From Physcomitrium patens (taxonomy: Eukaryota; Streptophyta; Bryopsida; Funariales; Funariaceae), in assembly GCF_000002425.4 (NCBI RefSeq), contig NC_037258.1, positions 18,035,706-18,099,705 on the forward strand: a stretch of 64,000 nucleotides of DNA, written 5' to 3'. Below the pieces are notes generated by a model. It ran no database searches and was not told where the DNA came from. It was given only the letters and a program-made list of their open reading frames with translations. Position 1 is the first letter of the stretch, and each line of letters opens with the position of its first letter. This document shows, piece after piece, positions 1-64,000 of this stretch. Both the position numbers and the translations under genes were made by a program.

Positions 1-521
1 GATGGGCTACAACAAAGATCCGATCGCTACGACAAGGAACACGCTCTGCATCAGTCTATGCCTCGGATTTCAGACAATTGGCAAGTGACATTAATTGGGG
101 TGAAGAGGCGTTGGTGAGTCAGTTTTATTGGGGCTTGAAGGATGATGTGAAGGACTTGCTGTTATCTCTTCCTGATCCTCAAACGCTCAACGAAGCTATT
201 AGCCAAGCTGTAAAGTGTGACAACCGCCTATTCCAACGTCGCCAAGACCAACGTCCGAGACACCAAATGACTCGTTACGACGTGACTATGTCTGCAAATA
301 GCTTAAACTCACATTCGGAGGCAACACACATGCAAATCGACACGGTGCGTGTCCGATCTCTTACTCCAACAAAGAAGAAACGGCGTATGAAAGAAGGGTT
401 ATGTTTGTACTGTGGAGAAGAAGGTCACAAGGTTGGAAATTGCCCAAAGAAGCAAAATTGGCACCCTGTCAAGACTAGAAGTGCGATGATTCCGGAAAAC
501 GACGACGCCCAGCCACAGTAG
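1..521 (+). CDS. gag: Gag C-terminal part of A1 (partial)
   Basis: This is retrotransposon Gag, the capsid and nucleocapsid protein that packages element RNA into virus-like particles. The frame is open from base 3 to the stop at 519-521; the N-terminus lies outside the window. A CCHC zinc knuckle (CLYCGEEGHKVGNC, spacing CX2CX4HX4C) lies near the C-terminus at about 409-450, preceded by a basic KKKRR stretch. It is nearly identical to the matching part of A2 gag. Pol follows in the -1 frame six bases after the stop. The visible part has no nonsense codon. Confidence 0.9.
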   Translation, partial: WATTKIRSLRQGTRSASVYASDFRQLASDINWGEEALVSQFYWGLKDDVKDLLLSLPDPQTLNEAISQAVKCDNRLFQRRQDQRPRHQMTRYDVTMSANSLNSHSEATHMQIDTVRVRSLTPTKKKRRMKEGLCLYCGEEGHKVGNCPKKQNWHPVKTRSAMIPENDDAQPQ

Positions 522-526
522 GAACC

Positions 527-3500
527 GTGCGGCTGGACAATCTAATATCACGACAATAATCAGGTTCCTCCTTCTCTGTCCAACCTGCCCGTTGTTTTAC
601 AATTCCTTTGTTTTTAGGCCCTCAAAAACAAAAAACTTTAGCTTTATTGGATTCGGGGGCATCTACTTGTTTTTTAGATGAAGAGTTTGCTAAATGCCAC
701 AAGATCCGTTTAGTACAGAAGTCCAAACCTGTTCACGTAGAGGTGATAGATGGACGACCCTTATTGTCAGGCAACGTTACCCACGAATCAGAACCTATAG
801 AAGTGGTGTTTAAGGACCATAGTAGTCACGTTGTTTTTAATATTATTAGAACCCCATCAAGCCCTGTTATCCTTGGTCTTTCTTGGTTAGAAGATCATAA
901 TCCGTCCATTGATTGGAGGCTACGAAGGATAATATTTCCTGAAAAAAATAATAATAAACCTGTTGGTAGAACCTACATGAAGAAATCCATGTTTATTGGA
1001 GCGAGAGCGTTCCTAAGATCGTCCAAGGAAGGCGCACCATTTGTCATTTATGCAGCTCCAACTAGCGGCGAGAATATCTCAACATCGAATATACCAGAGC
1101 AATATAGGGATTTTGAAGACGTGTTTCAGAAGAAGAACGCCGATATACTGCCGGAACATCGACCATATGATTGCGCCATAGACTTAGAGGAAGGAGCGCA
1201 ACCACCTTTTGGTCCAATATACAACCTATCGCAAACAGAGTTGGCAGAATTGCGGAAGTACATCGATGAGAATCTAGCCAAGAATTTTATTCGACATTCA
1301 AAGTCGCCAGCTGGAGCACCAATCTTATTTGTGAAGAAAAAAGATGGCTCACTGCGGATGTGCGTGGACTACCGAGGACTCAACAAGGTGACCAAGAAAA
1401 ATCGCTATCCCTTACCTTTGATCTCCGGCCTCTTAGATCAACTTGGACGTGCAAGGATTTTTACAAAGATTGATTTAAGAGGAGCCTACAACCTTGTGCG
1501 AATCAAAGAAGGAGATGAATGGAAGACAACCTTTCGTACAAGGTATGGCCATTTTGAGTACAATGTCATGCCTTTTGGTCTTACCAATGCTCCAGCGGTC
1601 TTTCAGCATATGATGAACAACATCTTTCGGGAGTACCTCGATGACTTTGTTGTCATCTATCTCGATGATATTTTGATATTTTCCAAGAATGAAGAAGAAC
1701 ATGAGAAGCACGTTTGTTTGGTTCTTGAAAAACTACGCGAACGAGGACTCTATGCCAAGTTAGAGAAGTGTCAATTTCACCAGAATGAGATGGAATTTTT
1801 GGGCTTCATTGCGACTACAGAGGGCTTGAAGATGGATCCAAAAAAGGTAGAAGCAATTATATCTTGGGAAGTTTCGAAGACGGTTAGAGATGTTCAGTGT
1901 TTTCTTGGATTTGCTAACTTCTATCGGATCTTCATCAAGAATTATTCTCAAGTTGCTGCACCACTCACGTGTCTAATAAGCAAAGACAAGCTCGAATGGG
2001 GATCACAAGCAGCAAAAGCATTTCAAGATCTCAAGACGGCATTCACTACGGCTCCAATCTTGGTACACCTTGACTTTGCAAAGGCTTTCTATTTAGAGAC
2101 CGATGCTTCAGATTTTACTTTGGGAGCTGTGCTTTCACAGATGGGCATAGACAAGAAGCTTCACCCAATTGTGTTCTATTCACGGAAGTTCTCTGCTGCT
2201 GAGATCAACTACGAGATCCACGACAAAGAGCTGCTTGCTATAGTGGATGCCTTCCAAGAGTGGCGTCACTTCCTCGAAGGAGCTGCACATCCAGTGACTG
2301 TTTATACGGACCACAAGAATTTGGAGTACTTCATGACAGCTCGAATTTTGAATCGTCGTCAAGCTCGATGGAATATGTCTCTATCACGATTTGACTTTAT
2401 TATCACCTATCGCCCTGGAAAACAGCAAGGATTATCTGACGCATTATCGAGGAGATCGTATCTTGCGCCAAAGGCTGGAGAAGCAGCGTTTGATCAACAA
2501 TGTACAACATTGTTGAAACCAGAAAAATTCAGGATTTTTGCTACTGTTGCAACTATCAATGACGGCTTCCTCAGCGAGGTACGTACTGCGACCATTGAGG
2601 ATTCTATAGCTCTTGACATCAAACAACGTGTCGATAATGACAAGTTTAAGGTGGAGGGAGATCTTCTGTATTTTGAGGAGCGGTTGTATATCCCGAAAGG
2701 ACCAACTCGACTTCGAGTACTTCAATCTCGCCACGACTTTCCAGCTGCGGGACATTTTGGATTCAACAAGACTTTGGAGCTCATTTCACGAGATTTTTGG
2801 TGGCCCCAAATGTGGAAGGATGTGAAGGAATTTGTCCTTTCTTGTGATGTTTGTTCAAGATCCAAGATCCCTCGACATCGTCCGTATGGACTTCTCCAGC
2901 CATTGCCTATTCCGCACCGACCATGGTCTTCAGTTTCTATGGACTTCATTACGGACCTACCGCCATCGAATTCATTTGACAGCATCTTTGTTGTGGTAGA
3001 TCGATTTACCAAGATGGCACATTTCGTGCCTTGCAAGAAAACATCGTCAAGTGAAGACACCGCAAGACTCTTTCTTAATAACATATATCGTTATCGTGGC
3101 CTACCAGATGATATCGTGTCGGATCGAGGTACTCAGTTTGTATCCAAGTTTTGGAGGTCCCTCTTTGAGATATTGAAGGTGGATATTAAGCTCTCTTCGG
3201 CTTTTCATCCTCAAACTGACGGTCAAACGGAGCGGGTGAATCAAGTTTTGGAGCAATATTTACGATGCACCATCAACTATCAACAAGATGATTGGACTGC
3301 ATATCTACCGCTTGCTGAGTTCGCATACAACAACACTCTTCATGCGTCAACTCAACAAACACCATTCTTCTCCAACTACGGATACCACCCCAAGCTCGAT
3401 TTATTGAGTTCTTCAGCAAATAACAACCCAGCAGCTGAAGGATTTGTGAAGCAACTATCGGAGCTTCAAGCGACGTTGAAGCTTCAATTGCAATCTACCC

Positions 3501-3967
3501 AAGAGAGTTACAAGGCATCTGCAGATAAATATCGAAATGAGGCGCCTACTTTTAAAGTTGGAAGTAAAGTATGGCTTCTTCGACGGAATATCAAGACCAA
3601 GCGGCCATGTGACAAATTGGACTATCGGAGATTAGGGCCATTTGTTATCGGGAAGCAGATCAATCCGGTGGCATATCGTCTGGAGTTACCAGCTACTATG
3701 AAGGTACATCCAGTCTTTCACGTGTCTTTGTTGGAACCTTATCGAGAGTCAGCTTTTCCCCAAAGAGTACAAAATCCGCCACCAAGTATCGAAATTGAAA
3801 ACCATGAGGAATACGAGGTGGAAAAGGTACTAGATTCACGGCGTAATAGAAGAAAATTGGAGTATTTAGTGCATTGGAGTGGATACGACATCAATGAACG
3901 AACGTGGGAGCGTGCCGAAAATCTTGCCAATGCACCAAAAAAGCTCACGAAGACAACCGCGAGATGA
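527..3967 (+). pseudogene. pol: Pol polyprotein of A1, chromodomain type, early nonsense codon
   Basis: This is a Pol polyprotein of aspartic protease, reverse transcriptase, RNase H, integrase and chromodomain. Visible motifs: protease DSGA (about 650-661), RT YLDD at 1658-1669, RNase H TDAS and TDHKNLEYF, an integrase HHCC zinc finger, integrase catalytic Asp codons at about 2942 and 3122 and Glu at 3230 (D-X35-E spacing), GPF of the GPY/F module, and a chromodomain with VHWSGYD near 3870-3890. The frame is -1 relative to gag. By comparison with A2, codon 557-559 is TAA where A2 has CAA, so A1 pol is broken upstream of the protease; the frame is then open to the TGA at 3965-3967. The stop could be avoided only if translation begins downstream of it, which I consider unlikely. 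Confidence 0.9.
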
Positions 3968-4238
3968 AGAACCGCCTGCACCACGACGACGTCGGAGGAT
4001 ACCGAGCAACAGATCGCTAGTAATTGTATTTGAGGTCGAGCCTGCCTACGACGGTCAGTGAGAAGGTGTGTTTGGAGGACAGTTTCACAATGAAGACACA
4101 GAAGTCCACGCTTGGTCAGAGGTTGAAGGTGTTGGTCACTACCGTTGGCTCCAAGGGTCGATGAATCATTTGCCTCGCGAACAACAATTGGAATTCATAG
4201 CGGATGTGATGCGACAGATTTTCATTTTCTTGCATTAG
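3879..4238 (+). pseudogene. Decayed accessory ORF3 of A1 after pol
   Basis: This reading frame overlaps the end of pol and continues past it. It aligns with the intact 140-residue ORF3 of family B: an arginine-rich stretch, a segment like LVIVFEVEPAYDG, then GHYRWLQGSMNHL and REQQLEFIADVMRQ near the end. An in-frame TGA at 4059-4061 interrupts it; the matching residues continue in the same frame to TAG at 4236-4238. The same TGA is present in A2, so it was probably in their common source element. The product's function is unknown; no domain is recognised. Confidence 0.7.
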
Positions 4239-4280
4239 TATTGACTGATAACAACATTGCTTCTCGGAGACCTCGAAGCT

Positions 4281-4294
4281 AGAAGAGGAGGTGA
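4281..4294 (+). promoter_or_regulatory. Polypurine tract of A1
   Basis: The purine-rich run AGAAGAGGAGGTGA lies immediately before the TG of the 3' LTR, the expected position of the plus-strand DNA primer. A2 has the same sequence at 23562-23575. Confidence 0.85.
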
Positions 4295-4727
4295 TGTCAT
4301 GGACATACATTGGAAGATTCTTCGAATATTCTTCTAGAATATTCTCTAAAGATTCTCTAAAGATTCCTTTAGAAGATTCTAGAAGATTCTTAGAATATTC
4401 CCTAAAGATTCTCTTAGAAGGTTGTAGAATATTCTTAGAAGGTTCTAGAATATTCTGATAGATTCTAGGAAGTTCCTCGAGAAGTTTCCTAATTAGTAGA
4501 AGTTGTTGGAGAAGCGTCCTAGTTAGCGGAAGTAGCTCGAGAAGCTTCCTATTCAGTAGTATATATAGGAGTCGAGGCTAAAGGGTTCTTCAGTCTCGAC
4601 AACACATCTCTTGGAGTTCTAGCTCACCTTTCTGGTGTTGTTCTTGTACTCATCTGTTTAATCTAGTTTTGCCACTTCTTCTTGAACTTCTTGTTAGATT
4701 TTAAGTCTGTATTTTGTGTCCGTGACA
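4295..4727 (+). repeat. 3' LTR of A1 (433 bp)
   Basis: The LTR starts TGTCATGGACATAC and ends GTGTCCGTGACA, so its ends form an inverted repeat of about 11 bp (TGTCATGGACA / TGTCCGTGACA). U3 holds closely packed GAA/TTC heat-shock-type motifs (4312-4460), followed by a TATA box (4560-4568) and a hairpin at 4571-4600. One stem base differs from A2 (A at 4580 opposite C), which weakens the hairpin. Confidence 0.93.
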
Positions 4728-5204
4728 GTGCGTAGGAAAAATCACTACAGATCGTGGAGAATTAAATGCACATGAAGCTCGTAAGTTCTTTGAAAAATGT
4801 GGAGTTAAACTATCACTGACTACTGCTTATAATCCGGAAGGGAATGCGAAAAGCGAACGCGGTCACCCGCCGATTGTGAAAGCATTGGTTAAAGCTTGTA
4901 ATGAGAAGGTTAAAGAGTGGCCACGGCTTTTGTCATTTGCATTATGGGCTGATCGAACAACACATAGTTCGGTGACAGGATATATGCCAGTAGAACTTAT
5001 GACAGGTCAAAAACCAATTATGCCGATTGAAGAAAAGGTACTTACTTGGAATATGCTACCATGGGAAGATGGATTGACAAGAGAAGAACTTCTGGCTATT
5101 AGGATTCGACAATTGGAGCAAAGAACGGAAGATGTCCAGATAGCATTGGGAAGGTTAAAAAGAGCAAGGTTACAAAACAAGGCGCGATTCGATAAGCAAC
5201 ATCG
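4728..5204 (+). pseudogene. Element C integrase, first fragment
   Basis: This is the Ty3/gypsy integrase core of element C, the host of the nested insertions. Visible features are TTDRGELNA (second catalytic Asp codon at 4750-4752), SERGH with the catalytic Glu about 34 residues later, and WADRTTHSSVTGYMP. The frame is open, is cut by B1 after 5204, and resumes at 11539. The 5' part, including the rest of pol, lies upstream of A1 and outside the window. From memory these motifs resemble basidiomycete gypsy integrases more than typical angiosperm ones; that is an impression, not a search result. Confidence 0.85.
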
Positions 5205-5734
5205 TGTCAAGGACAAGAACTCGATGAAAGCTAAAGAGTAAGTGAGACTTTTCTCAAAAAGAAATAGGACAAAATAGAAATATGTATATTAAGAAAGAAA
5301 CTGGAATGGCTATTGCCAAAATACAAGAAAACTAGAGACCCTTGAAACTAGACTAGAAGCAAGAAAGGAGTTGACAAGAGTGAAGAGGGCTTCACTCTTG
5401 CCTCTATATATACTATCTAACTAGAAGCCACGTGGCGATGTTCTATAAGACCTCCAATATATGTTGACTTTTTAGGCCACATGCCTTTGCTTGCAAGGCA
5501 AGTTTTCTATGGATGGACCACGTAGTTAGCTTGTTCTTTAAGCTTCCAACATGCGTGGCACATGGCTAACTTGTTGACCAAGTTTCTAACCTAAAAGTCA
5601 ACTATAGACTCCTATAAAGTCAAAGCAGTGTCTATGAAGCTTCTAAGAAGCTTCTCTAGAAGATATTACATAATTAACCTACTTTTACTTACTTTTATCT
5701 ATTCATATAGGTAATTATATGTATGTCCGTGACA
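5205..5734 (-). repeat. 3' LTR of B1 (530 bp)
   Basis: This is the downstream LTR in element orientation. On the - strand it runs TGTCACGGACATAC to CCTTGACA and nearly matches the copy at 11004-11533. It contains the TATA-proximal hairpin (5375-5400). The LTR differs clearly from that of B2 in U3, although the coding regions of B1 and B2 are almost the same. Confidence 0.94.
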
Positions 5735-5750
5735 TTACCCCCCCTTCTAG
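5735..5750 (-). promoter_or_regulatory. Polypurine tract of B1
   Basis: On the - strand this reads CTAGAAGGGGGGGTAA directly before the LTR start TGTCACGG, the expected plus-strand primer position. The same tract is found in B2 at 14358-14373. Confidence 0.88.
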
Positions 5751-5775
5751 GGACGAGTTCCACGAGGAGCGGTGA

Positions 5776-6198
5776 TTATATATTGAGAAAATCTAATATG
5801 CGACGAATTGTATTTGCTACATACTCTGATCTTTGTTCTCTTCGAAGATAGTTGATGGGTCCTCTTAGCCATCGATAGTGTCCCATTCCAAGGCGAGAAG
5901 ACCACCCTGTTATTTGATCACTGTTGAGGCCTTCATAACTTCCTTCAAATAATACATTTGAAACACCATCAGGAGTCGTTCCTATCTCCAATAATATCAC
6001 CAAACATCGAGAATCTCTTCCAAGGTCGTGATACCAAACGCGTTGTATCTCACCATCTATTCGAGGAAGAACATGTCGTTCTTGAGGGTCTTCATCTCGG
6101 TTGCGTTGTCTTGAAGGTTGTGACAATCGCAATGTCTCATCCGGTAAGTCAGCAAACGAAGGTTCTTGAGTTGAATCCGCTGGTTGTTGGCTCTCCAT
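5776..6198 (-). CDS. Accessory ORF3 of B1 (140 aa, unknown function)
   Basis: This is an intact 140-codon frame between pol and the polypurine tract; its ATG lies 95 bases downstream of the pol stop codon. It is collinear with, and nearly identical to, ORF3 of B2. The N-terminal third is polar and probably disordered (MESQQPADSTQEPSF, then Arg-rich). The C-terminal two-thirds looks globular, with WYHDLGRDSRCLVILLE, GHYRWLRGPINYLRREQ and a final helix-like segment ending DFLNI. No signal peptide or membrane segment is apparent, so it does not look like an envelope protein. It resembles nothing I recognise. Interrupted homologues follow pol in A1 and A2, so it belongs to the element lineage. 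How it is translated (splicing, reinitiation or other) cannot be seen. Confidence 0.75.
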   Translation of the reverse strand: MESQQPADSTQEPSFADLPDETLRLSQPSRQRNRDEDPQERHVLPRIDGEIQRVWYHDLGRDSRCLVILLEIGTTPDGVSNVLFEGSYEGLNSDQITGWSSRLGMGHYRWLRGPINYLRREQRSEYVANTIRRILDFLNI

Positions 6199-6293
6199 CT
6201 AATTAGCGTCACAAAATACAAAGAAGTTACAAACAAGGATAGGAAATTGAATGTTATCTTGCCTCAATCTTGTCTCTTTTATAAGAGAGGTTT

Positions 6294-9200
6294 TCATCTT
6301 AGTTTTGATGGATGTCGTTGATGAAAAACTTTGACTTTAGCTGATGCATTTGCTAGATTTCTGGATGGCTCCCATGTGCGCTCACTAATATCATATCCGC
6401 ACCAATGAACAAGATATTCCAGCTTATTTCGGCGCCGCCTTGAGTCTAATATCTCTTCCACCTCAAATTCTTCATTATTATCTACTTCTATAGGAGGCGG
6501 TGGCATTTGTCTTCTTCCTTGTATATCCACTGTCTTATATGGTTCAAGAAGAGACACGTGGAATACAGGATGGATCTTCATTAACTCCGGTAGATGTAAC
6601 CGATATGCAACTGAGTTGATCTGTTGAGAAACAGAAAAGGGGCCAAGCCTACGATAGTCCAATTTGTCACAAGGTCGAGTGGTCTTGATATTGCGACGAA
6701 GTAGCCATACCTTATCACCCACGTTGAGTTGTGGTTGCTCTTTACGATATACATCTGCATTTATCTTTTGTCGTTCTTGAGCTTTCTTCAACCGCGCCTT
6801 CATTATTGCATGTAACTCTGACAACCGATTTGCCATATCTTCTGCTGCAGGATTATCAACTTTTGAAAAATCAAAAGTATCAAGTCGTGGATGATAGCCA
6901 TAATTGCCAAAGAAAGGTGTTTGTTGCGTGGAAGAATGTACCGTATTATTATAAGCAAACTCTGCCAATGGTAGAAGGTTTGTCCAATCATCTTGTTGGT
7001 AGTTGATGGTACACCTTAAATACTGTTCCAAGACTTGGTTTACGCGCTCTGTTTGTCCATCAGTTTGAGGATGGAAAGCTGAAGATAGCTTTATGTCCAC
7101 TTTTAAAATCTTGAAAAGAGTCCTCCAGAATCTCGACACAAATTGAGTTCCCCTATCCGATATGATATCTTTAGGTAATCCATGATAGCGATAGATATTA
7201 TCAATGAAAAGCTTAGCTGTTTCTTCACCTGTGATAGATTTTGTACATGGCATAAAATGTGCCATCTTGGTGAAACGATCTACTATCACAAATATAGAAT
7301 CATAAGATCTTGAGTTTGGAAGATCTGTGATGAAATCCATAGAAACAGAAGACCATGGTTGTTCTGGTATAGGTAATGGCTGAAGAAGTCCGTAAGGTCG
7401 ATGTCGAGGAATTTTTGATCTTGAACAAATATCACATGATTGTACAAAGTCTTTGACTGACTTCCACATTTGTGGCCACCAAAAATCTCTTGATATGAGT
7501 ACTAGAGTCTTATTATATCCAAAGTGCCCTGCTGCTGGAAAGTCATGACGTGCTTGAAGAACACGCAAACGTGCTTTTCCTTCTGGAACATATAGGCGTC
7601 CTTCAAAATATAATAGATTATTCTTGAACTCGAACTTAGAAGAATCATGAGACTTGGAAGAATTATTCTCGATATCATGAACAAGAGGGTCTGAGGACAT
7701 ACTGGACTGGATTTGCTTGAGAAAAGTTGAATCAACAGTCAATGTTGATTTCACTGCTCGGAGATGAAATTGCTCCGGTTTCAAGAGGACCGTTCTTTGT
7801 TGCTCAAAAGCTGCATCTCCTTCTTTTGGTGCAAAATAAGAACGTCTAGACAGGGCATCGGACAAACCTTGTTGTTTTCCTGGCCGATAAGTGATAATGA
7901 AGTCGAATCTTGACAACGACATACTCCAACGAGCTTGACGACGATTCAACACGTGTGCTGACATGAAATACTCGAGGTTCTTGTGATCTGTATACACAGT
8001 GACTGGACTAGAAGCACCTTCTAAATAATGACGCCATTCTTGAAAGGAATCCATGATTGCAAGAAGTTCTTTATCGTGGATCTCATAATTGATCTCGGCT
8101 GCTGAGAATTTTCTTGAATGAAAAGCTATCGGATGAAGTTTGTCATCTGTTCCCATTTGTGATAAAACTGCACCCAAGGCAAAATCCGATGCGTCTGTTT
8201 CCATAAAAAATACCTTGGAAAAGTCAACACGATATAAGACTGGTGCAGAGACAAACGATGTCTTCAAGGCTTCAAATGCTGCTTCCGCTTCTTGATTCCA
8301 TTGGAATTTATCTTTACTAGTCAAGTGTGTAAGTGGAGCTGCAACTCGTGAGAAATCTTTGATGAAGATCCGATAGTAATTGGCAAATCCCAAGAAACAT
8401 TGGACATCTCTTACCGTCCTTGGAATCTTCCAATCCACGATTGTTTGGACTTTCTTAGAATCCATCATGAGACCATCATTTGAAATGATGTATCCTAAAA
8501 AGTCAACTTGAGTAGTGTGAAATACACACTTTTCCATCTTGGCGTACAATCCTGCATCTCTAAGTTTTTGTAATACTTGACGAACATGTATTTCATGTTC
8601 TTCGACGTTCTTAGAATAGATCAGGATATCGTCTAGATAGCAGATGACAAAATTGTCTAAGAATTCACGAAATACATCATTCATGAGATGTTAAAAAGCA
8701 GCTGGTGCATTCGTGAGTCCAAAGGGCATGACATTATATTCGAAATGTCCATACCTGGTTCGAAACGCAGTCTTCCATTCATCTCCTTCTTTGATCCGTA
8801 CTAGATTATATGCTCCTCTTAGATCTATTTTTGTATAGATCTTAGCTTGATTCAACTGGTCAAGGAGTCCTGATATCAAAGGTAATGGATACCTGTTCTT
8901 GATTGTGATCTTGTTGAGTCCTCGATAATCAACACACATTCGTAAAGATCCATCTTTTTTCTTTACGAATAAAATTGGAGCTCCTGGTGGAGATTTTGAA
9001 TGGCGTATGAAATTCTTCGCTAAATTCTCGTCAATATATGTCTTGAGTTCAGCCAACTCATCTTGCGATAAACTGTAAATTGGTCCAAATGGTGGCTGAG
9101 TTCCTTCCTTGAGATCGATTGAACAATCGTATGGGCGATGCTCAGGAAGAATATCTGCATTCTTTTTCTCAAAAACGTCTTGATAATCCTGATATTGACT

Positions 9201-9878
9201 TGGAATGCCACTTGAAGTCTTTACGCTTTCAGAAATAGGTGCAGCATAAATAGCAAAAGTTGATCCTTCTTTTGCTGCGTGTATAAATGCTTTTGCACCT
9301 ATAGGTGCGAGTTTTACTATACTAGACTCATGGTTTTTTACTTGGTTAATAGAACTGTTACTAATGCTCTGAGGAAAATCAAGTTTACGAGAAATCCAAT
9401 CTATTCGAGGATTATACTTTTCTAACCATGATAAGCCTAAAATTATTGGATTAGAGGGAGATCTAATTATATTAAAAATTACGCAACTACTATGACCATT
9501 TATTACTACATCTACAGGAAGTGTTTCGTGAGTTACATCTCCAGAAGACAACGGACGACCATCTATGACTTCTATGTGTACAGGTTTAGTTTTTTGTATT
9601 AATGATATTCTATGACATCTAGTAAATTCTTCATCTAAAAAACAAGATGAGGCTCCTGAATCTACCAAGGCAGAGGCTTTGTAATTATTAGGTCCTAAAC
9701 GCACATCTATTATAAAACAAGGAGATGGTTCTGAGGAGAGGATAGGACCTTCATTAGAAGTTGTACAAGATTCTAGCCGCACGGTCCGTATTGTAGCTGG
9801 ACGTACTCGTTTTCTGACATACTCTCTTCTTTGACAGCCGTACTCCTCATTTTGTAGTTGCGTCGCTTCTTTGGACAA
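6294..9878 (-). pseudogene. pol: Pol polyprotein of B1, one internal nonsense codon
   Basis: This is a chromovirus Pol in the -1 frame relative to gag, overlapping its end. Motifs: protease DSGASS, RT YLDD, RNase H TDAS and TDHKNLEYF, an integrase HHCC finger and D-X35-E core (DRGTQF to TERVNQ), the GPF module, and a C-terminal chromodomain (VHWCGYD, TWEPSRNL). The frame is split by a single TAA at 8691-8693 within the RT domain, just after [11 protein letters not shown]2 has CAA at the equivalent place. This looks like one C-to-T change, and B1 should make no complete Pol unless the stop is read through. Confidence 0.92.
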
Positions 9879-10795
9879 TGTTGAGCAGTGTGTTTAGGTT
9901 CTCCACAATATAAGCACAATCCTTCTTGTCGACGACGAGACTTTTCTTGCTCAGTAAGAGGTTTGAAACGTACCGCATCAATTTGCATATCCTCTACTTC
10001 TGAAGGTATGTGTTGAGGAGACGTCGGTGTTGCCATTGAATTGTAGTAACGTTGAGGCCCACTTGTGCGACTCTCGGATCGAAATTCAAAAAGTCGATTG
10101 TCGCACTTCATAGCAAAGTCAATTGCTTGACTCAATGTTTGAGGATCAGGTAAATTAAGCATCAATTTCTTTACCTCATATTGTAATCCGTAGAGAAATT
10201 GACTTACAAGTGCGGCATCATCCCACTTGATATCAGTTGCAAGTTGTCGAAATTGCGAAGCATATAATGTTACTGATCGATTGCCTTGTCGCAAAATACG
10301 GATCTTGTTGGTTGCAACACGAATTGCATCATGTTCTCCAAACATGGATCGAAACTTCGCCAAAAAAGCCTCCAGATTATCCAATATTGGATCTCGTCGT
10401 TCAAGAAAAGATGAAAACCATGACAATGCTGAACCTGAAAGAAGTGTACCAATGAATCTAACTTGTGACCCTGGAGTTGGATAGCTTTGGGGTTGAAGTT
10501 CAATCACTAGTTGGACCTGATTGATGAATCCTCGAAACTTGGATCTGGTACCATCAAACTTCTCGGGCAAGGCAACTCTCGGTTCTCTAACACTCGAAGG
10601 GTGTTCCATTCTGGGAGAAGGGACATGATTTGGTGCAGATGTTGAAGCAGCCCCAATCATCTCTATATCTTCACTTCCTACCATTCTTGTTGCTCCTTGT
10701 GGTGGTAAATTGAGTTGATGCATCGCAAGCATTAACTCCCTCAATTGTTCTTGCATCTGTGCCATTGCACTCTTCATTTCAACAAGCTCTGCCAT
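9773..10795 (-). CDS. gag: Gag of B1
   Basis: Gag structural protein of about 340 residues, starting at the ATG giving MAELVEM. The middle region is the retrotransposon Gag capsid domain ([33 protein letters not shown]). The C-terminal zinc knuckle [14 protein letters not shown] has CX2CX4HX4C spacing. Compared with B2, the stop codon TAG has become TAC, so B1 Gag runs five codons longer (ending YGPCG). It overlaps the -1 frame that leads into pol. Confidence 0.93.
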
Positions 10796-10971
10796 AGTAG
10801 CACTTAGAAAAGAGAAGATGTCTAATAACGCTCAAAATAGAAGAGAGGAATTGATAACAAAGAAAATACTAAGAACAATATCAGTTTAAAAGAGGGTAAT
10901 CCGCAACTTCTAATGCGCTTATGTCTTATCAAGAAAAAGGGGTAATCCACTCTTAATCAAGAAAAGACAAA

Positions 10972-11001
10972 GCTCTGATATTGTAAGTGCACTCTTGTCA
11001 A
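10972..11001 (-). promoter_or_regulatory. Putative primer binding site region of B1
   Basis: Two bases inside the 5' LTR the - strand reads TTGACAAGAGTG (11001 to 10990). This is the exact complement of CACTCTTGTCAA at the predicted RNA start of the same element (11181 to 11170), a 12-bp self-priming pairing. A second motif, TATCAGAGC (10980 to 10972), matches the core of the usual initiator-Met tRNA primer site but lies 23 bases from the LTR. The first is favoured as the working primer site; this is inference. Confidence 0.6.
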
Positions 11002-11003
11002 TC

Positions 11004-11533
11004 TGTCAAGGACAAGAACTCGATGAAAGCTAAAGAGTAAGTGAGACTTTTTTCAAAAAGAAATAGGACAAAATAGAAATATGTATATTAAGAAAGAAAC
11101 TGGAATGGCTATTGCCAAAATACAAGAAAACTAGAGACCCTTGAAACTAGACTAGAAGCAAGAAAGGAGTTGACAAGAGTGAAGAGGGCTTCACTCTTGC
11201 CTCTATATATACTATCTAACTAGAAGCCACGTGGCGATGTTCTATAAGACCTCCAATATATGTTGACTTTTTAGGCCACATGCCTTTGCTTGCAAGGCAA
11301 GTTTTCTATGGATGGACCACGTAGTTAGCTTGTTCTTTAAGCTTCCAACATGCGTGGCACATGGCTAACTTGTTGACCAAGTTTCTAACCTAAAAGTCAA
11401 CTATAGACTCCTATAAAGTCAAAGCAGCGTCTATGAAGCTTCTAAGAAGCTATTCTAGAAGATATTACACAATTAACCTACTTTTACTTACTTTTATCTA
11501 TTCATATAGGTAATTATATGTATGTCCGTGACA
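11004..11533 (-). repeat. 5' LTR of B1 (530 bp)
   Basis: This is the upstream LTR in element orientation, ending next to the target duplication catcg (11534-11538). It carries the promoter for B1 RNA on the - strand. Several TTGAC cores (W-box-like) lie in U3, and a perfect palindromic G-box GCCACGTGGC sits at 11226-11235 just upstream of the TATA box. Confidence 0.94.
11170..11211 (-). promoter_or_regulatory. B1 promoter: TATA box and start-site hairpin
   Basis: TATATATA lies at 11211-11204 on the - strand. A hairpin follows (11199-11174) with 11-bp arms CAAGAGTGAAG / CTTCACTCTTG and a 4-base loop. Thirty bases from the TATA start, at about 11181, begins CACTCTTGTCAA, the 12 bases complementary to the primer site. 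RNA starting there would carry the primer as its first bases. Confidence 0.65.
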
Positions 11534-11538
11534 CATCG

Positions 11539-11683
11539 ATTGAGACCAAAAGCAATCGAAGAAGGTGACTGGGTACTTGTTTATGACAATAGTCTGGATA
11601 ATGAACATAGTACTTTGCGGAAATTTTCAAAACGTTGGTTTGGACCATATGTTATAACAACTGTTCATGATAATGCGACTTAC
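11539..11683 (+). pseudogene. Element C integrase, second fragment (GPY/F module)
   Basis: This continues the element C integrase frame after B1. It contains EEGDWVLVYDNSLDN and KRWFGPYVITTVHDNATY, the GPY/F module typical of Ty3/gypsy integrase C-termini. The frame has no stop and is cut by the 5' LTR of A2; cttac (11679-11683) is the target duplication. Confidence 0.88.
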
Positions 11684-11689
11684 TGTCAT

Positions 11690-11870
11690 GGACATACATT
11701 GGAAGATTCTTCGAATATTCTTTTAGGATATTCTTTAAAGATTCTCTAAAGATTCCTTTAGAAGGTTCTAGAAGATTCTTAGAATATTCCCTAAAGATTC
11801 TCTTAGAAGGTTGTAGAATATTCTTAGAAGGTTCTAGAATATTCTGATAGATTCTAGGAAGTTCCTCGAG
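11690..11870 (+). promoter_or_regulatory. Heat-shock-element array in A2 U3
   Basis: Alternating GAA and TTC units two to three bases apart, the consensus bound by trimeric heat-shock factors, recur through this stretch. Examples are GGAAGATTCTTCGAATATTC near the start and GAAGATTCTTAGAATATTC at about 11771-11789. The same array occurs in the A1 3' LTR (4312-4460) and the A2 3' LTR (about 23590-23760). The match is visible in sequence; heat induction is inference by analogy with heat-responsive plant retrotransposons such as ONSEN. Confidence 0.6.
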
Positions 11871-11948
11871 AAGTTTCCTAATTAGTAGAAGTTGTTGGAG
11901 AAGCGTCCTAATTAGCGGAAGTAGCTCGAGAAGCTTCCTATTCAGTAG

Positions 11949-11991
11949 TATATATAGGAGTCGAGGCTGAAGGGTTCTTCAGTCTCGACAA
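11949..11991 (+). promoter_or_regulatory. A2 TATA box and start-site hairpin
   Basis: TATATATA at 11949-11956 is followed by a 13-bp stem (11960-11989): GTCGAGGCTGAAG, loop GGTT, CTTCAGTCTCGAC, with one G-U pair. CAGTCTCGACAA (11980-11991), 31 bases from the TATA start, is exactly complementary to 12119-12130 just inside the LTR. The predicted transcription start is at or near 11980. Confidence 0.65.
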
Positions 11992-12118
11992 CACATCTCT
12001 TGGAGTTCTAGCTCACCTTTCTGGTGTTGTTCTTGTACTCATCTGTTTAATCTAGTTTTGCCACTTCTTCTTGAACTTCTTGTTAGATTTCAAGTCTGTA
12101 TTTTGTGTCCGTGACAGT

Positions 12119-12151
12119 TTGTCGAGACTGCATTTTCACTGGTATCAGAGC
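12119..12151 (+). promoter_or_regulatory. Putative primer binding site region of A2
   Basis: TTGTCGAGACTG (12119-12130) starts two bases after the LTR end and is the perfect complement of CAGTCTCGACAA in the R region, as expected for self-primed reverse transcription. TGGTATCAGAGC (12140-12151), a 12-base match to the common plant initiator-Met tRNA primer site, lies 23 bases inside the LTR, further than usual. Which one primes cannot be told from sequence alone. Confidence 0.6.
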
Positions 12152-12419
12152 TAGTTCCTTCTTGTTAGAGAGTGGATTACCCCTCTTCTTGAAGGTGTGC
12201 TAGTGTTTTAGAGGTTGCGGATTACCCTCCTCTAAACTGATATCTCTTCTTTCTCAATATTGGAGCCTTATTCTTCTTGGAGAGAGTGGATTACCCCTCA
12301 TCTTGGAGTCTTAAGGCGTTTTAGAGGTTGCGGAGTACTCTCCTCTGAACCAATATTGTCCTCTTGTCAAAACTCTTTTTTCTTCTTTCTGAAGGTTAGC
12401 TGAAGGTTAAGACGTTAAA

Positions 12420-13421
12420 ATGGCTGAAAGTTTGGAATCCAAACTAGACGCCATCATAAATGCTCTTGCCTCGTTGTCACATAGGACAACAGAGATCGAA
12501 GGAGTCATGGTAGGACTCCATAACAATGGAGCATCTGGGATAGCGCCATCTAAAGCATATCAGCCTCAAACTTCTGCGCCAAAAGAAGCAGTTCTACCTC
12601 CATTTCAACAAGATCGAGTAGTCCTACAACGAAAGGAGCCTTGAGTTAGTCTTCCGGATTAGTTTGATGGAACTCGTTCCAAGTTTCGAGGTTTTGTCAA
12701 CCAAATCAGGTTGATAACAATTTTACAGCCCGAACGTTATCCGACGGAGGAAGCGCGTGTTGGGCTTGTTGGAACCTTGCTTACAGCACAAGCTCTGTCT
12801 TGGTTTACTCCCTTGTTCGAGAAGCGATCGCCAATCCTGAGCAACTTTGAAACGTTCTTGGAGGCGTTTGAAGAAGCATTTGGTGAGCATGATAAAGTTC
12901 GATGGGCTACAACAAAGATCCGATCGCTACGACAAGGAACACGCTCTGCATCAGTCTATGCCTCGGATTTCAGACAATTGGCAAGTGACATTAATTGGGG
13001 TGAAGAGGCGTTGGTGAGTCAGTTTTATTGGGGCTTGAAGGATGATGTGAAGGACTTGCTGTTATCTCTTCCTGATCCTCAAACGCTCAACGAAGCTATT
13101 AGCCAAGCTGTAAAGTGTGACAACCGCCTATTCCAACGTCGCCAAGACCAACGTCCAAGACACCAAATGACTCGTTACGACGTGACTATGTCTGCAAATA
13201 GCTTAAACTCACATTCGGAGGCAATAGACATGCAAATCGACACGGCGCGTGTCCGATCTCTTACTCCAACAAAGAAGAAACGGCGTATGAAAGAAGGGTT
13301 ATGTTTGTACTGTGGAGAAGAAGGTCACAAGGTTGGAAATTGCCCAAAGAAGCAAAATTGGCACCCTGTCAAGACTAGAAGTGCGATGATTCCGGAAAAC
13401 GACGACGCCCAGTCACAGTAG
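12420..13421 (+). pseudogene. gag: Gag of A2 with two nonsense codons
   Basis: Gag frame starting MAESLESKLDAI at 12420 and ending with TAG at 13419-13421. The capsid domain is recognisable from [11 protein letters not shown] through FGEHDK and LRQGTRS, and the nucleocapsid has a CCHC knuckle CLYCGEEGHKVGNC. In-frame TGA (12642-12644) and TAG (12660-12662) lie between the N-terminal coiled region and the capsid domain, where family B has sense codons, so full-length Gag cannot be made. About 300 bases of untranslated leader separate the LTR from the start. Confidence 0.9.
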
Positions 13422-13426
13422 GAACC

Positions 13427-13805
13427 GTGCGGCTGGACAATCTAATATCACGACAACAATCAGGTTCCTCCTTCTCTGTCCAACCTGCCCGTTGTTTTAC
13501 AATTCCTTTGTTTTTAGGCCCTCAAAAACAAAAAACTTTAGCTTTATTGGATTCGGGGGCATCTACTTGTTTTTTAGATGAAGAGTTTGCTAAACGCCAC
13601 AAGATCCGTTTAGTACAGAAGTCCAAACCTGTTCACGTAGAGGTGATAGATGGACGACCCTTATTATCAGGCAACGTTACCCACGAATCAGAACCTATAG
13701 AAGTGGTGTTTAAGGACCATAGTAGTCACGTTGTTTTTAATATTATTAGAACCCCATCAAGCCCTGTTATCCTTGGTCTTTCTTGGTTAGAAGATCATAA
13801 TCCGT
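13427..13805 (+). pseudogene. pol: Pol of A2, 5' part (protease) before B2
   Basis: This is the start of pol in the -1 frame relative to gag, six bases after the gag stop; there is no ATG, so a frameshift is the likely mode of expression. It holds the aspartic protease with LLDSGASTCF and [12 protein letters not shown]. The frame is open here (position 13457 is CAA, the codon that is TAA in A1) and is cut by B2; tccgt (13801-13805) is the target duplication. Confidence 0.9.
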
Positions 13806-14357
13806 TGTCAGGGACAAGAACTCGATGAAAGCTAAAGAGTAAGTGAGACTTTTCTCAAAAAGAAATAGGACAAAATAGAAATATGTATATTAAGAAAGAA
13901 ACTGGAATGGCTATTGCCAAAATACAAGAAAACTAGAGACCCTTGAAACTAGACTAGAAGCAAGAAAGGAGTTGACAAGAGTGAAGAAGCCTTCACTCTT
14001 GTCTCTATATATACTATCTAACTAGGGGCTACGTGGCGACGTTCTATAGGACCTCCAATATGTGTTGACTTTGTAGGACACATGCCTTGACTTACAAGGC
14101 AAGTTTTTCTACGTGTGGGCCACATAGTTAGCTTGATCTTCAAGCTAACAACATGTGTGGCACATGGCCAACTTGTTGACCACGTTTCTAATCCAAAAAG
14201 TCAATTAAAGACACCTATGAAGTCAAAGCAGCGTCTAGGAAGTTTCTAGGAAGCTTCTATATTAAATATTATACAATTAACTTACTTTTATCTACTTTTA
14301 CTTACTTCTATCTATTTCTATATGTAATTATTAGCTTACATGATTATGGCCGTGACA
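13806..14357 (-). repeat. 3' LTR of B2 (552 bp)
   Basis: Downstream LTR in element orientation, followed on the + side by the polypurine tract. It carries a copy of the R hairpin at 13975-14002. The first roughly 180 bases of the + strand match the B1 LTR closely; the remainder is clearly diverged. Confidence 0.94.
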
Positions 14358-14373
14358 TTACCCCCCCTTCTAG
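14358..14373 (-). promoter_or_regulatory. Polypurine tract of B2
   Basis: On the - strand this reads CTAGAAGGGGGGGTAA directly before the 3' LTR, identical to the B1 tract. Confidence 0.88.
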
Positions 14374-14398
14374 AGACGAGTTCCACGAGGAGCGGTCA

Positions 14399-14821
14399 TC
14401 ATATGTTGAGGAAATCTATGATGCGACGAATTGTATTCGCCACATACTCTGATCTCTGTTCTCTTCGAAGATGATTGATAGGGCCTCTCAACCATCGGTA
14501 GTGTCCCATACCAGGGCGGAAAGACCACCCAGTTTTTTGATCATTATTGAGGCCTTCATAACTTCCTTCGAATAGAATATTTGGAACACCATCAGGAGTT
14601 GTTCCTACCTCTAGCAAAATCACCAAACATCGGGAGTCCCTTCCCAAATCGTGATACCAAACGCGTTGTATCTCACCATCTGTTTGAGGAAGAACATGTC
14701 GTTCTTGAAGATCTTCATCTCGATTGCGTCGTCTTGAAGGTTGTGACAATCGTAATGTCTCGTCCGGCAGGTCAGCAAACGAAGGTTCTTGAGTTGAATC
14801 TGCTGGTTGTTGGCTCTCCAT
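14399..14821 (-). CDS. Accessory ORF3 of B2 (140 aa, unknown function)
   Basis: An intact 140-codon frame whose ATG lies 94 bases after the pol stop. Features match the B1 copy: acidic and polar N-terminus, basic SRRRNRDED, then WYHDLGRDSRCLVILLE, GHYRWLRGPINHLRREQ and a C-terminal segment ending IIDFLNI. Compared with B1, most substitutions still leave an open frame of the same length. Most Ty3/gypsy elements end at the integrase or chromodomain, so a separate downstream gene is uncommon. No membrane segment is visible, which argues against env; a nucleic-acid-binding, silencing-related or packaging role is possible but unsupported. Confidence 0.78.
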   Translation of the reverse strand: MESQQPADSTQEPSFADLPDETLRLSQPSRRRNRDEDLQERHVLPQTDGEIQRVWYHDLGRDSRCLVILLEVGTTPDGVPNILFEGSYEGLNNDQKTGWSFRPGMGHYRWLRGPINHLRREQRSEYVANTIRRIIDFLNI

Positions 14822-14915
14822 CTAATTAGCGTCACAAATGCAAAGAAGTTACAAACAAGGATAGGAAATTGAATGTTATCTTGCCTCAATCTTGTCTCTT
14901 TTATAAGAGAGATTT

Positions 14916-17900
14916 TCATCTTGGTTTTGATGGATGTCGTTGATGAAAAACTTTGACTTTAGTTGATGCATTTGCTAGATTCCTGGATGGCTCCCATGTG
15001 CGTTCACTAATATCATATCCGCGCCAATGAACAAGATATTCCAGCTTATTTCGGCGCCGCCTTGAGTCTAATATCTCTTCCACCTCAAATTCTTCATTAT
15101 TATCTACTTCTATAGGAGGCGATGGCATTTGTCTTCTTCCTTGTATATCCACTGTCTTATATGGTTCAAGAAGAGATACGTGGAATACAAGATGGATCTT
15201 CATTGACTCTGGTAGATGTAACCGATATGCAACTGGGTTGATCTGTTCAGAAACAGAAAAGGGGCCAAGCCTACGATAGTCCAACTTGTCACAAGGTCGA
15301 GTAGTCTTGATATTGCGACGAAGTAGCCATACCTTATCACCCACGTTGATCTGTGGTTGCTCCTTACGATATAGATCTACGTTTATCTTTTGTCGTTCTT
15401 GAGCTTTCTTCAACTGCGCCTTCATTATTGCATGTAACTCTGACAACCGATTTGCCATATCTTCTGCTGCAGGATTATCAACTTTTGAAAAATCAAAAGT
15501 ATCAAGTCGTGGATGATAGCCATAATTGCCAAAGAAAGGTGTTTGTTGCGTGGAAGAATGTACCGTATTATTATAAGCAAACTCTGCCAATGGTAGAAGG
15601 TTTGTCCAATCATCTTGTTGGTAGTTGATGGTACACCTTAAATACTGTTCCAAGACTTGGTTTACGCGCTCTGTTTGTCCATCAGTTTGAGGATGGAAAG
15701 CTGAAGATAGCTTTATGTCCACTTTTAAAATCTTGAAAAGAGTCCTCCAGAATCTCGACACAAATTGAGTTCCCCTATCCGATATGATATCTTTAGGTAA
15801 TCCATGATAGCGATAGATATTATCAATGAAAAGCTTAGCTGTTTCTTCACCTGTGATAGATTTTGTACATGGCATAAAATGTGCCATCTTGGTGAAACGA
15901 TCTACTATCACAAATATAGAATCATAAGATCTTGAGTTTGAAAGATCTGTGATGAAATCCATAGAAACAGAAGACCATGGTTGTTCTGGTATAGGTAATG
16001 GCTGAAGAAGTCCGTAAGGTCGATGTCGAGGAATTTTTGATCTTGAACAAATATCACATGATTGTACAAAGTCTTTGACTGACTTCCACATTTGTGGCCA
16101 CCAAAAATCTCTTGATATGAGTTCTAGAGTCTTATTATATCCAAAGTGCCCTGCTGCTGGAAAGTCATGACGTGCTTGAAGAACACGCAAACGTGCTTTT
16201 CCTTCTGGAACATATAGGCGTCCTTCAAAATATAATAGATTATTCTTGAACTCGAACTTAGAAGAATCATGAGACTTGGAAGAATTATTCTCGATATCAT
16301 GAACAAGAGGGTCTGAGGACATACTGGACTGGATTTGCTTGAGAAAAGTTGAATCAACAGTCAATGTTGATTTCACTGCTCGGAGATGAAATTGCTCCGG
16401 TTTCAAGAGGACCGTTCTTTGTTGCTCAAAAGCTGCATCTCCTTCTTTTGGTGCAAAATAAGAACGTCTAGACAGGGCATCGGACAAACCTTGTTGTTTT
16501 CCTGGCCGATAAGTGATAATGAAGTCGAATCTTGACAACGACATACTCCAACGAGCTTGACGACGATTCAACACGCGTGCTGACATGAAATACTCGAGGT
16601 TCTTGTGATCTGTATACACAGTGACTGGACTAGAAGCACCTTCTAAATAATGACGCCATTCTTGAAAGGAATCCATGATTGCAAGAAGTTCTTTATCGTG
16701 GATCTCATAATTGATCTCGGCTGCTGAGAATTTTCTTGAATGAAAAGCTATCGGATGAAGTTTGTCATCTGTTCCCATTTGTGATAAAACTGCACCCAAG
16801 GCAAAATCCGATGCGTCTGTTTCCATAAAAAATGCCTTGGAAAAGTCAACACGATATAAGACTGGTGCAGAGACAAACGATGTCTTCAAGGCTTCAAATG
16901 CTGCTTCCGCTTCTTGATTCCATTGGAATTTATCTTTACTAGTCAAGTGTGTAAGTGGAGCTGCAACTCGTGAGAAATCTTTGATGAAGATCCGATAGTA
17001 ATTGGCAAATCCCAAGAAACATTGGACATCTCTTACCGTCCTTGGAATCTTCCAATCCACGATTGTTTGGACTTTCTTAGAATCCATCATGAGACCATCA
17101 TTTGAAATGATGTATCCTAAAAAGTCAACTTGAGTAGTGTGAAATACACACTTTTCCATCTTGGCGTACAATCCTGCATCTCTGAGTTTTTGTAATACTT
17201 GACGAACATGTATTTCATGTTCTTCAACATTCTTAGAATAAATCAGGATATCGTCTAGATAGCAGACGACAAAATTGTCTAAGAATTCACGAAATACATC
17301 ATTCATGAGATGTTGAAAAGCAGCTGGTGCATTCTTGAGTCCAAAAGGCATGACATTATATTCAAAATGCCCGTACCTGGTTCGAAACGCAGTCTTCCAT
17401 TCATCTCCTTCTTTGATCCGTACTAGATTATATGCTCCTCTTAGATCTATTTTTGTATAGATCTTAGCTTGATTTAACTGGTCAAGGAGTCCTGATATCA
17501 AAGGTAATGGATACCTGTTCTTGATTGTGATCTTGTTGAGTCCTCGATAGTCAACACACATTCGTAAAGATCCATCTTTTTTCTTTACGAATAAAATTGG
17601 AGCTCCTGGTGGAGATTTTGAATGGCGTATGAAATTCTTCGCTAAATTCTCGTCAATATATGTCTTGAGTTCAGCCAACTCATCTTGCGATAAACTGTAA
17701 ATTGGTCCAAATGGTGGCTGAGTTCCTTCCTTGAGATCGATTGAACAATCGTATGGGCGATGCTCAGGAAGAATATCTGCATTCTTTTTCTCAAAAACGT
17801 CTTGATAATCCTGATATTGACTTGGAATGCCACTTGAAGTCTTTACGCTTTCAGAAATAGGTGCAGCATAAATAGCAAAAGTTGATCCTTCTTTTGCTGC

Positions 17901-18404
17901 GTGTATAAATGCTTTTGCACCTATAGGTGCGAGTTTTACTATACTAGACTCATGGTTTTTTACTTGGTTAATAGAACTGTTACTAATGCTCTGAGGAAAA
18001 TCAAGTTTACGAGAAATCCAATCTATTCGAGGATTATACTTTTCTAACCATGATAAGCCTAAAATTATTGGATTAGAGGGAGATCTAATTATATTAAAAA
18101 TTACGCAACTACTATGACCATTTATTACTACATCTACAGGAAGTGTTTCGTGAGTTACATCTCCAGAAGACAACGGACGACCATCTATGACTTCTATGTG
18201 TACAGGTTTAGTTTTTTGTATTAATGATATTCTATGACATCTAGTAAATTCTTCATCTAAAAAACAAGATGAGGCTCCTGAATCTACCAAGGCAGAGGCT
18301 TTGTAATTATTAGGTCCTAAACGCACATCTATTATAAAACAAGGAGATGGTTTTGAGGAGAGGGTAGGACCTTTATTAGAAGTTGTACAAGATTCCAGCC
18401 GCAC
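14916..18404 (-). CDS. pol: Intact Pol polyprotein of B2 (protease-RT-RNase H-integrase-chromodomain)
   Basis: This polyprotein of about 1,160 residues carries all enzymes for reverse transcription and integration. Protease active site is DSGA at residue 41; RT YLDD at about 382-385; RNase H has TDASDFALG and TDHKNLEYF; integrase has the HHCC finger, SMDFITDL, ISDRGTQF and TERVNQ with D-X35-E spacing, and the GPF module. The C-terminal chromodomain (VHWRGYDISERTWEP) is expected to steer integration to histone-marked chromatin. No internal stop is present. It lies in the -1 frame relative to gag and lacks an ATG at its 5' end (GTG at 18402-18404), so a gag-pol frameshift is the likely route. 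Confidence 0.95.
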   Translation of the reverse strand: MRLESCTTSNKGPTLSSKPSPCFIIDVRLGPNNYKASALVDSGASSCFLDEEFTRCHRISLIQKTKPVHIEVIDGRPLSSGDVTHETLPVDVVINGHSSCVIFNIIRSPSNPIILGLSWLEKYNPRIDWISRKLDFPQSISNSSINQVKNHESSIVKLAPIGAKAFIHAAKEGSTFAIYAAPISESVKTSSGIPSQYQDYQDVFEKKNADILPEHRPYDCSIDLKEGTQPPFGPIYSLSQDELAELKTYIDENLAKNFIRHSKSPPGAPILFVKKKDGSLRMCVDYRGLNKITIKNRYPLPLISGLLDQLNQAKIYTKIDLRGAYNLVRIKEGDEWKTAFRTRYGHFEYNVMPFGLKNAPAAFQHLMNDVFREFLDNFVVCYLDDILIYSKNVEEHEIHVRQVLQKLRDAGLYAKMEKCVFHTTQVDFLGYIISNDGLMMDSKKVQTIVDWKIPRTVRDVQCFLGFANYYRIFIKDFSRVAAPLTHLTSKDKFQWNQEAEAAFEALKTSFVSAPVLYRVDFSKAFFMETDASDFALGAVLSQMGTDDKLHPIAFHSRKFSAAEINYEIHDKELLAIMDSFQEWRHYLEGASSPVTVYTDHKNLEYFMSARVLNRRQARWSMSLSRFDFIITYRPGKQQGLSDALSRRSYFAPKEGDAAFEQQRTVLLKPEQFHLRAVKSTLTVDSTFLKQIQSSMSSDPLVHDIENNSSKSHDSSKFEFKNNLLYFEGRLYVPEGKARLRVLQARHDFPAAGHFGYNKTLELISRDFWWPQMWKSVKDFVQSCDICSRSKIPRHRPYGLLQPLPIPEQPWSSVSMDFITDLSNSRSYDSIFVIVDRFTKMAHFMPCTKSITGEETAKLFIDNIYRYHGLPKDIISDRGTQFVSRFWRTLFKILKVDIKLSSAFHPQTDGQTERVNQVLEQYLRCTINYQQDDWTNLLPLAEFAYNNTVHSSTQQTPFFGNYGYHPRLDTFDFSKVDNPAAEDMANRLSELHAIMKAQLKKAQERQKINVDLYRKEQPQINVGDKVWLLRRNIKTTRPCDKLDYRRLGPFSVSEQINPVAYRLHLPESMKIHLVFHVSLLEPYKTVDIQGRRQMPSPPIEVDNNEEFEVEEILDSRRRRNKLEYLVHWRGYDISERTWEPSRNLANASTKVKVFHQRHPSKPR

Positions 18405-18409
18405 GGTCC

Positions 18410-19417
18410 CTATTGTAGCTGGACGTACTCGTTTTCCGACATACTGTCTTCTTTGACAGCCGTACTCCTCATTTTGTAGTTACGTCGCTTCTTTGGACAA
18501 TGTTGAGCAGTGTGCTTAGGTTCTCCACAATATAAGCACAATCCTTCTTGTCGACGACGAGACTTTTCTTGCTCAGTAAGAGGTTTGAAACGTACCGCAT
18601 CAATTTGCATATCCTCTACTTCTGAAGGTATGTGTTGAGGAGACGTCGGTGTTGCCATTGAATTGTAGTAACGTTGAGGCCCACTTGTGCGACTCTCGGA
18701 TCGAAATTCAAAAAGTCGATTGTCGCACTTTATAGCAAAGTCAATTGCTTGACTCAATGTTTGAGGATCAGGTAAATTAAGCATCAATTTCTTTACCTCA
18801 TATTGTAATCCGTAGAGAAATTGACTCACAAGTGCGGCATCATCCCACTTGATATCAGTTGCAAGTTGTCGAAATTGCGAAGCATATAATGTTACTGATC
18901 GATTGCCTTGTCGCAAAATACGGATCTTGTTGGTTGCAACACGAATTGCATCATGTTCTCCAAACATGGATCGAAACTCCGCCAAAAAAGCCTCCAGATT
19001 ATCCAATATTGGATCTCGTCGTTCAAGAAAAGATGAAAACCATGACAATGCTGAACCTGAAAGAAGTGTACCAATGAATCTAACTTGTGACCCTGGAGTT
19101 GGATAGCTCTGGGGTTGAAGTTCAATCACTAGTTGGACCTGATTGATGAATCCTCGAAACTTGGATCTGGTACCATCAAACTTCTCGGGCAAGGCAACTC
19201 TCGGTTCTCTAACACTCGAAGGGTGTTCCATTCTGGGAGAAGGGACATGGTTTGGTGCAGATGTTGAAGCAGCCCCAATCATCTCTATATCTTCACTTCC
19301 TACCATTCTTGTTGCTCCTTGTGGTGGTAAATTGAGTTGATGCATCGCAAGCATTAACTCCCTCAATTGTTCTTGCATCTGTGCCATTGCACTCTTCATT
19401 TCAACAAGCTCTGCCAT
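18410..19417 (-). CDS. gag: Gag of B2
   Basis: Gag of about 335 residues, with start taken at MAELVEM to match B1; an in-frame ATG 11 codons further upstream is possible but is not in B1. The N-terminal part is probably a coiled coil ([18 protein letters not shown]). The capsid domain follows, and the C-terminal nucleocapsid has [14 protein letters not shown]. It ends at TAG (18410-18412). The shared motif SENEY lies in the overlap where the -1 frame leads to pol. Confidence 0.94.
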   Translation of the reverse strand: MAELVEMKSAMAQMQEQLRELMLAMHQLNLPPQGATRMVGSEDIEMIGAASTSAPNHVPSPRMEHPSSVREPRVALPEKFDGTRSKFRGFINQVQLVIELQPQSYPTPGSQVRFIGTLLSGSALSWFSSFLERRDPILDNLEAFLAEFRSMFGEHDAIRVATNKIRILRQGNRSVTLYASQFRQLATDIKWDDAALVSQFLYGLQYEVKKLMLNLPDPQTLSQAIDFAIKCDNRLFEFRSESRTSGPQRYYNSMATPTSPQHIPSEVEDMQIDAVRFKPLTEQEKSRRRQEGLCLYCGEPKHTAQHCPKKRRNYKMRSTAVKEDSMSENEYVQLQ

Positions 19418-19593
19418 AGTAGCACTTAGAAAAGAGAAGATGTCTAACAACGCTCAAAACAAATAGAAGAGAAGAATTTATAACAAAGAAAATACTAAGA
19501 ACAATATCAGTTTAAAAGAGGGTAATCCGCAACTTCTAATGCGCTTATGTCTTATCAAGAAAAAGGGGTAATTCACTCTTAATCAAGAAAAGA

Positions 19594-19627
19594 CAAAGCT
19601 CTGATATTGTAAGTGTACTCTTGTCAA
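19594..19627 (-). promoter_or_regulatory. Putative primer binding site region of B2
   Basis: On the - strand TTGACAAGAGT, starting two bases inside the 5' LTR, pairs with 11 bases of its own R region (ACTCTTGTCAA); the twelfth position has changed (A for G) relative to B1. TATCAGAGC lies about 23 bases inside the LTR, as in B1 and A2. Confidence 0.55.
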
Positions 19628-19629
19628 TC

Positions 19630-20181
19630 TGTCAGGGATAAGAACTCGATGAAAGCTAAAGAGTAAGTGAGACTTTTTTCAAAAAGAAATAGGACAAAAT
19701 AGAAATATGTATATTAAGAAAGAAACTGGAATGGCTATTGCCAAAATACAAGAAAACTAGAGACCCTTGAAACTAGACTAGAAGCAAGAAAGGAGTTGAC
19801 AAGAGTGAAGAAGCCTTCACTCTTGTCTCTATATATACTATCTAACTAGGGGCTACGTGGCGACGTTCTATAGGACCTCCAATATGTGTTGACTTTGTAG
19901 GACACATGCCTTGACTTACAAGGCAAGTTTTTCTACGTGTGGGCCACATAGTTAGCTTGATCTTCAAGCTAACAACATGTGTGGCACATGGCCAACTTGT
20001 TGACCACGTTTCTAATCCAAAAAGTCAATTAAAGACACTTATGAAGTCAAAGCAGCGTCTAGGAAGTTTCTAGGAAGCTTCTATATTAAATATTATACAA
20101 TTAACTTACTTTTATCTACTTTTACTTACTTCTACCTATTTCTATATGTAATTATTAGCTTACATGATTATGGCCGTGACA
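19630..20181 (-). repeat. 5' LTR of B2 (552 bp)
   Basis: Upstream LTR in element orientation, adjoining duplication tccgt. TATATATA lies at 19837-19830 and the R hairpin at 19826-19799, with 12-bp arms ACAAGAGTGAAG / CTTCACTCTTGT. The G-box palindrome of B1 is altered here. Confidence 0.94.
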
Positions 20182-20186
20182 TCCGT

Positions 20187-23100
20187 CCATTGATTGGAGG
20201 CTACGAAGGATAATATTTCCTGAAAAAAATAATAATAAACCTGTTGGTAGAACCTACATGAAGAAATCCATGTTTATTGGAGCGAGAGCGTTCCTAAGAT
20301 CGTCCAAGGAAGGCGCACCATTTGTCATTTATGCAGCTCCAACTAGCGGCGAGAATATCTCAACATCGAATATACCAGAGCAATATAGGGATTTTGAAGA
20401 CGTGTTTCAGAAGAAGAACGCCGATATACTGCCGGAACATCGACCATATGATTGCGCCATAGACTTAGAGGAAGGAGCGCAACCACCTTTTGGTCCAATA
20501 TACAACCTATCGCAAACAGAGTTGGCAGAATTGCGGAAGTACATCGATGAGAATCTAGCCAAGAATTTTATTCGACATTCAAAGTCGCCAGCTGGAGCAC
20601 CAATCTTATTTGTGAAGAAAAAAGATGGCTCACTGCGGATGTGCGTGGACTACCGAGGACTCAACAAGGTGACCAAGAAAAATCGCTATCCCTTACCTTT
20701 GATCTCCGGCCTCTTAGATCAACTTGGACGTGCAAGGATTTTTACAAAGATTGATTTAAGAGGAGCCTACAACCTTGTGCGAATCAAAGAAGGAGATGAA
20801 TGGAAGACAACCTTTCGTACAAGGTATGGCCATTTTGAGTACAATGTCATGCCTTTTGGTCTTACCAATGCTCCAGCGGTCTTTCAGCATATGATGAACA
20901 ACATCTTTCGGGAGTACCTCGATGACTTTGTTGTCATCTATCTCGATGATATTTTGATATTTTCCAAGAATGAAGAAGAACATGAGAAGCACGTTTGTTT
21001 GGTTCTTGAAAAACTACGCGAACGAGGACTCTATGCCAAGTTAGAGAAGTGTCAATTTCACCAGAATGAGATGGAATTTTTGGGCTTCATTGCGACTACA
21101 GAGGGCTTGAAGATGGATCCAAAAAAGGTAGAAGCAATTATATCTTGGAAAGTTCCGAAGACGGTTAGAGATGTTCAGTGTTTTCTTGGATTTGTTAACT
21201 TCTATCGAATCTTCATCAAGAATTATTCTCAAGTTGCTGCACCACTCACGTGTCTAATAAGCAAAGATAAGCTCGAATGGGGATCACAAGCAGCAAAAGC
21301 ATTTCAAGATCTCAAGACGGCATTCACTACGGCTCCAATCTTGGTACACCTTGACTTTGCAAAGGCTTTCTATTTAGAGACCGATGCTTCAGATTTTACT
21401 TTGGGAGCTGTGCTTTCACAGATGGGCATAGACAAGAAGCTTCACCCAATTGTGTTCTATTCACGGAAGTTCTCTTCTGCTGAGATCAACTACGAGATCC
21501 ACGACAAAGAGCTGCTTGCTATAGTGGATGCCTTCCAAGAGTGGCGTCACTTCCTCGAAGGAGCTGCACATCCAGTGACTGTTTATACGGACCACAAGAA
21601 TTTGGAGTACTTCATGACAGCTCGAATTTTGAATCGTCGTCAAGCTCGATGGAATATGTCTCTATCACGATTTGACTTTATTATCACCTATCACCCTGGA
21701 AAACAGCAAGGATTATCTGACGCATTATCGAGGAGATCGTATCTTGCGCCAAAGGCTGGAGAAGCAGCGTTTGATCAACAATGTACAACATTGTTGAAAC
21801 CAGAAAAATTCAGGATTTTTGCTACTGTTGCAACTATCAATGACGGCTTCCTCAGCGAGGTACGTACTGCGACCATTGAGGATTCTATAGCTCTTGACAT
21901 CAAACAACGTGTCGATAATGACAAGTTTAAGGTGGAGGGAGATCTTCTGTATTTTGAGGAGCGGTTGTATATCCCGAAAGGACCAACTCGACTTCGAGTA
22001 CTTCAATCTCGCCACGACTTTCCAGCTGCGGGACATTTTGGATTCAACAAGACTTTGGAGCTCATTTCACGAGATTTTTGGTGGCCCCAAATGTGGAAGG
22101 ATGTGAAGGAATTTGTCCTTTCTTGTGATGTTTGTTCAAGATCCAAGATCCCTCGACATCGTCCGTATGGACTTCTCCAGCCATTGCCTATTCCGCACCG
22201 ACCATGGTCTTCAGTTTCTATGGACTTCATTACGGACCTACCGCCATCGAATTCATTTGACAGCATCTTTGTTGTGGTAGATCGATTTACCAAGATGGCA
22301 CATTTCGTGCCTTGCAAGAAAACATCGTCAAGTGAAGACACCGCAAGACTCTTTCTTAATAACATATATCGTTATCGTGGCCTACCAGATGATATCGTGT
22401 CGGATCGAGGTACTCAGTTTGTATCCAAGTTTTGGAGGTCCCTCTTTGAGATATTGAAGGTGGATATTAAGCTCTCTTCGGCTTTTCATCCTCAAACTGA
22501 CGGTCAAACGGAGCGGGTGAATCAAGTTTTGGAGCAATATTTACGATGCACCATCAACTATCAACAAGATGATTGGACTGCATATCTACCGCTTGCTGAG
22601 TTCGCATACAACAACACTCTTCATGCGTCAACTCAACAAACACCATTCTTCTCCAACTACGGATACCACCCCAAGCTCGATTTATTGAGTTCTTCAGCAA
22701 ATAACAACCCAGCAGCTGAAGGATTTGTGAAGCAACTATCGGAGCTTCAAGCGACGTTGAAGCTTCAATTGCAATCTGCCCAAGAGAGTTACAAGGCATC
22801 TGCAGATAAATATCGAAATGAGGCGCCTACTTTTAAAGTTGGAAGTAAAGTATGGCTTCTTCGACGGAATATCAAGACCAAGCGGCCATGTGACAAATTG
22901 GACTATCGGAGATTAGGGCCATTTGTTATCGGGAAGCAGATCAATCCGGTGGCATATCGTCTGGAGTTACCAGCTACTATGAAGGTACATCCAGTCTTTC
23001 ACGTGTCTTTGTTGGAACCTTATCGAGAGTCAGCTTTTCCCCAAAGAGTACAAAATCCGCCACCAAGTATCGAAATTGAAAACCATGAGGAATACGAGGT

Positions 23101-23248
23101 GGAAAAGGTACTAGATTCACGGCGTAATAGAAGAAAATTGGAGTATTTAGTGCATTGGAGTGGATACGACATCAATGAACGAACGTGGGAGCGTGCCGAA
23201 AATCTTGCCAATGCACCAAAAAAGCTCACGAAGACAACCGCGAGATGA
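20187..23248 (+). pseudogene. pol: Pol of A2, main part (RT-RNase H-integrase-chromodomain) after B2
   Basis: This continues the A2 pol frame after the B2 insertion and the duplicated tccgt. It holds RT with YLDDIL, RNase H (TDASDFTLG), integrase (HHCC finger, SMDFITDLP, SDRGTQF, TERVNQ), the GPF module and a chromodomain (VHWSGYDINERTWER), ending at TGA 23246-23248. No stop is seen in this part; it is non-functional because B2 separates it from the protease. Confidence 0.93.
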
Positions 23249-23519
23249 AGAACCGCCTGCACCACGACGACGTCGGAGGATACCGAGCAACAGATCGCTA
23301 GTAATTGTATTTGAGGTCGAGCCTGCCTACGACGGTCAGTGAGAAGGTGTGTTTGGAGGACAGTTTCACAATGAAGACACAGAAGTCCACGCTTGGTCAG
23401 AGGTTGAAGGTGTTGGTCACTACCGTTGGCTCCAAGGGTCGATGAATCATTTGCCTCGCGAACAACAATTGGAATTCATAGCGGATGTGATGCGACAGAT
23501 TTTCATTTTCTTGCGTTAG
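23160..23519 (+). pseudogene. Decayed accessory ORF3 of A2
   Basis: Same arrangement as in A1: the frame overlaps the pol end, is interrupted by TGA at 23340-23342, and continues in frame with residues matching family-B ORF3 (GHYRWLQGSMNHL, REQQLEFIADVMRQ) to TAG at 23517-23519. Sharing the stop with A1 points to a common inactivated source, or to a stop codon that is tolerated. Confidence 0.7.
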
Positions 23520-23561
23520 TATTGACTGATAACAACATTGCTTCTCGGAGACCTCGAAGCT

Positions 23562-23575
23562 AGAAGAGGAGGTGA
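23562..23575 (+). promoter_or_regulatory. Polypurine tract of A2
   Basis: TAGAAGAGGAGGTGA-type purine run ending directly at the 3' LTR start, the plus-strand primer position, as in A1. Confidence 0.85.
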
Positions 23576-24029
23576 TGTCATGGACATACATTGGAAGATT
23601 CTTCGAATATTCTTCTAGAATATTCTCTAAAGATTCTCTAAAGATTCTCTAAAGATTCCTTTAGAAGATTCTAGAAGATTCTAGAAGATTTTTAGAATAT
23701 TCCCTAAAGATTCTCTTAGAAGGTTGTAGAATATTCTTAGAAGGTTCTAGAATATTCTGATAGATTCTAGGAAGTTCCTCGAGAAGTTTCCTAATTAGTA
23801 GAAGTTGTTGGAGAAGCGTCCTAATTAGCGGAAGTAGCTCGAGAAGCTTCCTATTCAGTAGTATATATAGGAGTCGAGGCTGAAGGGTTCTTCAGTCTCG
23901 ACAACACATGTCTTGGAGTTCTAGCTCACCTTTCTGGTGTTGTTCTTGTACTCATCTGTTTAATCTAGTTTTGCCACTTCTTCTTGAACTTCTTGTTAGA
24001 TTTCAAGTCTGTATTTTGTGTCCGTGACA
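23576..24029 (+). repeat. 3' LTR of A2 (454 bp)
   Basis: It is 21 bp longer than the 5' LTR through extra copies of CTAAAGATT and TCTAGAAGAT motifs in U3, which enlarges the GAA/TTC array. TATA box at 23862-23869; hairpin at 23873-23902 with an intact 13-bp stem. Confidence 0.95.
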
Positions 24030-24034
24030 CTTAC

Positions 24035-24190
24035 TCATTACGGGAGTTAGATGGTACAAAATTGAAAATACCAATTGCAGGGAAGCGAGTAAAAATATTT
24101 AAACGAAGACACGCAGAGATGAATATGGAAGATCTTAATGAAGGTACAGAGATTCCGCAGCAAGAAGATGAATGTGATATGGATAAATAA
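24035..24190 (+). pseudogene. Element C integrase, C-terminal fragment
   Basis: This completes the element C frame after A2: LRELDGTKLKIPIAGKRVK, a basic stretch, then an acidic tail ending at TAA 24188-24190. There is no chromodomain, so element C is not a chromovirus of the A/B type. No stop codon occurs in any of the three visible fragments. Confidence 0.85.
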
Positions 24191-24489
24191 GGTGACGAAG
24201 ACGAACTGGACAAAGACGTAGGGGATATATTCTGAATCAAATAGCAATTGGCTAAATTGGTGCATACCGGAGGATGCACAGGTTCAGAGGGGGTGGATGT
24301 CGTGTTGTAACACGAGTATACAGTGAAAATAAAAAGAAAGGGGAATTTTATTAATATTCAGTTACCTTGAATATTGGGAGCATCAACCAACTCCAGTACA
24401 AATACTGAGTGGTCAGGTTCAGTCACTCCGTTACAGTCAGCCGGGGCATAGTAAAATGCTCCGTTCGATTCCAATAACGGGAGTCAGCA

Positions 24490-24770
24490 GGAAGAGAAGG
24501 ACCAATTCACACGACGGGTTCGAGGAGCCAATTGGATCCAATTTCGATAATCCAATCCGGGTCCTCTTATCCAATATGAGACCTGAATTGGCCGGTCAAC
24601 CCAATGCAGTCTAATTACGGGAAATCCAAGTCTTACTACGGGTCTTAGCCAATCTGACGCGAGGACCAATTTGACCCAATTACGGGAACATCCAGGTTAC
24701 TACGGGCATCTTTCCCAATATAGGACCTGAATTGGTCGGGCGACTCAATGTGGTCCTGATTACGGGGTTC
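24490..24770 (+). repeat. Imperfect tandem repeat in the element C LTR
   Basis: About two copies of a unit of roughly 140 bases, containing AGGACCAATT, CCAATAT-GACCTGAATTGG and ATTACGGG. Copies begin near 24520 and 24660. The U3 position suggests promoter-region duplication. Confidence 0.6.
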
Positions 24771-25449
24771 GATTCTGTTTCAGGCTGTCCTGTTCTCTGT
24801 GCCGTTTCAAGGAACGTTGTTTTCGGTAAATGGATTTCTTAAAGGTAAAAACGGAGGAGAAAGCTTGACGGCGAGAGCCAATTTCGGATCCAAGCTTGAG
24901 GTGGGAGCCAATTCCAGATCTAAGACGGAAGATTGAAGAAATTCAGAGGATAAGGTTAGGGGGGGATATAGTTTTGAGGGGGGAGGTTTTTTTTCGGGGG
25001 AATCGGGGGGGGAGCGAGTTTTCAAGCTTTTGCAAGGTTACCAGTTCAGTTTTTTCATTGGAGGTTTTTGGAAGATCAAGGGAATTAGAGAGAGGAGCTT
25101 CATGCTTCGGGTCGGGGAAGGAAAGACATAGAATTTGGATTTTTCTTCTTCGTAGAGTTTTGGGAAGACTGAGGCAATCGCTGCTGAAGTCAGTGTTATA
25201 ATGGTGAATCGGGATTTTTAAATGAAGTGGGTTTGAATACTCTTGACTGTTTTGTAAAATCGAGTTACATTTGTGATTGAAGGATTAAAGGGGTGTCTAC
25301 AGGATTGAGTATGCGGAGTGAATGAAATTTATTGGATTAATCTAACAGGACAGTCAGTGGATACAAGATCGTAAGTACAAAGGGGTATTGAAGATTAACA
25401 GTTTGGGTTGTTCGGGGTTCTCTGTAACGTCTAGAGACCTATCGGTTGG

Positions 25450-25496
<47 letters not shown>
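25450..25496 (+). repeat. Poly(A) tract of 47 bases inside an LTR
   Basis: An uninterrupted A47 run. The inverted LTR copy (32931-34116) has only six A residues at the matching place, so this is a local expansion, or an assembly artefact. Confidence 0.9.
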
Positions 25497-25498
<2 letters not shown>

Positions 25499-25670
25499 CT
25501 TCGACAAGCAGTCGAAGAGCATCCGTATAGATTTACGATACATTGTTGCAGTCGTTTATATTCCAGCAGTCAAAAACTGATAGACTGCTTGACTATCGGC
25601 AAATCTCCATACTACCTTCTACAGCCAGACGCTCGGGGCGTTCTCGAGCAAGAAAGCACGTAATACGACA

Positions 25671-26905
25671 CCGCATGCCAAAAAGTTTCAAAAAAAATTT
25701 CAAAGCTCCAATCTAGCTTGCATCTAAATATTGTTTAATCTCATCTTATTAGTTTTCAAATTGCATTGTAATGCAATCATGGCTCTTATAAATATACTTA
25801 AAGATATACTTGCTAGCACAAATAGATGCACATACCTCAATACTAATATGACAATTGTACTTTTAAGATAGTTTTAGACAAAATAGAACAATGTCCTTAT
25901 TGTCAACAACTACTTCTTGAACTTCAAATATTTTTCTATTATTTCTTCATTGATAATGAGAATATCCATTGATATCCATTTTTATTTCTTCTACAAACTC
26001 TTTTGGATACTTCTTTATACTACAATCATCTTCCATACAAGGCACTTGAAGATTTTGCACTCAACATGGATCATGTACCATGCATTATAGAATGACTTCA
26101 AATAGCTTTTGATTATTTTCTTTATCTCAAAATTCTATAGAAACCATATGATTTACATTTCTAGTATATCTAATCTTATTTTTGGTGCATATAAAATAGA
26201 CATATTTTTTGAAACTTAATAGTATAAACATGTATAATAACATGACCAAAGAAAATTCCTTTCTTTATATCTTCCATAATTGTACATTTCTTAAGCTTAA
26301 ATATACAAGGAATCAAATCTGGCTGCTTACTTGCTTATTATCTTTAAAGCAATTAATTCTTGATTTTGAACCATCTTGAATTTTCTATCATTTTCATAAA
26401 AATACTAAGATGCTAAAAAAACTTTGTAATTATCATAGAATCTTAAAGCATTTCTATTATATATCTTGCACTTTGAATATGTAATGATAGAAGTAAGATC
26501 CTATGTTTTAAAGTATTTAATTTATATTATCCTTCTTGAAGCCTAATATTTTGATGAGTTACAATAGCATCTACTAATCCTTGATAAAAATAAGTATATA
26601 GATTTTTGTAATTATAACATAGATATTGTAAATATATTTGCTTAATTACTATCCATCTATCAATTATAAATTCTTATAATAGCTTTTTTCTATATAAAAT
26701 TATAGAATACTTAGTAAGTCTTTAAAAAAATTGATAAATAAAATAATCTATTTATGTAAGGCTATTACATCTCCAATCTTCTTGTCTAACACCTTCTTTT
26801 TTTTTAATAATATTCATCATTACATTTTTTGCCCTTACGTCAAGATACCATCTAAAAGTTCTATGTAGAAAAAATATATATGTAATGAAGGGACAAATAA
26901 GCAAG
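25671..26905. other. AT-rich stretch without a recognisable gene
   Basis: This lies between the element C LTR and element D. It is AT-rich with many stops in all frames and no supported coding or RNA gene. It contains TTTTGGATACTTCTTTA (near 26001), which recurs near 63796, hinting at a decayed dispersed repeat. Confidence 0.6.
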
Positions 26906-26910
26906 ATAAG

Positions 26911-27531
26911 TATTGTTCTCATTGCGTTCAAGCTTCAATATACCAAAGCAATTGAACTAATAGAGGTGGGTTCGAACTCGGGAAAAGATTGGTTATATGA
27001 ATTGGGTCTGTTAGTGTTACAATTAACTGTACTCTCGCTATCTGAAATCAATTATCAAACTATAAAATACCAAGGCTTACTACTTTTGTCTTAATTCAAT
27101 ATATAATCCATTCTATGATTATTAATTCAACAATACTTCTCTCAATCACAATTCTTCATAAGTAAATAATAAAAGCAAAGAAAACAAAGAGGTAGCACCA
27201 AGCTTATCCCGACTTATGACTGTGACAGTCTAGCTCCCCGACTTACGACTCTCATAGTCTAGCTCCCCGGCTTACGACTTTTATAGTCTGGTCCCCGGCT
27301 TACAACTCTCACAATCTCGCTCCGATCTCCTTTTCTTCAACTTCTTTATCCTACCCAGAAGATGGACTATCGGCCAGCAGATTCCAAAGGTTATGAACCT
27401 TTGAGTTCTTAACCATTTGTTCTACTAACAACCTACTGCTACCAACTAAACTACCTAACTATAAGTCTAATTCTCAAGGTTGTCAATAACCAATCAGTAA
27501 CTTATTACAAAATTTATTTACATATTCTACA
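26911..27531 (-). repeat. 3' LTR of element D (621 bp)
   Basis: It aligns over its length with 35444-36006; on the - strand it begins TGTAGAATATG and ends GAGAACAATA. An internal repeat of CGACTTATGACT / CGGCTTACGACTTT units (about 27208-27320) makes it longer than the 5' LTR. Confidence 0.88.
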
Positions 27532-27539
27532 TAGCTCCA

Positions 27540-28060
27540 CTTCTAATTGTGCAGCATCCTCGCAAGCATTATTTAGCCTCAACTTATAAAGACGTAGGAA
27601 TGTTGGCTTCTTTAGTTAATGGCGTTGCCTTACCACCCTTTGAATTGGTGACCTCCTCTTCTGCTACATCTTTATCATCTGCCTCAATGTTCAAGGGTTC
27701 TCCATCTAAACGCGGCATCAAATCTTCATTCAACAAACCCAATTCCCGTACCTGAGACTTTAGATGTGCAATTTAATTATTGCGCTCCTCCAATATCTTC
27801 TGTCATTTTTCTGTTGATTTCAAAAGTATCTCTTAAGGTGTTGTCGCTGAAACTGGCATATTGATCCACATTAAATTATTGGCATCCTTCGCTAATGCGG
27901 CTAGTTTAGTCTGTAACATTGCAACCTCTACCTGCAGCTGCTCCTACTGTTCCTTCCAATCGATCTCCATCCTTGCTTTTTCAAATACCATGTTTTCCAT
28001 CTTCTCCTTTTCTGCCATCCACTTCTCCTTAACTACAAAAAAAAACACGATGCTTGTCAA
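27540..28060 (-). pseudogene. Degenerate coiled-coil ORF downstream of D integrase
   Basis: On the - strand a frame with scattered stops encodes lysine, glutamate and leucine heptad-like segments (MAEKEKMENMVFEKARM, VAMLQTKLAALAKD, LKSQVRELGLLNEDL), then an acidic tail. This looks like a decayed coiled-coil protein region between the integrase and the 3' LTR, a place where some plant Ty3/gypsy elements carry extra coding sequence. Function unknown. Confidence 0.55.
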
Positions 28061-28129
28061 GAGCCCCCCTCCTACTTTTTACTATGGTCCAATCAATTGG
28101 GTCGACTCTCCCTTCTGTAACAGAAAACC

Positions 28130-29240
28130 CGTCCCAAGTTTATGTATAGTAAAGTTTAAGCCGATTGCCATTGATCCGTGTCGTAAATTTAGTACCCATA
28201 AAATCTTCTAATTGCACTGAACCATTTGAAAATCTGTCAATAACTCAAAATGGTCTATGCCATCGACCTTAAAATTTTCCTAGAAAATTTTTAAATCAAC
28301 TATCATAAAGAAATATCAAATCATTTGGCATAAAAGCCTTTGGTCTAAGCTTACTATCATAATAAATCTTCCTTCATTTTTGTGTAGTTTTCATCATCAT
28401 TAATGCATTGGCTCTAGTTTCATCCAATTTTTCCAATTCTTCTAAACAGTGCTGTAATGAATCATAATCTCTCAATCTATTATCTATAGTAATTTATAAA
28501 CTTTGGACTTCCAATTCAATAAGTAATATTGCTTCTTGGCCATAAACCAATTGAAAAGGGGTAGCATTGGTAGTAGCTTTATACGCAGTATGGTATGCCC
28601 ATAAAGCTGTGAACAAATTAGAGTCCTAATCTTTTCTCGCTCTTGAATTTTTTTTTTTTAAGATTTTACATAAAATTCTATTAGTCTTTTTCGTTTGTCC
28701 ATTGGCTCTATGATGATACAGTGTAGTCTTATAATATTTTATCTCATATTTAGCCGTAAGTGCTTTGATTGTACTATTTATAAAATAAATTTCTCGGTCA
28801 CTAATCAATTCTTGTGGACAACCGAACCGTATAATAATATTTTCATACAAAAAGGTTGCTACTGTACTTGCATTATCAATTTTCGTAGCTATGACTTCAG
28901 CCCATTTTGTTACGTAATCCATTGCTACTAGTACATACTATTTTTCTTCATTTCTCGAGGCTGGTGCAATTGGTCTCGCAAAATCAATTTCCCATTTTTC
29001 AAAAGGCGCTTGAGTCAAAATTGGTACCAATGGCATTGCTGAAGTTCTAGTAGGTCAACCCGTTTTCTGACATGGATCATGATGACGGACAAATTGGTGG
29101 ACATTTGCAAACATTGTTGGCCATGAATAACTAGCCTGTAAAGCTTTACGAGCCATGGTGTCCCTCGCAAAATATCCACCACAACTGTGCAAGTGGCAAC
29201 CTTCTAATATAGTACTCACTTCAGTCTGATAAATATAATG
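28130..29240 (-). pseudogene. Integrase of element D (decayed)
   Basis: Recognisable pieces are a zinc-finger remnant (HQFVRHHDPC with QKTG), the core MDYVTKWAEVIATKID, LISDREIYF with the catalytic Asp, and HHRANGQTKKTNR, where the Glu of the usual TE motif is replaced by Lys. A C-terminal segment contains TRINGNRLKLYY. Stops and frameshifts make it non-functional. Confidence 0.8.
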
Positions 29241-30660
29241 TCACAAAACTCCATCTTTGCCTTGTTTATATAAAGCTTCACCAATCATCATATAAGGTGC
29301 ACATTTTAATATTAAGTATTGTTTAAGTTTTTCATTAAAATTAGATGGGAAGGTTTGAAATGTCAAGTATTGAATTATTTCACTATACTTTGGAGTAATT
29401 ACATCTATCAAAAAGAGTTCTGCATCGGGTAGTGTATCGTTAATGGGTTCATTACCCAGTATATTGGATAACCGAGATAAATGGTCTGCATTAAAATATG
29501 ATTTTTCTGGTCTTACCTGAATAGTAAAGTCAAATTCTTGCAAGAATAAAATCCATCATGCAATACGACCACTTAATTGAGGCTTATTAATCATATATTT
29601 TAAAGCATCATGGTTGACATGGAAAACAAATTTATAACCAAGAAGATAAGGTCGAAACTTTTGTATGGAATAAATCATCCCCAATGCTTTTCCTTCGGTT
29701 GTTGTATAATTTCTTCAGCTGCTACCAATTGATGACTTGCATAGTAAATAGGGTGATCAAATCCCCGGTCATCTTTCTAGCTTAGCACAAAATCAATTGC
29801 GATATTAGATGCATCCACATAAACTTGGAATGGTTTTGTCCAACAAGATGCCACCAATATTAGTATTGAAACCAATTTCTGTTTCAATGTTTCGAATGCA
29901 ATTGTACATTCCTTTGTCCAAAATAGACTAGTCCCATCAGTTGGTGGTTTCTTCAAGAGATTTGTCAAAAAAAGGCACATAACTCCAAATAGATAGATAA
30001 ATTGCCAATAATAATTGACATGGCCGACAAATGCTCGAACACCCGTAATAGTGTCTAGTTACTTTAATTCTACTATAATCTTTATTTTATCCGGATCTGT
30101 AGTAATGCCTGCCATTGAAATTATATGATCCAATAGTTTACCAAAAGGCACACCAAATTGGTACTTTTTCAAATTTAAAAAAATTCCATGTTTGGCACAT
30201 TGATTCAAACATTGATCAAGACATTCTAAATGTTTGGCTCTCGTACTAAATGTATAGAAATCATCTAGAAATATTTCCATTGAAATTCGTAGATAATCTT
30301 AGAACGCTTGCGTCATTACCCTTTGAAATGAAGCTGGTGCATTATAAAGCTCAAATGGCATAACCTTATAGGCAAAGATTCCCGAATCTATACTAAAAGT
30401 ATTTTTTAACTGGTCTTCTTTTGCAATCTTAACTTGATTATAACTAGAGAATCCATCAAGAAATGACTAACATTCATGTCCAGCGACGGCATCCAATATA
30501 CTATCTATGAATGGTAAAAGAAAATAATCCTTCTTGGTAGCCGCATTTAATTTTTGAAAATCTTGACAGATGCAAACTTTTCCATGTTTTTTTGGTACCA
30601 TAACAATTGGTGAAATCCATTCACTGAAAGGAACCGCATAGATAAATCCAACCTCCAAGA
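29241..30660 (-). pseudogene. Reverse transcriptase and RNase H of element D (decayed)
   Basis: RT pieces include SEWISPIVMVPKKHGK and MEIFLDDFYTFS; the catalytic FLDD box lies at 30260-30271. RNase H includes QVYVDASNIAIDFVLS, with the Asp of the DAS motif kept. Sequence connecting to the integrase includes FNADHLSRLSN. Several stops break the frame. Confidence 0.82.
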
Positions 30661-31495
30661 GTTTATCCAGTTCTTCTTTTATTATAAGTGAATATTTTAG
30701 ATTAAGTTGATGTTGTCTCTAGCATACTGGTTTAGCGTTCTCCTCCAATATAATTTAATGCTCACAAACTTCAGTTGGAATTCCTTTCAAATCCACATAT
30801 GATCATGCAAAAGTAATTTTATGCGTTAAAAAGTAATCTACCCAAATTTCTTTCTCTTTGCCTTTTATATTGTCATAAATCTGAATGATTTGAGGAGCCT
30901 CCCGTGTACTTAAATTAATTGGTTGACATCGTGGAATTTTAGATGTCTCTAGAATAATATTCTGCTCAATTCTAGAATCTTTCATAAAATCCAATACATT
31001 AGAACTTTCTAACTCTAGTTCCATAGTACTAACGTGATTAACATTTTGTCTATTCATCCAATATGCAACCATATGATCAAAATCGTGAATAACATTTGGA
31101 GGAACTAAGTACTCTCCCGATTCCCTGTACTAGTATTTCATTCTAGTGTGCTTGATAACTTACCTTGTATCAGCATAAATTGGATCAGGTGCACCAATTT
31201 CTTCTTCTATAGACTCATCTTCACAATCCGACGTGAATTCTGAACTAGCAACTTGAGTTTCTCTATGATATTGGACAGGGTAAATTTGAAGCATAATTTT
31301 ATCATTACCTTTTCTAATTGTCAATGTACCATGGTCTCAGTTATTTCAAGCTTTAGCTTGATACAACTATGGTCACTCCAATAAAATTGGGTATGAAAAT
31401 ATAGAGCTTCGCAATCAAAAAATAATATAATCAATTTTGTAGGTAATTTCCATAATTACTATATCAATACTTTATAAAATATCCACAAGTTTAAC

Positions 31496-31760
31496 TCAAG
31501 TGAAGTCAGCTATTCTCAAAACCACTATAGTAGGCAATAGATGATCGAAATCCAACTCCTTCATTGTAGCAACATTCATAAGATTTACACTAGATCCTCC
31601 GTCTACTTGCACTTCTAATAATAACACTCCATCAATTGAGACATCAATCATTGGTGCACCCGGATTGGGATTCAAACTTACTTCTTGGATTTCTTTATTT
31701 CGAGTTCTTCGACGAATTAATGAAGAATTCAAGATAGTTTGGCACTCATGTGCTATTTCC
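31496..31760 (-). pseudogene. Aspartic protease of element D
   Basis: APMIDVSIDGVLLLEVQVDGGSS-type sequence with the active-site motif DGG (VDGGSSVNLM) in place of DTG/DSG, a variant seen in several plant Ty3/gypsy lineages. It follows a gag-like stretch in a neighbouring frame. Confidence 0.7.
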
Positions 31761-31962
31761 AATAGTTGTTTCATAGAGATCGTGGGCTGTATGATGCCCA
31801 AATCTTTTAAAATATCATATGATTTTGTATTAGTAGTAATTTCCAATGTCCATTTTTTCTTCCCAGTTCTAGACATTGACGTAGGTAAATTGGTTTTCTC
31901 TATATTAGAAATTGATAAAGTTATTTGAACTGAAGTTGATGGAGCTTGTGAAATCGGTTCTT

Positions 31963-32930
31963 TCAATTGTAAGATTGTTCTCTCAATTGGGCTGATATTA
32001 GTTCCTTGGAATTCATGCCTCTTAGAAAATCTTTCAATGGAAAGGATGTTTCCCAAAACTTTGTAGAGAACAAAACATCTTGACATAGAACCGAAGCCTC
32101 CGTAATCAATAATTCATTAGGTTGCACAACCGATTCAGGTTTTATATTGAGTAAGGGGCCCATTTCAGGACCTGGATTGGATGACCTTGTAATTGGGTCC
32201 AATTGGCCCTTTACTTCAGGATCATCCAAATGTTGAATTGGTCCTTTCTCCTTTTTCTGACTTCTTGTAAGGACAGCTTGGACTACTTCTACTCGATGAA
32301 TTGGTGAATCTTCAGGACCTTGATTTATCTCCTCTATTTTTCCTTGGCTTTGGATTTCCTGATATCGATTATTGAAATTAAACGGAGCATTATATTGCTG
32401 ATAAGTATGTCCCAACTGCTTGCAATTTGCACACACTGGTGCATAATCATCATTGGCTCTGGGATTGAGACATTCACTGACATAATGACCAATCTGTCTG
32501 CAATGGAAACAAGTAGTCTACTTGTAGCTCCATCTGGCATATTGGGCATCTCCACCAATATATACCTACTAGGCTTATTCTATGTAGGGTTAGAAGTTAA
32601 TTGTGGTTGTCCCGTTGGTACGGAGGATATTTAATTTGATGACGTTGGTGGAGCATATTGCTGATACCTCTGCTGCTCCTTCTCGTAGTTCTAGGGATTT
32701 GATGCAGACTCCTAATTAAAATTGGAACTTTGATAATTATTGAATGTTCAATTTTATCAATTAGATCGATTTCCATTCCATTTATACGTATTTCTTGTTT
32801 GAACTTGATTGACTTCCCACTGAGTCGATGGGATCATGGTCTGATTATTGAATTGTTATTGCCTTTGTAAATGCCAGCAGTTTTGGGTAGGATGCTTTCC
32901 TCCGTAAAATATACATTGAACACATGTTCT
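31963..32930 (-). pseudogene. Gag C-terminal (nucleocapsid) part of element D
   Basis: It contains a series of CCHC-like knuckles: CVQCIFYGGKHPTQNC near 32890-32940, CFHCRQIGHYVSEC and CANCKQLGHTYQQY near 32400-32510, the last with its final Cys lost. Stops separate the pieces. A lone element C LTR interrupts the gag just upstream. Confidence 0.75.
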
Positions 32931-34116
32931 TGTATCAAGTGCTATCTTGCTTGAGAACATGTTGGGCGTCTGGTTGTAAGAGATAGTATGGACATTTGCT
33001 AATATTCAAGCAGTCTATCGGTTTTTGATTGTTAGAATATAAACGATTGTAAGAATATACGATAAATCTATATGGATATCCTTCGACTGCTCGTCGAAAT
33101 CTTTTTTGCCTCAGCCGGTAGGTCTCTAGATGTTACAGAGAACCTCAAACAACCTAATCTGCTAATCTCTAATACCGCTTTATACTCACGACCTTGTATC
33201 CACTGATTGTCTTGTTAGATTAACCCAAAAATTTTCATTTACTCCACATACTCAATCCTATAGATACCCTTTTAACTCTTCAATCACAGATGTAACTTCG
33301 ATTTACAAAACAGTCAAGAGTAATCACACCCACTTCATTAAAACCCCGATTCACCAATACAACATATCGACCTCTCAGCATTGATTGCCAGAAGTCCCCT
33401 TTTCTGACCCCTACCCAAAAACCTTGTATCCTCCCTTTTTCTTAACCTCCCTAATTTCCGAATCTCTGAATCCTCTCCTCCGCCCTAACCATTTCCGAAT
33501 GTTTTTCTCCTCCTCTCAAACCCTAATCATTTCCCAAATATTTTTCTCCTCCTTTCAAACCCTAACCATTTCCTGAATATTTTTTTTTCCTCCTTTCAAA
33601 TCCTAGCCTCTGAATTTCTTCAATCTTCCATCTTGGATCCAAAATTGGCTCCGTTGTCAGAGCTTTCTCCTTCATTTTTTGCCTTTTAAAAGGTTCTTTT
33701 TTTGGAAACAACGTTCTTTGAAACGGCACAAAGAATAGGACAGCCTAAAGTAGAATCGAAACCCCCCATAATCGGGACCACATTGAGTCGCCCGACCAAA
33801 TCAGGTCTCATATTGGCTAAGAGGCCCGTAGTAAGACCTGGATGTTCCCGTAATTGGATCAAATTGGTCCTTTGCATCAGGCTTGCTTAGTCATCGATTT
33901 AATCCTTTCGATTTTATTGACTCCCACTATTGGACTCGAATGGAGCATTTCATTATTGGTAAGTATGCCCTGACCGACTGTGACGGGGTATCTGAAACTG
34001 GCCCCTGAATATTGGCACTAGAATCGGTCGTTGCTCCCAATATTCGAGGTAACTAAACATTAATAAAAGTCCCCTTTCTTTATATTTTCATGGTATACTC
34101 GTGTTACAATACGACA
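32931..34116 (-). repeat. Lone LTR of family C inside element D gag
   Basis: On the - strand it starts TGTCGTATTGTAACACG and ends TTGATACA. It is an inverted, diverged copy of the LTR at 24298-25670 (1186 versus 1373 bp). No internal element C sequence accompanies it, so it is a solo LTR left by LTR-LTR recombination. I could not find a matching 5-bp duplication. Confidence 0.82.
33478..33600 (-). repeat. About 40-bp tandem repeat, three copies, in the lone LTR
   Basis: Units starting near 33478, 33517 and 33556 share CAAACCCTAACCATTTCC and TATTTTTCTCCTCC-like parts. The LTR at 24298-25670 lacks this array. Confidence 0.75.
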
Positions 34117-34199
34117 CCGTTTGTCTGGGTGATGGATATTTTGTATCAAAATAACCTTGTCCCTTACAATTATTATACCATATATTAGGTCTCATATTA

Positions 34200-35104
34200 C
34201 AAGGCTTATGTCATTTCTCCTTATCTTTAGCCAAATTCACGGCCAATTCTTCCATCTTCTTTGTTAGATTTAATAATAAGGCTTCATTTGGATCTTTAAC
34301 AGTTGTATTTGTGAACAACTTCGGTTGTTGATAGATTGGTGATGTAAAATAAGGTGTTATTATTATTGGCGCTATTACTTGGAGAGGTGTAGCATTAATT
34401 GATTTTTGCAACATAACATTCTTCATGTTGGAGTCAGCCATTTGTAGATAATTATTCATCGACACATTTTTCGGTTGTGTTTGTTGGCTTGCTGAACTTG
34501 GAATCATTGTGGCCTCCACTGTTAATAATTGGTCATAATGACATTCTTCCCACATCTTTGCTCGTGGCAACGATGCCTCTACCGTAGCTAGTCGAGCCTC
34601 TTTTACAAACATTTTCAATTCTCGTGGATGCAAACCATTGATTAATATCGACAATATCAATGCATCTGGCATTTGATTAATTGACCATTTGTGAAGTATA
34701 TCTCTGACCTGGCAATAATAGGACTCTATTGATTCTCTCGCAAATATCTTACTATTCATAAAACTTTCTCGAAGCCGATCTTCAAATCCAATTGGTCTAA
34801 AATGGATTAAGAAGGCATTCCTCAAGGCCTCCCAATTGGAAAATCTACCCACTGGTTACCGAATATACCATTCAAAAGTTATATCTTTTAAAGTTGTTGG
34901 CAACCATCTCAACCAAATGTCTTCAGTTCTATGATTATTAGCCATGTAGGCTGTCAAGAATTGAGATATATGGTGATTGGGATCAGAGCCCGGCCAACCA
35001 CTAAAACTAGGTAATGGTGCCACACTTGTAGTTAGGTCTCCTACTGCTCCCATTTGTACTGCAATTAGTACTTCTGGCATTCTTGCGGCCATTGGTGTTA
35101 TCAC
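34200..35104 (-). pseudogene. Gag N-terminal (capsid) part of element D
   Basis: Two open stretches in sequence carry PSFSGWPGSDPNHHISQFL, WLPTTLKDITFEWYI, WEALRNAFLIHFRP and ESIESYYCQVRDIL, which follow the pattern of the plant retrotransposon Gag capsid domain. A stop (about 34853-34855) separates the two parts; the frame runs into the lone LTR. Confidence 0.78.
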
Positions 35105-35423
35105 TGGTTTCTTTGGTATTTGAATTTGAATTTTTCTTCTTTTGATTTTACTTGAACCTACAATTCATTTTTGTCGTTCCCGTAGGAGATTTCTTATGCA
35201 TAATCGCTCCTGTCTTTCTTTTGCTTGTCGATTAATTCTTTGATAATCCTCCCCTTCATGATTATTACTCATAATCTTTCATTCTTCTTTACAAAATCAA
35301 TACTGCCTTGAATTATAACTCACATATTTATAATCCTAAAATTGGTTCTTCTCATGTTCTCATTCAACATATAATTCCATCTTTCATACAATCAATTTCT
35401 ATCATTTCAAATTGTTATCATTT

Positions 35424-35443
35424 CCCCGACAGTAGTGCCAAAA
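35424..35443 (-). promoter_or_regulatory. Decayed tRNA-Asp-type primer site of element D
   Basis: Immediately inside the 5' LTR the - strand reads TGGCACTACTGTCGGGGA. From memory the plant tRNA-Asp primer site is TGGCGCCGTTGCCGGGGA; 13 of 18 bases agree and the differences are transitions, several at CpG sites. Confidence 0.65.
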
Positions 35444-36006
35444 TGTTGTTCTCATTACGTTCAAGCTTCAATATACCAAAGCAATTGAACTAATAGACGT
35501 GGGTTCGAACAGAGGGAAAGACTGGTTATATAAATTGGGTCTGTTAATGTCACAATTGACTATACTCTGGCTATCTGAAATCAATTATCAAACTACAAAA
35601 CACCAAGGCTTACTACTTTTGTCTTGATACAACACATAATCCATTCTATGACTATCAATTCAATAATACTTCTTTCAATCACAATTCTTCATAAGCAAAT
35701 AATAAAAGCAAAGAAAAAAAAGAGATAGTACTATGCTTATCTTGGCTTATGATTCTCATAGTCTGGCTCTCGGCTTATGACTCTCACAGTCTAACTCCGA
35801 TCTCTCTTTCCTCAACCTCTTTATCCTACTAAAAAGATGATCCGTCAGCCAACGGATTTCAAAGATTATGACCCTTTGAATTCTTAACCATTTATTCTAC
35901 TAACAACCTATTGTTACCAACTAAACTGCCTAACCATCAGTCTAATTCTCATGGTTGTCAATAACCAACCAGTAACTTACCACAAAATTTATTTATTTAT
36001 TCTACA
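35444..36006 (-). repeat. 5' LTR of element D (563 bp)
   Basis: It matches 26911-27531 with many substitutions and a deletion in the CTTATGACTCTCA repeat portion, indicating an old insertion. It is flanked by ataag (36007-36011). Confidence 0.88.
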
Positions 36007-37347
36007 ATAAGTTTCATGAATCCTTTCTAATAGTCTATTATTACATATGTAAATAATAATATCACAAAATGCATTATGCTCTAATCCATCTCTAGACAAT
36101 ATAATAGTAATTTCTTCAAAAGTAGTGAGAAGATTATATTAATGTTTATTGCTTGCATTCATGAAGTGCAAAGAAATAATAAGATCTACTTCCATTACTC
36201 CTTCATAATAAACCTCAAATAGTATTTCATGTGCATGTCTATATAATCAAGTAAATCGATTATTCTCCCTCGAAACTTTTCTAATTTTCCACATAGTTTG
36301 GCTTAATAAACTATAATTACATCTCATTCATTTAGTGCAAATGATGCATCATGGATATAGAATTGTGCATAAATTGAATCAATACCTTTTTTTGATAACA
36401 ATGCTCCCACTAAATAGTGCAACTCTCTATTTATTCTAAAACTATATAAAGTATTTTTTTGAAGCACAAATTGATCAATATTTACACCCAAGGACATAAA
36501 TGTATGTGCAATATTGTACTGACAAATATTTTCTTGGAACTCCTTTATTTGTGCATCTTGGTCTTGAAATAAGCATCTCAAAAGCAAAGACAAAGAAAGT
36601 AGAGATAGTAGAGAAATTTTTCTTTGACAACAATATTGTCCAAATAATGGCAACTTCTTTGGCAATCAAGCTAAATGTTCATCAAACCAATGTAGTGCAT
36701 TACAATGAGGATACAAAATATTCATCCTTCTTAGATTCTATATGGCTTTAGGACTTGTAACTATTTTAGTTTTTCTTTGTATTCTCTCATACAAATTTTT
36801 TAGATCATTGATATAGATTTCATATTAAATGCCAATATTATATTTCATAAAAGATGTCAAAAAAAGATAAAAAAATACAACCACTTTAAATTTGAAAAGA
36901 AACCAAAGAATAATAGAAAATGAGATTATAAAAAACAGCAAAGACTTCAATGTCTTCTCATTATATAATAATTTTGTATAATAGATGTATATATAGAGAT
37001 TGTGTCTTTATTGTTATTTTCAATAAATATTTTATTATTGTAAATAAGAACATGAAGACATCATGTATATAGAATATTGGCAGTTTTTACACACAAAAAT
37101 ATAAATGAACATTGAACATATACAATCCTTATGTTTTCTAACATGTAAACTAAATTGTATATACCTTCTCAATAATTTACTTTTGATAAAGCATTCATTG
37201 CAAAAAAAATTTATAAATTTCAAATTTCATGATTGTAAAGCACTTTCATTTTTATACATCTAGTTAAAAATTTATAATATTCTAATATGCATTTAAAACA
37301 TCAATTTTTGTAGTTTTAGCATATATATTTTTATTGAATCCAAAAAA

Positions 37348-37351
<4 letters not shown>

Positions 37352-37383
<32 letters not shown>
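37352..37383. repeat. AT dinucleotide microsatellite
   Basis: Uninterrupted alternating AT of about 32 bases. Similar runs are at 60255-60282 and 63561-63590. Confidence 0.95.
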
Positions 37384-37385
<2 letters not shown>

Positions 37386-37689
37386 CTATAAAAAAATATA
37401 AATTGGACATTAAATCTGATTTTCTAAAGAAATTATAAAAAAATATAATTATTTTTGTCTCAATCTAAGTATTAATACTAAAAATTGTAGCAAAGTTAGA
37501 CATAATAGTTGCAAGTAATGGAACAATGTTCAACTCACTTCAAAGTGGAATTATAGATTGTGGCACTAAAGTAGTGTTGTATTATAACACAACTATTAGA
37601 TAGAAGAATATATGAAGATTATAAGCTGACAAAAATTTACTAAAAATATAGTAAAAAATTACTTTAGAAATCATAGGCAAAAGATATGG

Positions 37690-37915
37690 AGATAGTAGAA
37701 TTTTTTAGGATTTAATTGGAATTTGTTAGGATCCAATTAGGATTTTACTAAGATTTATTATAATTTATTTAAGATTTTATTAAAATTTATTAAGATTAAA
37801 TAAAGATCCAATTAGGATTTAATTAGGATTTGATTAAGATTTGATATGAGTTATTAAGAGTTGTTTAAGGTTTATTTTGGTTGATTGGAATTTGATAAGA
37901 TACATTTACGATTTT
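37690..37915 (+). repeat. Degenerate TTAGGATTTAATT array
   Basis: Repeated variants of TTAGGATTTAATTAGGAT and AAGATTTATTA across about 220 bases. The reverse-complement form (AAATCCTAA) makes up 61870-62345 on the far side of the gene island. Confidence 0.65.
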
Positions 37916-39196
37916 TAAGGTTGGTAAAGCATACTTGAATATTTGAAGCTTTGCTTAGGTTGTTTAAGATTGTCAAAAAAGTGTTTCCAAATACTATATG
38001 CATTTTTTTTGGCTTTTAAATCCAACTTTAAGGTAAATAGAGACCCTTCCGTAGTCAGATGGCTAAGATCTAAACATAGTATTGACCCTTGCTCCAAAGG
38101 AATAGGGAGTTGTGTCTTACACTGCTTTGCTTTAGATCTATTGGTTGTGCATTGACAGACATTTTTACATTGTTTTGGCTTCATGTGAGGATACGTACCT
38201 GCCTGTAATACCCTCCTCACAACTGGTCTATCAGTTCTCAAGTCAGCTGCCAAGCTTCGAACCCTGTGAAGAATTAGTTGGTTTTCCACATCAGAGAGAT
38301 GGAACAGTGAGCAGGAAGGTGGTTACTGCCAAATCTGAGCGGATGGGAAGTGAGCCTGGTCTGGTTGTACTCCTCCAAGTAGTCGATGATGTAGAAGCCA
38401 GAAGTTCGCCCCAGCCAAATGGACCAGAATTATCAGCAAGAGATATGAGAACATGGATTGGCAGTAAAAAAGCTTTTGTGGATCTTCTAGACATCCCGAA
38501 CAATCGTCGATGAGCCTCAAAAAAGATCGGGACATTCTCATTAACTTTTCGTGTGACGCAGTTGAGGATGTTCATTTTCAGAAACACTTGTTCATAATCG
38601 GACTCGTCTGTCACATTAACCATGTGATTTGGCAGAGGACGAGAGAGATGGAATCAAGGATGTACTTTCTAGGAAGCTGCTTCAGTCTAATATCGCAGTT
38701 GATGGACATCTATGCTGTCGATTCTGCTCTTAGATCCAAACGCAAACCTTAAGCAGAACCAGCCACTTCCGATTTCATCGAACATGCCATCAGAATACAT
38801 GCTGTTCTTACATTCGCCGATTATGTTTTCATATGCATTATCCATATGTCAACCCAAATTTCTAGACAGACAGGGTTTGATGCAAACAAACCAACAACAT
38901 AACTCAAATGCACTCAAGCATGATAATCCTGAACGTAAAAATAACTGATACATGGACGGGCCCAGCTCTCATATACGGTATAGGAAAATAGACAAAACTG
39001 ATTTTCATTTATCTTTTGAGCATTCTCCACTAATACATTTCCAACTGTGATAATTGGACACACGTGTTCACACAACACAGAGCTTGGTATGCTTCAACAC
39101 ATTGATCTAGTCAGATTCTACGGTATCCAAATACAAGGATCAAGACCAAAACCTCACACTTACATATCCTCTGCTCGCCTCATGTAGTGTACAAGT

Positions 39197-39202
39197 TTTA
39201 TT
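39197..39202 (-). terminator. Poly(A) signal of XPO4
   Basis: AATAAA on the - strand, 95 bases beyond the XPO4 stop codon; the only perfect signal I noted close to the stop. Confidence 0.6.
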
Positions 39203-39296
39203 GGCTCAGAAGTTCTGAATAAGTATGACCCCAAGTGCAGTAGCTACAAAAAGAATAAAGAAAGCCTGCTCAGGCGCCCTTGATTGTACACGCCAA

Positions 39297-42200
39297 TCAC
39301 CTGGTCCGTAAGAATCCACGCACATCAGACAAAAATGAATACAGGTTCTCCCTAAATTTTCGACGATTCTGACGATCCAGTGAGGATGTCACTTGATTTG
39401 CGTTTAAAAGAACGTGGAAAGCTGTGGCAAGCCGACTTTGCAAAAGCGCGTTATTCTGTCCCTCAAGTAGTTCCAGTGCTAATCTCTGTTTCAAACCAAA
39501 CGTGACCAACGTGTCACCTTCATTCAATGCGTGCAGAGAAAGTACAAGTAAAGAGAAATAACGAAATTGTTCAAACATCGTTACAGTGGAAAAAGAAAGT
39601 ATGAAACAGCTACCAATAAGCTTGTACTTGGAATGATTACCTGATACAAAGCAGTATTGCACAAGACCAGGGGCAGAAGAGCATCTGCGGCTGGCTCCAC
39701 AAGCTCATTACTGCAATTATTTGAACACCCAAGTACAGAGCCATCAGACTTACTGACAAATGAACAACACGCATTACAGGACTAGGGATCTCATTACTAT
39801 GAGGTGAAAGTGACTCGTAGGTTGGATTTAAAGAGCACGTTTCAAGTAGGGTCTAACTGATAGCAGAGGCAGCCGAAAATTATCAAATCAGGAAGCCGAG
39901 AAGAGCAGATCATGAAGAATTGAGGACGGACAATCTGGCTCTTCAGTACTGATTCAGGTCCCTAAAATTTTCTGGTCGTTTGTCTCCATATTGAGAGACA
40001 AAGAATTTAGTCTGTTACAAACAGCTTTACGAGAGACAACAGAGAAATTGTTCAAGTGTAATTACCTGTAGTCATCAAACAGAAGGAATTGGATGACTGA
40101 TCTGAGAAAATGATCCAATACCCCTTCCTTCACCACTCCATGAGCGTTTTGGATACTAAGTGCATGTACACCAAGACCCTCTTGGCCTCTACAAATTGCC
40201 TGATAATGATAAAATGCTACAGCATTCAATGCTGTGAACGACATGCTCACAACCTCCACGTCCTGCAAGAGTAAATGCTGATTAACAAGTAGACTAGTAT
40301 TGCATGATTCGTAAAACTCTAAGAAGTTCTAGATCACATTCAATCGTACAACACTTCTGAATTTCAATAGTATCCAACAAGCTCTCGAGAAATGAAGTCA
40401 TCTAGTAATACTATTTTCCAGATAATGGTATATGGGATTTACCTGATGCCGCAAACCAAAGTCCAGAGTACTCGCAATCCTGGAAAATCCTTCAGGTGAT
40501 AGCTTTGCGACTTTCTCAGGATAAACTTCCAACATATGAGCCAATAAGGTGAAATACTGGAACACGACACAAAATTGGCTCATCAGGAATGAAGGTGAAA
40601 TCAAAATCAGCTACTACTGGTTTGAAGAACAAACGTCGCATCGCCAGAGATTTCAGCAAGGCACCCAGAAGTGAATCACGTGCAACTCAAGAACAGAAAT
40701 ATGTCATTTCTCAATGCATCTAAGAAACGGAAGCTATATTCAACTCGAACAGCGAATGTTCCGAATACGAACCTGGCGGCACAATTTCGGGTATTTGAGA
40801 AGATCAATTGTCATAAGTGGTGTAATAATATGCAAACCCAAGTAAACAACCTGCCATAAACGAAATAAGTGATCAAAACATAGGTCAAAGAAATTTAAAA
40901 CTCTTATTTAGCTCCATATTTTAAAACTCTTACTTAGCTCCATATCAATGTCCTTCGACTATCTGCTGTCAAAGATAAGCTCCTGGCAAACAAAAGAAAA
41001 ATAAGACTCCAACAGAACTATGTTAAAATAAGACTAACGATCCAGGACTAGTGACAGAGGATGCTGAGCATGAGAAGCCCACTTGTTGCGATGGGACTAC
41101 AAAAAATGTTAAAAATCAAATGTTTTACTCACTTGTGCAACATCAGGATTTTCTACTTCGCCATTGACATCACACGCGAAATCAATCTGCGGCATTAAGA
41201 GAAAAGTAAGTAACATATGTACATGCTACAAAGAGAAAAAACAACAAAAAGCACAGAATGGATACAAATATTCTCCTGCAAAATAGAGAACCAACTCGCT
41301 GAATAACGGTGCAACACACTCACAAGGTCCTTCGAGCTCAAATTGGTCAAGAGCTGAAGTAAAGCCCGCAGGTCCTTGTACTTTTCAGTTTGGCTCTCAC
41401 TCAACAAGTTCGTTGACGCGCTTATAGATACTTTCCCAATATTATGAGCAGAATATATCTCAAGCAGCCGTACACAAAAGCTGAAAAGGATGGCTGTGTC
41501 CTTAGCCTCCAGAAATGCTACTTGACCGTCCACCCAATCGACGACATATTTGAGCACCAAGTAGATCACAGAAGACTGCACCACTCCCACATGTGGATAT
41601 ATTTAAGAGACGTGAGATATCCTTCACGCGTTTTCACAATTCAACGTAACGCAAGCCCAAAGGATAATATCAAATGACATGAAAGAATTAATAAAAAGTG
41701 CGAGGTGTCTGACAATAATATTCTACTAATAATCACAACTATCCGTCATGAGACATCTCTGCTGTAGACATCATTCTAGTAAACTACACAATGTCATCAG
41801 CTTTCCATTAAACACACAAAGCATACCGCAATCAGCATTCAGACTTCTTGTCTGCATTAGCATGATACCCATATTCAACGAATACACTACAGTAATCATA
41901 ATAGGTACGACAATTGGAAGCTATCTGCGAAAAGTTCCCCTATTTTAAACTCTTGAGGTTCTTGTCAAGTTCCCATACCTGGTGTTTGTAGGTTTGCACC
42001 AATACCAACAATGGCTCCATAACTGCAGCCCCTACATCGAAAATTGCTTTTTGACTTCGTGGCAATGTAGCTCTTGCTGCCCCTCTTAATCTTTCAATTA
42101 GACAACTCACCTATAATTATACATGAGATAATGCTTAGAACATCAACGGATTTAAATTATAACTAAATAGCTAGAGAGAGATTAAAGACTGAGCGAATCT

Positions 42201-45103
42201 TCAGCCCACAGACACTACACTGGTGTCACCACAGATCTTATAGACCACGATAATCACGAGATATCACACCAGATTCCACATTAAATCTATCCGTCGCTCT
42301 ATCCCTTAATGGGACAGCAGGACAATACTTGGATGATTCTTCATTCAACTCAATCCCATGCACAAGCCTGCAATCAACCACAAGGCAGAGGCTATCCGGT
42401 CTCTCTGTCCAAACTACTTTCATACCATAAACAAGATTGATGGGATCGACAGAAATTCTCCATCAAGACTATCTATTGAATTCAACGCAGCAAACCTATC
42501 CTTCTGGTTCTTGTGACAAACATGAGGACTTTCATTCAACATTTGCAGGATAAATTCTCCACAACAAACAGCAGGACAAGATACACTAGAACGAAATAGT
42601 CAAATACAAATATGTGGACATATCTCACCTGCATGATGACATCAGCCTGCTGTGCAAAGGCTTGCAGATCATCATGTTTTGAAAGAGAAGACAAAGTATT
42701 GGTTATTGGACCCAACAAATCCCTGACGTACCTGCACAAAAGAACTAGACTTATAAATGAACATGTAACCCACCAGAACTAGAGAAGTTTTCCAACCATG
42801 GAATTGATATAATATTCTACGATTGTGGATGCTTGAATTCAGAACAGTAATAAAGATTCCGATGCCAAGAAAGAAACAAAGAAGATATATATGCTGAAGA
42901 AGAAGAGGAATAAGTTCCACGTTCACATAAAACAAACCAGAAATTAGAATATAAATATATATGTTTTGACAAAGGTGGAGAAGTCCCACATCCACTTACT
43001 GATTGGTTGCATCGCCGCTGCCCATACCAGCTGCTGATCGACAGAGGGCCTCTGACAATGCACGCTGCATCACCAAAACAAAATGCAAATTATTTCAATA
43101 TCATGCAAAAACTGGCCGCACTACAGATGACTCCAAATTCAAGGAGTCGTTCGTAAAATGAAAAAGTTAGCATTTATTCGCATACTTTACTTGATTTGGT
43201 GCAAGAGCAGCCCCATGGACAAACTGCTCAAAAACCATTATAAATAGCGTTTGTTCTAACCTGAATTGAAGACGCAAGCAGTGAAAGAGGAGGTTGTTGG
43301 TATGCAAAAGCCTGAGCCAACTCCTGCCAAGGTTCCTGCACATGAATCGCTTCGTTTTAAACTTCATAATCCTAACTCACTCATAAGCTGATACAATTTC
43401 AATATCTGCCAGTTGAAAAGCCGAGGACCCTTTACTGGCCAAATGTAGCAAGTCATCCAATAACATGATAAGCATGACATTAAGATCGAACATATTCACG
43501 ACTTTCTTTCTGTTAAGAAACCACAATCACTGAACACTTGCTAAAATATGCGACACGGGTATTTCCATTCAGGAATACAATATGATTAATGAAACCCACC
43601 AGAGTGACTAAATGAACACAAATGTTGCGTCTCCGGACCAGGGACGGAAGGAGCTGGAATCCCGCAAGTTCCTGACACGAGAAAAAAAGAATTGAACTTC
43701 AAAAATTGCCCAGGCAGGAGGTCTCATCAAAGTTGAAGTAAACCGGTTTAACCCCCTCCATACAGCCGAAAAACTGGACAAACATAACCACATTGTGTAA
43801 CAAAAAACATACCTGCAATGTTCGTTCACCAGGCCACGCTGTGAGCGCGGCTACAGCTACCCTTACAAGTACATCCAGCACAATTTTACCACCCCCTTCC
43901 TCTCCAAATGCCATGACTAGGGGATGAAGTTGTGGACCGGCTATGCCAGACATCTGCTGTTGGTCGCCTTCGTTGCTCGAAGGAGTAGAGTTGGGTCCTC
44001 GCCCTGCGTCGGCTGGCATTAAGTATGTGTCCACCCATCTCCCAAAAAACCACACGACAGCCTGCAAGCGATAATCCAACTACTTAAGAACCATTTGTAC
44101 ATCATTTGTACTCGGTTGCACCAGATTATGATTATGAACGTGGACACTTGCAAAACGCGAAACCGTCTCATATTTTTCTGAAGTAAAAAGGTCATCCTCG
44201 CCACTATTTGAATGATGAACTTCACAATTGGCAATATGCAAATTATTTCTTATGCCAAGTAGGATCAGAGTTTCTCAGGGTGTCTCAAACAATACTAGGA
44301 CATTTTACAAACCCGAAACTTAAAACCATCGGTTTCAAACAGTGAGACTCTACAATCTGAAGAGTGAATGGCCAGATATACTAGCACGATCTATTAACTT
44401 AATTATTCTAGAAATATATCTACTGAGACTGCATCATTGACACAATAACTGCAACCGCGGCATGTAAGAGCGAGAGTATTGTTGTCTTGTGATAAATTGG
44501 TCATGTCACAAGAAACAGGCTCCACCTACACATCTGTAGACTAGCAACATTTGAAGCATTAAAAATTCAGAGAGAATAAAAAGCAACGCATCTCTTATTG
44601 CTACCTCCATCAGACGCGAACTGAAGAACTCCGTTCGAAAAGCTATATTCAGGCTCTGGCGTGCCAATTCAATGACGGATCTGGAGCCAAAAAGACATCT
44701 CATAAGCACCAACCAACTTAAAAACTTCGCAGTCTTCAAAAACACAAAACGTTGTTGAAGCAAAAGTAAATAGAGCGAAGGACAAAAACATACACCATGC
44801 TCAAACAAAGCACTAGGAACTTCATTCATATTCCAAAATGAAAAAGACACAGATGCCAACCGAGAAAGTAACACAGCTGGATGATTAGCAGCCTCTGCTG
44901 TGCTCACACTCAGCGCTGATATGGACTCTGGGACCTGCAGATGAATGTCCAAGAGATCTTTTTTAAGAACATACAAAAGTAACTCGTAGAAAATTCTCAT
45001 CACGACTTCTGAAAACAAGAGGCTGGTACAGAGGGTCAGACAAGTCCAAGAACAAACAAAAAAATATATTTGATAATAAAAACACAATGTAATATAAGAA
45101 GAA

Positions 45104-45150
<47 letters not shown>

Positions 45151-48100
45151 ACAACAACAACAGGCAGAGCGAATTTAAGGACTAGTTCTAAGATGATTAT
45201 ATATATATAGATTAGCATTACATCTAAAAACTTACCAGAGGTGTTTCACCATCCCCACAATCCGCAAGAACATGTCCTGACATTAACAAAAGCCAATGTA
45301 GCTCCTCCAATACTGTTGTAGGATCATTTCTTCCGCCTGCGCACTAATATTTTTCCCATGCAGCTCTATCAAGAAAACTAGGAGGTATACCGCATAAAAG
45401 AATAAATGACATCTACTAAGAAACAATAGCAGTACGGAAGTTGAGAAAGCTTCACAAACGCTTTGACAATGCATGAAAATTAATTAACTTGTACAAAAAC
45501 AACCGAATGACTAATGCTAGAGTCTAAATATACTAAACAAAGAGATTAACGTACTTGATGTAGCCAAGCGCAGCGTTCAGTGATAAGCCTTGCAAGATAT
45601 GGAACAGTTGACAAAGGAGCTGCCCGAGCCACCAATGCTACCGCACTCAAATGCTCGTCTCTTGCTGCATGTAACACCCTTACATCGTCAGTTTTCTATT
45701 AATCACTGACAACAGGACATAGGAACCCAATCTTGTGTACACCAACCAAAGAACAAAATTAAATGAATGCATCTTCTACAATTCACTTATAAAAAGAGGA
45801 GAAATTAGCAGATTCGTAAAGCTAATTAAATTAAACACCTGCAATGACTCATACAACTCAATATACTTTCTCTATTTTGTTGAATGATTAAGCTGAACAC
45901 CTGCAATGCTAGCACGGAGTAGTTCAGCAGCATCATCTTCATCATTTGCTGACGCTGCAGCAGCTGTGAACACAAGACAAGGTTAGAAGAATTATGAAGA
46001 CAATCCAGTTAGTTGTCCTCCTTAAAATATCACCCGTAGCAGGAAATCAAGAGCAAATAAGTCACAACGAAGACAAACAAGAAACCATAAAACAGGAATT
46101 TAGTACAACACCTCTCACTTCAGTTTCCACGTAAGCTTGGAAAACTGCAGCAGCTGCCTCGACACCGGTGGAGGGGAATGGTATCCTCTTACTGAAATCT
46201 GCAGGCTGAATGCAGGATGACGCAATCAAGAAGTCTGCATTGTGGTAAAAAATGGGTACAAATGCAGTGGAAAGTACTTATATTCTAAACGATCCACTTC
46301 TAATTATGTGTTAAGAATAATAAAAAAGTTTCAATTCTGCGGAGAACACAAATGGCAGGAGAGTTCCAGAATCCAGCACAAACAGAAACCGTGCTTGGGA
46401 TGCAAAACCTAAGGAACAGGGAACGATGATCAGGCAGCATAGGATTCTTTTAAACTCTCGCCAAGAAGCACTAGAATTAGCTTATGATTCGACAAAAATT
46501 TGAGCAACAGAGATGCACAAGAAAATTATGCATGAACTTCCAGGCATCTGATGATTAATTAAATATAATCTCCTAATCACAACTAGAAAGATGCTTACTT
46601 GTAGGAGAACAGTCCAGGTATCTAAAAGAGTATCGAGAGCTTCTGCAGCCCATGTATCCTCTTCTTTACCATTCTGCTCACGGGCCTTGATAACCTCTCG
46701 CGTAAGGGAAGCTAACAGGCTCAAAGTACCTGATGATCTGTTTTTAAAAAGCAACTCAACATATTCATATGAAGGAGAGGATGACATCCATGTCGAACAA
46801 AATAAAAGCCGAAAAGATCATGAAAATGAAGGAACTTTACGAGCCAAAAAATAATTACACTAAAAAGCCAATACGATATAAGATAAAAACCTCCAAGACC
46901 ATACAGATATGATATTTAGAAGATAGATTGAACTATAAGACTGGACTTGCAACTATCGAAGTCCACCTTCTACCTCATCAAAAATTACAAAGATGACGAT
47001 CGGACGCCTTGACTCTGAATCAATAAATTCCCCTCACCTAGATACAGGTTTGAGAAGTTGATCGAATGCCGATGGAGAGTTTACACTGGCAACAGCCACA
47101 AGAGCCCGACATCCATCCAACAGTTCACTGCAGCCGAGAACACGAAAAATTTCATAAATATACGCATAAAAAACACAGACACAATAATCCTGAAGAGGAT
47201 ATATTCTTCTCCGCTTAATCCAGAGTCAACTATCTAAACAAACAAGGAAATGCATGTCAAAGCTCACCCACCTTTCAGAAGTTGAACCTGCTAACAGAGC
47301 CCTGACAACAGCTTCAGGTGGATCTAACCAAGACGTAATTCCTGTCATTAGACGTTGGAGATGAAGCTCTTGTGTTACGAACCCATCTGTAAAAACACAG
47401 TACGTGATTATATACTTGAATTTGATAAACCAGTAAAGCTTTCATCTCTCATCTTGTGATAAACTATCAGACACCAACAAATAAAACGTCATGCCTACAA
47501 GGCGACAATCCAACTCACCAGGTGAAAAGATGCTCCCATTTAAGGAGCATAACTGAACAATGAGCTGGCGAGCGGAAACCGCAAGAGGTGAATCCAGCCA
47601 TGAAGGTCCACCAAATTGTCTTTGGCGAATATGTGAATAAAGCTCCAAGATCCAATTCACCCGATTAGCTTCCAACAAAACATCATGCCAAACTGGCCCT
47701 GGCTGCGTAGACATTCAAATCAAGGAGTAAGACAACAGCCAAAGAAGATATTTATAGAAACTGACCTAACCACCGAAAATAACTGGAACGTGGCTTTAGT
47801 ACAAAGAGGATATCACAATAATTTTAAAAATGCCAAGAGCAAAAATCCTTCGGAATTTTCAAATATGTAGAAAAATCGAGGAACTAATTTCCAACATTCA
47901 TACCTGGACCAAGGACGCATGATCACCAGGACGATTGGAAATATTTGTGTCTCGCCCTATTGAAGATATAAAAGCATTCGTTTTACTTTTCCCCATGACA
48001 ACGGAACCGTTAATACTACGAACCCAATTTGTGCCTTGGAATTCCCAGTTTAAAAGTTGAGACATAAGCCTTAATGCTGATGCACAGACATTAATATCCA

Positions 48101-50968
48101 TTGCACCCCCAACTCCTTGTAGAGCCCTTTCGGCAGATGTTACTGCAGCTTCTTGAGCCCACGTGTAGAATACCTGTCATACAGAAAGCACTTCTTAGCA
48201 CCAGAGTCAACTTCTACTCATCAATAGTATCCTGACTAGATGTTACCCACAAACGAATGAACAACAATCCATAAAAGCAGCCACAACATCAATTTGAGGC
48301 ACTAAAATTGAAGATTATGCATACTCTTCAGTAATTTATGACATTTGGAAACGGTGTTCCGAATTAAGGAAAAGGAGAAGTTTCTTACATGTAAATAATC
48401 TAGTTCCAGAGAGGCCCGACAATGTTCGTGCACTTCTGCGGGTAAGCCCATTGCGCTGGCAGTGGAAGGAGCGAACTCGGAAACCAACGCCTCTAGTAAC
48501 GCTATACCAGATCGTTGTGCAGCAGGCCCATGGGCCCCTAAAACAGCTTGCCTGACCTGCACAGGAACGACTTGATTTATATCACGTACAAACCAGAAAA
48601 ATCGTCACACCAACGAAAGTTGAAGAAGAGATAGTAAGACAGTAAGACATAGATATGCATTCTTGAAAGCATTAAAACAATACTATACTTCTGAAGAAGC
48701 AGCTGCGAAGTCGAGGATACAGAAGTGTAATCACGAATATAAAGAGTAAAGAATAGAGAAACAAGGTGAACATTTCTACGTAGAGCAGAAGCCATCATGA
48801 CTCAGCAACCAACAAATCCCGAAGGGTTGCATTCTGACATTAATGAAGTCACAGCTTACAGCTTGACAAAAATGCACATCAACTACAAATCTACGCGACA
48901 TCGGTTACCTCAGAAAAAAATGCTTCCTTCTCCGTGGCAACAGACTCCAACCTGCCACCACGAAAACTTTACTGCTCAGGCTTTTCAAACTTGACCATCA
49001 ATGGCTGTGGTTTCAAAAGAAAACCATACGTAAGAGTCTTCTTGAAACCTTCCTATTAAAAATATGCCTACTACTAGTCAACTTACATACCAAATAGACG
49101 AAATAACGACAATTCAATCACAAAGAGGTACCCCTAAACTACTCATGCCCTCGAACTCCTCAAAGCAGGAATAATTGGATAAAGAGAATGCATCAACTCT
49201 TGCAACGGAAGTAAGGTTTCATTGACACTCCACGTCAAAATTTACCATAAAATAGCCACATACCAGAGATTCAGTAACTAAGAAAACAAAAATAGCATCT
49301 GAATATACCCAAGTGGCATTTTCGTTGATGATTCTAGAATCAAGTATGTTGTGTGACACAAGTGTGAAACTAAATACTGCGTGAATCTTGCCATGAACAT
49401 GCTTTATCAATGGAAAGTCGCTACGTACCAGCCTCTTTTCAACAGCACAGCGGCTACTGATAAAACCTTCATTTGAACATAGGCTTCTGCAGCATCAGCT
49501 CTCGCCATCACATAATGTAGACAATATCTGATACAACAATTCGAAAACTTCAATTTCTCACGTCAATAGTACACATTACAGCTGAATCACAAGTGCATTT
49601 CAAGTGGAAACATTGCGTTCATACACTTTACAATGGTAAGAGAATAATAATAATAATGTAAAAGGACATTTCATGAGACAAGTAGAAATTACGTTCGCAG
49701 GTTGCTCCTCTCGTCTGCTGTGAGTAAGGGCCACTCCCGGATAGCAGCTTCCTGCATTGTAGCTGCTGCTTGAAACCTTGCTGTGGCCATTTGCGAGTGT
49801 TCTGTACAAATATAAGCAATCTGGGTAAGCGTATCTTGAGAAGCTGCACACCACATATATCCGATATTGCAATTAGCCAACACCAGAATTCCAATTCCAG
49901 ATTGGGACAAAAGGCTAGACCTAGGATGTATTGGCATGCTGGTGTTGGTTGAGATGATTTTCGAAATGCAAGCAATGTCGCCTCGGCAGCAGCTCTAGAA
50001 CTTGGATCCTGAGAATCAGTCACAAGGGCACCATCAATAATAATATTCAACTCATCTGTTCCATGAAACCTTCTAAAAGTGAACATCGACTGCTTTCCCA
50101 TCAATTCTCAGTCTTAGCAAAGCTCAAGCTGCTGAGAGTCCGTATTCTATGATTCATGTGAGCGATAGGTATTTAGAAAATCATCAAAGTTAGAAATAAG
50201 GACGAATTTTTCCCACACTAGCGACAAGCACATTGCTTCCACACATCCACGAACTTTGTACACTCCTTAAACAACTCGGCTGCCTCACTTCGATATCAAG
50301 TTCATCAAGACAGAACTTTATCATTGTAATTGGCACGTAAATAGACTCTACTCTCCAGAAGTATGATTCCCTAGCTAGAACATTACCATAATGAGATGCC
50401 CTGAGTACAACCAGGACAGAATAGTATCTTCGACTCTGCCCTTGCACTAAGGAAAAGGAGACTCATCTTTGAAAGTCTTGATAGACCCCATTTACAGTCT
50501 GAAAAGATTACTGGATGGTTTTCAAATAATTCTAGTCCAAGTACTCAGCGCCTATTTAACCTCTGAGCGACACCAATAATCATTCCCAATATGTAGTCTC
50601 GAAGTATTCGTTCTAGACACAAAGCTGCAGAAAACTGGCAGGTGCCTCAGCATTGCAAGACAAATGGCTCCTCGCGCCAAGGGCACCCCACAAATTCCTT
50701 AGGAAGATCGCTAACAGATTTATTACTCTTCTTACCAGTCAACTCAATTTGACTCTTACTTAGCTCCGCGAGAAACTTTCAATTCTTTCCTGTTTATGTC
50801 GTTGAAAATCAGTAACCTTATTACCTGACCTAGATCTGTAATCGATGGCCAACAATGTACCTGAAGTGCTGCACAAGCCTGTTCTACAGCTTTCATGACG
50901 CTCGCCAGGCGCTCCAAATCGTTGTTCGTAGTGGGCTGTTGCTGCCATCCTCCCTGCTCTAGCCCCAT
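39297..50968 (-). CDS. XPO4: Exportin-4 homologue, 29 coding exons
   Basis: A karyopherin-beta nuclear export receptor; animal Exportin-4 carries eIF5A and Smad3 with RanGTP through the nuclear pore. The plant cargo is not shown here. Exons (high to low): 50968-50861, 50008-49921, 49801-49693, 49527-49429, 48951-48909, 48556-48389, 48173-47904, 47702-47519, 47386-47272, 47127-47038, 46737-46599, 46205-46112, 45963-45901, 45664-45555, 45343-45236, 44934-44796, 44680-44605, 44061-43813, 43671-43600, 43335-43261, 43064-43000, 42731-42629, 42110-41979, 41575-41324, 41186-41133, 40556-40443, 40262-40066, 39710-39641, 39485-39297. All chosen introns are GT-AG and phases agree except between exons 16 and 17. 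The product is about 1,190 residues, near the family size. Family-like segments: AAAEATLLAFRKSSQP, AAIREWPLL, LLNWEFQG, LEVYPEKVAKLSPEG and the C-terminal DRQNRRKFRENLYSFL. ATG 50968 is the first in frame and gives MGLEQGGW. Confidence 0.9.
45105..45148 (+). repeat. A44 run in an XPO4 intron
   Basis: Forty-four consecutive A residues on the + strand (T on the gene strand) within the intron between exons 15 and 16. No retroposed sequence or duplication is evident next to it. Confidence 0.9.
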
Positions 50969-52100
50969 CCCTCTCAATCTCTACCGTCCAAAACTGTAAT
51001 TTCAAAATCCAGCCTTGGGTTCCAGCATCAACTCGTTGCCAGCTATCATAGCAATTTCACCACCAGCCCTATTCCAGCACACTGCGAACAACAAAAGAAC
51101 GCGATCACCATTACTGAAAAAATTTAAAACACCATCACAAATTACATAGACTATAACAACGTTACATTGATTCTATTGAAAGTCGTAAACGTTAATGGTG
51201 CATTTATTGCGCTTCCTCTCCGTCACAATGCAGCTCGTGATCTTTCTCTCATTCTTAAGATCGGATCAATGTCGAGATCCAGGACTGTGAAGAGTAAGAA
51301 ATTCATTCCGCCAGTCATCTGTCAGTTGAAAGTTGAAAGAGAAAAATAAATCTGCAATCAAACATCTATCTTTGAGGCTCCCAGTCCACCAAGTGGCGAC
51401 CTTAAATTTAATACATCAATGGAATTATGCCGCTGCCGTGTCCGTTATATATTGCCCTAATCCTTGGTAGCCGGGCAGAGAGCAGAAGAGCACGCGCGAC
51501 AACAAAAACCTGGCGAAAACGTCTGAAAAAAGAAACGTCCTCGCTTCTAAAGCTCTAGCAACCACACCGAAAACCCTCTGCCACTTCGAAGATTCGAATG
51601 TCGCCCCATTACCTGTAGACCACAGACATATAACGCAAGAGCAAGGCCAGAAAGCAACCCTTGCTCACAGAAACTCTCACGCAAACAAAAATAGCCTAAA
51701 AACTGTCCCCTACAGCCCCACGGACTGCAAGTAAACCGAGCTCACACCAGCTCTACTGTCGCGACTATCCCCAGAACCCCAAAACCTAAAACTACGCTGT
51801 ATAGTCAGCTCCTGAAAAACTGCGAAGCAGCAAGCCAACGCTTGCTTGGAATATATCAGCAAACAAAGCAACAAAGGTGGAGAAAAGTAACTACCGAAAA
51901 TAGAGAACGACTGAAACACACGAGCCAAGTCGAAAGGAATGATCAATGAAACATGAATAAGCCAGCAACTACACGCAGAAGATGGTCACCACGAACACAT
52001 TCTTCGCTGGATCCGCAGTTGCCTGGGGCAGTGGAGCGAAGGTGAAAGCGCACTTAAACAGCACTATTTTAAACGTTCCTTCTCTTTTCGTTCGTTCTAC
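50969..52100 (-). promoter_or_regulatory. Upstream region and probable leader of XPO4
   Basis: About 1.1 kb of balanced base composition upstream of the XPO4 ATG. No clear TATA box was found at a fixed distance; the 5' leader may contain an intron. Open frames here lack recognisable domains. Limits are approximate. Confidence 0.4.
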
Positions 52101-53405
52101 TATTATTCAGTCGTGTGCGATACGTGTGAATAAATTTTAGCTTCAGCAAGATAATAATATTTTCGATTGATCTGCTCAATTAATTCCTAACTTTAGAGGC
52201 ATAAAGTTCACAAGCAGAGAGAAGAGAGGATTTAGAGGGCTTTTTCTCTGCTCCTTACTTTCTAGTTTCTGACTTGACTGTCAGTGAGAGTGCGCATGAG
52301 TCGCATCGCTATAATAAATGATGAACAACTGCGACGAGGCTCTCTATTGCTAACACCCAGAGATGGGTCCACCCCCAGTGTTTTGTGTGGGAGCCATTGT
52401 GTTAAGTATGTAAGACCTGCACTTTGGAGGCACTCGCTATTAATTTGCTCGTAACTCCAGTTTCTTAGTTTCATCATATTCTGCAGCCCAGTAAGGACAT
52501 AACAGTAGGACTTGGCACCGTGATAGTTTAGAGATAAGTGGTAGAAATGTGTGATCCAACATATTTACGAAGAATCCATTGGACGTCGTGCACTGAAATT
52601 ACTGTCTTCATCTTCCTGCTAATCGTTCTCACAAGGAATGACACACTTAGAGAGAAGGAACTGTAGGCAGTTTGAGTAAGATTCAAAGGTCATCGTGAAA
52701 TTTTACTTAGTAATCTAATGCGGAAAACTCGATTGAAAGAAATTAACCGATATAGATTCAATACGCCGTGCAAAGTAAACGCACTAGACGTAACACAAAT
52801 GCCATGAACGCAATTTATTATCCTGGTCAGCTTCCAGCCGAAATGACATTCAGAAACCTTCGGCACAATTCAGGTCAACAATACCAAAGGAGCATAAATT
52901 CATATGTCGCTGATGAAGCATAATTCATTCTCAAATTCTGTCAACTAAAGCGACAGTGCAAAGGCTTCGTTTAAGAACAAGATTTAAACACATTCGAGGG
53001 AATTTCTGGTGAGTCGATCCCAAGTAGGATCGTCATGAAATTTTCGAGAGCTGCATCATTGCTGAGAGTGAATATGATTGTCATCTCTATAACTGAGAGA
53101 AGATAATCCTGGCATGGCAAGTCGACCAATATTGTTATGAAAATTATTATACGTGTTATTATGCTGCAATTTGAACCTCTCCCCCGAAACATCAAATCCA
53201 GTAACAACTCCCAGGTTCAGCACATGAAGGGTTGCTTGATGTTGCCCAGGCACAAGTATTTCAGCTGCATCCAAAACACCAGCCACAACAAAGATGTGAC
53301 TAAGTTTGCATACATGGATCGTGGCAACAACACAAGGAGATAATGTATCAAAACACCAGATTGAAATGATCTCAGTTCATGGATGTAAAGTTCTGTGATG
53401 TGTCT
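52101..53405. other. Intergenic DNA between XPO4 and SSADH
   Basis: This contains the presumed 3' untranslated region of SSADH (an AATAAA on the - strand lies near 52815). The 76-codon - strand frame at 53056-53286 has no recognisable domain and is probably within that untranslated region. Nothing else is supported. Confidence 0.45.
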
Positions 53406-56400
53406 TCATACATTTCTGCACATCTTAACAAGCGGCCTTGTCACCTGGGAAATAGCATGGTTTAAGAAGGAATGGCTGATTCCAAGAATGTACCTCAAGA
53501 TACTCATCAATTCCGTAGTTGGAACCTTCACGACCTAGTCCAGATTGCTTCGTTCCCCCAAAAGGAGCCACCTGAGGGTGATCCAAAGCACAGAGGGAAA
53601 CATGTTAAGACAGCTGTTACGAAGGTCTCAGTTCATCGGTTAACGGCTAGATTAACACTACATGGATCCCAAAATATTTAGACAGGCAGCAATCAAGTGA
53701 CGCATACCTCAGACGAAATCAGGGTCTCATTCAGACCAACCATGCCATAATCCAAAGCCTCAGCGATACGCCAACCATGCTCGATGTTCTCTGTGTAGGC
53801 ATACGCTGCTAAGCCTGTCCAACCACCCACACTATCCATAAGTACGTGTCGATACGTCTGCGCTATACCTAATCCTTCCAGGTTACTGTTTCTGTGTCAC
53901 ATAACATGCTTATCAATTTTGACGTGAAAACATCAACTCTCTGATCCAGGTACAGCAGTTTGGTCAGAAGTAACTGCCATTAATTCATTGAAAACACACC
54001 AAAGAAATAAATCGCTTGCTTCATTATAAAAATGTGCCGTGATATACCATATTCAGTATCATTTGCCATCTTGATAGCCTCTTCATCCGTCTGGAAGCGC
54101 ATAAGAGGTGCTACAGGACCAAAAACCTCCTCTCTTTACAAATAAAAAATCAATTTTTAATGAATGTTAACGCATCATCCAAATCTCGTGGAAAAATTTC
54201 CAAAGGAAGCACACACAGATCCAAATCATCAGGCGATTTAACATCCACAATCATGCATTTTTACTCCTTTCAGCAAGCTACCTTCAGTGTGCATCCACTA
54301 GCATAAACACCTATTTAATGAAAAAGCCAAGGGCCTCACCTAAATATTAGCATCTCATCGTTACAACCGCAAAGAACAGTAGGTTGATAAAATGTGCCTC
54401 CTAGACTATGTCGTTTGCCTCCTACCAGCACTTTAGCACCCTGCAAAATCCACATCAGGTTGTGAGCAAGGTAGAATTTATTTTTTCACAACAATATACT
54501 GCCTCATAAAATCAGCACTGCATTAGTTGTGCACACAAATGGTTCCGCTAACTGTGAATAAGATTCTACCTTGGACACTGCATCTTGGACATGCGCTTCC
54601 ACCTGTGGAGCCCATAAAACCAAGTCAAATATAAGTTGGTCGAATAAAATCCGGAATTATTTAACCCAGTTGCTAACTATGTCAACAATAATCGAGATGG
54701 ATACTGCACTGATAAAGTCCTCTCAAAGAGAATTTTCCATTGCCGCAAATCATCATCATCTTTAGAATAAAACAAATCAAGAGGTCGATGCTTTATAAGG
54801 GTTTTGATAATCGAGTGTAACCAGAAATTTTAAGAGTAAAGCTCTCACCTTTTTCAACGAAGCCTCATTGATTAGCGGTCCCTGCACAAATTAAGACCTA
54901 TTACTACAGCATCATCACGGGAAGCGTTTCCAACTGAAAGCAAAGCATAGTCTACCCGAAATGTCCACAATCCCCGGTAACAATTGGCGTTCGTACGAAC
55001 CTGGGTCACCCCTGGGTCTAGTCCATGACCTACACGCAACTTTTGTACTGCCTTCGTAAAAGCTTCTGAAAATTTGTCATATATGCCTGTCATTAAATAC
55101 AGAAAATAGTCAATGCGACAGTCAGTGTGTCTGTAGCCATCGAGATAACCTCCTTCTAATATGTCTAAAACAAAATTCACAAACTACAACTCGATCAGGG
55201 CGCATTCTCTCAGTGATACTTCCATCACTGTTGTAATGCTTCTAAACTGGTGAAGACTTTTACAGGAGAATCTCACCATCCTGCACAAGAATTCGGTTGA
55301 CGCAAACACAAGTCTGGCCTGCATTTCTGTATTTTCCATAGAGCTGTATCCCATAAATTGCACCAAGCTCATAAACCACATGAGATTACAGTGTTCATAC
55401 CAAACTCTCTCTGAAGCCATATTTTTAAAATTTCTGATCATCTAAAGCAAGAATGCCTAGAACTCAAACCAAATACAGCAGACAAGACAATTAATGAAAT
55501 CCAGAATATAGAAAAATGAGAACACTAATTATCGTAAAACATCAAGCTATGCAAGCTTACCGCTCCTTGAACAGCAATCTCTATGTCAGCATCATTAAAA
55601 ATGATGAGAGGTGCATTTCCACCGAGTTCGAGAGATATCTGTGTCCACATAAATTTGACGCATTAGTATTTTCAACTTACAAAAACATAAGCTCTTATGG
55701 AACTCAAAATTCTTCTACAACCAAGTAGTTCTGAATCACATCAATCTACACATGGTAATTACATCATTGAATTGTATGGTTGTGAGAATAGTACAATTTC
55801 GACATGATTTTCTAGAAATAAACTCATTTTGCACCTGTTACTGAAATAGATTAATCAAAAATCTACTCCAGACCACATGCAATTCACCTTCTTCACAGTT
55901 TTGGAAGCAGCAGCCATAAGTAATTTTCCGACGTGCGTAGAGCCTGTAAATGTAATCTTCCGCACCTGAGGACACCCGATTGCAGAAGCTTGCACACTTA
56001 GCAGAGTGTTGAAATAACAGCTCGTAAGTGTGCAGTTTCAGGCACACAAGAATTCTTTCATCCAACATTTCAAATTTAATATGCAGATTAGATCAGTCTG
56101 TCATTTGTTCCCAAATAATCCAGGCACAAAAGAGTATTTTATGTGGCTTTTCACCTTAAGCAAAAGCAAGTGGGGAGAATATTTCATAGAAAAACGTCAA
56201 AGTGAAGACGTGATTATAACGGTGTGTAGATGCATGAAAGTAGAACTACCTCGTTGCTATCCATCATTGCAGCACCGATTTCAACAGCATCCCCCATCAC
56301 CACATTCAGTACACCCTATCATATGCCACAAGAGCACGATATGAGAAACTTATTCTACAAAAGAACATCTCGTGTCGATTGCAATATGTGGTTACTGGAA

Positions 56401-58625
56401 GTAAAAACACAGACCGACCGAAAATATTGAGATGGAAAGGTTGAATTTAGATTGCCACTCACCGAAGGAATGCCAGCTTGAACCGCAAGTTCAGCTGCAG
56501 CCAGAGCCGTCAAGGGCGTAAGCTCTGCTGGTTTTAAAACTATGGTGCAGCCTGCCGCTAATGCTGGTGCCACCTGCAGTCAAGCTCATGGACCCACTTG
56601 CTTTCAGAGATCTCGTCACTCTCAAAGTTCAAAACACACTTTACACACTCCTGCACACAACATTGAATTGTAACCTGAACTTTCTCGAGCAACGGTTCGT
56701 AACGGCTGGCTAATCTCTATGCAAGGCAATCATCAAATTATAATTTGAAAAGATTGAAGGACCTTTCGAGTAATCATAGCAAGCGGAAAATTCCATGGTG
56801 TGATAGCACCTACAACCCCAACTGCCTGCCAACCAAACAGAGGTTAGAGCTTAACCTCAACGCTTGCCCCTGGCCATTTCAAGGATGTGTAAAGTTTTTT
56901 TTAGGCGAAAGCACAATTGTATATGGCACAAGTTGTTTAAGTACCAACCTTCTCATCTTTTATAAACTCTCCTGTAAAGTAAATTAAAATGATTCTTAGT
57001 GTCGATATCTCCATATAACTCAAGTCTTCCGATGCAAACGTTTCCACAAGATTAACTCTAGTGTAAGATTACTGGAGACGTTATATAAAGTTAAAAGTAA
57101 CAAGACGGTCTCACCTGTTTCATTACTAGCATACGTTTAGTTGGAAAAGGAGAGGGTATAATATCACCAAACACACGTTTTCCTTCTTCTGCGTAGTACT
57201 CTACGAAGCCTCCCCCATACACAACCTGCACACACACTGTGGTGATCATCCATAGCAGCAGCATCTACCATGAATAAACGACGCATGTGAAATAGTCATC
57301 AAAAACTTCCACACCCTGTAAAGAACACCAACTTAACATGCCCATTGAGCGACCATGGTTGACGATCTCTAGCAGGTCACTACCTCTCCATTGGCCTCTG
57401 TTAAGGGTTTTCCATTCTCAAGGGTTATGAGCTTTGCAAGGTCATCTTTGTTCTCCAGAATAAGATCGAACCTGGGGAATAAACGTGTCAATAGTACACT
57501 TGAAAATTTGCAACATCACACTTCCAGTGGATAACTACGTCAAATGACAACTTTGCTGCATTTTCAGCAACCACTACTTCGTGTTTTCAACATCAACATC
57601 AAACACAAAAAGAAGAAATCACCATTTCCGCAAGAGTTTGCATCTGTCGAAAGCAGTTCGTTTGCTCCAAGCTGCAATGAGCAACAGCAGAGGGCTCTTG
57701 AGCGATGTCAAATAGATACATGCTACAATATTGTCATAAAATTGTGATAGTTTTCTAAATAGTGGACTCTTTTCATTACTCTGAAGCCCTTGAAGATCCC
57801 AAGACATGTACACGGAACAAAAATGCAGTCACAATACAACATCGACGCTGGTAAAGAAGCCTGGTAATATTCTAGTTGATGCTGGTGTGTCAAGTATGTC
57901 CTTGACAGTACTGATTGGAAGTAGTTTCAATCACTTACGTAAGAAAGCTACTGAGGCGGCCGCAATCGCCTTCTCCGCATCAATTTTTCCCATGAACGGC
58001 ACGTTCGCAAGAACATCTCCAGTGGCTGGATTGTTAACCTGAAAAACAGTCATCCCGAACCTCCTAGGATTTACAGAGACTCTCTCAATAGACACGCAAG
58101 AGATCCCCAAAATTATAAAAACATAAAAATAAAATTAAAAATAAAATAAACTTCGAGTGCATGATAGCAACGCGTATAATTAGAATTCCATCGAATATGA
58201 TACATAAGTCTAAAAACGCCTAGTTAGAAACCTGGCTATTAAAAGGAATGAATTGATAAATGAATAATGGTGGGTGGCAGATACAATTACATGTACACTG
58301 CGGCTGCTAAACAGAGCCACGAATTCAGTAGTATAAAGTGGTTGTGAGTGGTGTTAATATAGGTCGATTCCAAGAGATATGGCACAGAGCCCACATCTTC
58401 GATACTATGCCAGTGTGAATGAAGCGGATAATGAAACTAAAAGATTCCTTACACAACGCGAGAACACAATCTTGAAGGAAAGTAGGAATAAGTAACTGCA
58501 TGAGTACATACGGCAAGAGTACGGTTATCGAGGGCATTCGCCCACTCGCCATTGATAAGCCCCTGCGTCTTGAAAAGACCCATGTTTTTCAGCTGAACCA
58601 TCGCACCAACTTGCGCAAACCCCAT
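53406..58625 (-). CDS. SSADH: Succinic semialdehyde dehydrogenase (ALDH5F1-type), about 19 exons
   Basis: It oxidises succinic semialdehyde to succinate with NAD+, the last step of the GABA shunt, in plant mitochondria. Exons: 58625-58512, 58038-57939, 57671-57623, 57471-57384, 57225-57115, 56825-56763, 56573-56463, 56315-56250, 55965-55888, 55638-55561, 55343-55277, 55086-55001, 54881-54849, 54602-54570, 54440-54340, 54133-54048, 53814-53708, 53571-53494, plus a short last exon that is uncertain (TGA at 53408-53406 if an acceptor near 53448 is used). Exons 1-18 give exactly 483 codons with consistent phases. Motifs: [25 protein letters not shown], catalytic Glu in LELGGNAP (residue 264) and catalytic Cys in GQTCVC (298), [20 protein letters not shown]. 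The TCVC pair matches the redox-sensitive Cys pair known from mammalian SSADH. The start is uncertain: ATG 58625 gives no transit peptide. Confidence 0.9.
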
Positions 58626-59650
58626 GATTCTCCAATGCTCTCCAACTTCTCCAATCCACCAAGCTGATCTCCTGAAATTGTCCAAAATGGCGAACACCTT
58701 AACCCCAACAACCTAGTCGTCAGGGTATGGGTCTAATCCAAGAATCCACAACCTTCTCGAACTACACAAAGCCCAACTCAGAAGAAGCAGAGATCCTGCG
58801 AACATCAACTCGGCACTTTCAACAATAGCCTGTAGATCAACTAAAACTAGAGAAAACGAGCTAGAACAGCTACCCAATGAAAAACAGCACAGACTTGAAG
58901 CTAAGTACCGAAACCAAACTGAAGCCTAAAGTCAGAAGTCAAGTGTGAATAAATGGAGTATTAACCTTTGCACGGATGTGACGAAGGCGGATAAATATGA
59001 AGTTCACCCCGATGCAGCGCCCAACAAAAAAATCAATAATACAAAAGTCGAAGGGGGGCTTGAACCCCGCAGAAAAAACCACTCCACACGTGGGAATGAC
59101 GAAGGCTTAAGATAGGACGCAGGGTATCGGATGAAAAGAGGGCGAGTGAATATCAGGAACGATGACCAAGCCAGCCAGCCACCATTCTTCTTCTTGAGCA
59201 TCTTCCAAGGCTAGCACAGTGCAATGTTACCGGATCAGACTGTGTCATTGCATTCGAAAGCGCTTGCCCAGACACTTCCAGATTCATCGACCTCGCTCTC
59301 TCTCTCTCTCTCTCTCTGTCTTGCTCTGTGTCGCTCCCTCTCTCACCCGGGAGCGCAACTTGACATTTGTACCATGTGATATTGGATTTGAGCTCCGAAA
59401 TCCCGATCCCTGCCATCGTGCTTCCAGCCAGCAGCCGCCGTGAAGGTGGTAGAGGGGACGATGCTGCTACTAGCTGACGGGCAGAGGAGGAGGAGGCCCA
59501 CCACAGCGCTCCCCGCCCCGATGTTGACGTTCGCAGGATCTCTGCTTCTTCTGAAAGTGTGCCAGAAAGTGTGCTTCAGTGAAATTAGGGTTTCTTTGTT
59601 CAAACACGCTCACTGGAGTAGTGTTGTAAATTTTGAACGTAAAACTAGGT
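58626..59650 (-). promoter_or_regulatory. Upstream region and probable leader of SSADH
   Basis: The frame of exon 1 continues upstream without ATG until an in-frame TAG near 58720. A possible splice acceptor (TTTCAG before GAGATCAGC, near 58676) would allow an upstream exon encoding a transit peptide. A GA/CT repeat of about 23 bases at 59295-59317 reads GAGAGA on the gene strand, common in plant core promoters and leaders. Open frames on both strands at 59004-59652 show no recognisable domain. Confidence 0.45.
59295..59317. repeat. CT/GA dinucleotide microsatellite
   Basis: A pure CTCTCT run of about 23 bases in the presumed SSADH leader or promoter. Confidence 0.9.
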
Positions 59651-60254
59651 GATTACTTGATTCATTTGTTGGATGGATTAATGAATGGAAATGAAAAATA
59701 AAAAACTGCTCCTGGAAAATCAGAAAGTTCAGTCAAGGAGATAGAGATCATGTAATTGTGAATCTCAAGGTGGCATCAAGGTTTGGTGCTCCTCTGCATT
59801 TTGTTTAGTTTTTTATGATTGATGAAGAAGAGATGAGGATTTTTGGAACTTAGAAGCCCACTTTGAAAAGTTATGGTTTAAAAGTTATATGAAGGTTTCA
59901 TGATTGGTGAAGAAAATTTGTCCTTCAAAAATATGTCTTTTTTAGATGAACTAAATATATTTTTGTTATCATTGTAAATATAGAATAAGTAATAGTGACA
60001 ACTTTGACAAATAATTTTTCAGTAATATTTTGATTTTTAATGAACATTTTTAACAATTTTTGACATAGATTGTTAAGATGTTGTAAAAATCGCCTCTTGG
60101 CAATAGGCCTATACAAGGTTTAAGGAGATCCCATTATTTATGATATGTAGGAAAAATAATACATTATATGTAATTTCCTAACTATTGTCTTTTTTTTAAA
60201 ACATTGTGATTAAATATTTTAATATAGTTCATTATATTTTTATTGACTTTCAAT

Positions 60255-60282
60255 TTATATATATATATATATATATATATAT
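60255..60282. repeat. AT dinucleotide microsatellite
   Basis: Alternating AT of about 28 bases in the AT-rich flank. Confidence 0.95.
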
Positions 60283-61869
60283 CTTATACTAGATTGTCTA
60301 ATCATCTTGTACTTTGTAAAAAAACTATCATTAATTTTTTTTAAGTTATTCTCAAATATTTAAAAGTTAAAAAGTATAAATTTAATTATTTCTAATTTTT
60401 TATCATTAAAGTAATAATTGATTAAATATATGAATTAAAGTATCAAAATAGTATATATATTATACCATTAATAATTATCAAGACAAATTGTCAACTCTCT
60501 TGCTAATAGCAAAACTTTATGTAAAAACATTGTAGTTTCTTTTATCAAATTATAGTCATCATCTATAATTTGATATTTTTACTTACAAAATTTAGAAATC
60601 TTGTAGTAGAAGATCTAATAAGTTAATTATCAAAGTTTTATATTATATAAAAGATGCAACTAAAAGATGCTAAAAATTGACAAAAAAACTAATGCACATA
60701 TTTTTAGGAAAGAACAACATCTATTCCATCTTAGTAATAAAGTATAATAATTTATTATAATATCATGAATAATCCACTTTACAACAACTTAAACTATTAA
60801 AGGTTTAAACCTTATTTTGTTCAAAAATAAAATATTCAAACAAAATACACATTAGGTATAATTACTACTATATTTTTAAATTTAACAATATTTTTTAGGA
60901 AAAATATCACACATATCCTTCAAATATGTCAAAATATCAAGAATATCCTTATATTCTTAATAATAGCATATATACTCTTAGAATTATTGATAATAACATA
61001 TATTTCTTTCATCTTAATAAGGTATTAGAAATCTAACAATTTTATAAATGTTTTTGTCTTCATATGGACTAAAAACAAATGAAGTCCTACATAATATGCA
61101 CTCTTAGGCAAATTATCAAAAAAAAAAGATACTACCACAATTGTCCAACAATGTACAACATATTGCAACTCTTTCCCTTATAGCATCCCAATTGAGAAAT
61201 CGTTTAAGTAGAGATTATTTAAGTTAATATGCAATGTTTTAGTTTGTGTGCTTTACAAGTCTAATGTTGTATATTAAAGTTGTTGTGCTTTTCTCAATCT
61301 AAAGTTCACAACTTTCATACAATAAGTGGTTAGTTTAAGATTAGAGCATATCTATATCACCTACCTATCAATTCTTTATTATGTTAGTAACATAAGAGCA
61401 CAACTTTGATGTAGATTTGTCATTAGTTGAAATAGCTTGCTGTATATTAATACAGAGGACTAAGAATGAAAAGTGTTGCTATCACATTGAGACGTGATGT
61501 ATTAATCCACTAGTTGAATGTTGTATCTATATTCTTATGAAGAAATTGTATATGCTTTCCTTGAATCACAAAATGTTTGCCTTAACTTGTAGACAATATA
61601 TTGATCCTATGCAAGATTGAGTCAATTTTTAGAAATAAGAAGATACCAATCCTTGTAAAGAACAAGCTTTATAATGGTTAAACATATAATAATGTTGCTA
61701 CACATATAATTGCAAACTGCAAATTATCTTGGATAAAAAATAAAGGCTTCATTTTTTAATAGAATATTAAAGTACTCTTGGCTATCTGTTGTTGTATTAT
61801 GAAAAGTCTTGCTCGAGAATGCACTGGGCATCTAGATGTGGAAGGTAGAATGGAAATTACAACAACAAA

Positions 61870-62345
61870 ATCTTAATTCTAATCAAATAAATCTAATTAA
61901 ACCTTAACAATGCTAAACAAGCTTTAATTAAATTCAAAAGAAACCTTAAAGAAATTACAAAAGAAGCAATAAAAAACCTTAAAAGAATTCAAAAGAAATC
62001 CACAATAAAATTTAAAAGAATCCTTAAGAAATCCTAAAAAAATATTAGAATAATTACAAATATATCTTAAATAAATTTCAACCAAGTCCTAATTTAAACC
62101 TAATTGAAATCCTAATGGACTTCAATCAAATTCTAAGCCAAATCCTAAATTATAACTAAACCTTAAATCTTAAACAAATCCTAAATCTTAAATCTTAAGC
62201 AAATCTCAAATCCTAAATCCTAAACCAAAGCCTAAATCCTAGTCTAATCTTAAACCTTGAACAAATCCTAACGAAATTCTAAATTTTAATTCAACCCTAA
62301 TCTTAATCAAATCTTAATAAAAACCTAACCAACTCAACCTAATCT
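61870..62345 (+). repeat. Degenerate AAATCCTAA array
   Basis: Many variants of AAATCCTAA, AATCTTAA and CCTAACC in about 475 bases. It resembles decayed telomere-type CCCTAAA units but with no exact periodicity. The opposite orientation occurs at 37690-37915. Confidence 0.65.
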
Positions 62346-63556
62346 AACACAATTTAGAACTTCAATATCTATTCATTAAATCATTGATCTTGCGTAAAAT
62401 TTTACACACTTCTTAAAAATTAAGTTGGTAAAAAGTAAAAAATTTTCAAAGAAGATCAAACTTACCAAATAGAAGAAAATTATCATAATAAGCTTAGATT
62501 TCAGTTGACTTCCTTCTTCAACCTTGATGCTGGTCTTCTAGCACCAATATTTCCTTTTCACACTATTCAATTATTGTCAAAATTCACATATGTGTAGACC
62601 CTAACTCAATTCAACTGTTTAATTAAACTCAAACTTGTAGCATTCACTTCAAACAACTATTTTCATAAGTCCTTGAAATTTAAATTGTAGATCTACTACC
62701 AAACCCACAAAATTTTCCAAAACGTTATATCTTTTTTATTTCACAAATTTTAGTGTCATTCAAAACAATTAAAACTTTGCAAAGCTCTTACAAAGTCATC
62801 ATACACTCAAATCACTCAAAATTAATGTCTAAAAACATCCTATCAAGTTTGCTTTCAAATCCCGCATTCCAATCTACCAAAGAACCTCAAAATCACCATA
62901 GGTGCATGGTTTTGTGCCTTGGAGTCTGATTTCAACCTAGGTTGACAATTGGTCCTCTTTGGGTATCAATACTTAGCTTCTTGAGATAATTTTTGCTAAA
63001 ATCTATTTTTAACTTCTTCCTACAGATACCTATATTATATTATCTTCCAATCTATTTTTAAAATTTTTTTTTATGGCCCTAAAAAATAAATAGAAGCCTA
63101 TTTTGTAAAAAAACAACAATAGTATCTTTTAGTTTTATTATCTTTTTAACTATTACCTATTTTCTAAGATATTTATTATAATATTTTAAAGTAATATCTT
63201 CTATAATATAAGATTTTCTTCTCTCTTTCATTCATTAGCCATGTTATATTACGACACTGTATATGACAAATTTTGAGAATATTGAAGAATAATGATGGTA
63301 TTTGCAAAGCCTCTAAATACCATTGTTTGGAATATTGTAATGTGCTAGAAAAATAGAAATGGTAATATGATAGTATCCATAAGATTTGAAAGCAATGAAA
63401 ATACCATAATATTACAAATTCTATAATAATGTAGCATTAAGTAGAAGAGTGAGATTTACCAATTAATTGAGTATTACAAAAAGATGACTAAGTTCTAACA
63501 AAACTTGATATCTTATAGGTGCTATTATATTAAGATTGATAGATAAATTTGACAAG

Positions 63557-63560
<4 letters not shown>

Positions 63561-63590
<30 letters not shown>
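63561..63590. repeat. AT dinucleotide microsatellite
   Basis: Alternating AT of about 30 bases near the window end. Confidence 0.95.
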
Positions 63591-63591
<1 letters not shown>

Positions 63592-64000
63592 CAGATGAAT
63601 CTTTGATTCTAAAGAAAATTTAAGGAATTTTTTATCAAAATAAAAGTAAAGTCTTAAACAACTAATGTAGCATTGATTGGTATATCTAGCATCAATTTGC
63701 AATTGCATCAAAGACTTAATTTTTACCAGCTTTGAACTAAAATCACAAAAGAACTAGCTTATTGATGCCTAAAAGAATCTTATATATAAACAAGTTTTTG
63801 GATACTTCTTTATGAAATAACCTCCTTTCCAAAACCTTTCTTATAGGCCTTCTAACAAATCTAAACATTTAAAAATAAATTTTAATCCATAATTTAAGAT
63901 TGATCAAATTTCTTCATTAAAACATACAACAAAAATATACAACTTTATAACTTAATATATCTTAAAAAATAAACCTCTGCTTTTGAAAGAAACATCCTTT

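Follow-up and report, generated by a model that had tools for sequence, protein, structure and literature searches.

Probable Tf1-like self-priming in two chromovirus families of the moss Physcomitrium patens

Introduction

In Tf1 of Schizosaccharomyces pombe, the first 11 bases of the RNA, which are complementary to a primer binding site (PBS) adjoining the LTR, serve as primer and are cut off between bases 11 and 12, according to the available parts of PMC7175516. R/PBS complementarity and proposed self-priming are likewise on record for Tj1, Tosmo1-3, and Tcry1 of fission yeasts (PMC4600332, PMC10085805). In plants, self-priming has been predicted for 12% of the LTR elements analysed, including most members of the moss and clubmoss Tcn1 clade, and has been predicted or proposed for the self-primed Ty1/copia elements termed TAR (PMC6317226), which are copia elements whereas those described here are gypsy elements. 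Tf1/sushi elements occur in nonseed plants, and self-priming has been called a common feature of the group (PMC10085805). For the related SM-Tcn1 of Selaginella, the authors found evidence of neither tRNA priming nor self-priming, as far as the available sections of PMC2864245 state. Fungal GalEa elements do not have a tRNA PBS and carry a hairpin in the priming region (the Conserved Hairpin Site), which recalls the elements described here; the GalEa hairpin, in contrast, follows the 5′ LTR, and no complementary U5 inverted repeat was found in these elements, according to the portion of the source at hand (PMC5445492).

The present analysis concerns two families, A and B, in the window, i.e., the whole 64,000-nucleotide stretch of Physcomitrium patens DNA that was analysed. 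With a probability of about 0.9, their sequences indicate moss chromoviruses that belong to the Tf1/sushi group (plant Tcn1 clade) and in which minus-strand synthesis would be primed by the element's own RNA.

Element A and its putative primer complement

The 5′ LTR of element A (11684-12116, + strand) has TGTCA...TGACA ends (TG...CA), its 3′ LTR lies at 23576-24029 (+), and a 5-bp target duplication (CTTAC) flanks the element, occupying 11679-11683 on one side and 24030-24034 on the other. A family-B element, B2, is nested inside A, and a second A copy, A0, has its 3′ LTR at 4295-4727 (+) and its 5′ end outside the window. Within the sequence of the A 5′ LTR, a TATATATA box (TATA) occupies 11949-11956 (+), and CAGTCTCGACAA is located at 11980-11991, 31 nt downstream of the TATA start. 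Over 12 nt, CAGTCTCGACAA is the perfect complement of TTGTCGAGACTG at 12119-12130, which is separated from the end of the 5′ LTR by the two bases GT. The initial annotation had drawn attention to this arrangement, and its coordinates are right. A complement of at least 12 nt beginning 0-5 nt past the LTR arose in 0/2000 dinucleotide shuffles of the A LTR. With at most one mismatch, CAGTCTCGACAA occurs four times in the window, namely at three A-type R starts and as the inverted copy at 12119-12130, the mean in shuffles of the window being 0.21. The pairing of 12 bases thus stands, but the conserved unit is shorter than initially proposed: because copies differ in the outer C:G pair, it comprises 11 nt, consisting of a putative self-primer at 11981-11991 (+), which would be RNA bases 1-11, and a PBS at 12119-12129 (+).

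Family B and matched changes

Both family-B elements lie on the minus strand. B1, with its 5′ LTR at 11004-11533, has its putative 11-nt self-primer at 11170-11180 and its PBS at 10991-11001; in B2, the corresponding positions are 19630-20181, 19796-19806, and 19617-19627, and the twelfth base (19616) is unpaired. The layout is that of A in other letters: the TATA box is followed by the primer at a distance of 30 (B1) or 31 (B2) nt, the LTR terminates with TGACA, and two bases, GA, separate it from a PBS that matches the primer. Between A and B, three primer/PBS pairs are altered on both sides. When six representatives were aligned, 95.8% of the primer/PBS cells paired, as compared with 27.8-38.9% after sliding by 1-3 columns. 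Of the five covariation measures, three were above all 500 shuffles; the other two were reached by 107/500 and 319/500 shuffles, which is to be expected, since the change between A and B represents a single evolutionary episode. The LTR pairs differ at 8/433 aligned positions plus 21 gapped columns in A, at 5/530 aligned positions in B1, and at 4/552 in B2, and these few differences point to fairly recent insertions.

Other retroelement-like sequences accompany A and B in the window. An open frame between A0 and B1 (4726-5241, +) resembles the integrase of another retroelement and has no Pfam match at E 0.001. An old, broken gypsy-like element (~26900-36000, -) carries diverged direct repeats at its ends (26913-27531 and 35446-36006); when this element (~26.9-36.0 kb) was examined as a control, its LTR ends could not be fixed.

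Conservation across genomic copies

Loci picked by LTR and leader, being the best query matches, lean to near-identical copies in both families (A: 30 cut out of 40 scored, from 2425 first-look candidates; B: 30 of 40 scored, from 2171). The 11-nt core is intact in 30/30 A loci, of which 28 retain all 12 pairs and two have the outer pair alone broken. It is equally intact in 30/30 B loci. At the twelfth PBS position, 21 of these carry A and nine carry G, and in one of the 21 the R base immediately preceding the core is additionally changed from C to G. For a second sample, loci were chosen by RT rather than LTR similarity, with 20 of 96 scored matches (A-like) and 20 of 95 of mainly A-like match length; four of these 40 loci (L078, L099, L108, L112) lacked a leader within the extracted sequence, so that 36 were scored. 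A perfect 11-nt primer/PBS match is present in 28 of the 36 leaders (15 + 12 + L101), and primer or PBS defects occur in the other eight (L091, L092, L093, L095, L106, L107, L109, L111), several of which are C to T or G to A changes of the kind expected from post-insertion decay. Of the 28 perfect leaders, 23 have A and five have G as twelfth PBS base, the opposite base in R always being C for the A type. The initial annotation had suggested a covariation check and had held that a loss of complementarity in most intact copies would speak against its proposal; with the core retained in 30/30, 30/30, and 28/36 loci, complementarity persists in most of the loci examined.

One A-like subfamily (L096, L097, L098, L100, L101, L103, L104, L106, L109, L110, L111, L114) resembles A only from LTR position 216 onward: R, U5, and PBS are the same and the upstream U3 is different, which suggests an exchange of promoter parts. 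A further A-like element, L001, 78% alike over 392 aligned LTR and leader columns, is found in a contig (CADCWO010000091.1) filed under a cyanobacterial MAG; it is probably a moss-type retrotransposon that entered this assembly by contamination. L001 carries CAGTCTCGACAA and GT TTGTCGAGACTG. The distance from TATA to primer is 30-31 nt in A, B1, B2, and L001, and the shuffle test for a 12-base complement 0-5 nt past the LTR gave 0/2000 for B1 as well as for L001. Primer/PBS pairing is kept both in subfamilies ~79-89% alike and in L001.

These data bear on the explanation that the similarity arose by chance or as a by-product of a palindrome-prone promoter. A third, inverted copy of the primer sequence exists in U3, and LTRs can yield longer matches by chance, as illustrated by B2, whose 11-base pairing length was reached in 5/2000 shuffles with a shuffle maximum of 13. 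Given the shuffle tests of A and B1, the matched changes between A and B, and the conservation in the diverged subfamilies and L001, this explanation is already disfavoured and its probability is close to negligible.

A predicted hairpin at the U3/R junction

The inverted copy in U3 forms one arm (11960-11972, +; a near-copy of the PBS) of a predicted hairpin whose R-side arm (11977-11989, +) includes 9/11 primer bases. The hairpin has 13 pairs and a 4-base loop, with one G.U in A and 12 pairs in the L096-like subfamily. This inverted repeat of the primer region, located between TATA and R, is present with its 4-base loop in all seven LTRs of the window and in L001, the A0 3′ LTR having one inner pair less. 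Among the RT-picked loci, it could be scored in 35/40, with 13 positions paired (including G.U) in 20, one pair short in 14, and two short in one; 13 pairs were obtained from shuffled U3 in 1/20000 (A) and 0/20000 (B1) cases. The U3 arm also tracks the primer change between A and B, so that U3 arm, primer, and PBS all match. When RNAs starting at the core and cut 60 nt past the PBS were folded, primer:PBS pairing reached 0.88-0.94 in 5/5 representatives, whereas with 22 extra upstream bases it fell to 0.00-0.01 in 5/5. Folding further predicts a central duplex and flanking stems, as in the three-duplex 'pretzel' RNA structure of Tf1; for Tj1, Tosmo1-3, and Tcry1 such flanking duplexes have been inspected in the elements, as far as the available text of the sources tells, whereas those of A and B are folding predictions.

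Because the RNA start is deduced from sequence, the R/PBS pairing could in principle be real and yet serve genome circularisation, packaging, or strand transfer, with the RNA starting upstream or elsewhere and another primer being used. An RNA starting 22 nt upstream would indeed, on folding, form the U3/R hairpin instead of the PBS pairing. However, for the observed LTR end to arise, minus-strand DNA would have to begin just where the PBS lies, two bases past CA; the unit has 11 bases as in Tf1, and the TATA distance places the start at the core. Such another role is therefore given little probability.

If self-priming is assumed, the hairpin may act as a primer lock. Transcription would start inside it, which would make the hairpin impossible at the RNA 5′ end while allowing it at the 3′ end, so that the 5′ primer copy alone would reach the PBS, with U3 arm, primer, and PBS co-evolving three-way. 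This proposal is tentative and somewhat more likely to fail than to hold. No such lock was found in the literature searched, in which the primary Tf1 papers are incompletely covered, and no priority is claimed.

The tRNA look-alike and the leader domain

A tRNA-iMet look-alike, TGGTATCAGAGC, is located at 12140-12151 (+) in A, beginning 23 nt past the LTR end. Its twelve bases are those of the usual plant iMet primer site. The complementarity between R and PBS would be incidental if the elements were primed by tRNA-iMet at this site, and tRNA-Met is described as the common primer of most plant chromoviruses in the accessible part of PMC6317226. A cDNA started there would, however, gain 23 extra bases, and the matched R/PBS changes would be left unexplained; a tRNA-complementary PBS 0-5 nt after the LTR, by which tRNA-primed plant chromoviruses (Tekay, CRM, Reina, Galadriel) are recognised, is not found. 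The look-alike also differs between loci: a tally of the 40 RT-picked loci gave TGGTATCAGAGC in 15, AGATATCAGAGC in nine, CAATATCAGAGC in three, TAATATCAGAGC in one, AGATATTAAAGC in one, and no reading in 11. One of the three CAA rows in this tally stems from L083, whose own A leader has TGG; a reading of L083 as an A/B chimaera was rejected, the B part being merely a nested neighbour. The TGG of the look-alike is replaced in B (by CAA), in L094, and in the L096-like subfamily, and the segment is missing from L001.

Alignment of five leader domains places the look-alike in one strand of a closing stem, within a predicted structure of 38 pairs, nine of which have changes on both sides. The domain consists of this stem and two hairpins with GGATTACC-like loops and shows compensatory changes. 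It occurs twice in A (12136-12366, +), as copy 1 at 12140-12247 and copy 2 at 12252-12366 (both + and with approximate ends), and once each in B1 (10870-10985, -), B2 (19496-19611, -), and L001 (L001:306-412). Rfam and tRNA scans of the window gave no matches. The domain is perhaps a packaging or dimer signal, and the look-alike can be read as a structural stem with a coincidental resemblance to a tRNA site. Priming by tRNA-iMet was rejected in view of its spacing, the subfamilies and L001, and the covariation of the leader stem, and its probability is very small.

Classification and host

In A0, Pfam domains follow the order protease, RT, RNase H, integrase, Tf2-1-like SH3 (PF24626), and chromodomain (PF00385), i.e., a chromodomain is present after the integrase. 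In copia elements, the integrase precedes RT. The gene order of self-primed Ty1/copia elements (TAR) is not that of A0, where integrase and chromodomain come after RT/RNase H. A quick tree of 32 RT pieces, supported by SH-aLRT only, rooted on three angiosperm rows and built without a reference Tcn1 sequence, places A, B, L001, and metagenome elements together in a clade that has vertebrate sushi-like rows as neighbours (SH-aLRT 83). This clade falls inside a larger set with fungal Tf2-like rows and apart from tRNA-primed angiosperm chromoviruses. A and B group with Tf1/sushi chromoviruses; their assignment to Tcn1 is based on the host and on published work. Searches of IMG/VR yielded no confirmed relative of the RT piece, and a 17-mer scan of the same collection returned eight stretches, not above the chance expectation by our own estimate.

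The window also contains a multi-exon host gene for exportin-4 (XPO4; 39300-50968, -), which is nearest to moss proteins. Identity over aligned pieces, some of which run into introns, is 73.7% with Ceratodon, 71.0% with Sphagnum, 70.1% with Physcomitrium, and 63.6% with Riccia, followed by Diphasiastrum (58.6%), Selaginella (50.3%), and Carica (47.3%).

Proposed mechanism and implications

Transcription would begin with the A of TTC|A, which in element A is located 32 nt downstream of the TATA start. By analogy with Tf1, the first 11 nt would then pair back onto the 11-nt PBS, which follows the LTR after two bases, and cleavage by RNase H behind base 11 would release a 3′ end for extension into U5. 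The two bases between LTR and PBS would be those trimmed by integrase next to CA. Since plus-strand synthesis would copy the primer, R would rewrite the PBS in every cycle, which would explain why exactly 11 bases change together. The U3/R hairpin may hide the second primer copy at the RNA 3′ end. The Tf1-like self-priming put forward in the initial annotation is thus supported at the level of sequence by the TATA position, the spacing of two bases between LTR and PBS, the unit length of 11 nt, the matched changes between A and B, the conservation in most copies, and the lack of a properly placed tRNA site.

A and B share with Tf1 the complementarity of the first 11 RNA bases to an LTR-adjoining PBS, the chromodomain, and a related RT (PMC7175516, as far as available). 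They differ in their moss host, in that the mechanism is inferred, and in the covarying U3/R hairpin, for which the literature searched, seen in part, offers no Tf1 counterpart. Host kind, chromodomain, and predicted self-priming are common to them and the plant Tcn1-clade chromoviruses of moss and clubmoss (PMC6317226, in its available part), to which A and B add matched changes on both sides of the pairing, a boundary at 11 nt, and the U3/R hairpin. The novelty of such priming in a plant was overstated, because PMC6317226, as far as its text was available, predicts self-priming for most plant Tcn1-clade elements, and the present elements, which reside in a moss, group with Tf1/sushi. The moss case is a strong new example of predicted self-priming, not the first; what is possibly new is a U3/R hairpin that would hide the 3′ primer copy.

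The hairpin provides a testable answer to the question of why, in an RNA with the primer sequence at both ends, only the 5′ one would be used. Both families are abundant, with 2425 first-look candidates for A and 2171 for B, and their best-scoring copies are near-identical, so that measurements of RNA start and strong-stop cDNA would be feasible. For land plants, where the literature found, as far as its text was available, gives predictions only, matched changes and a length boundary now provide evidence that these elements probably prime themselves.
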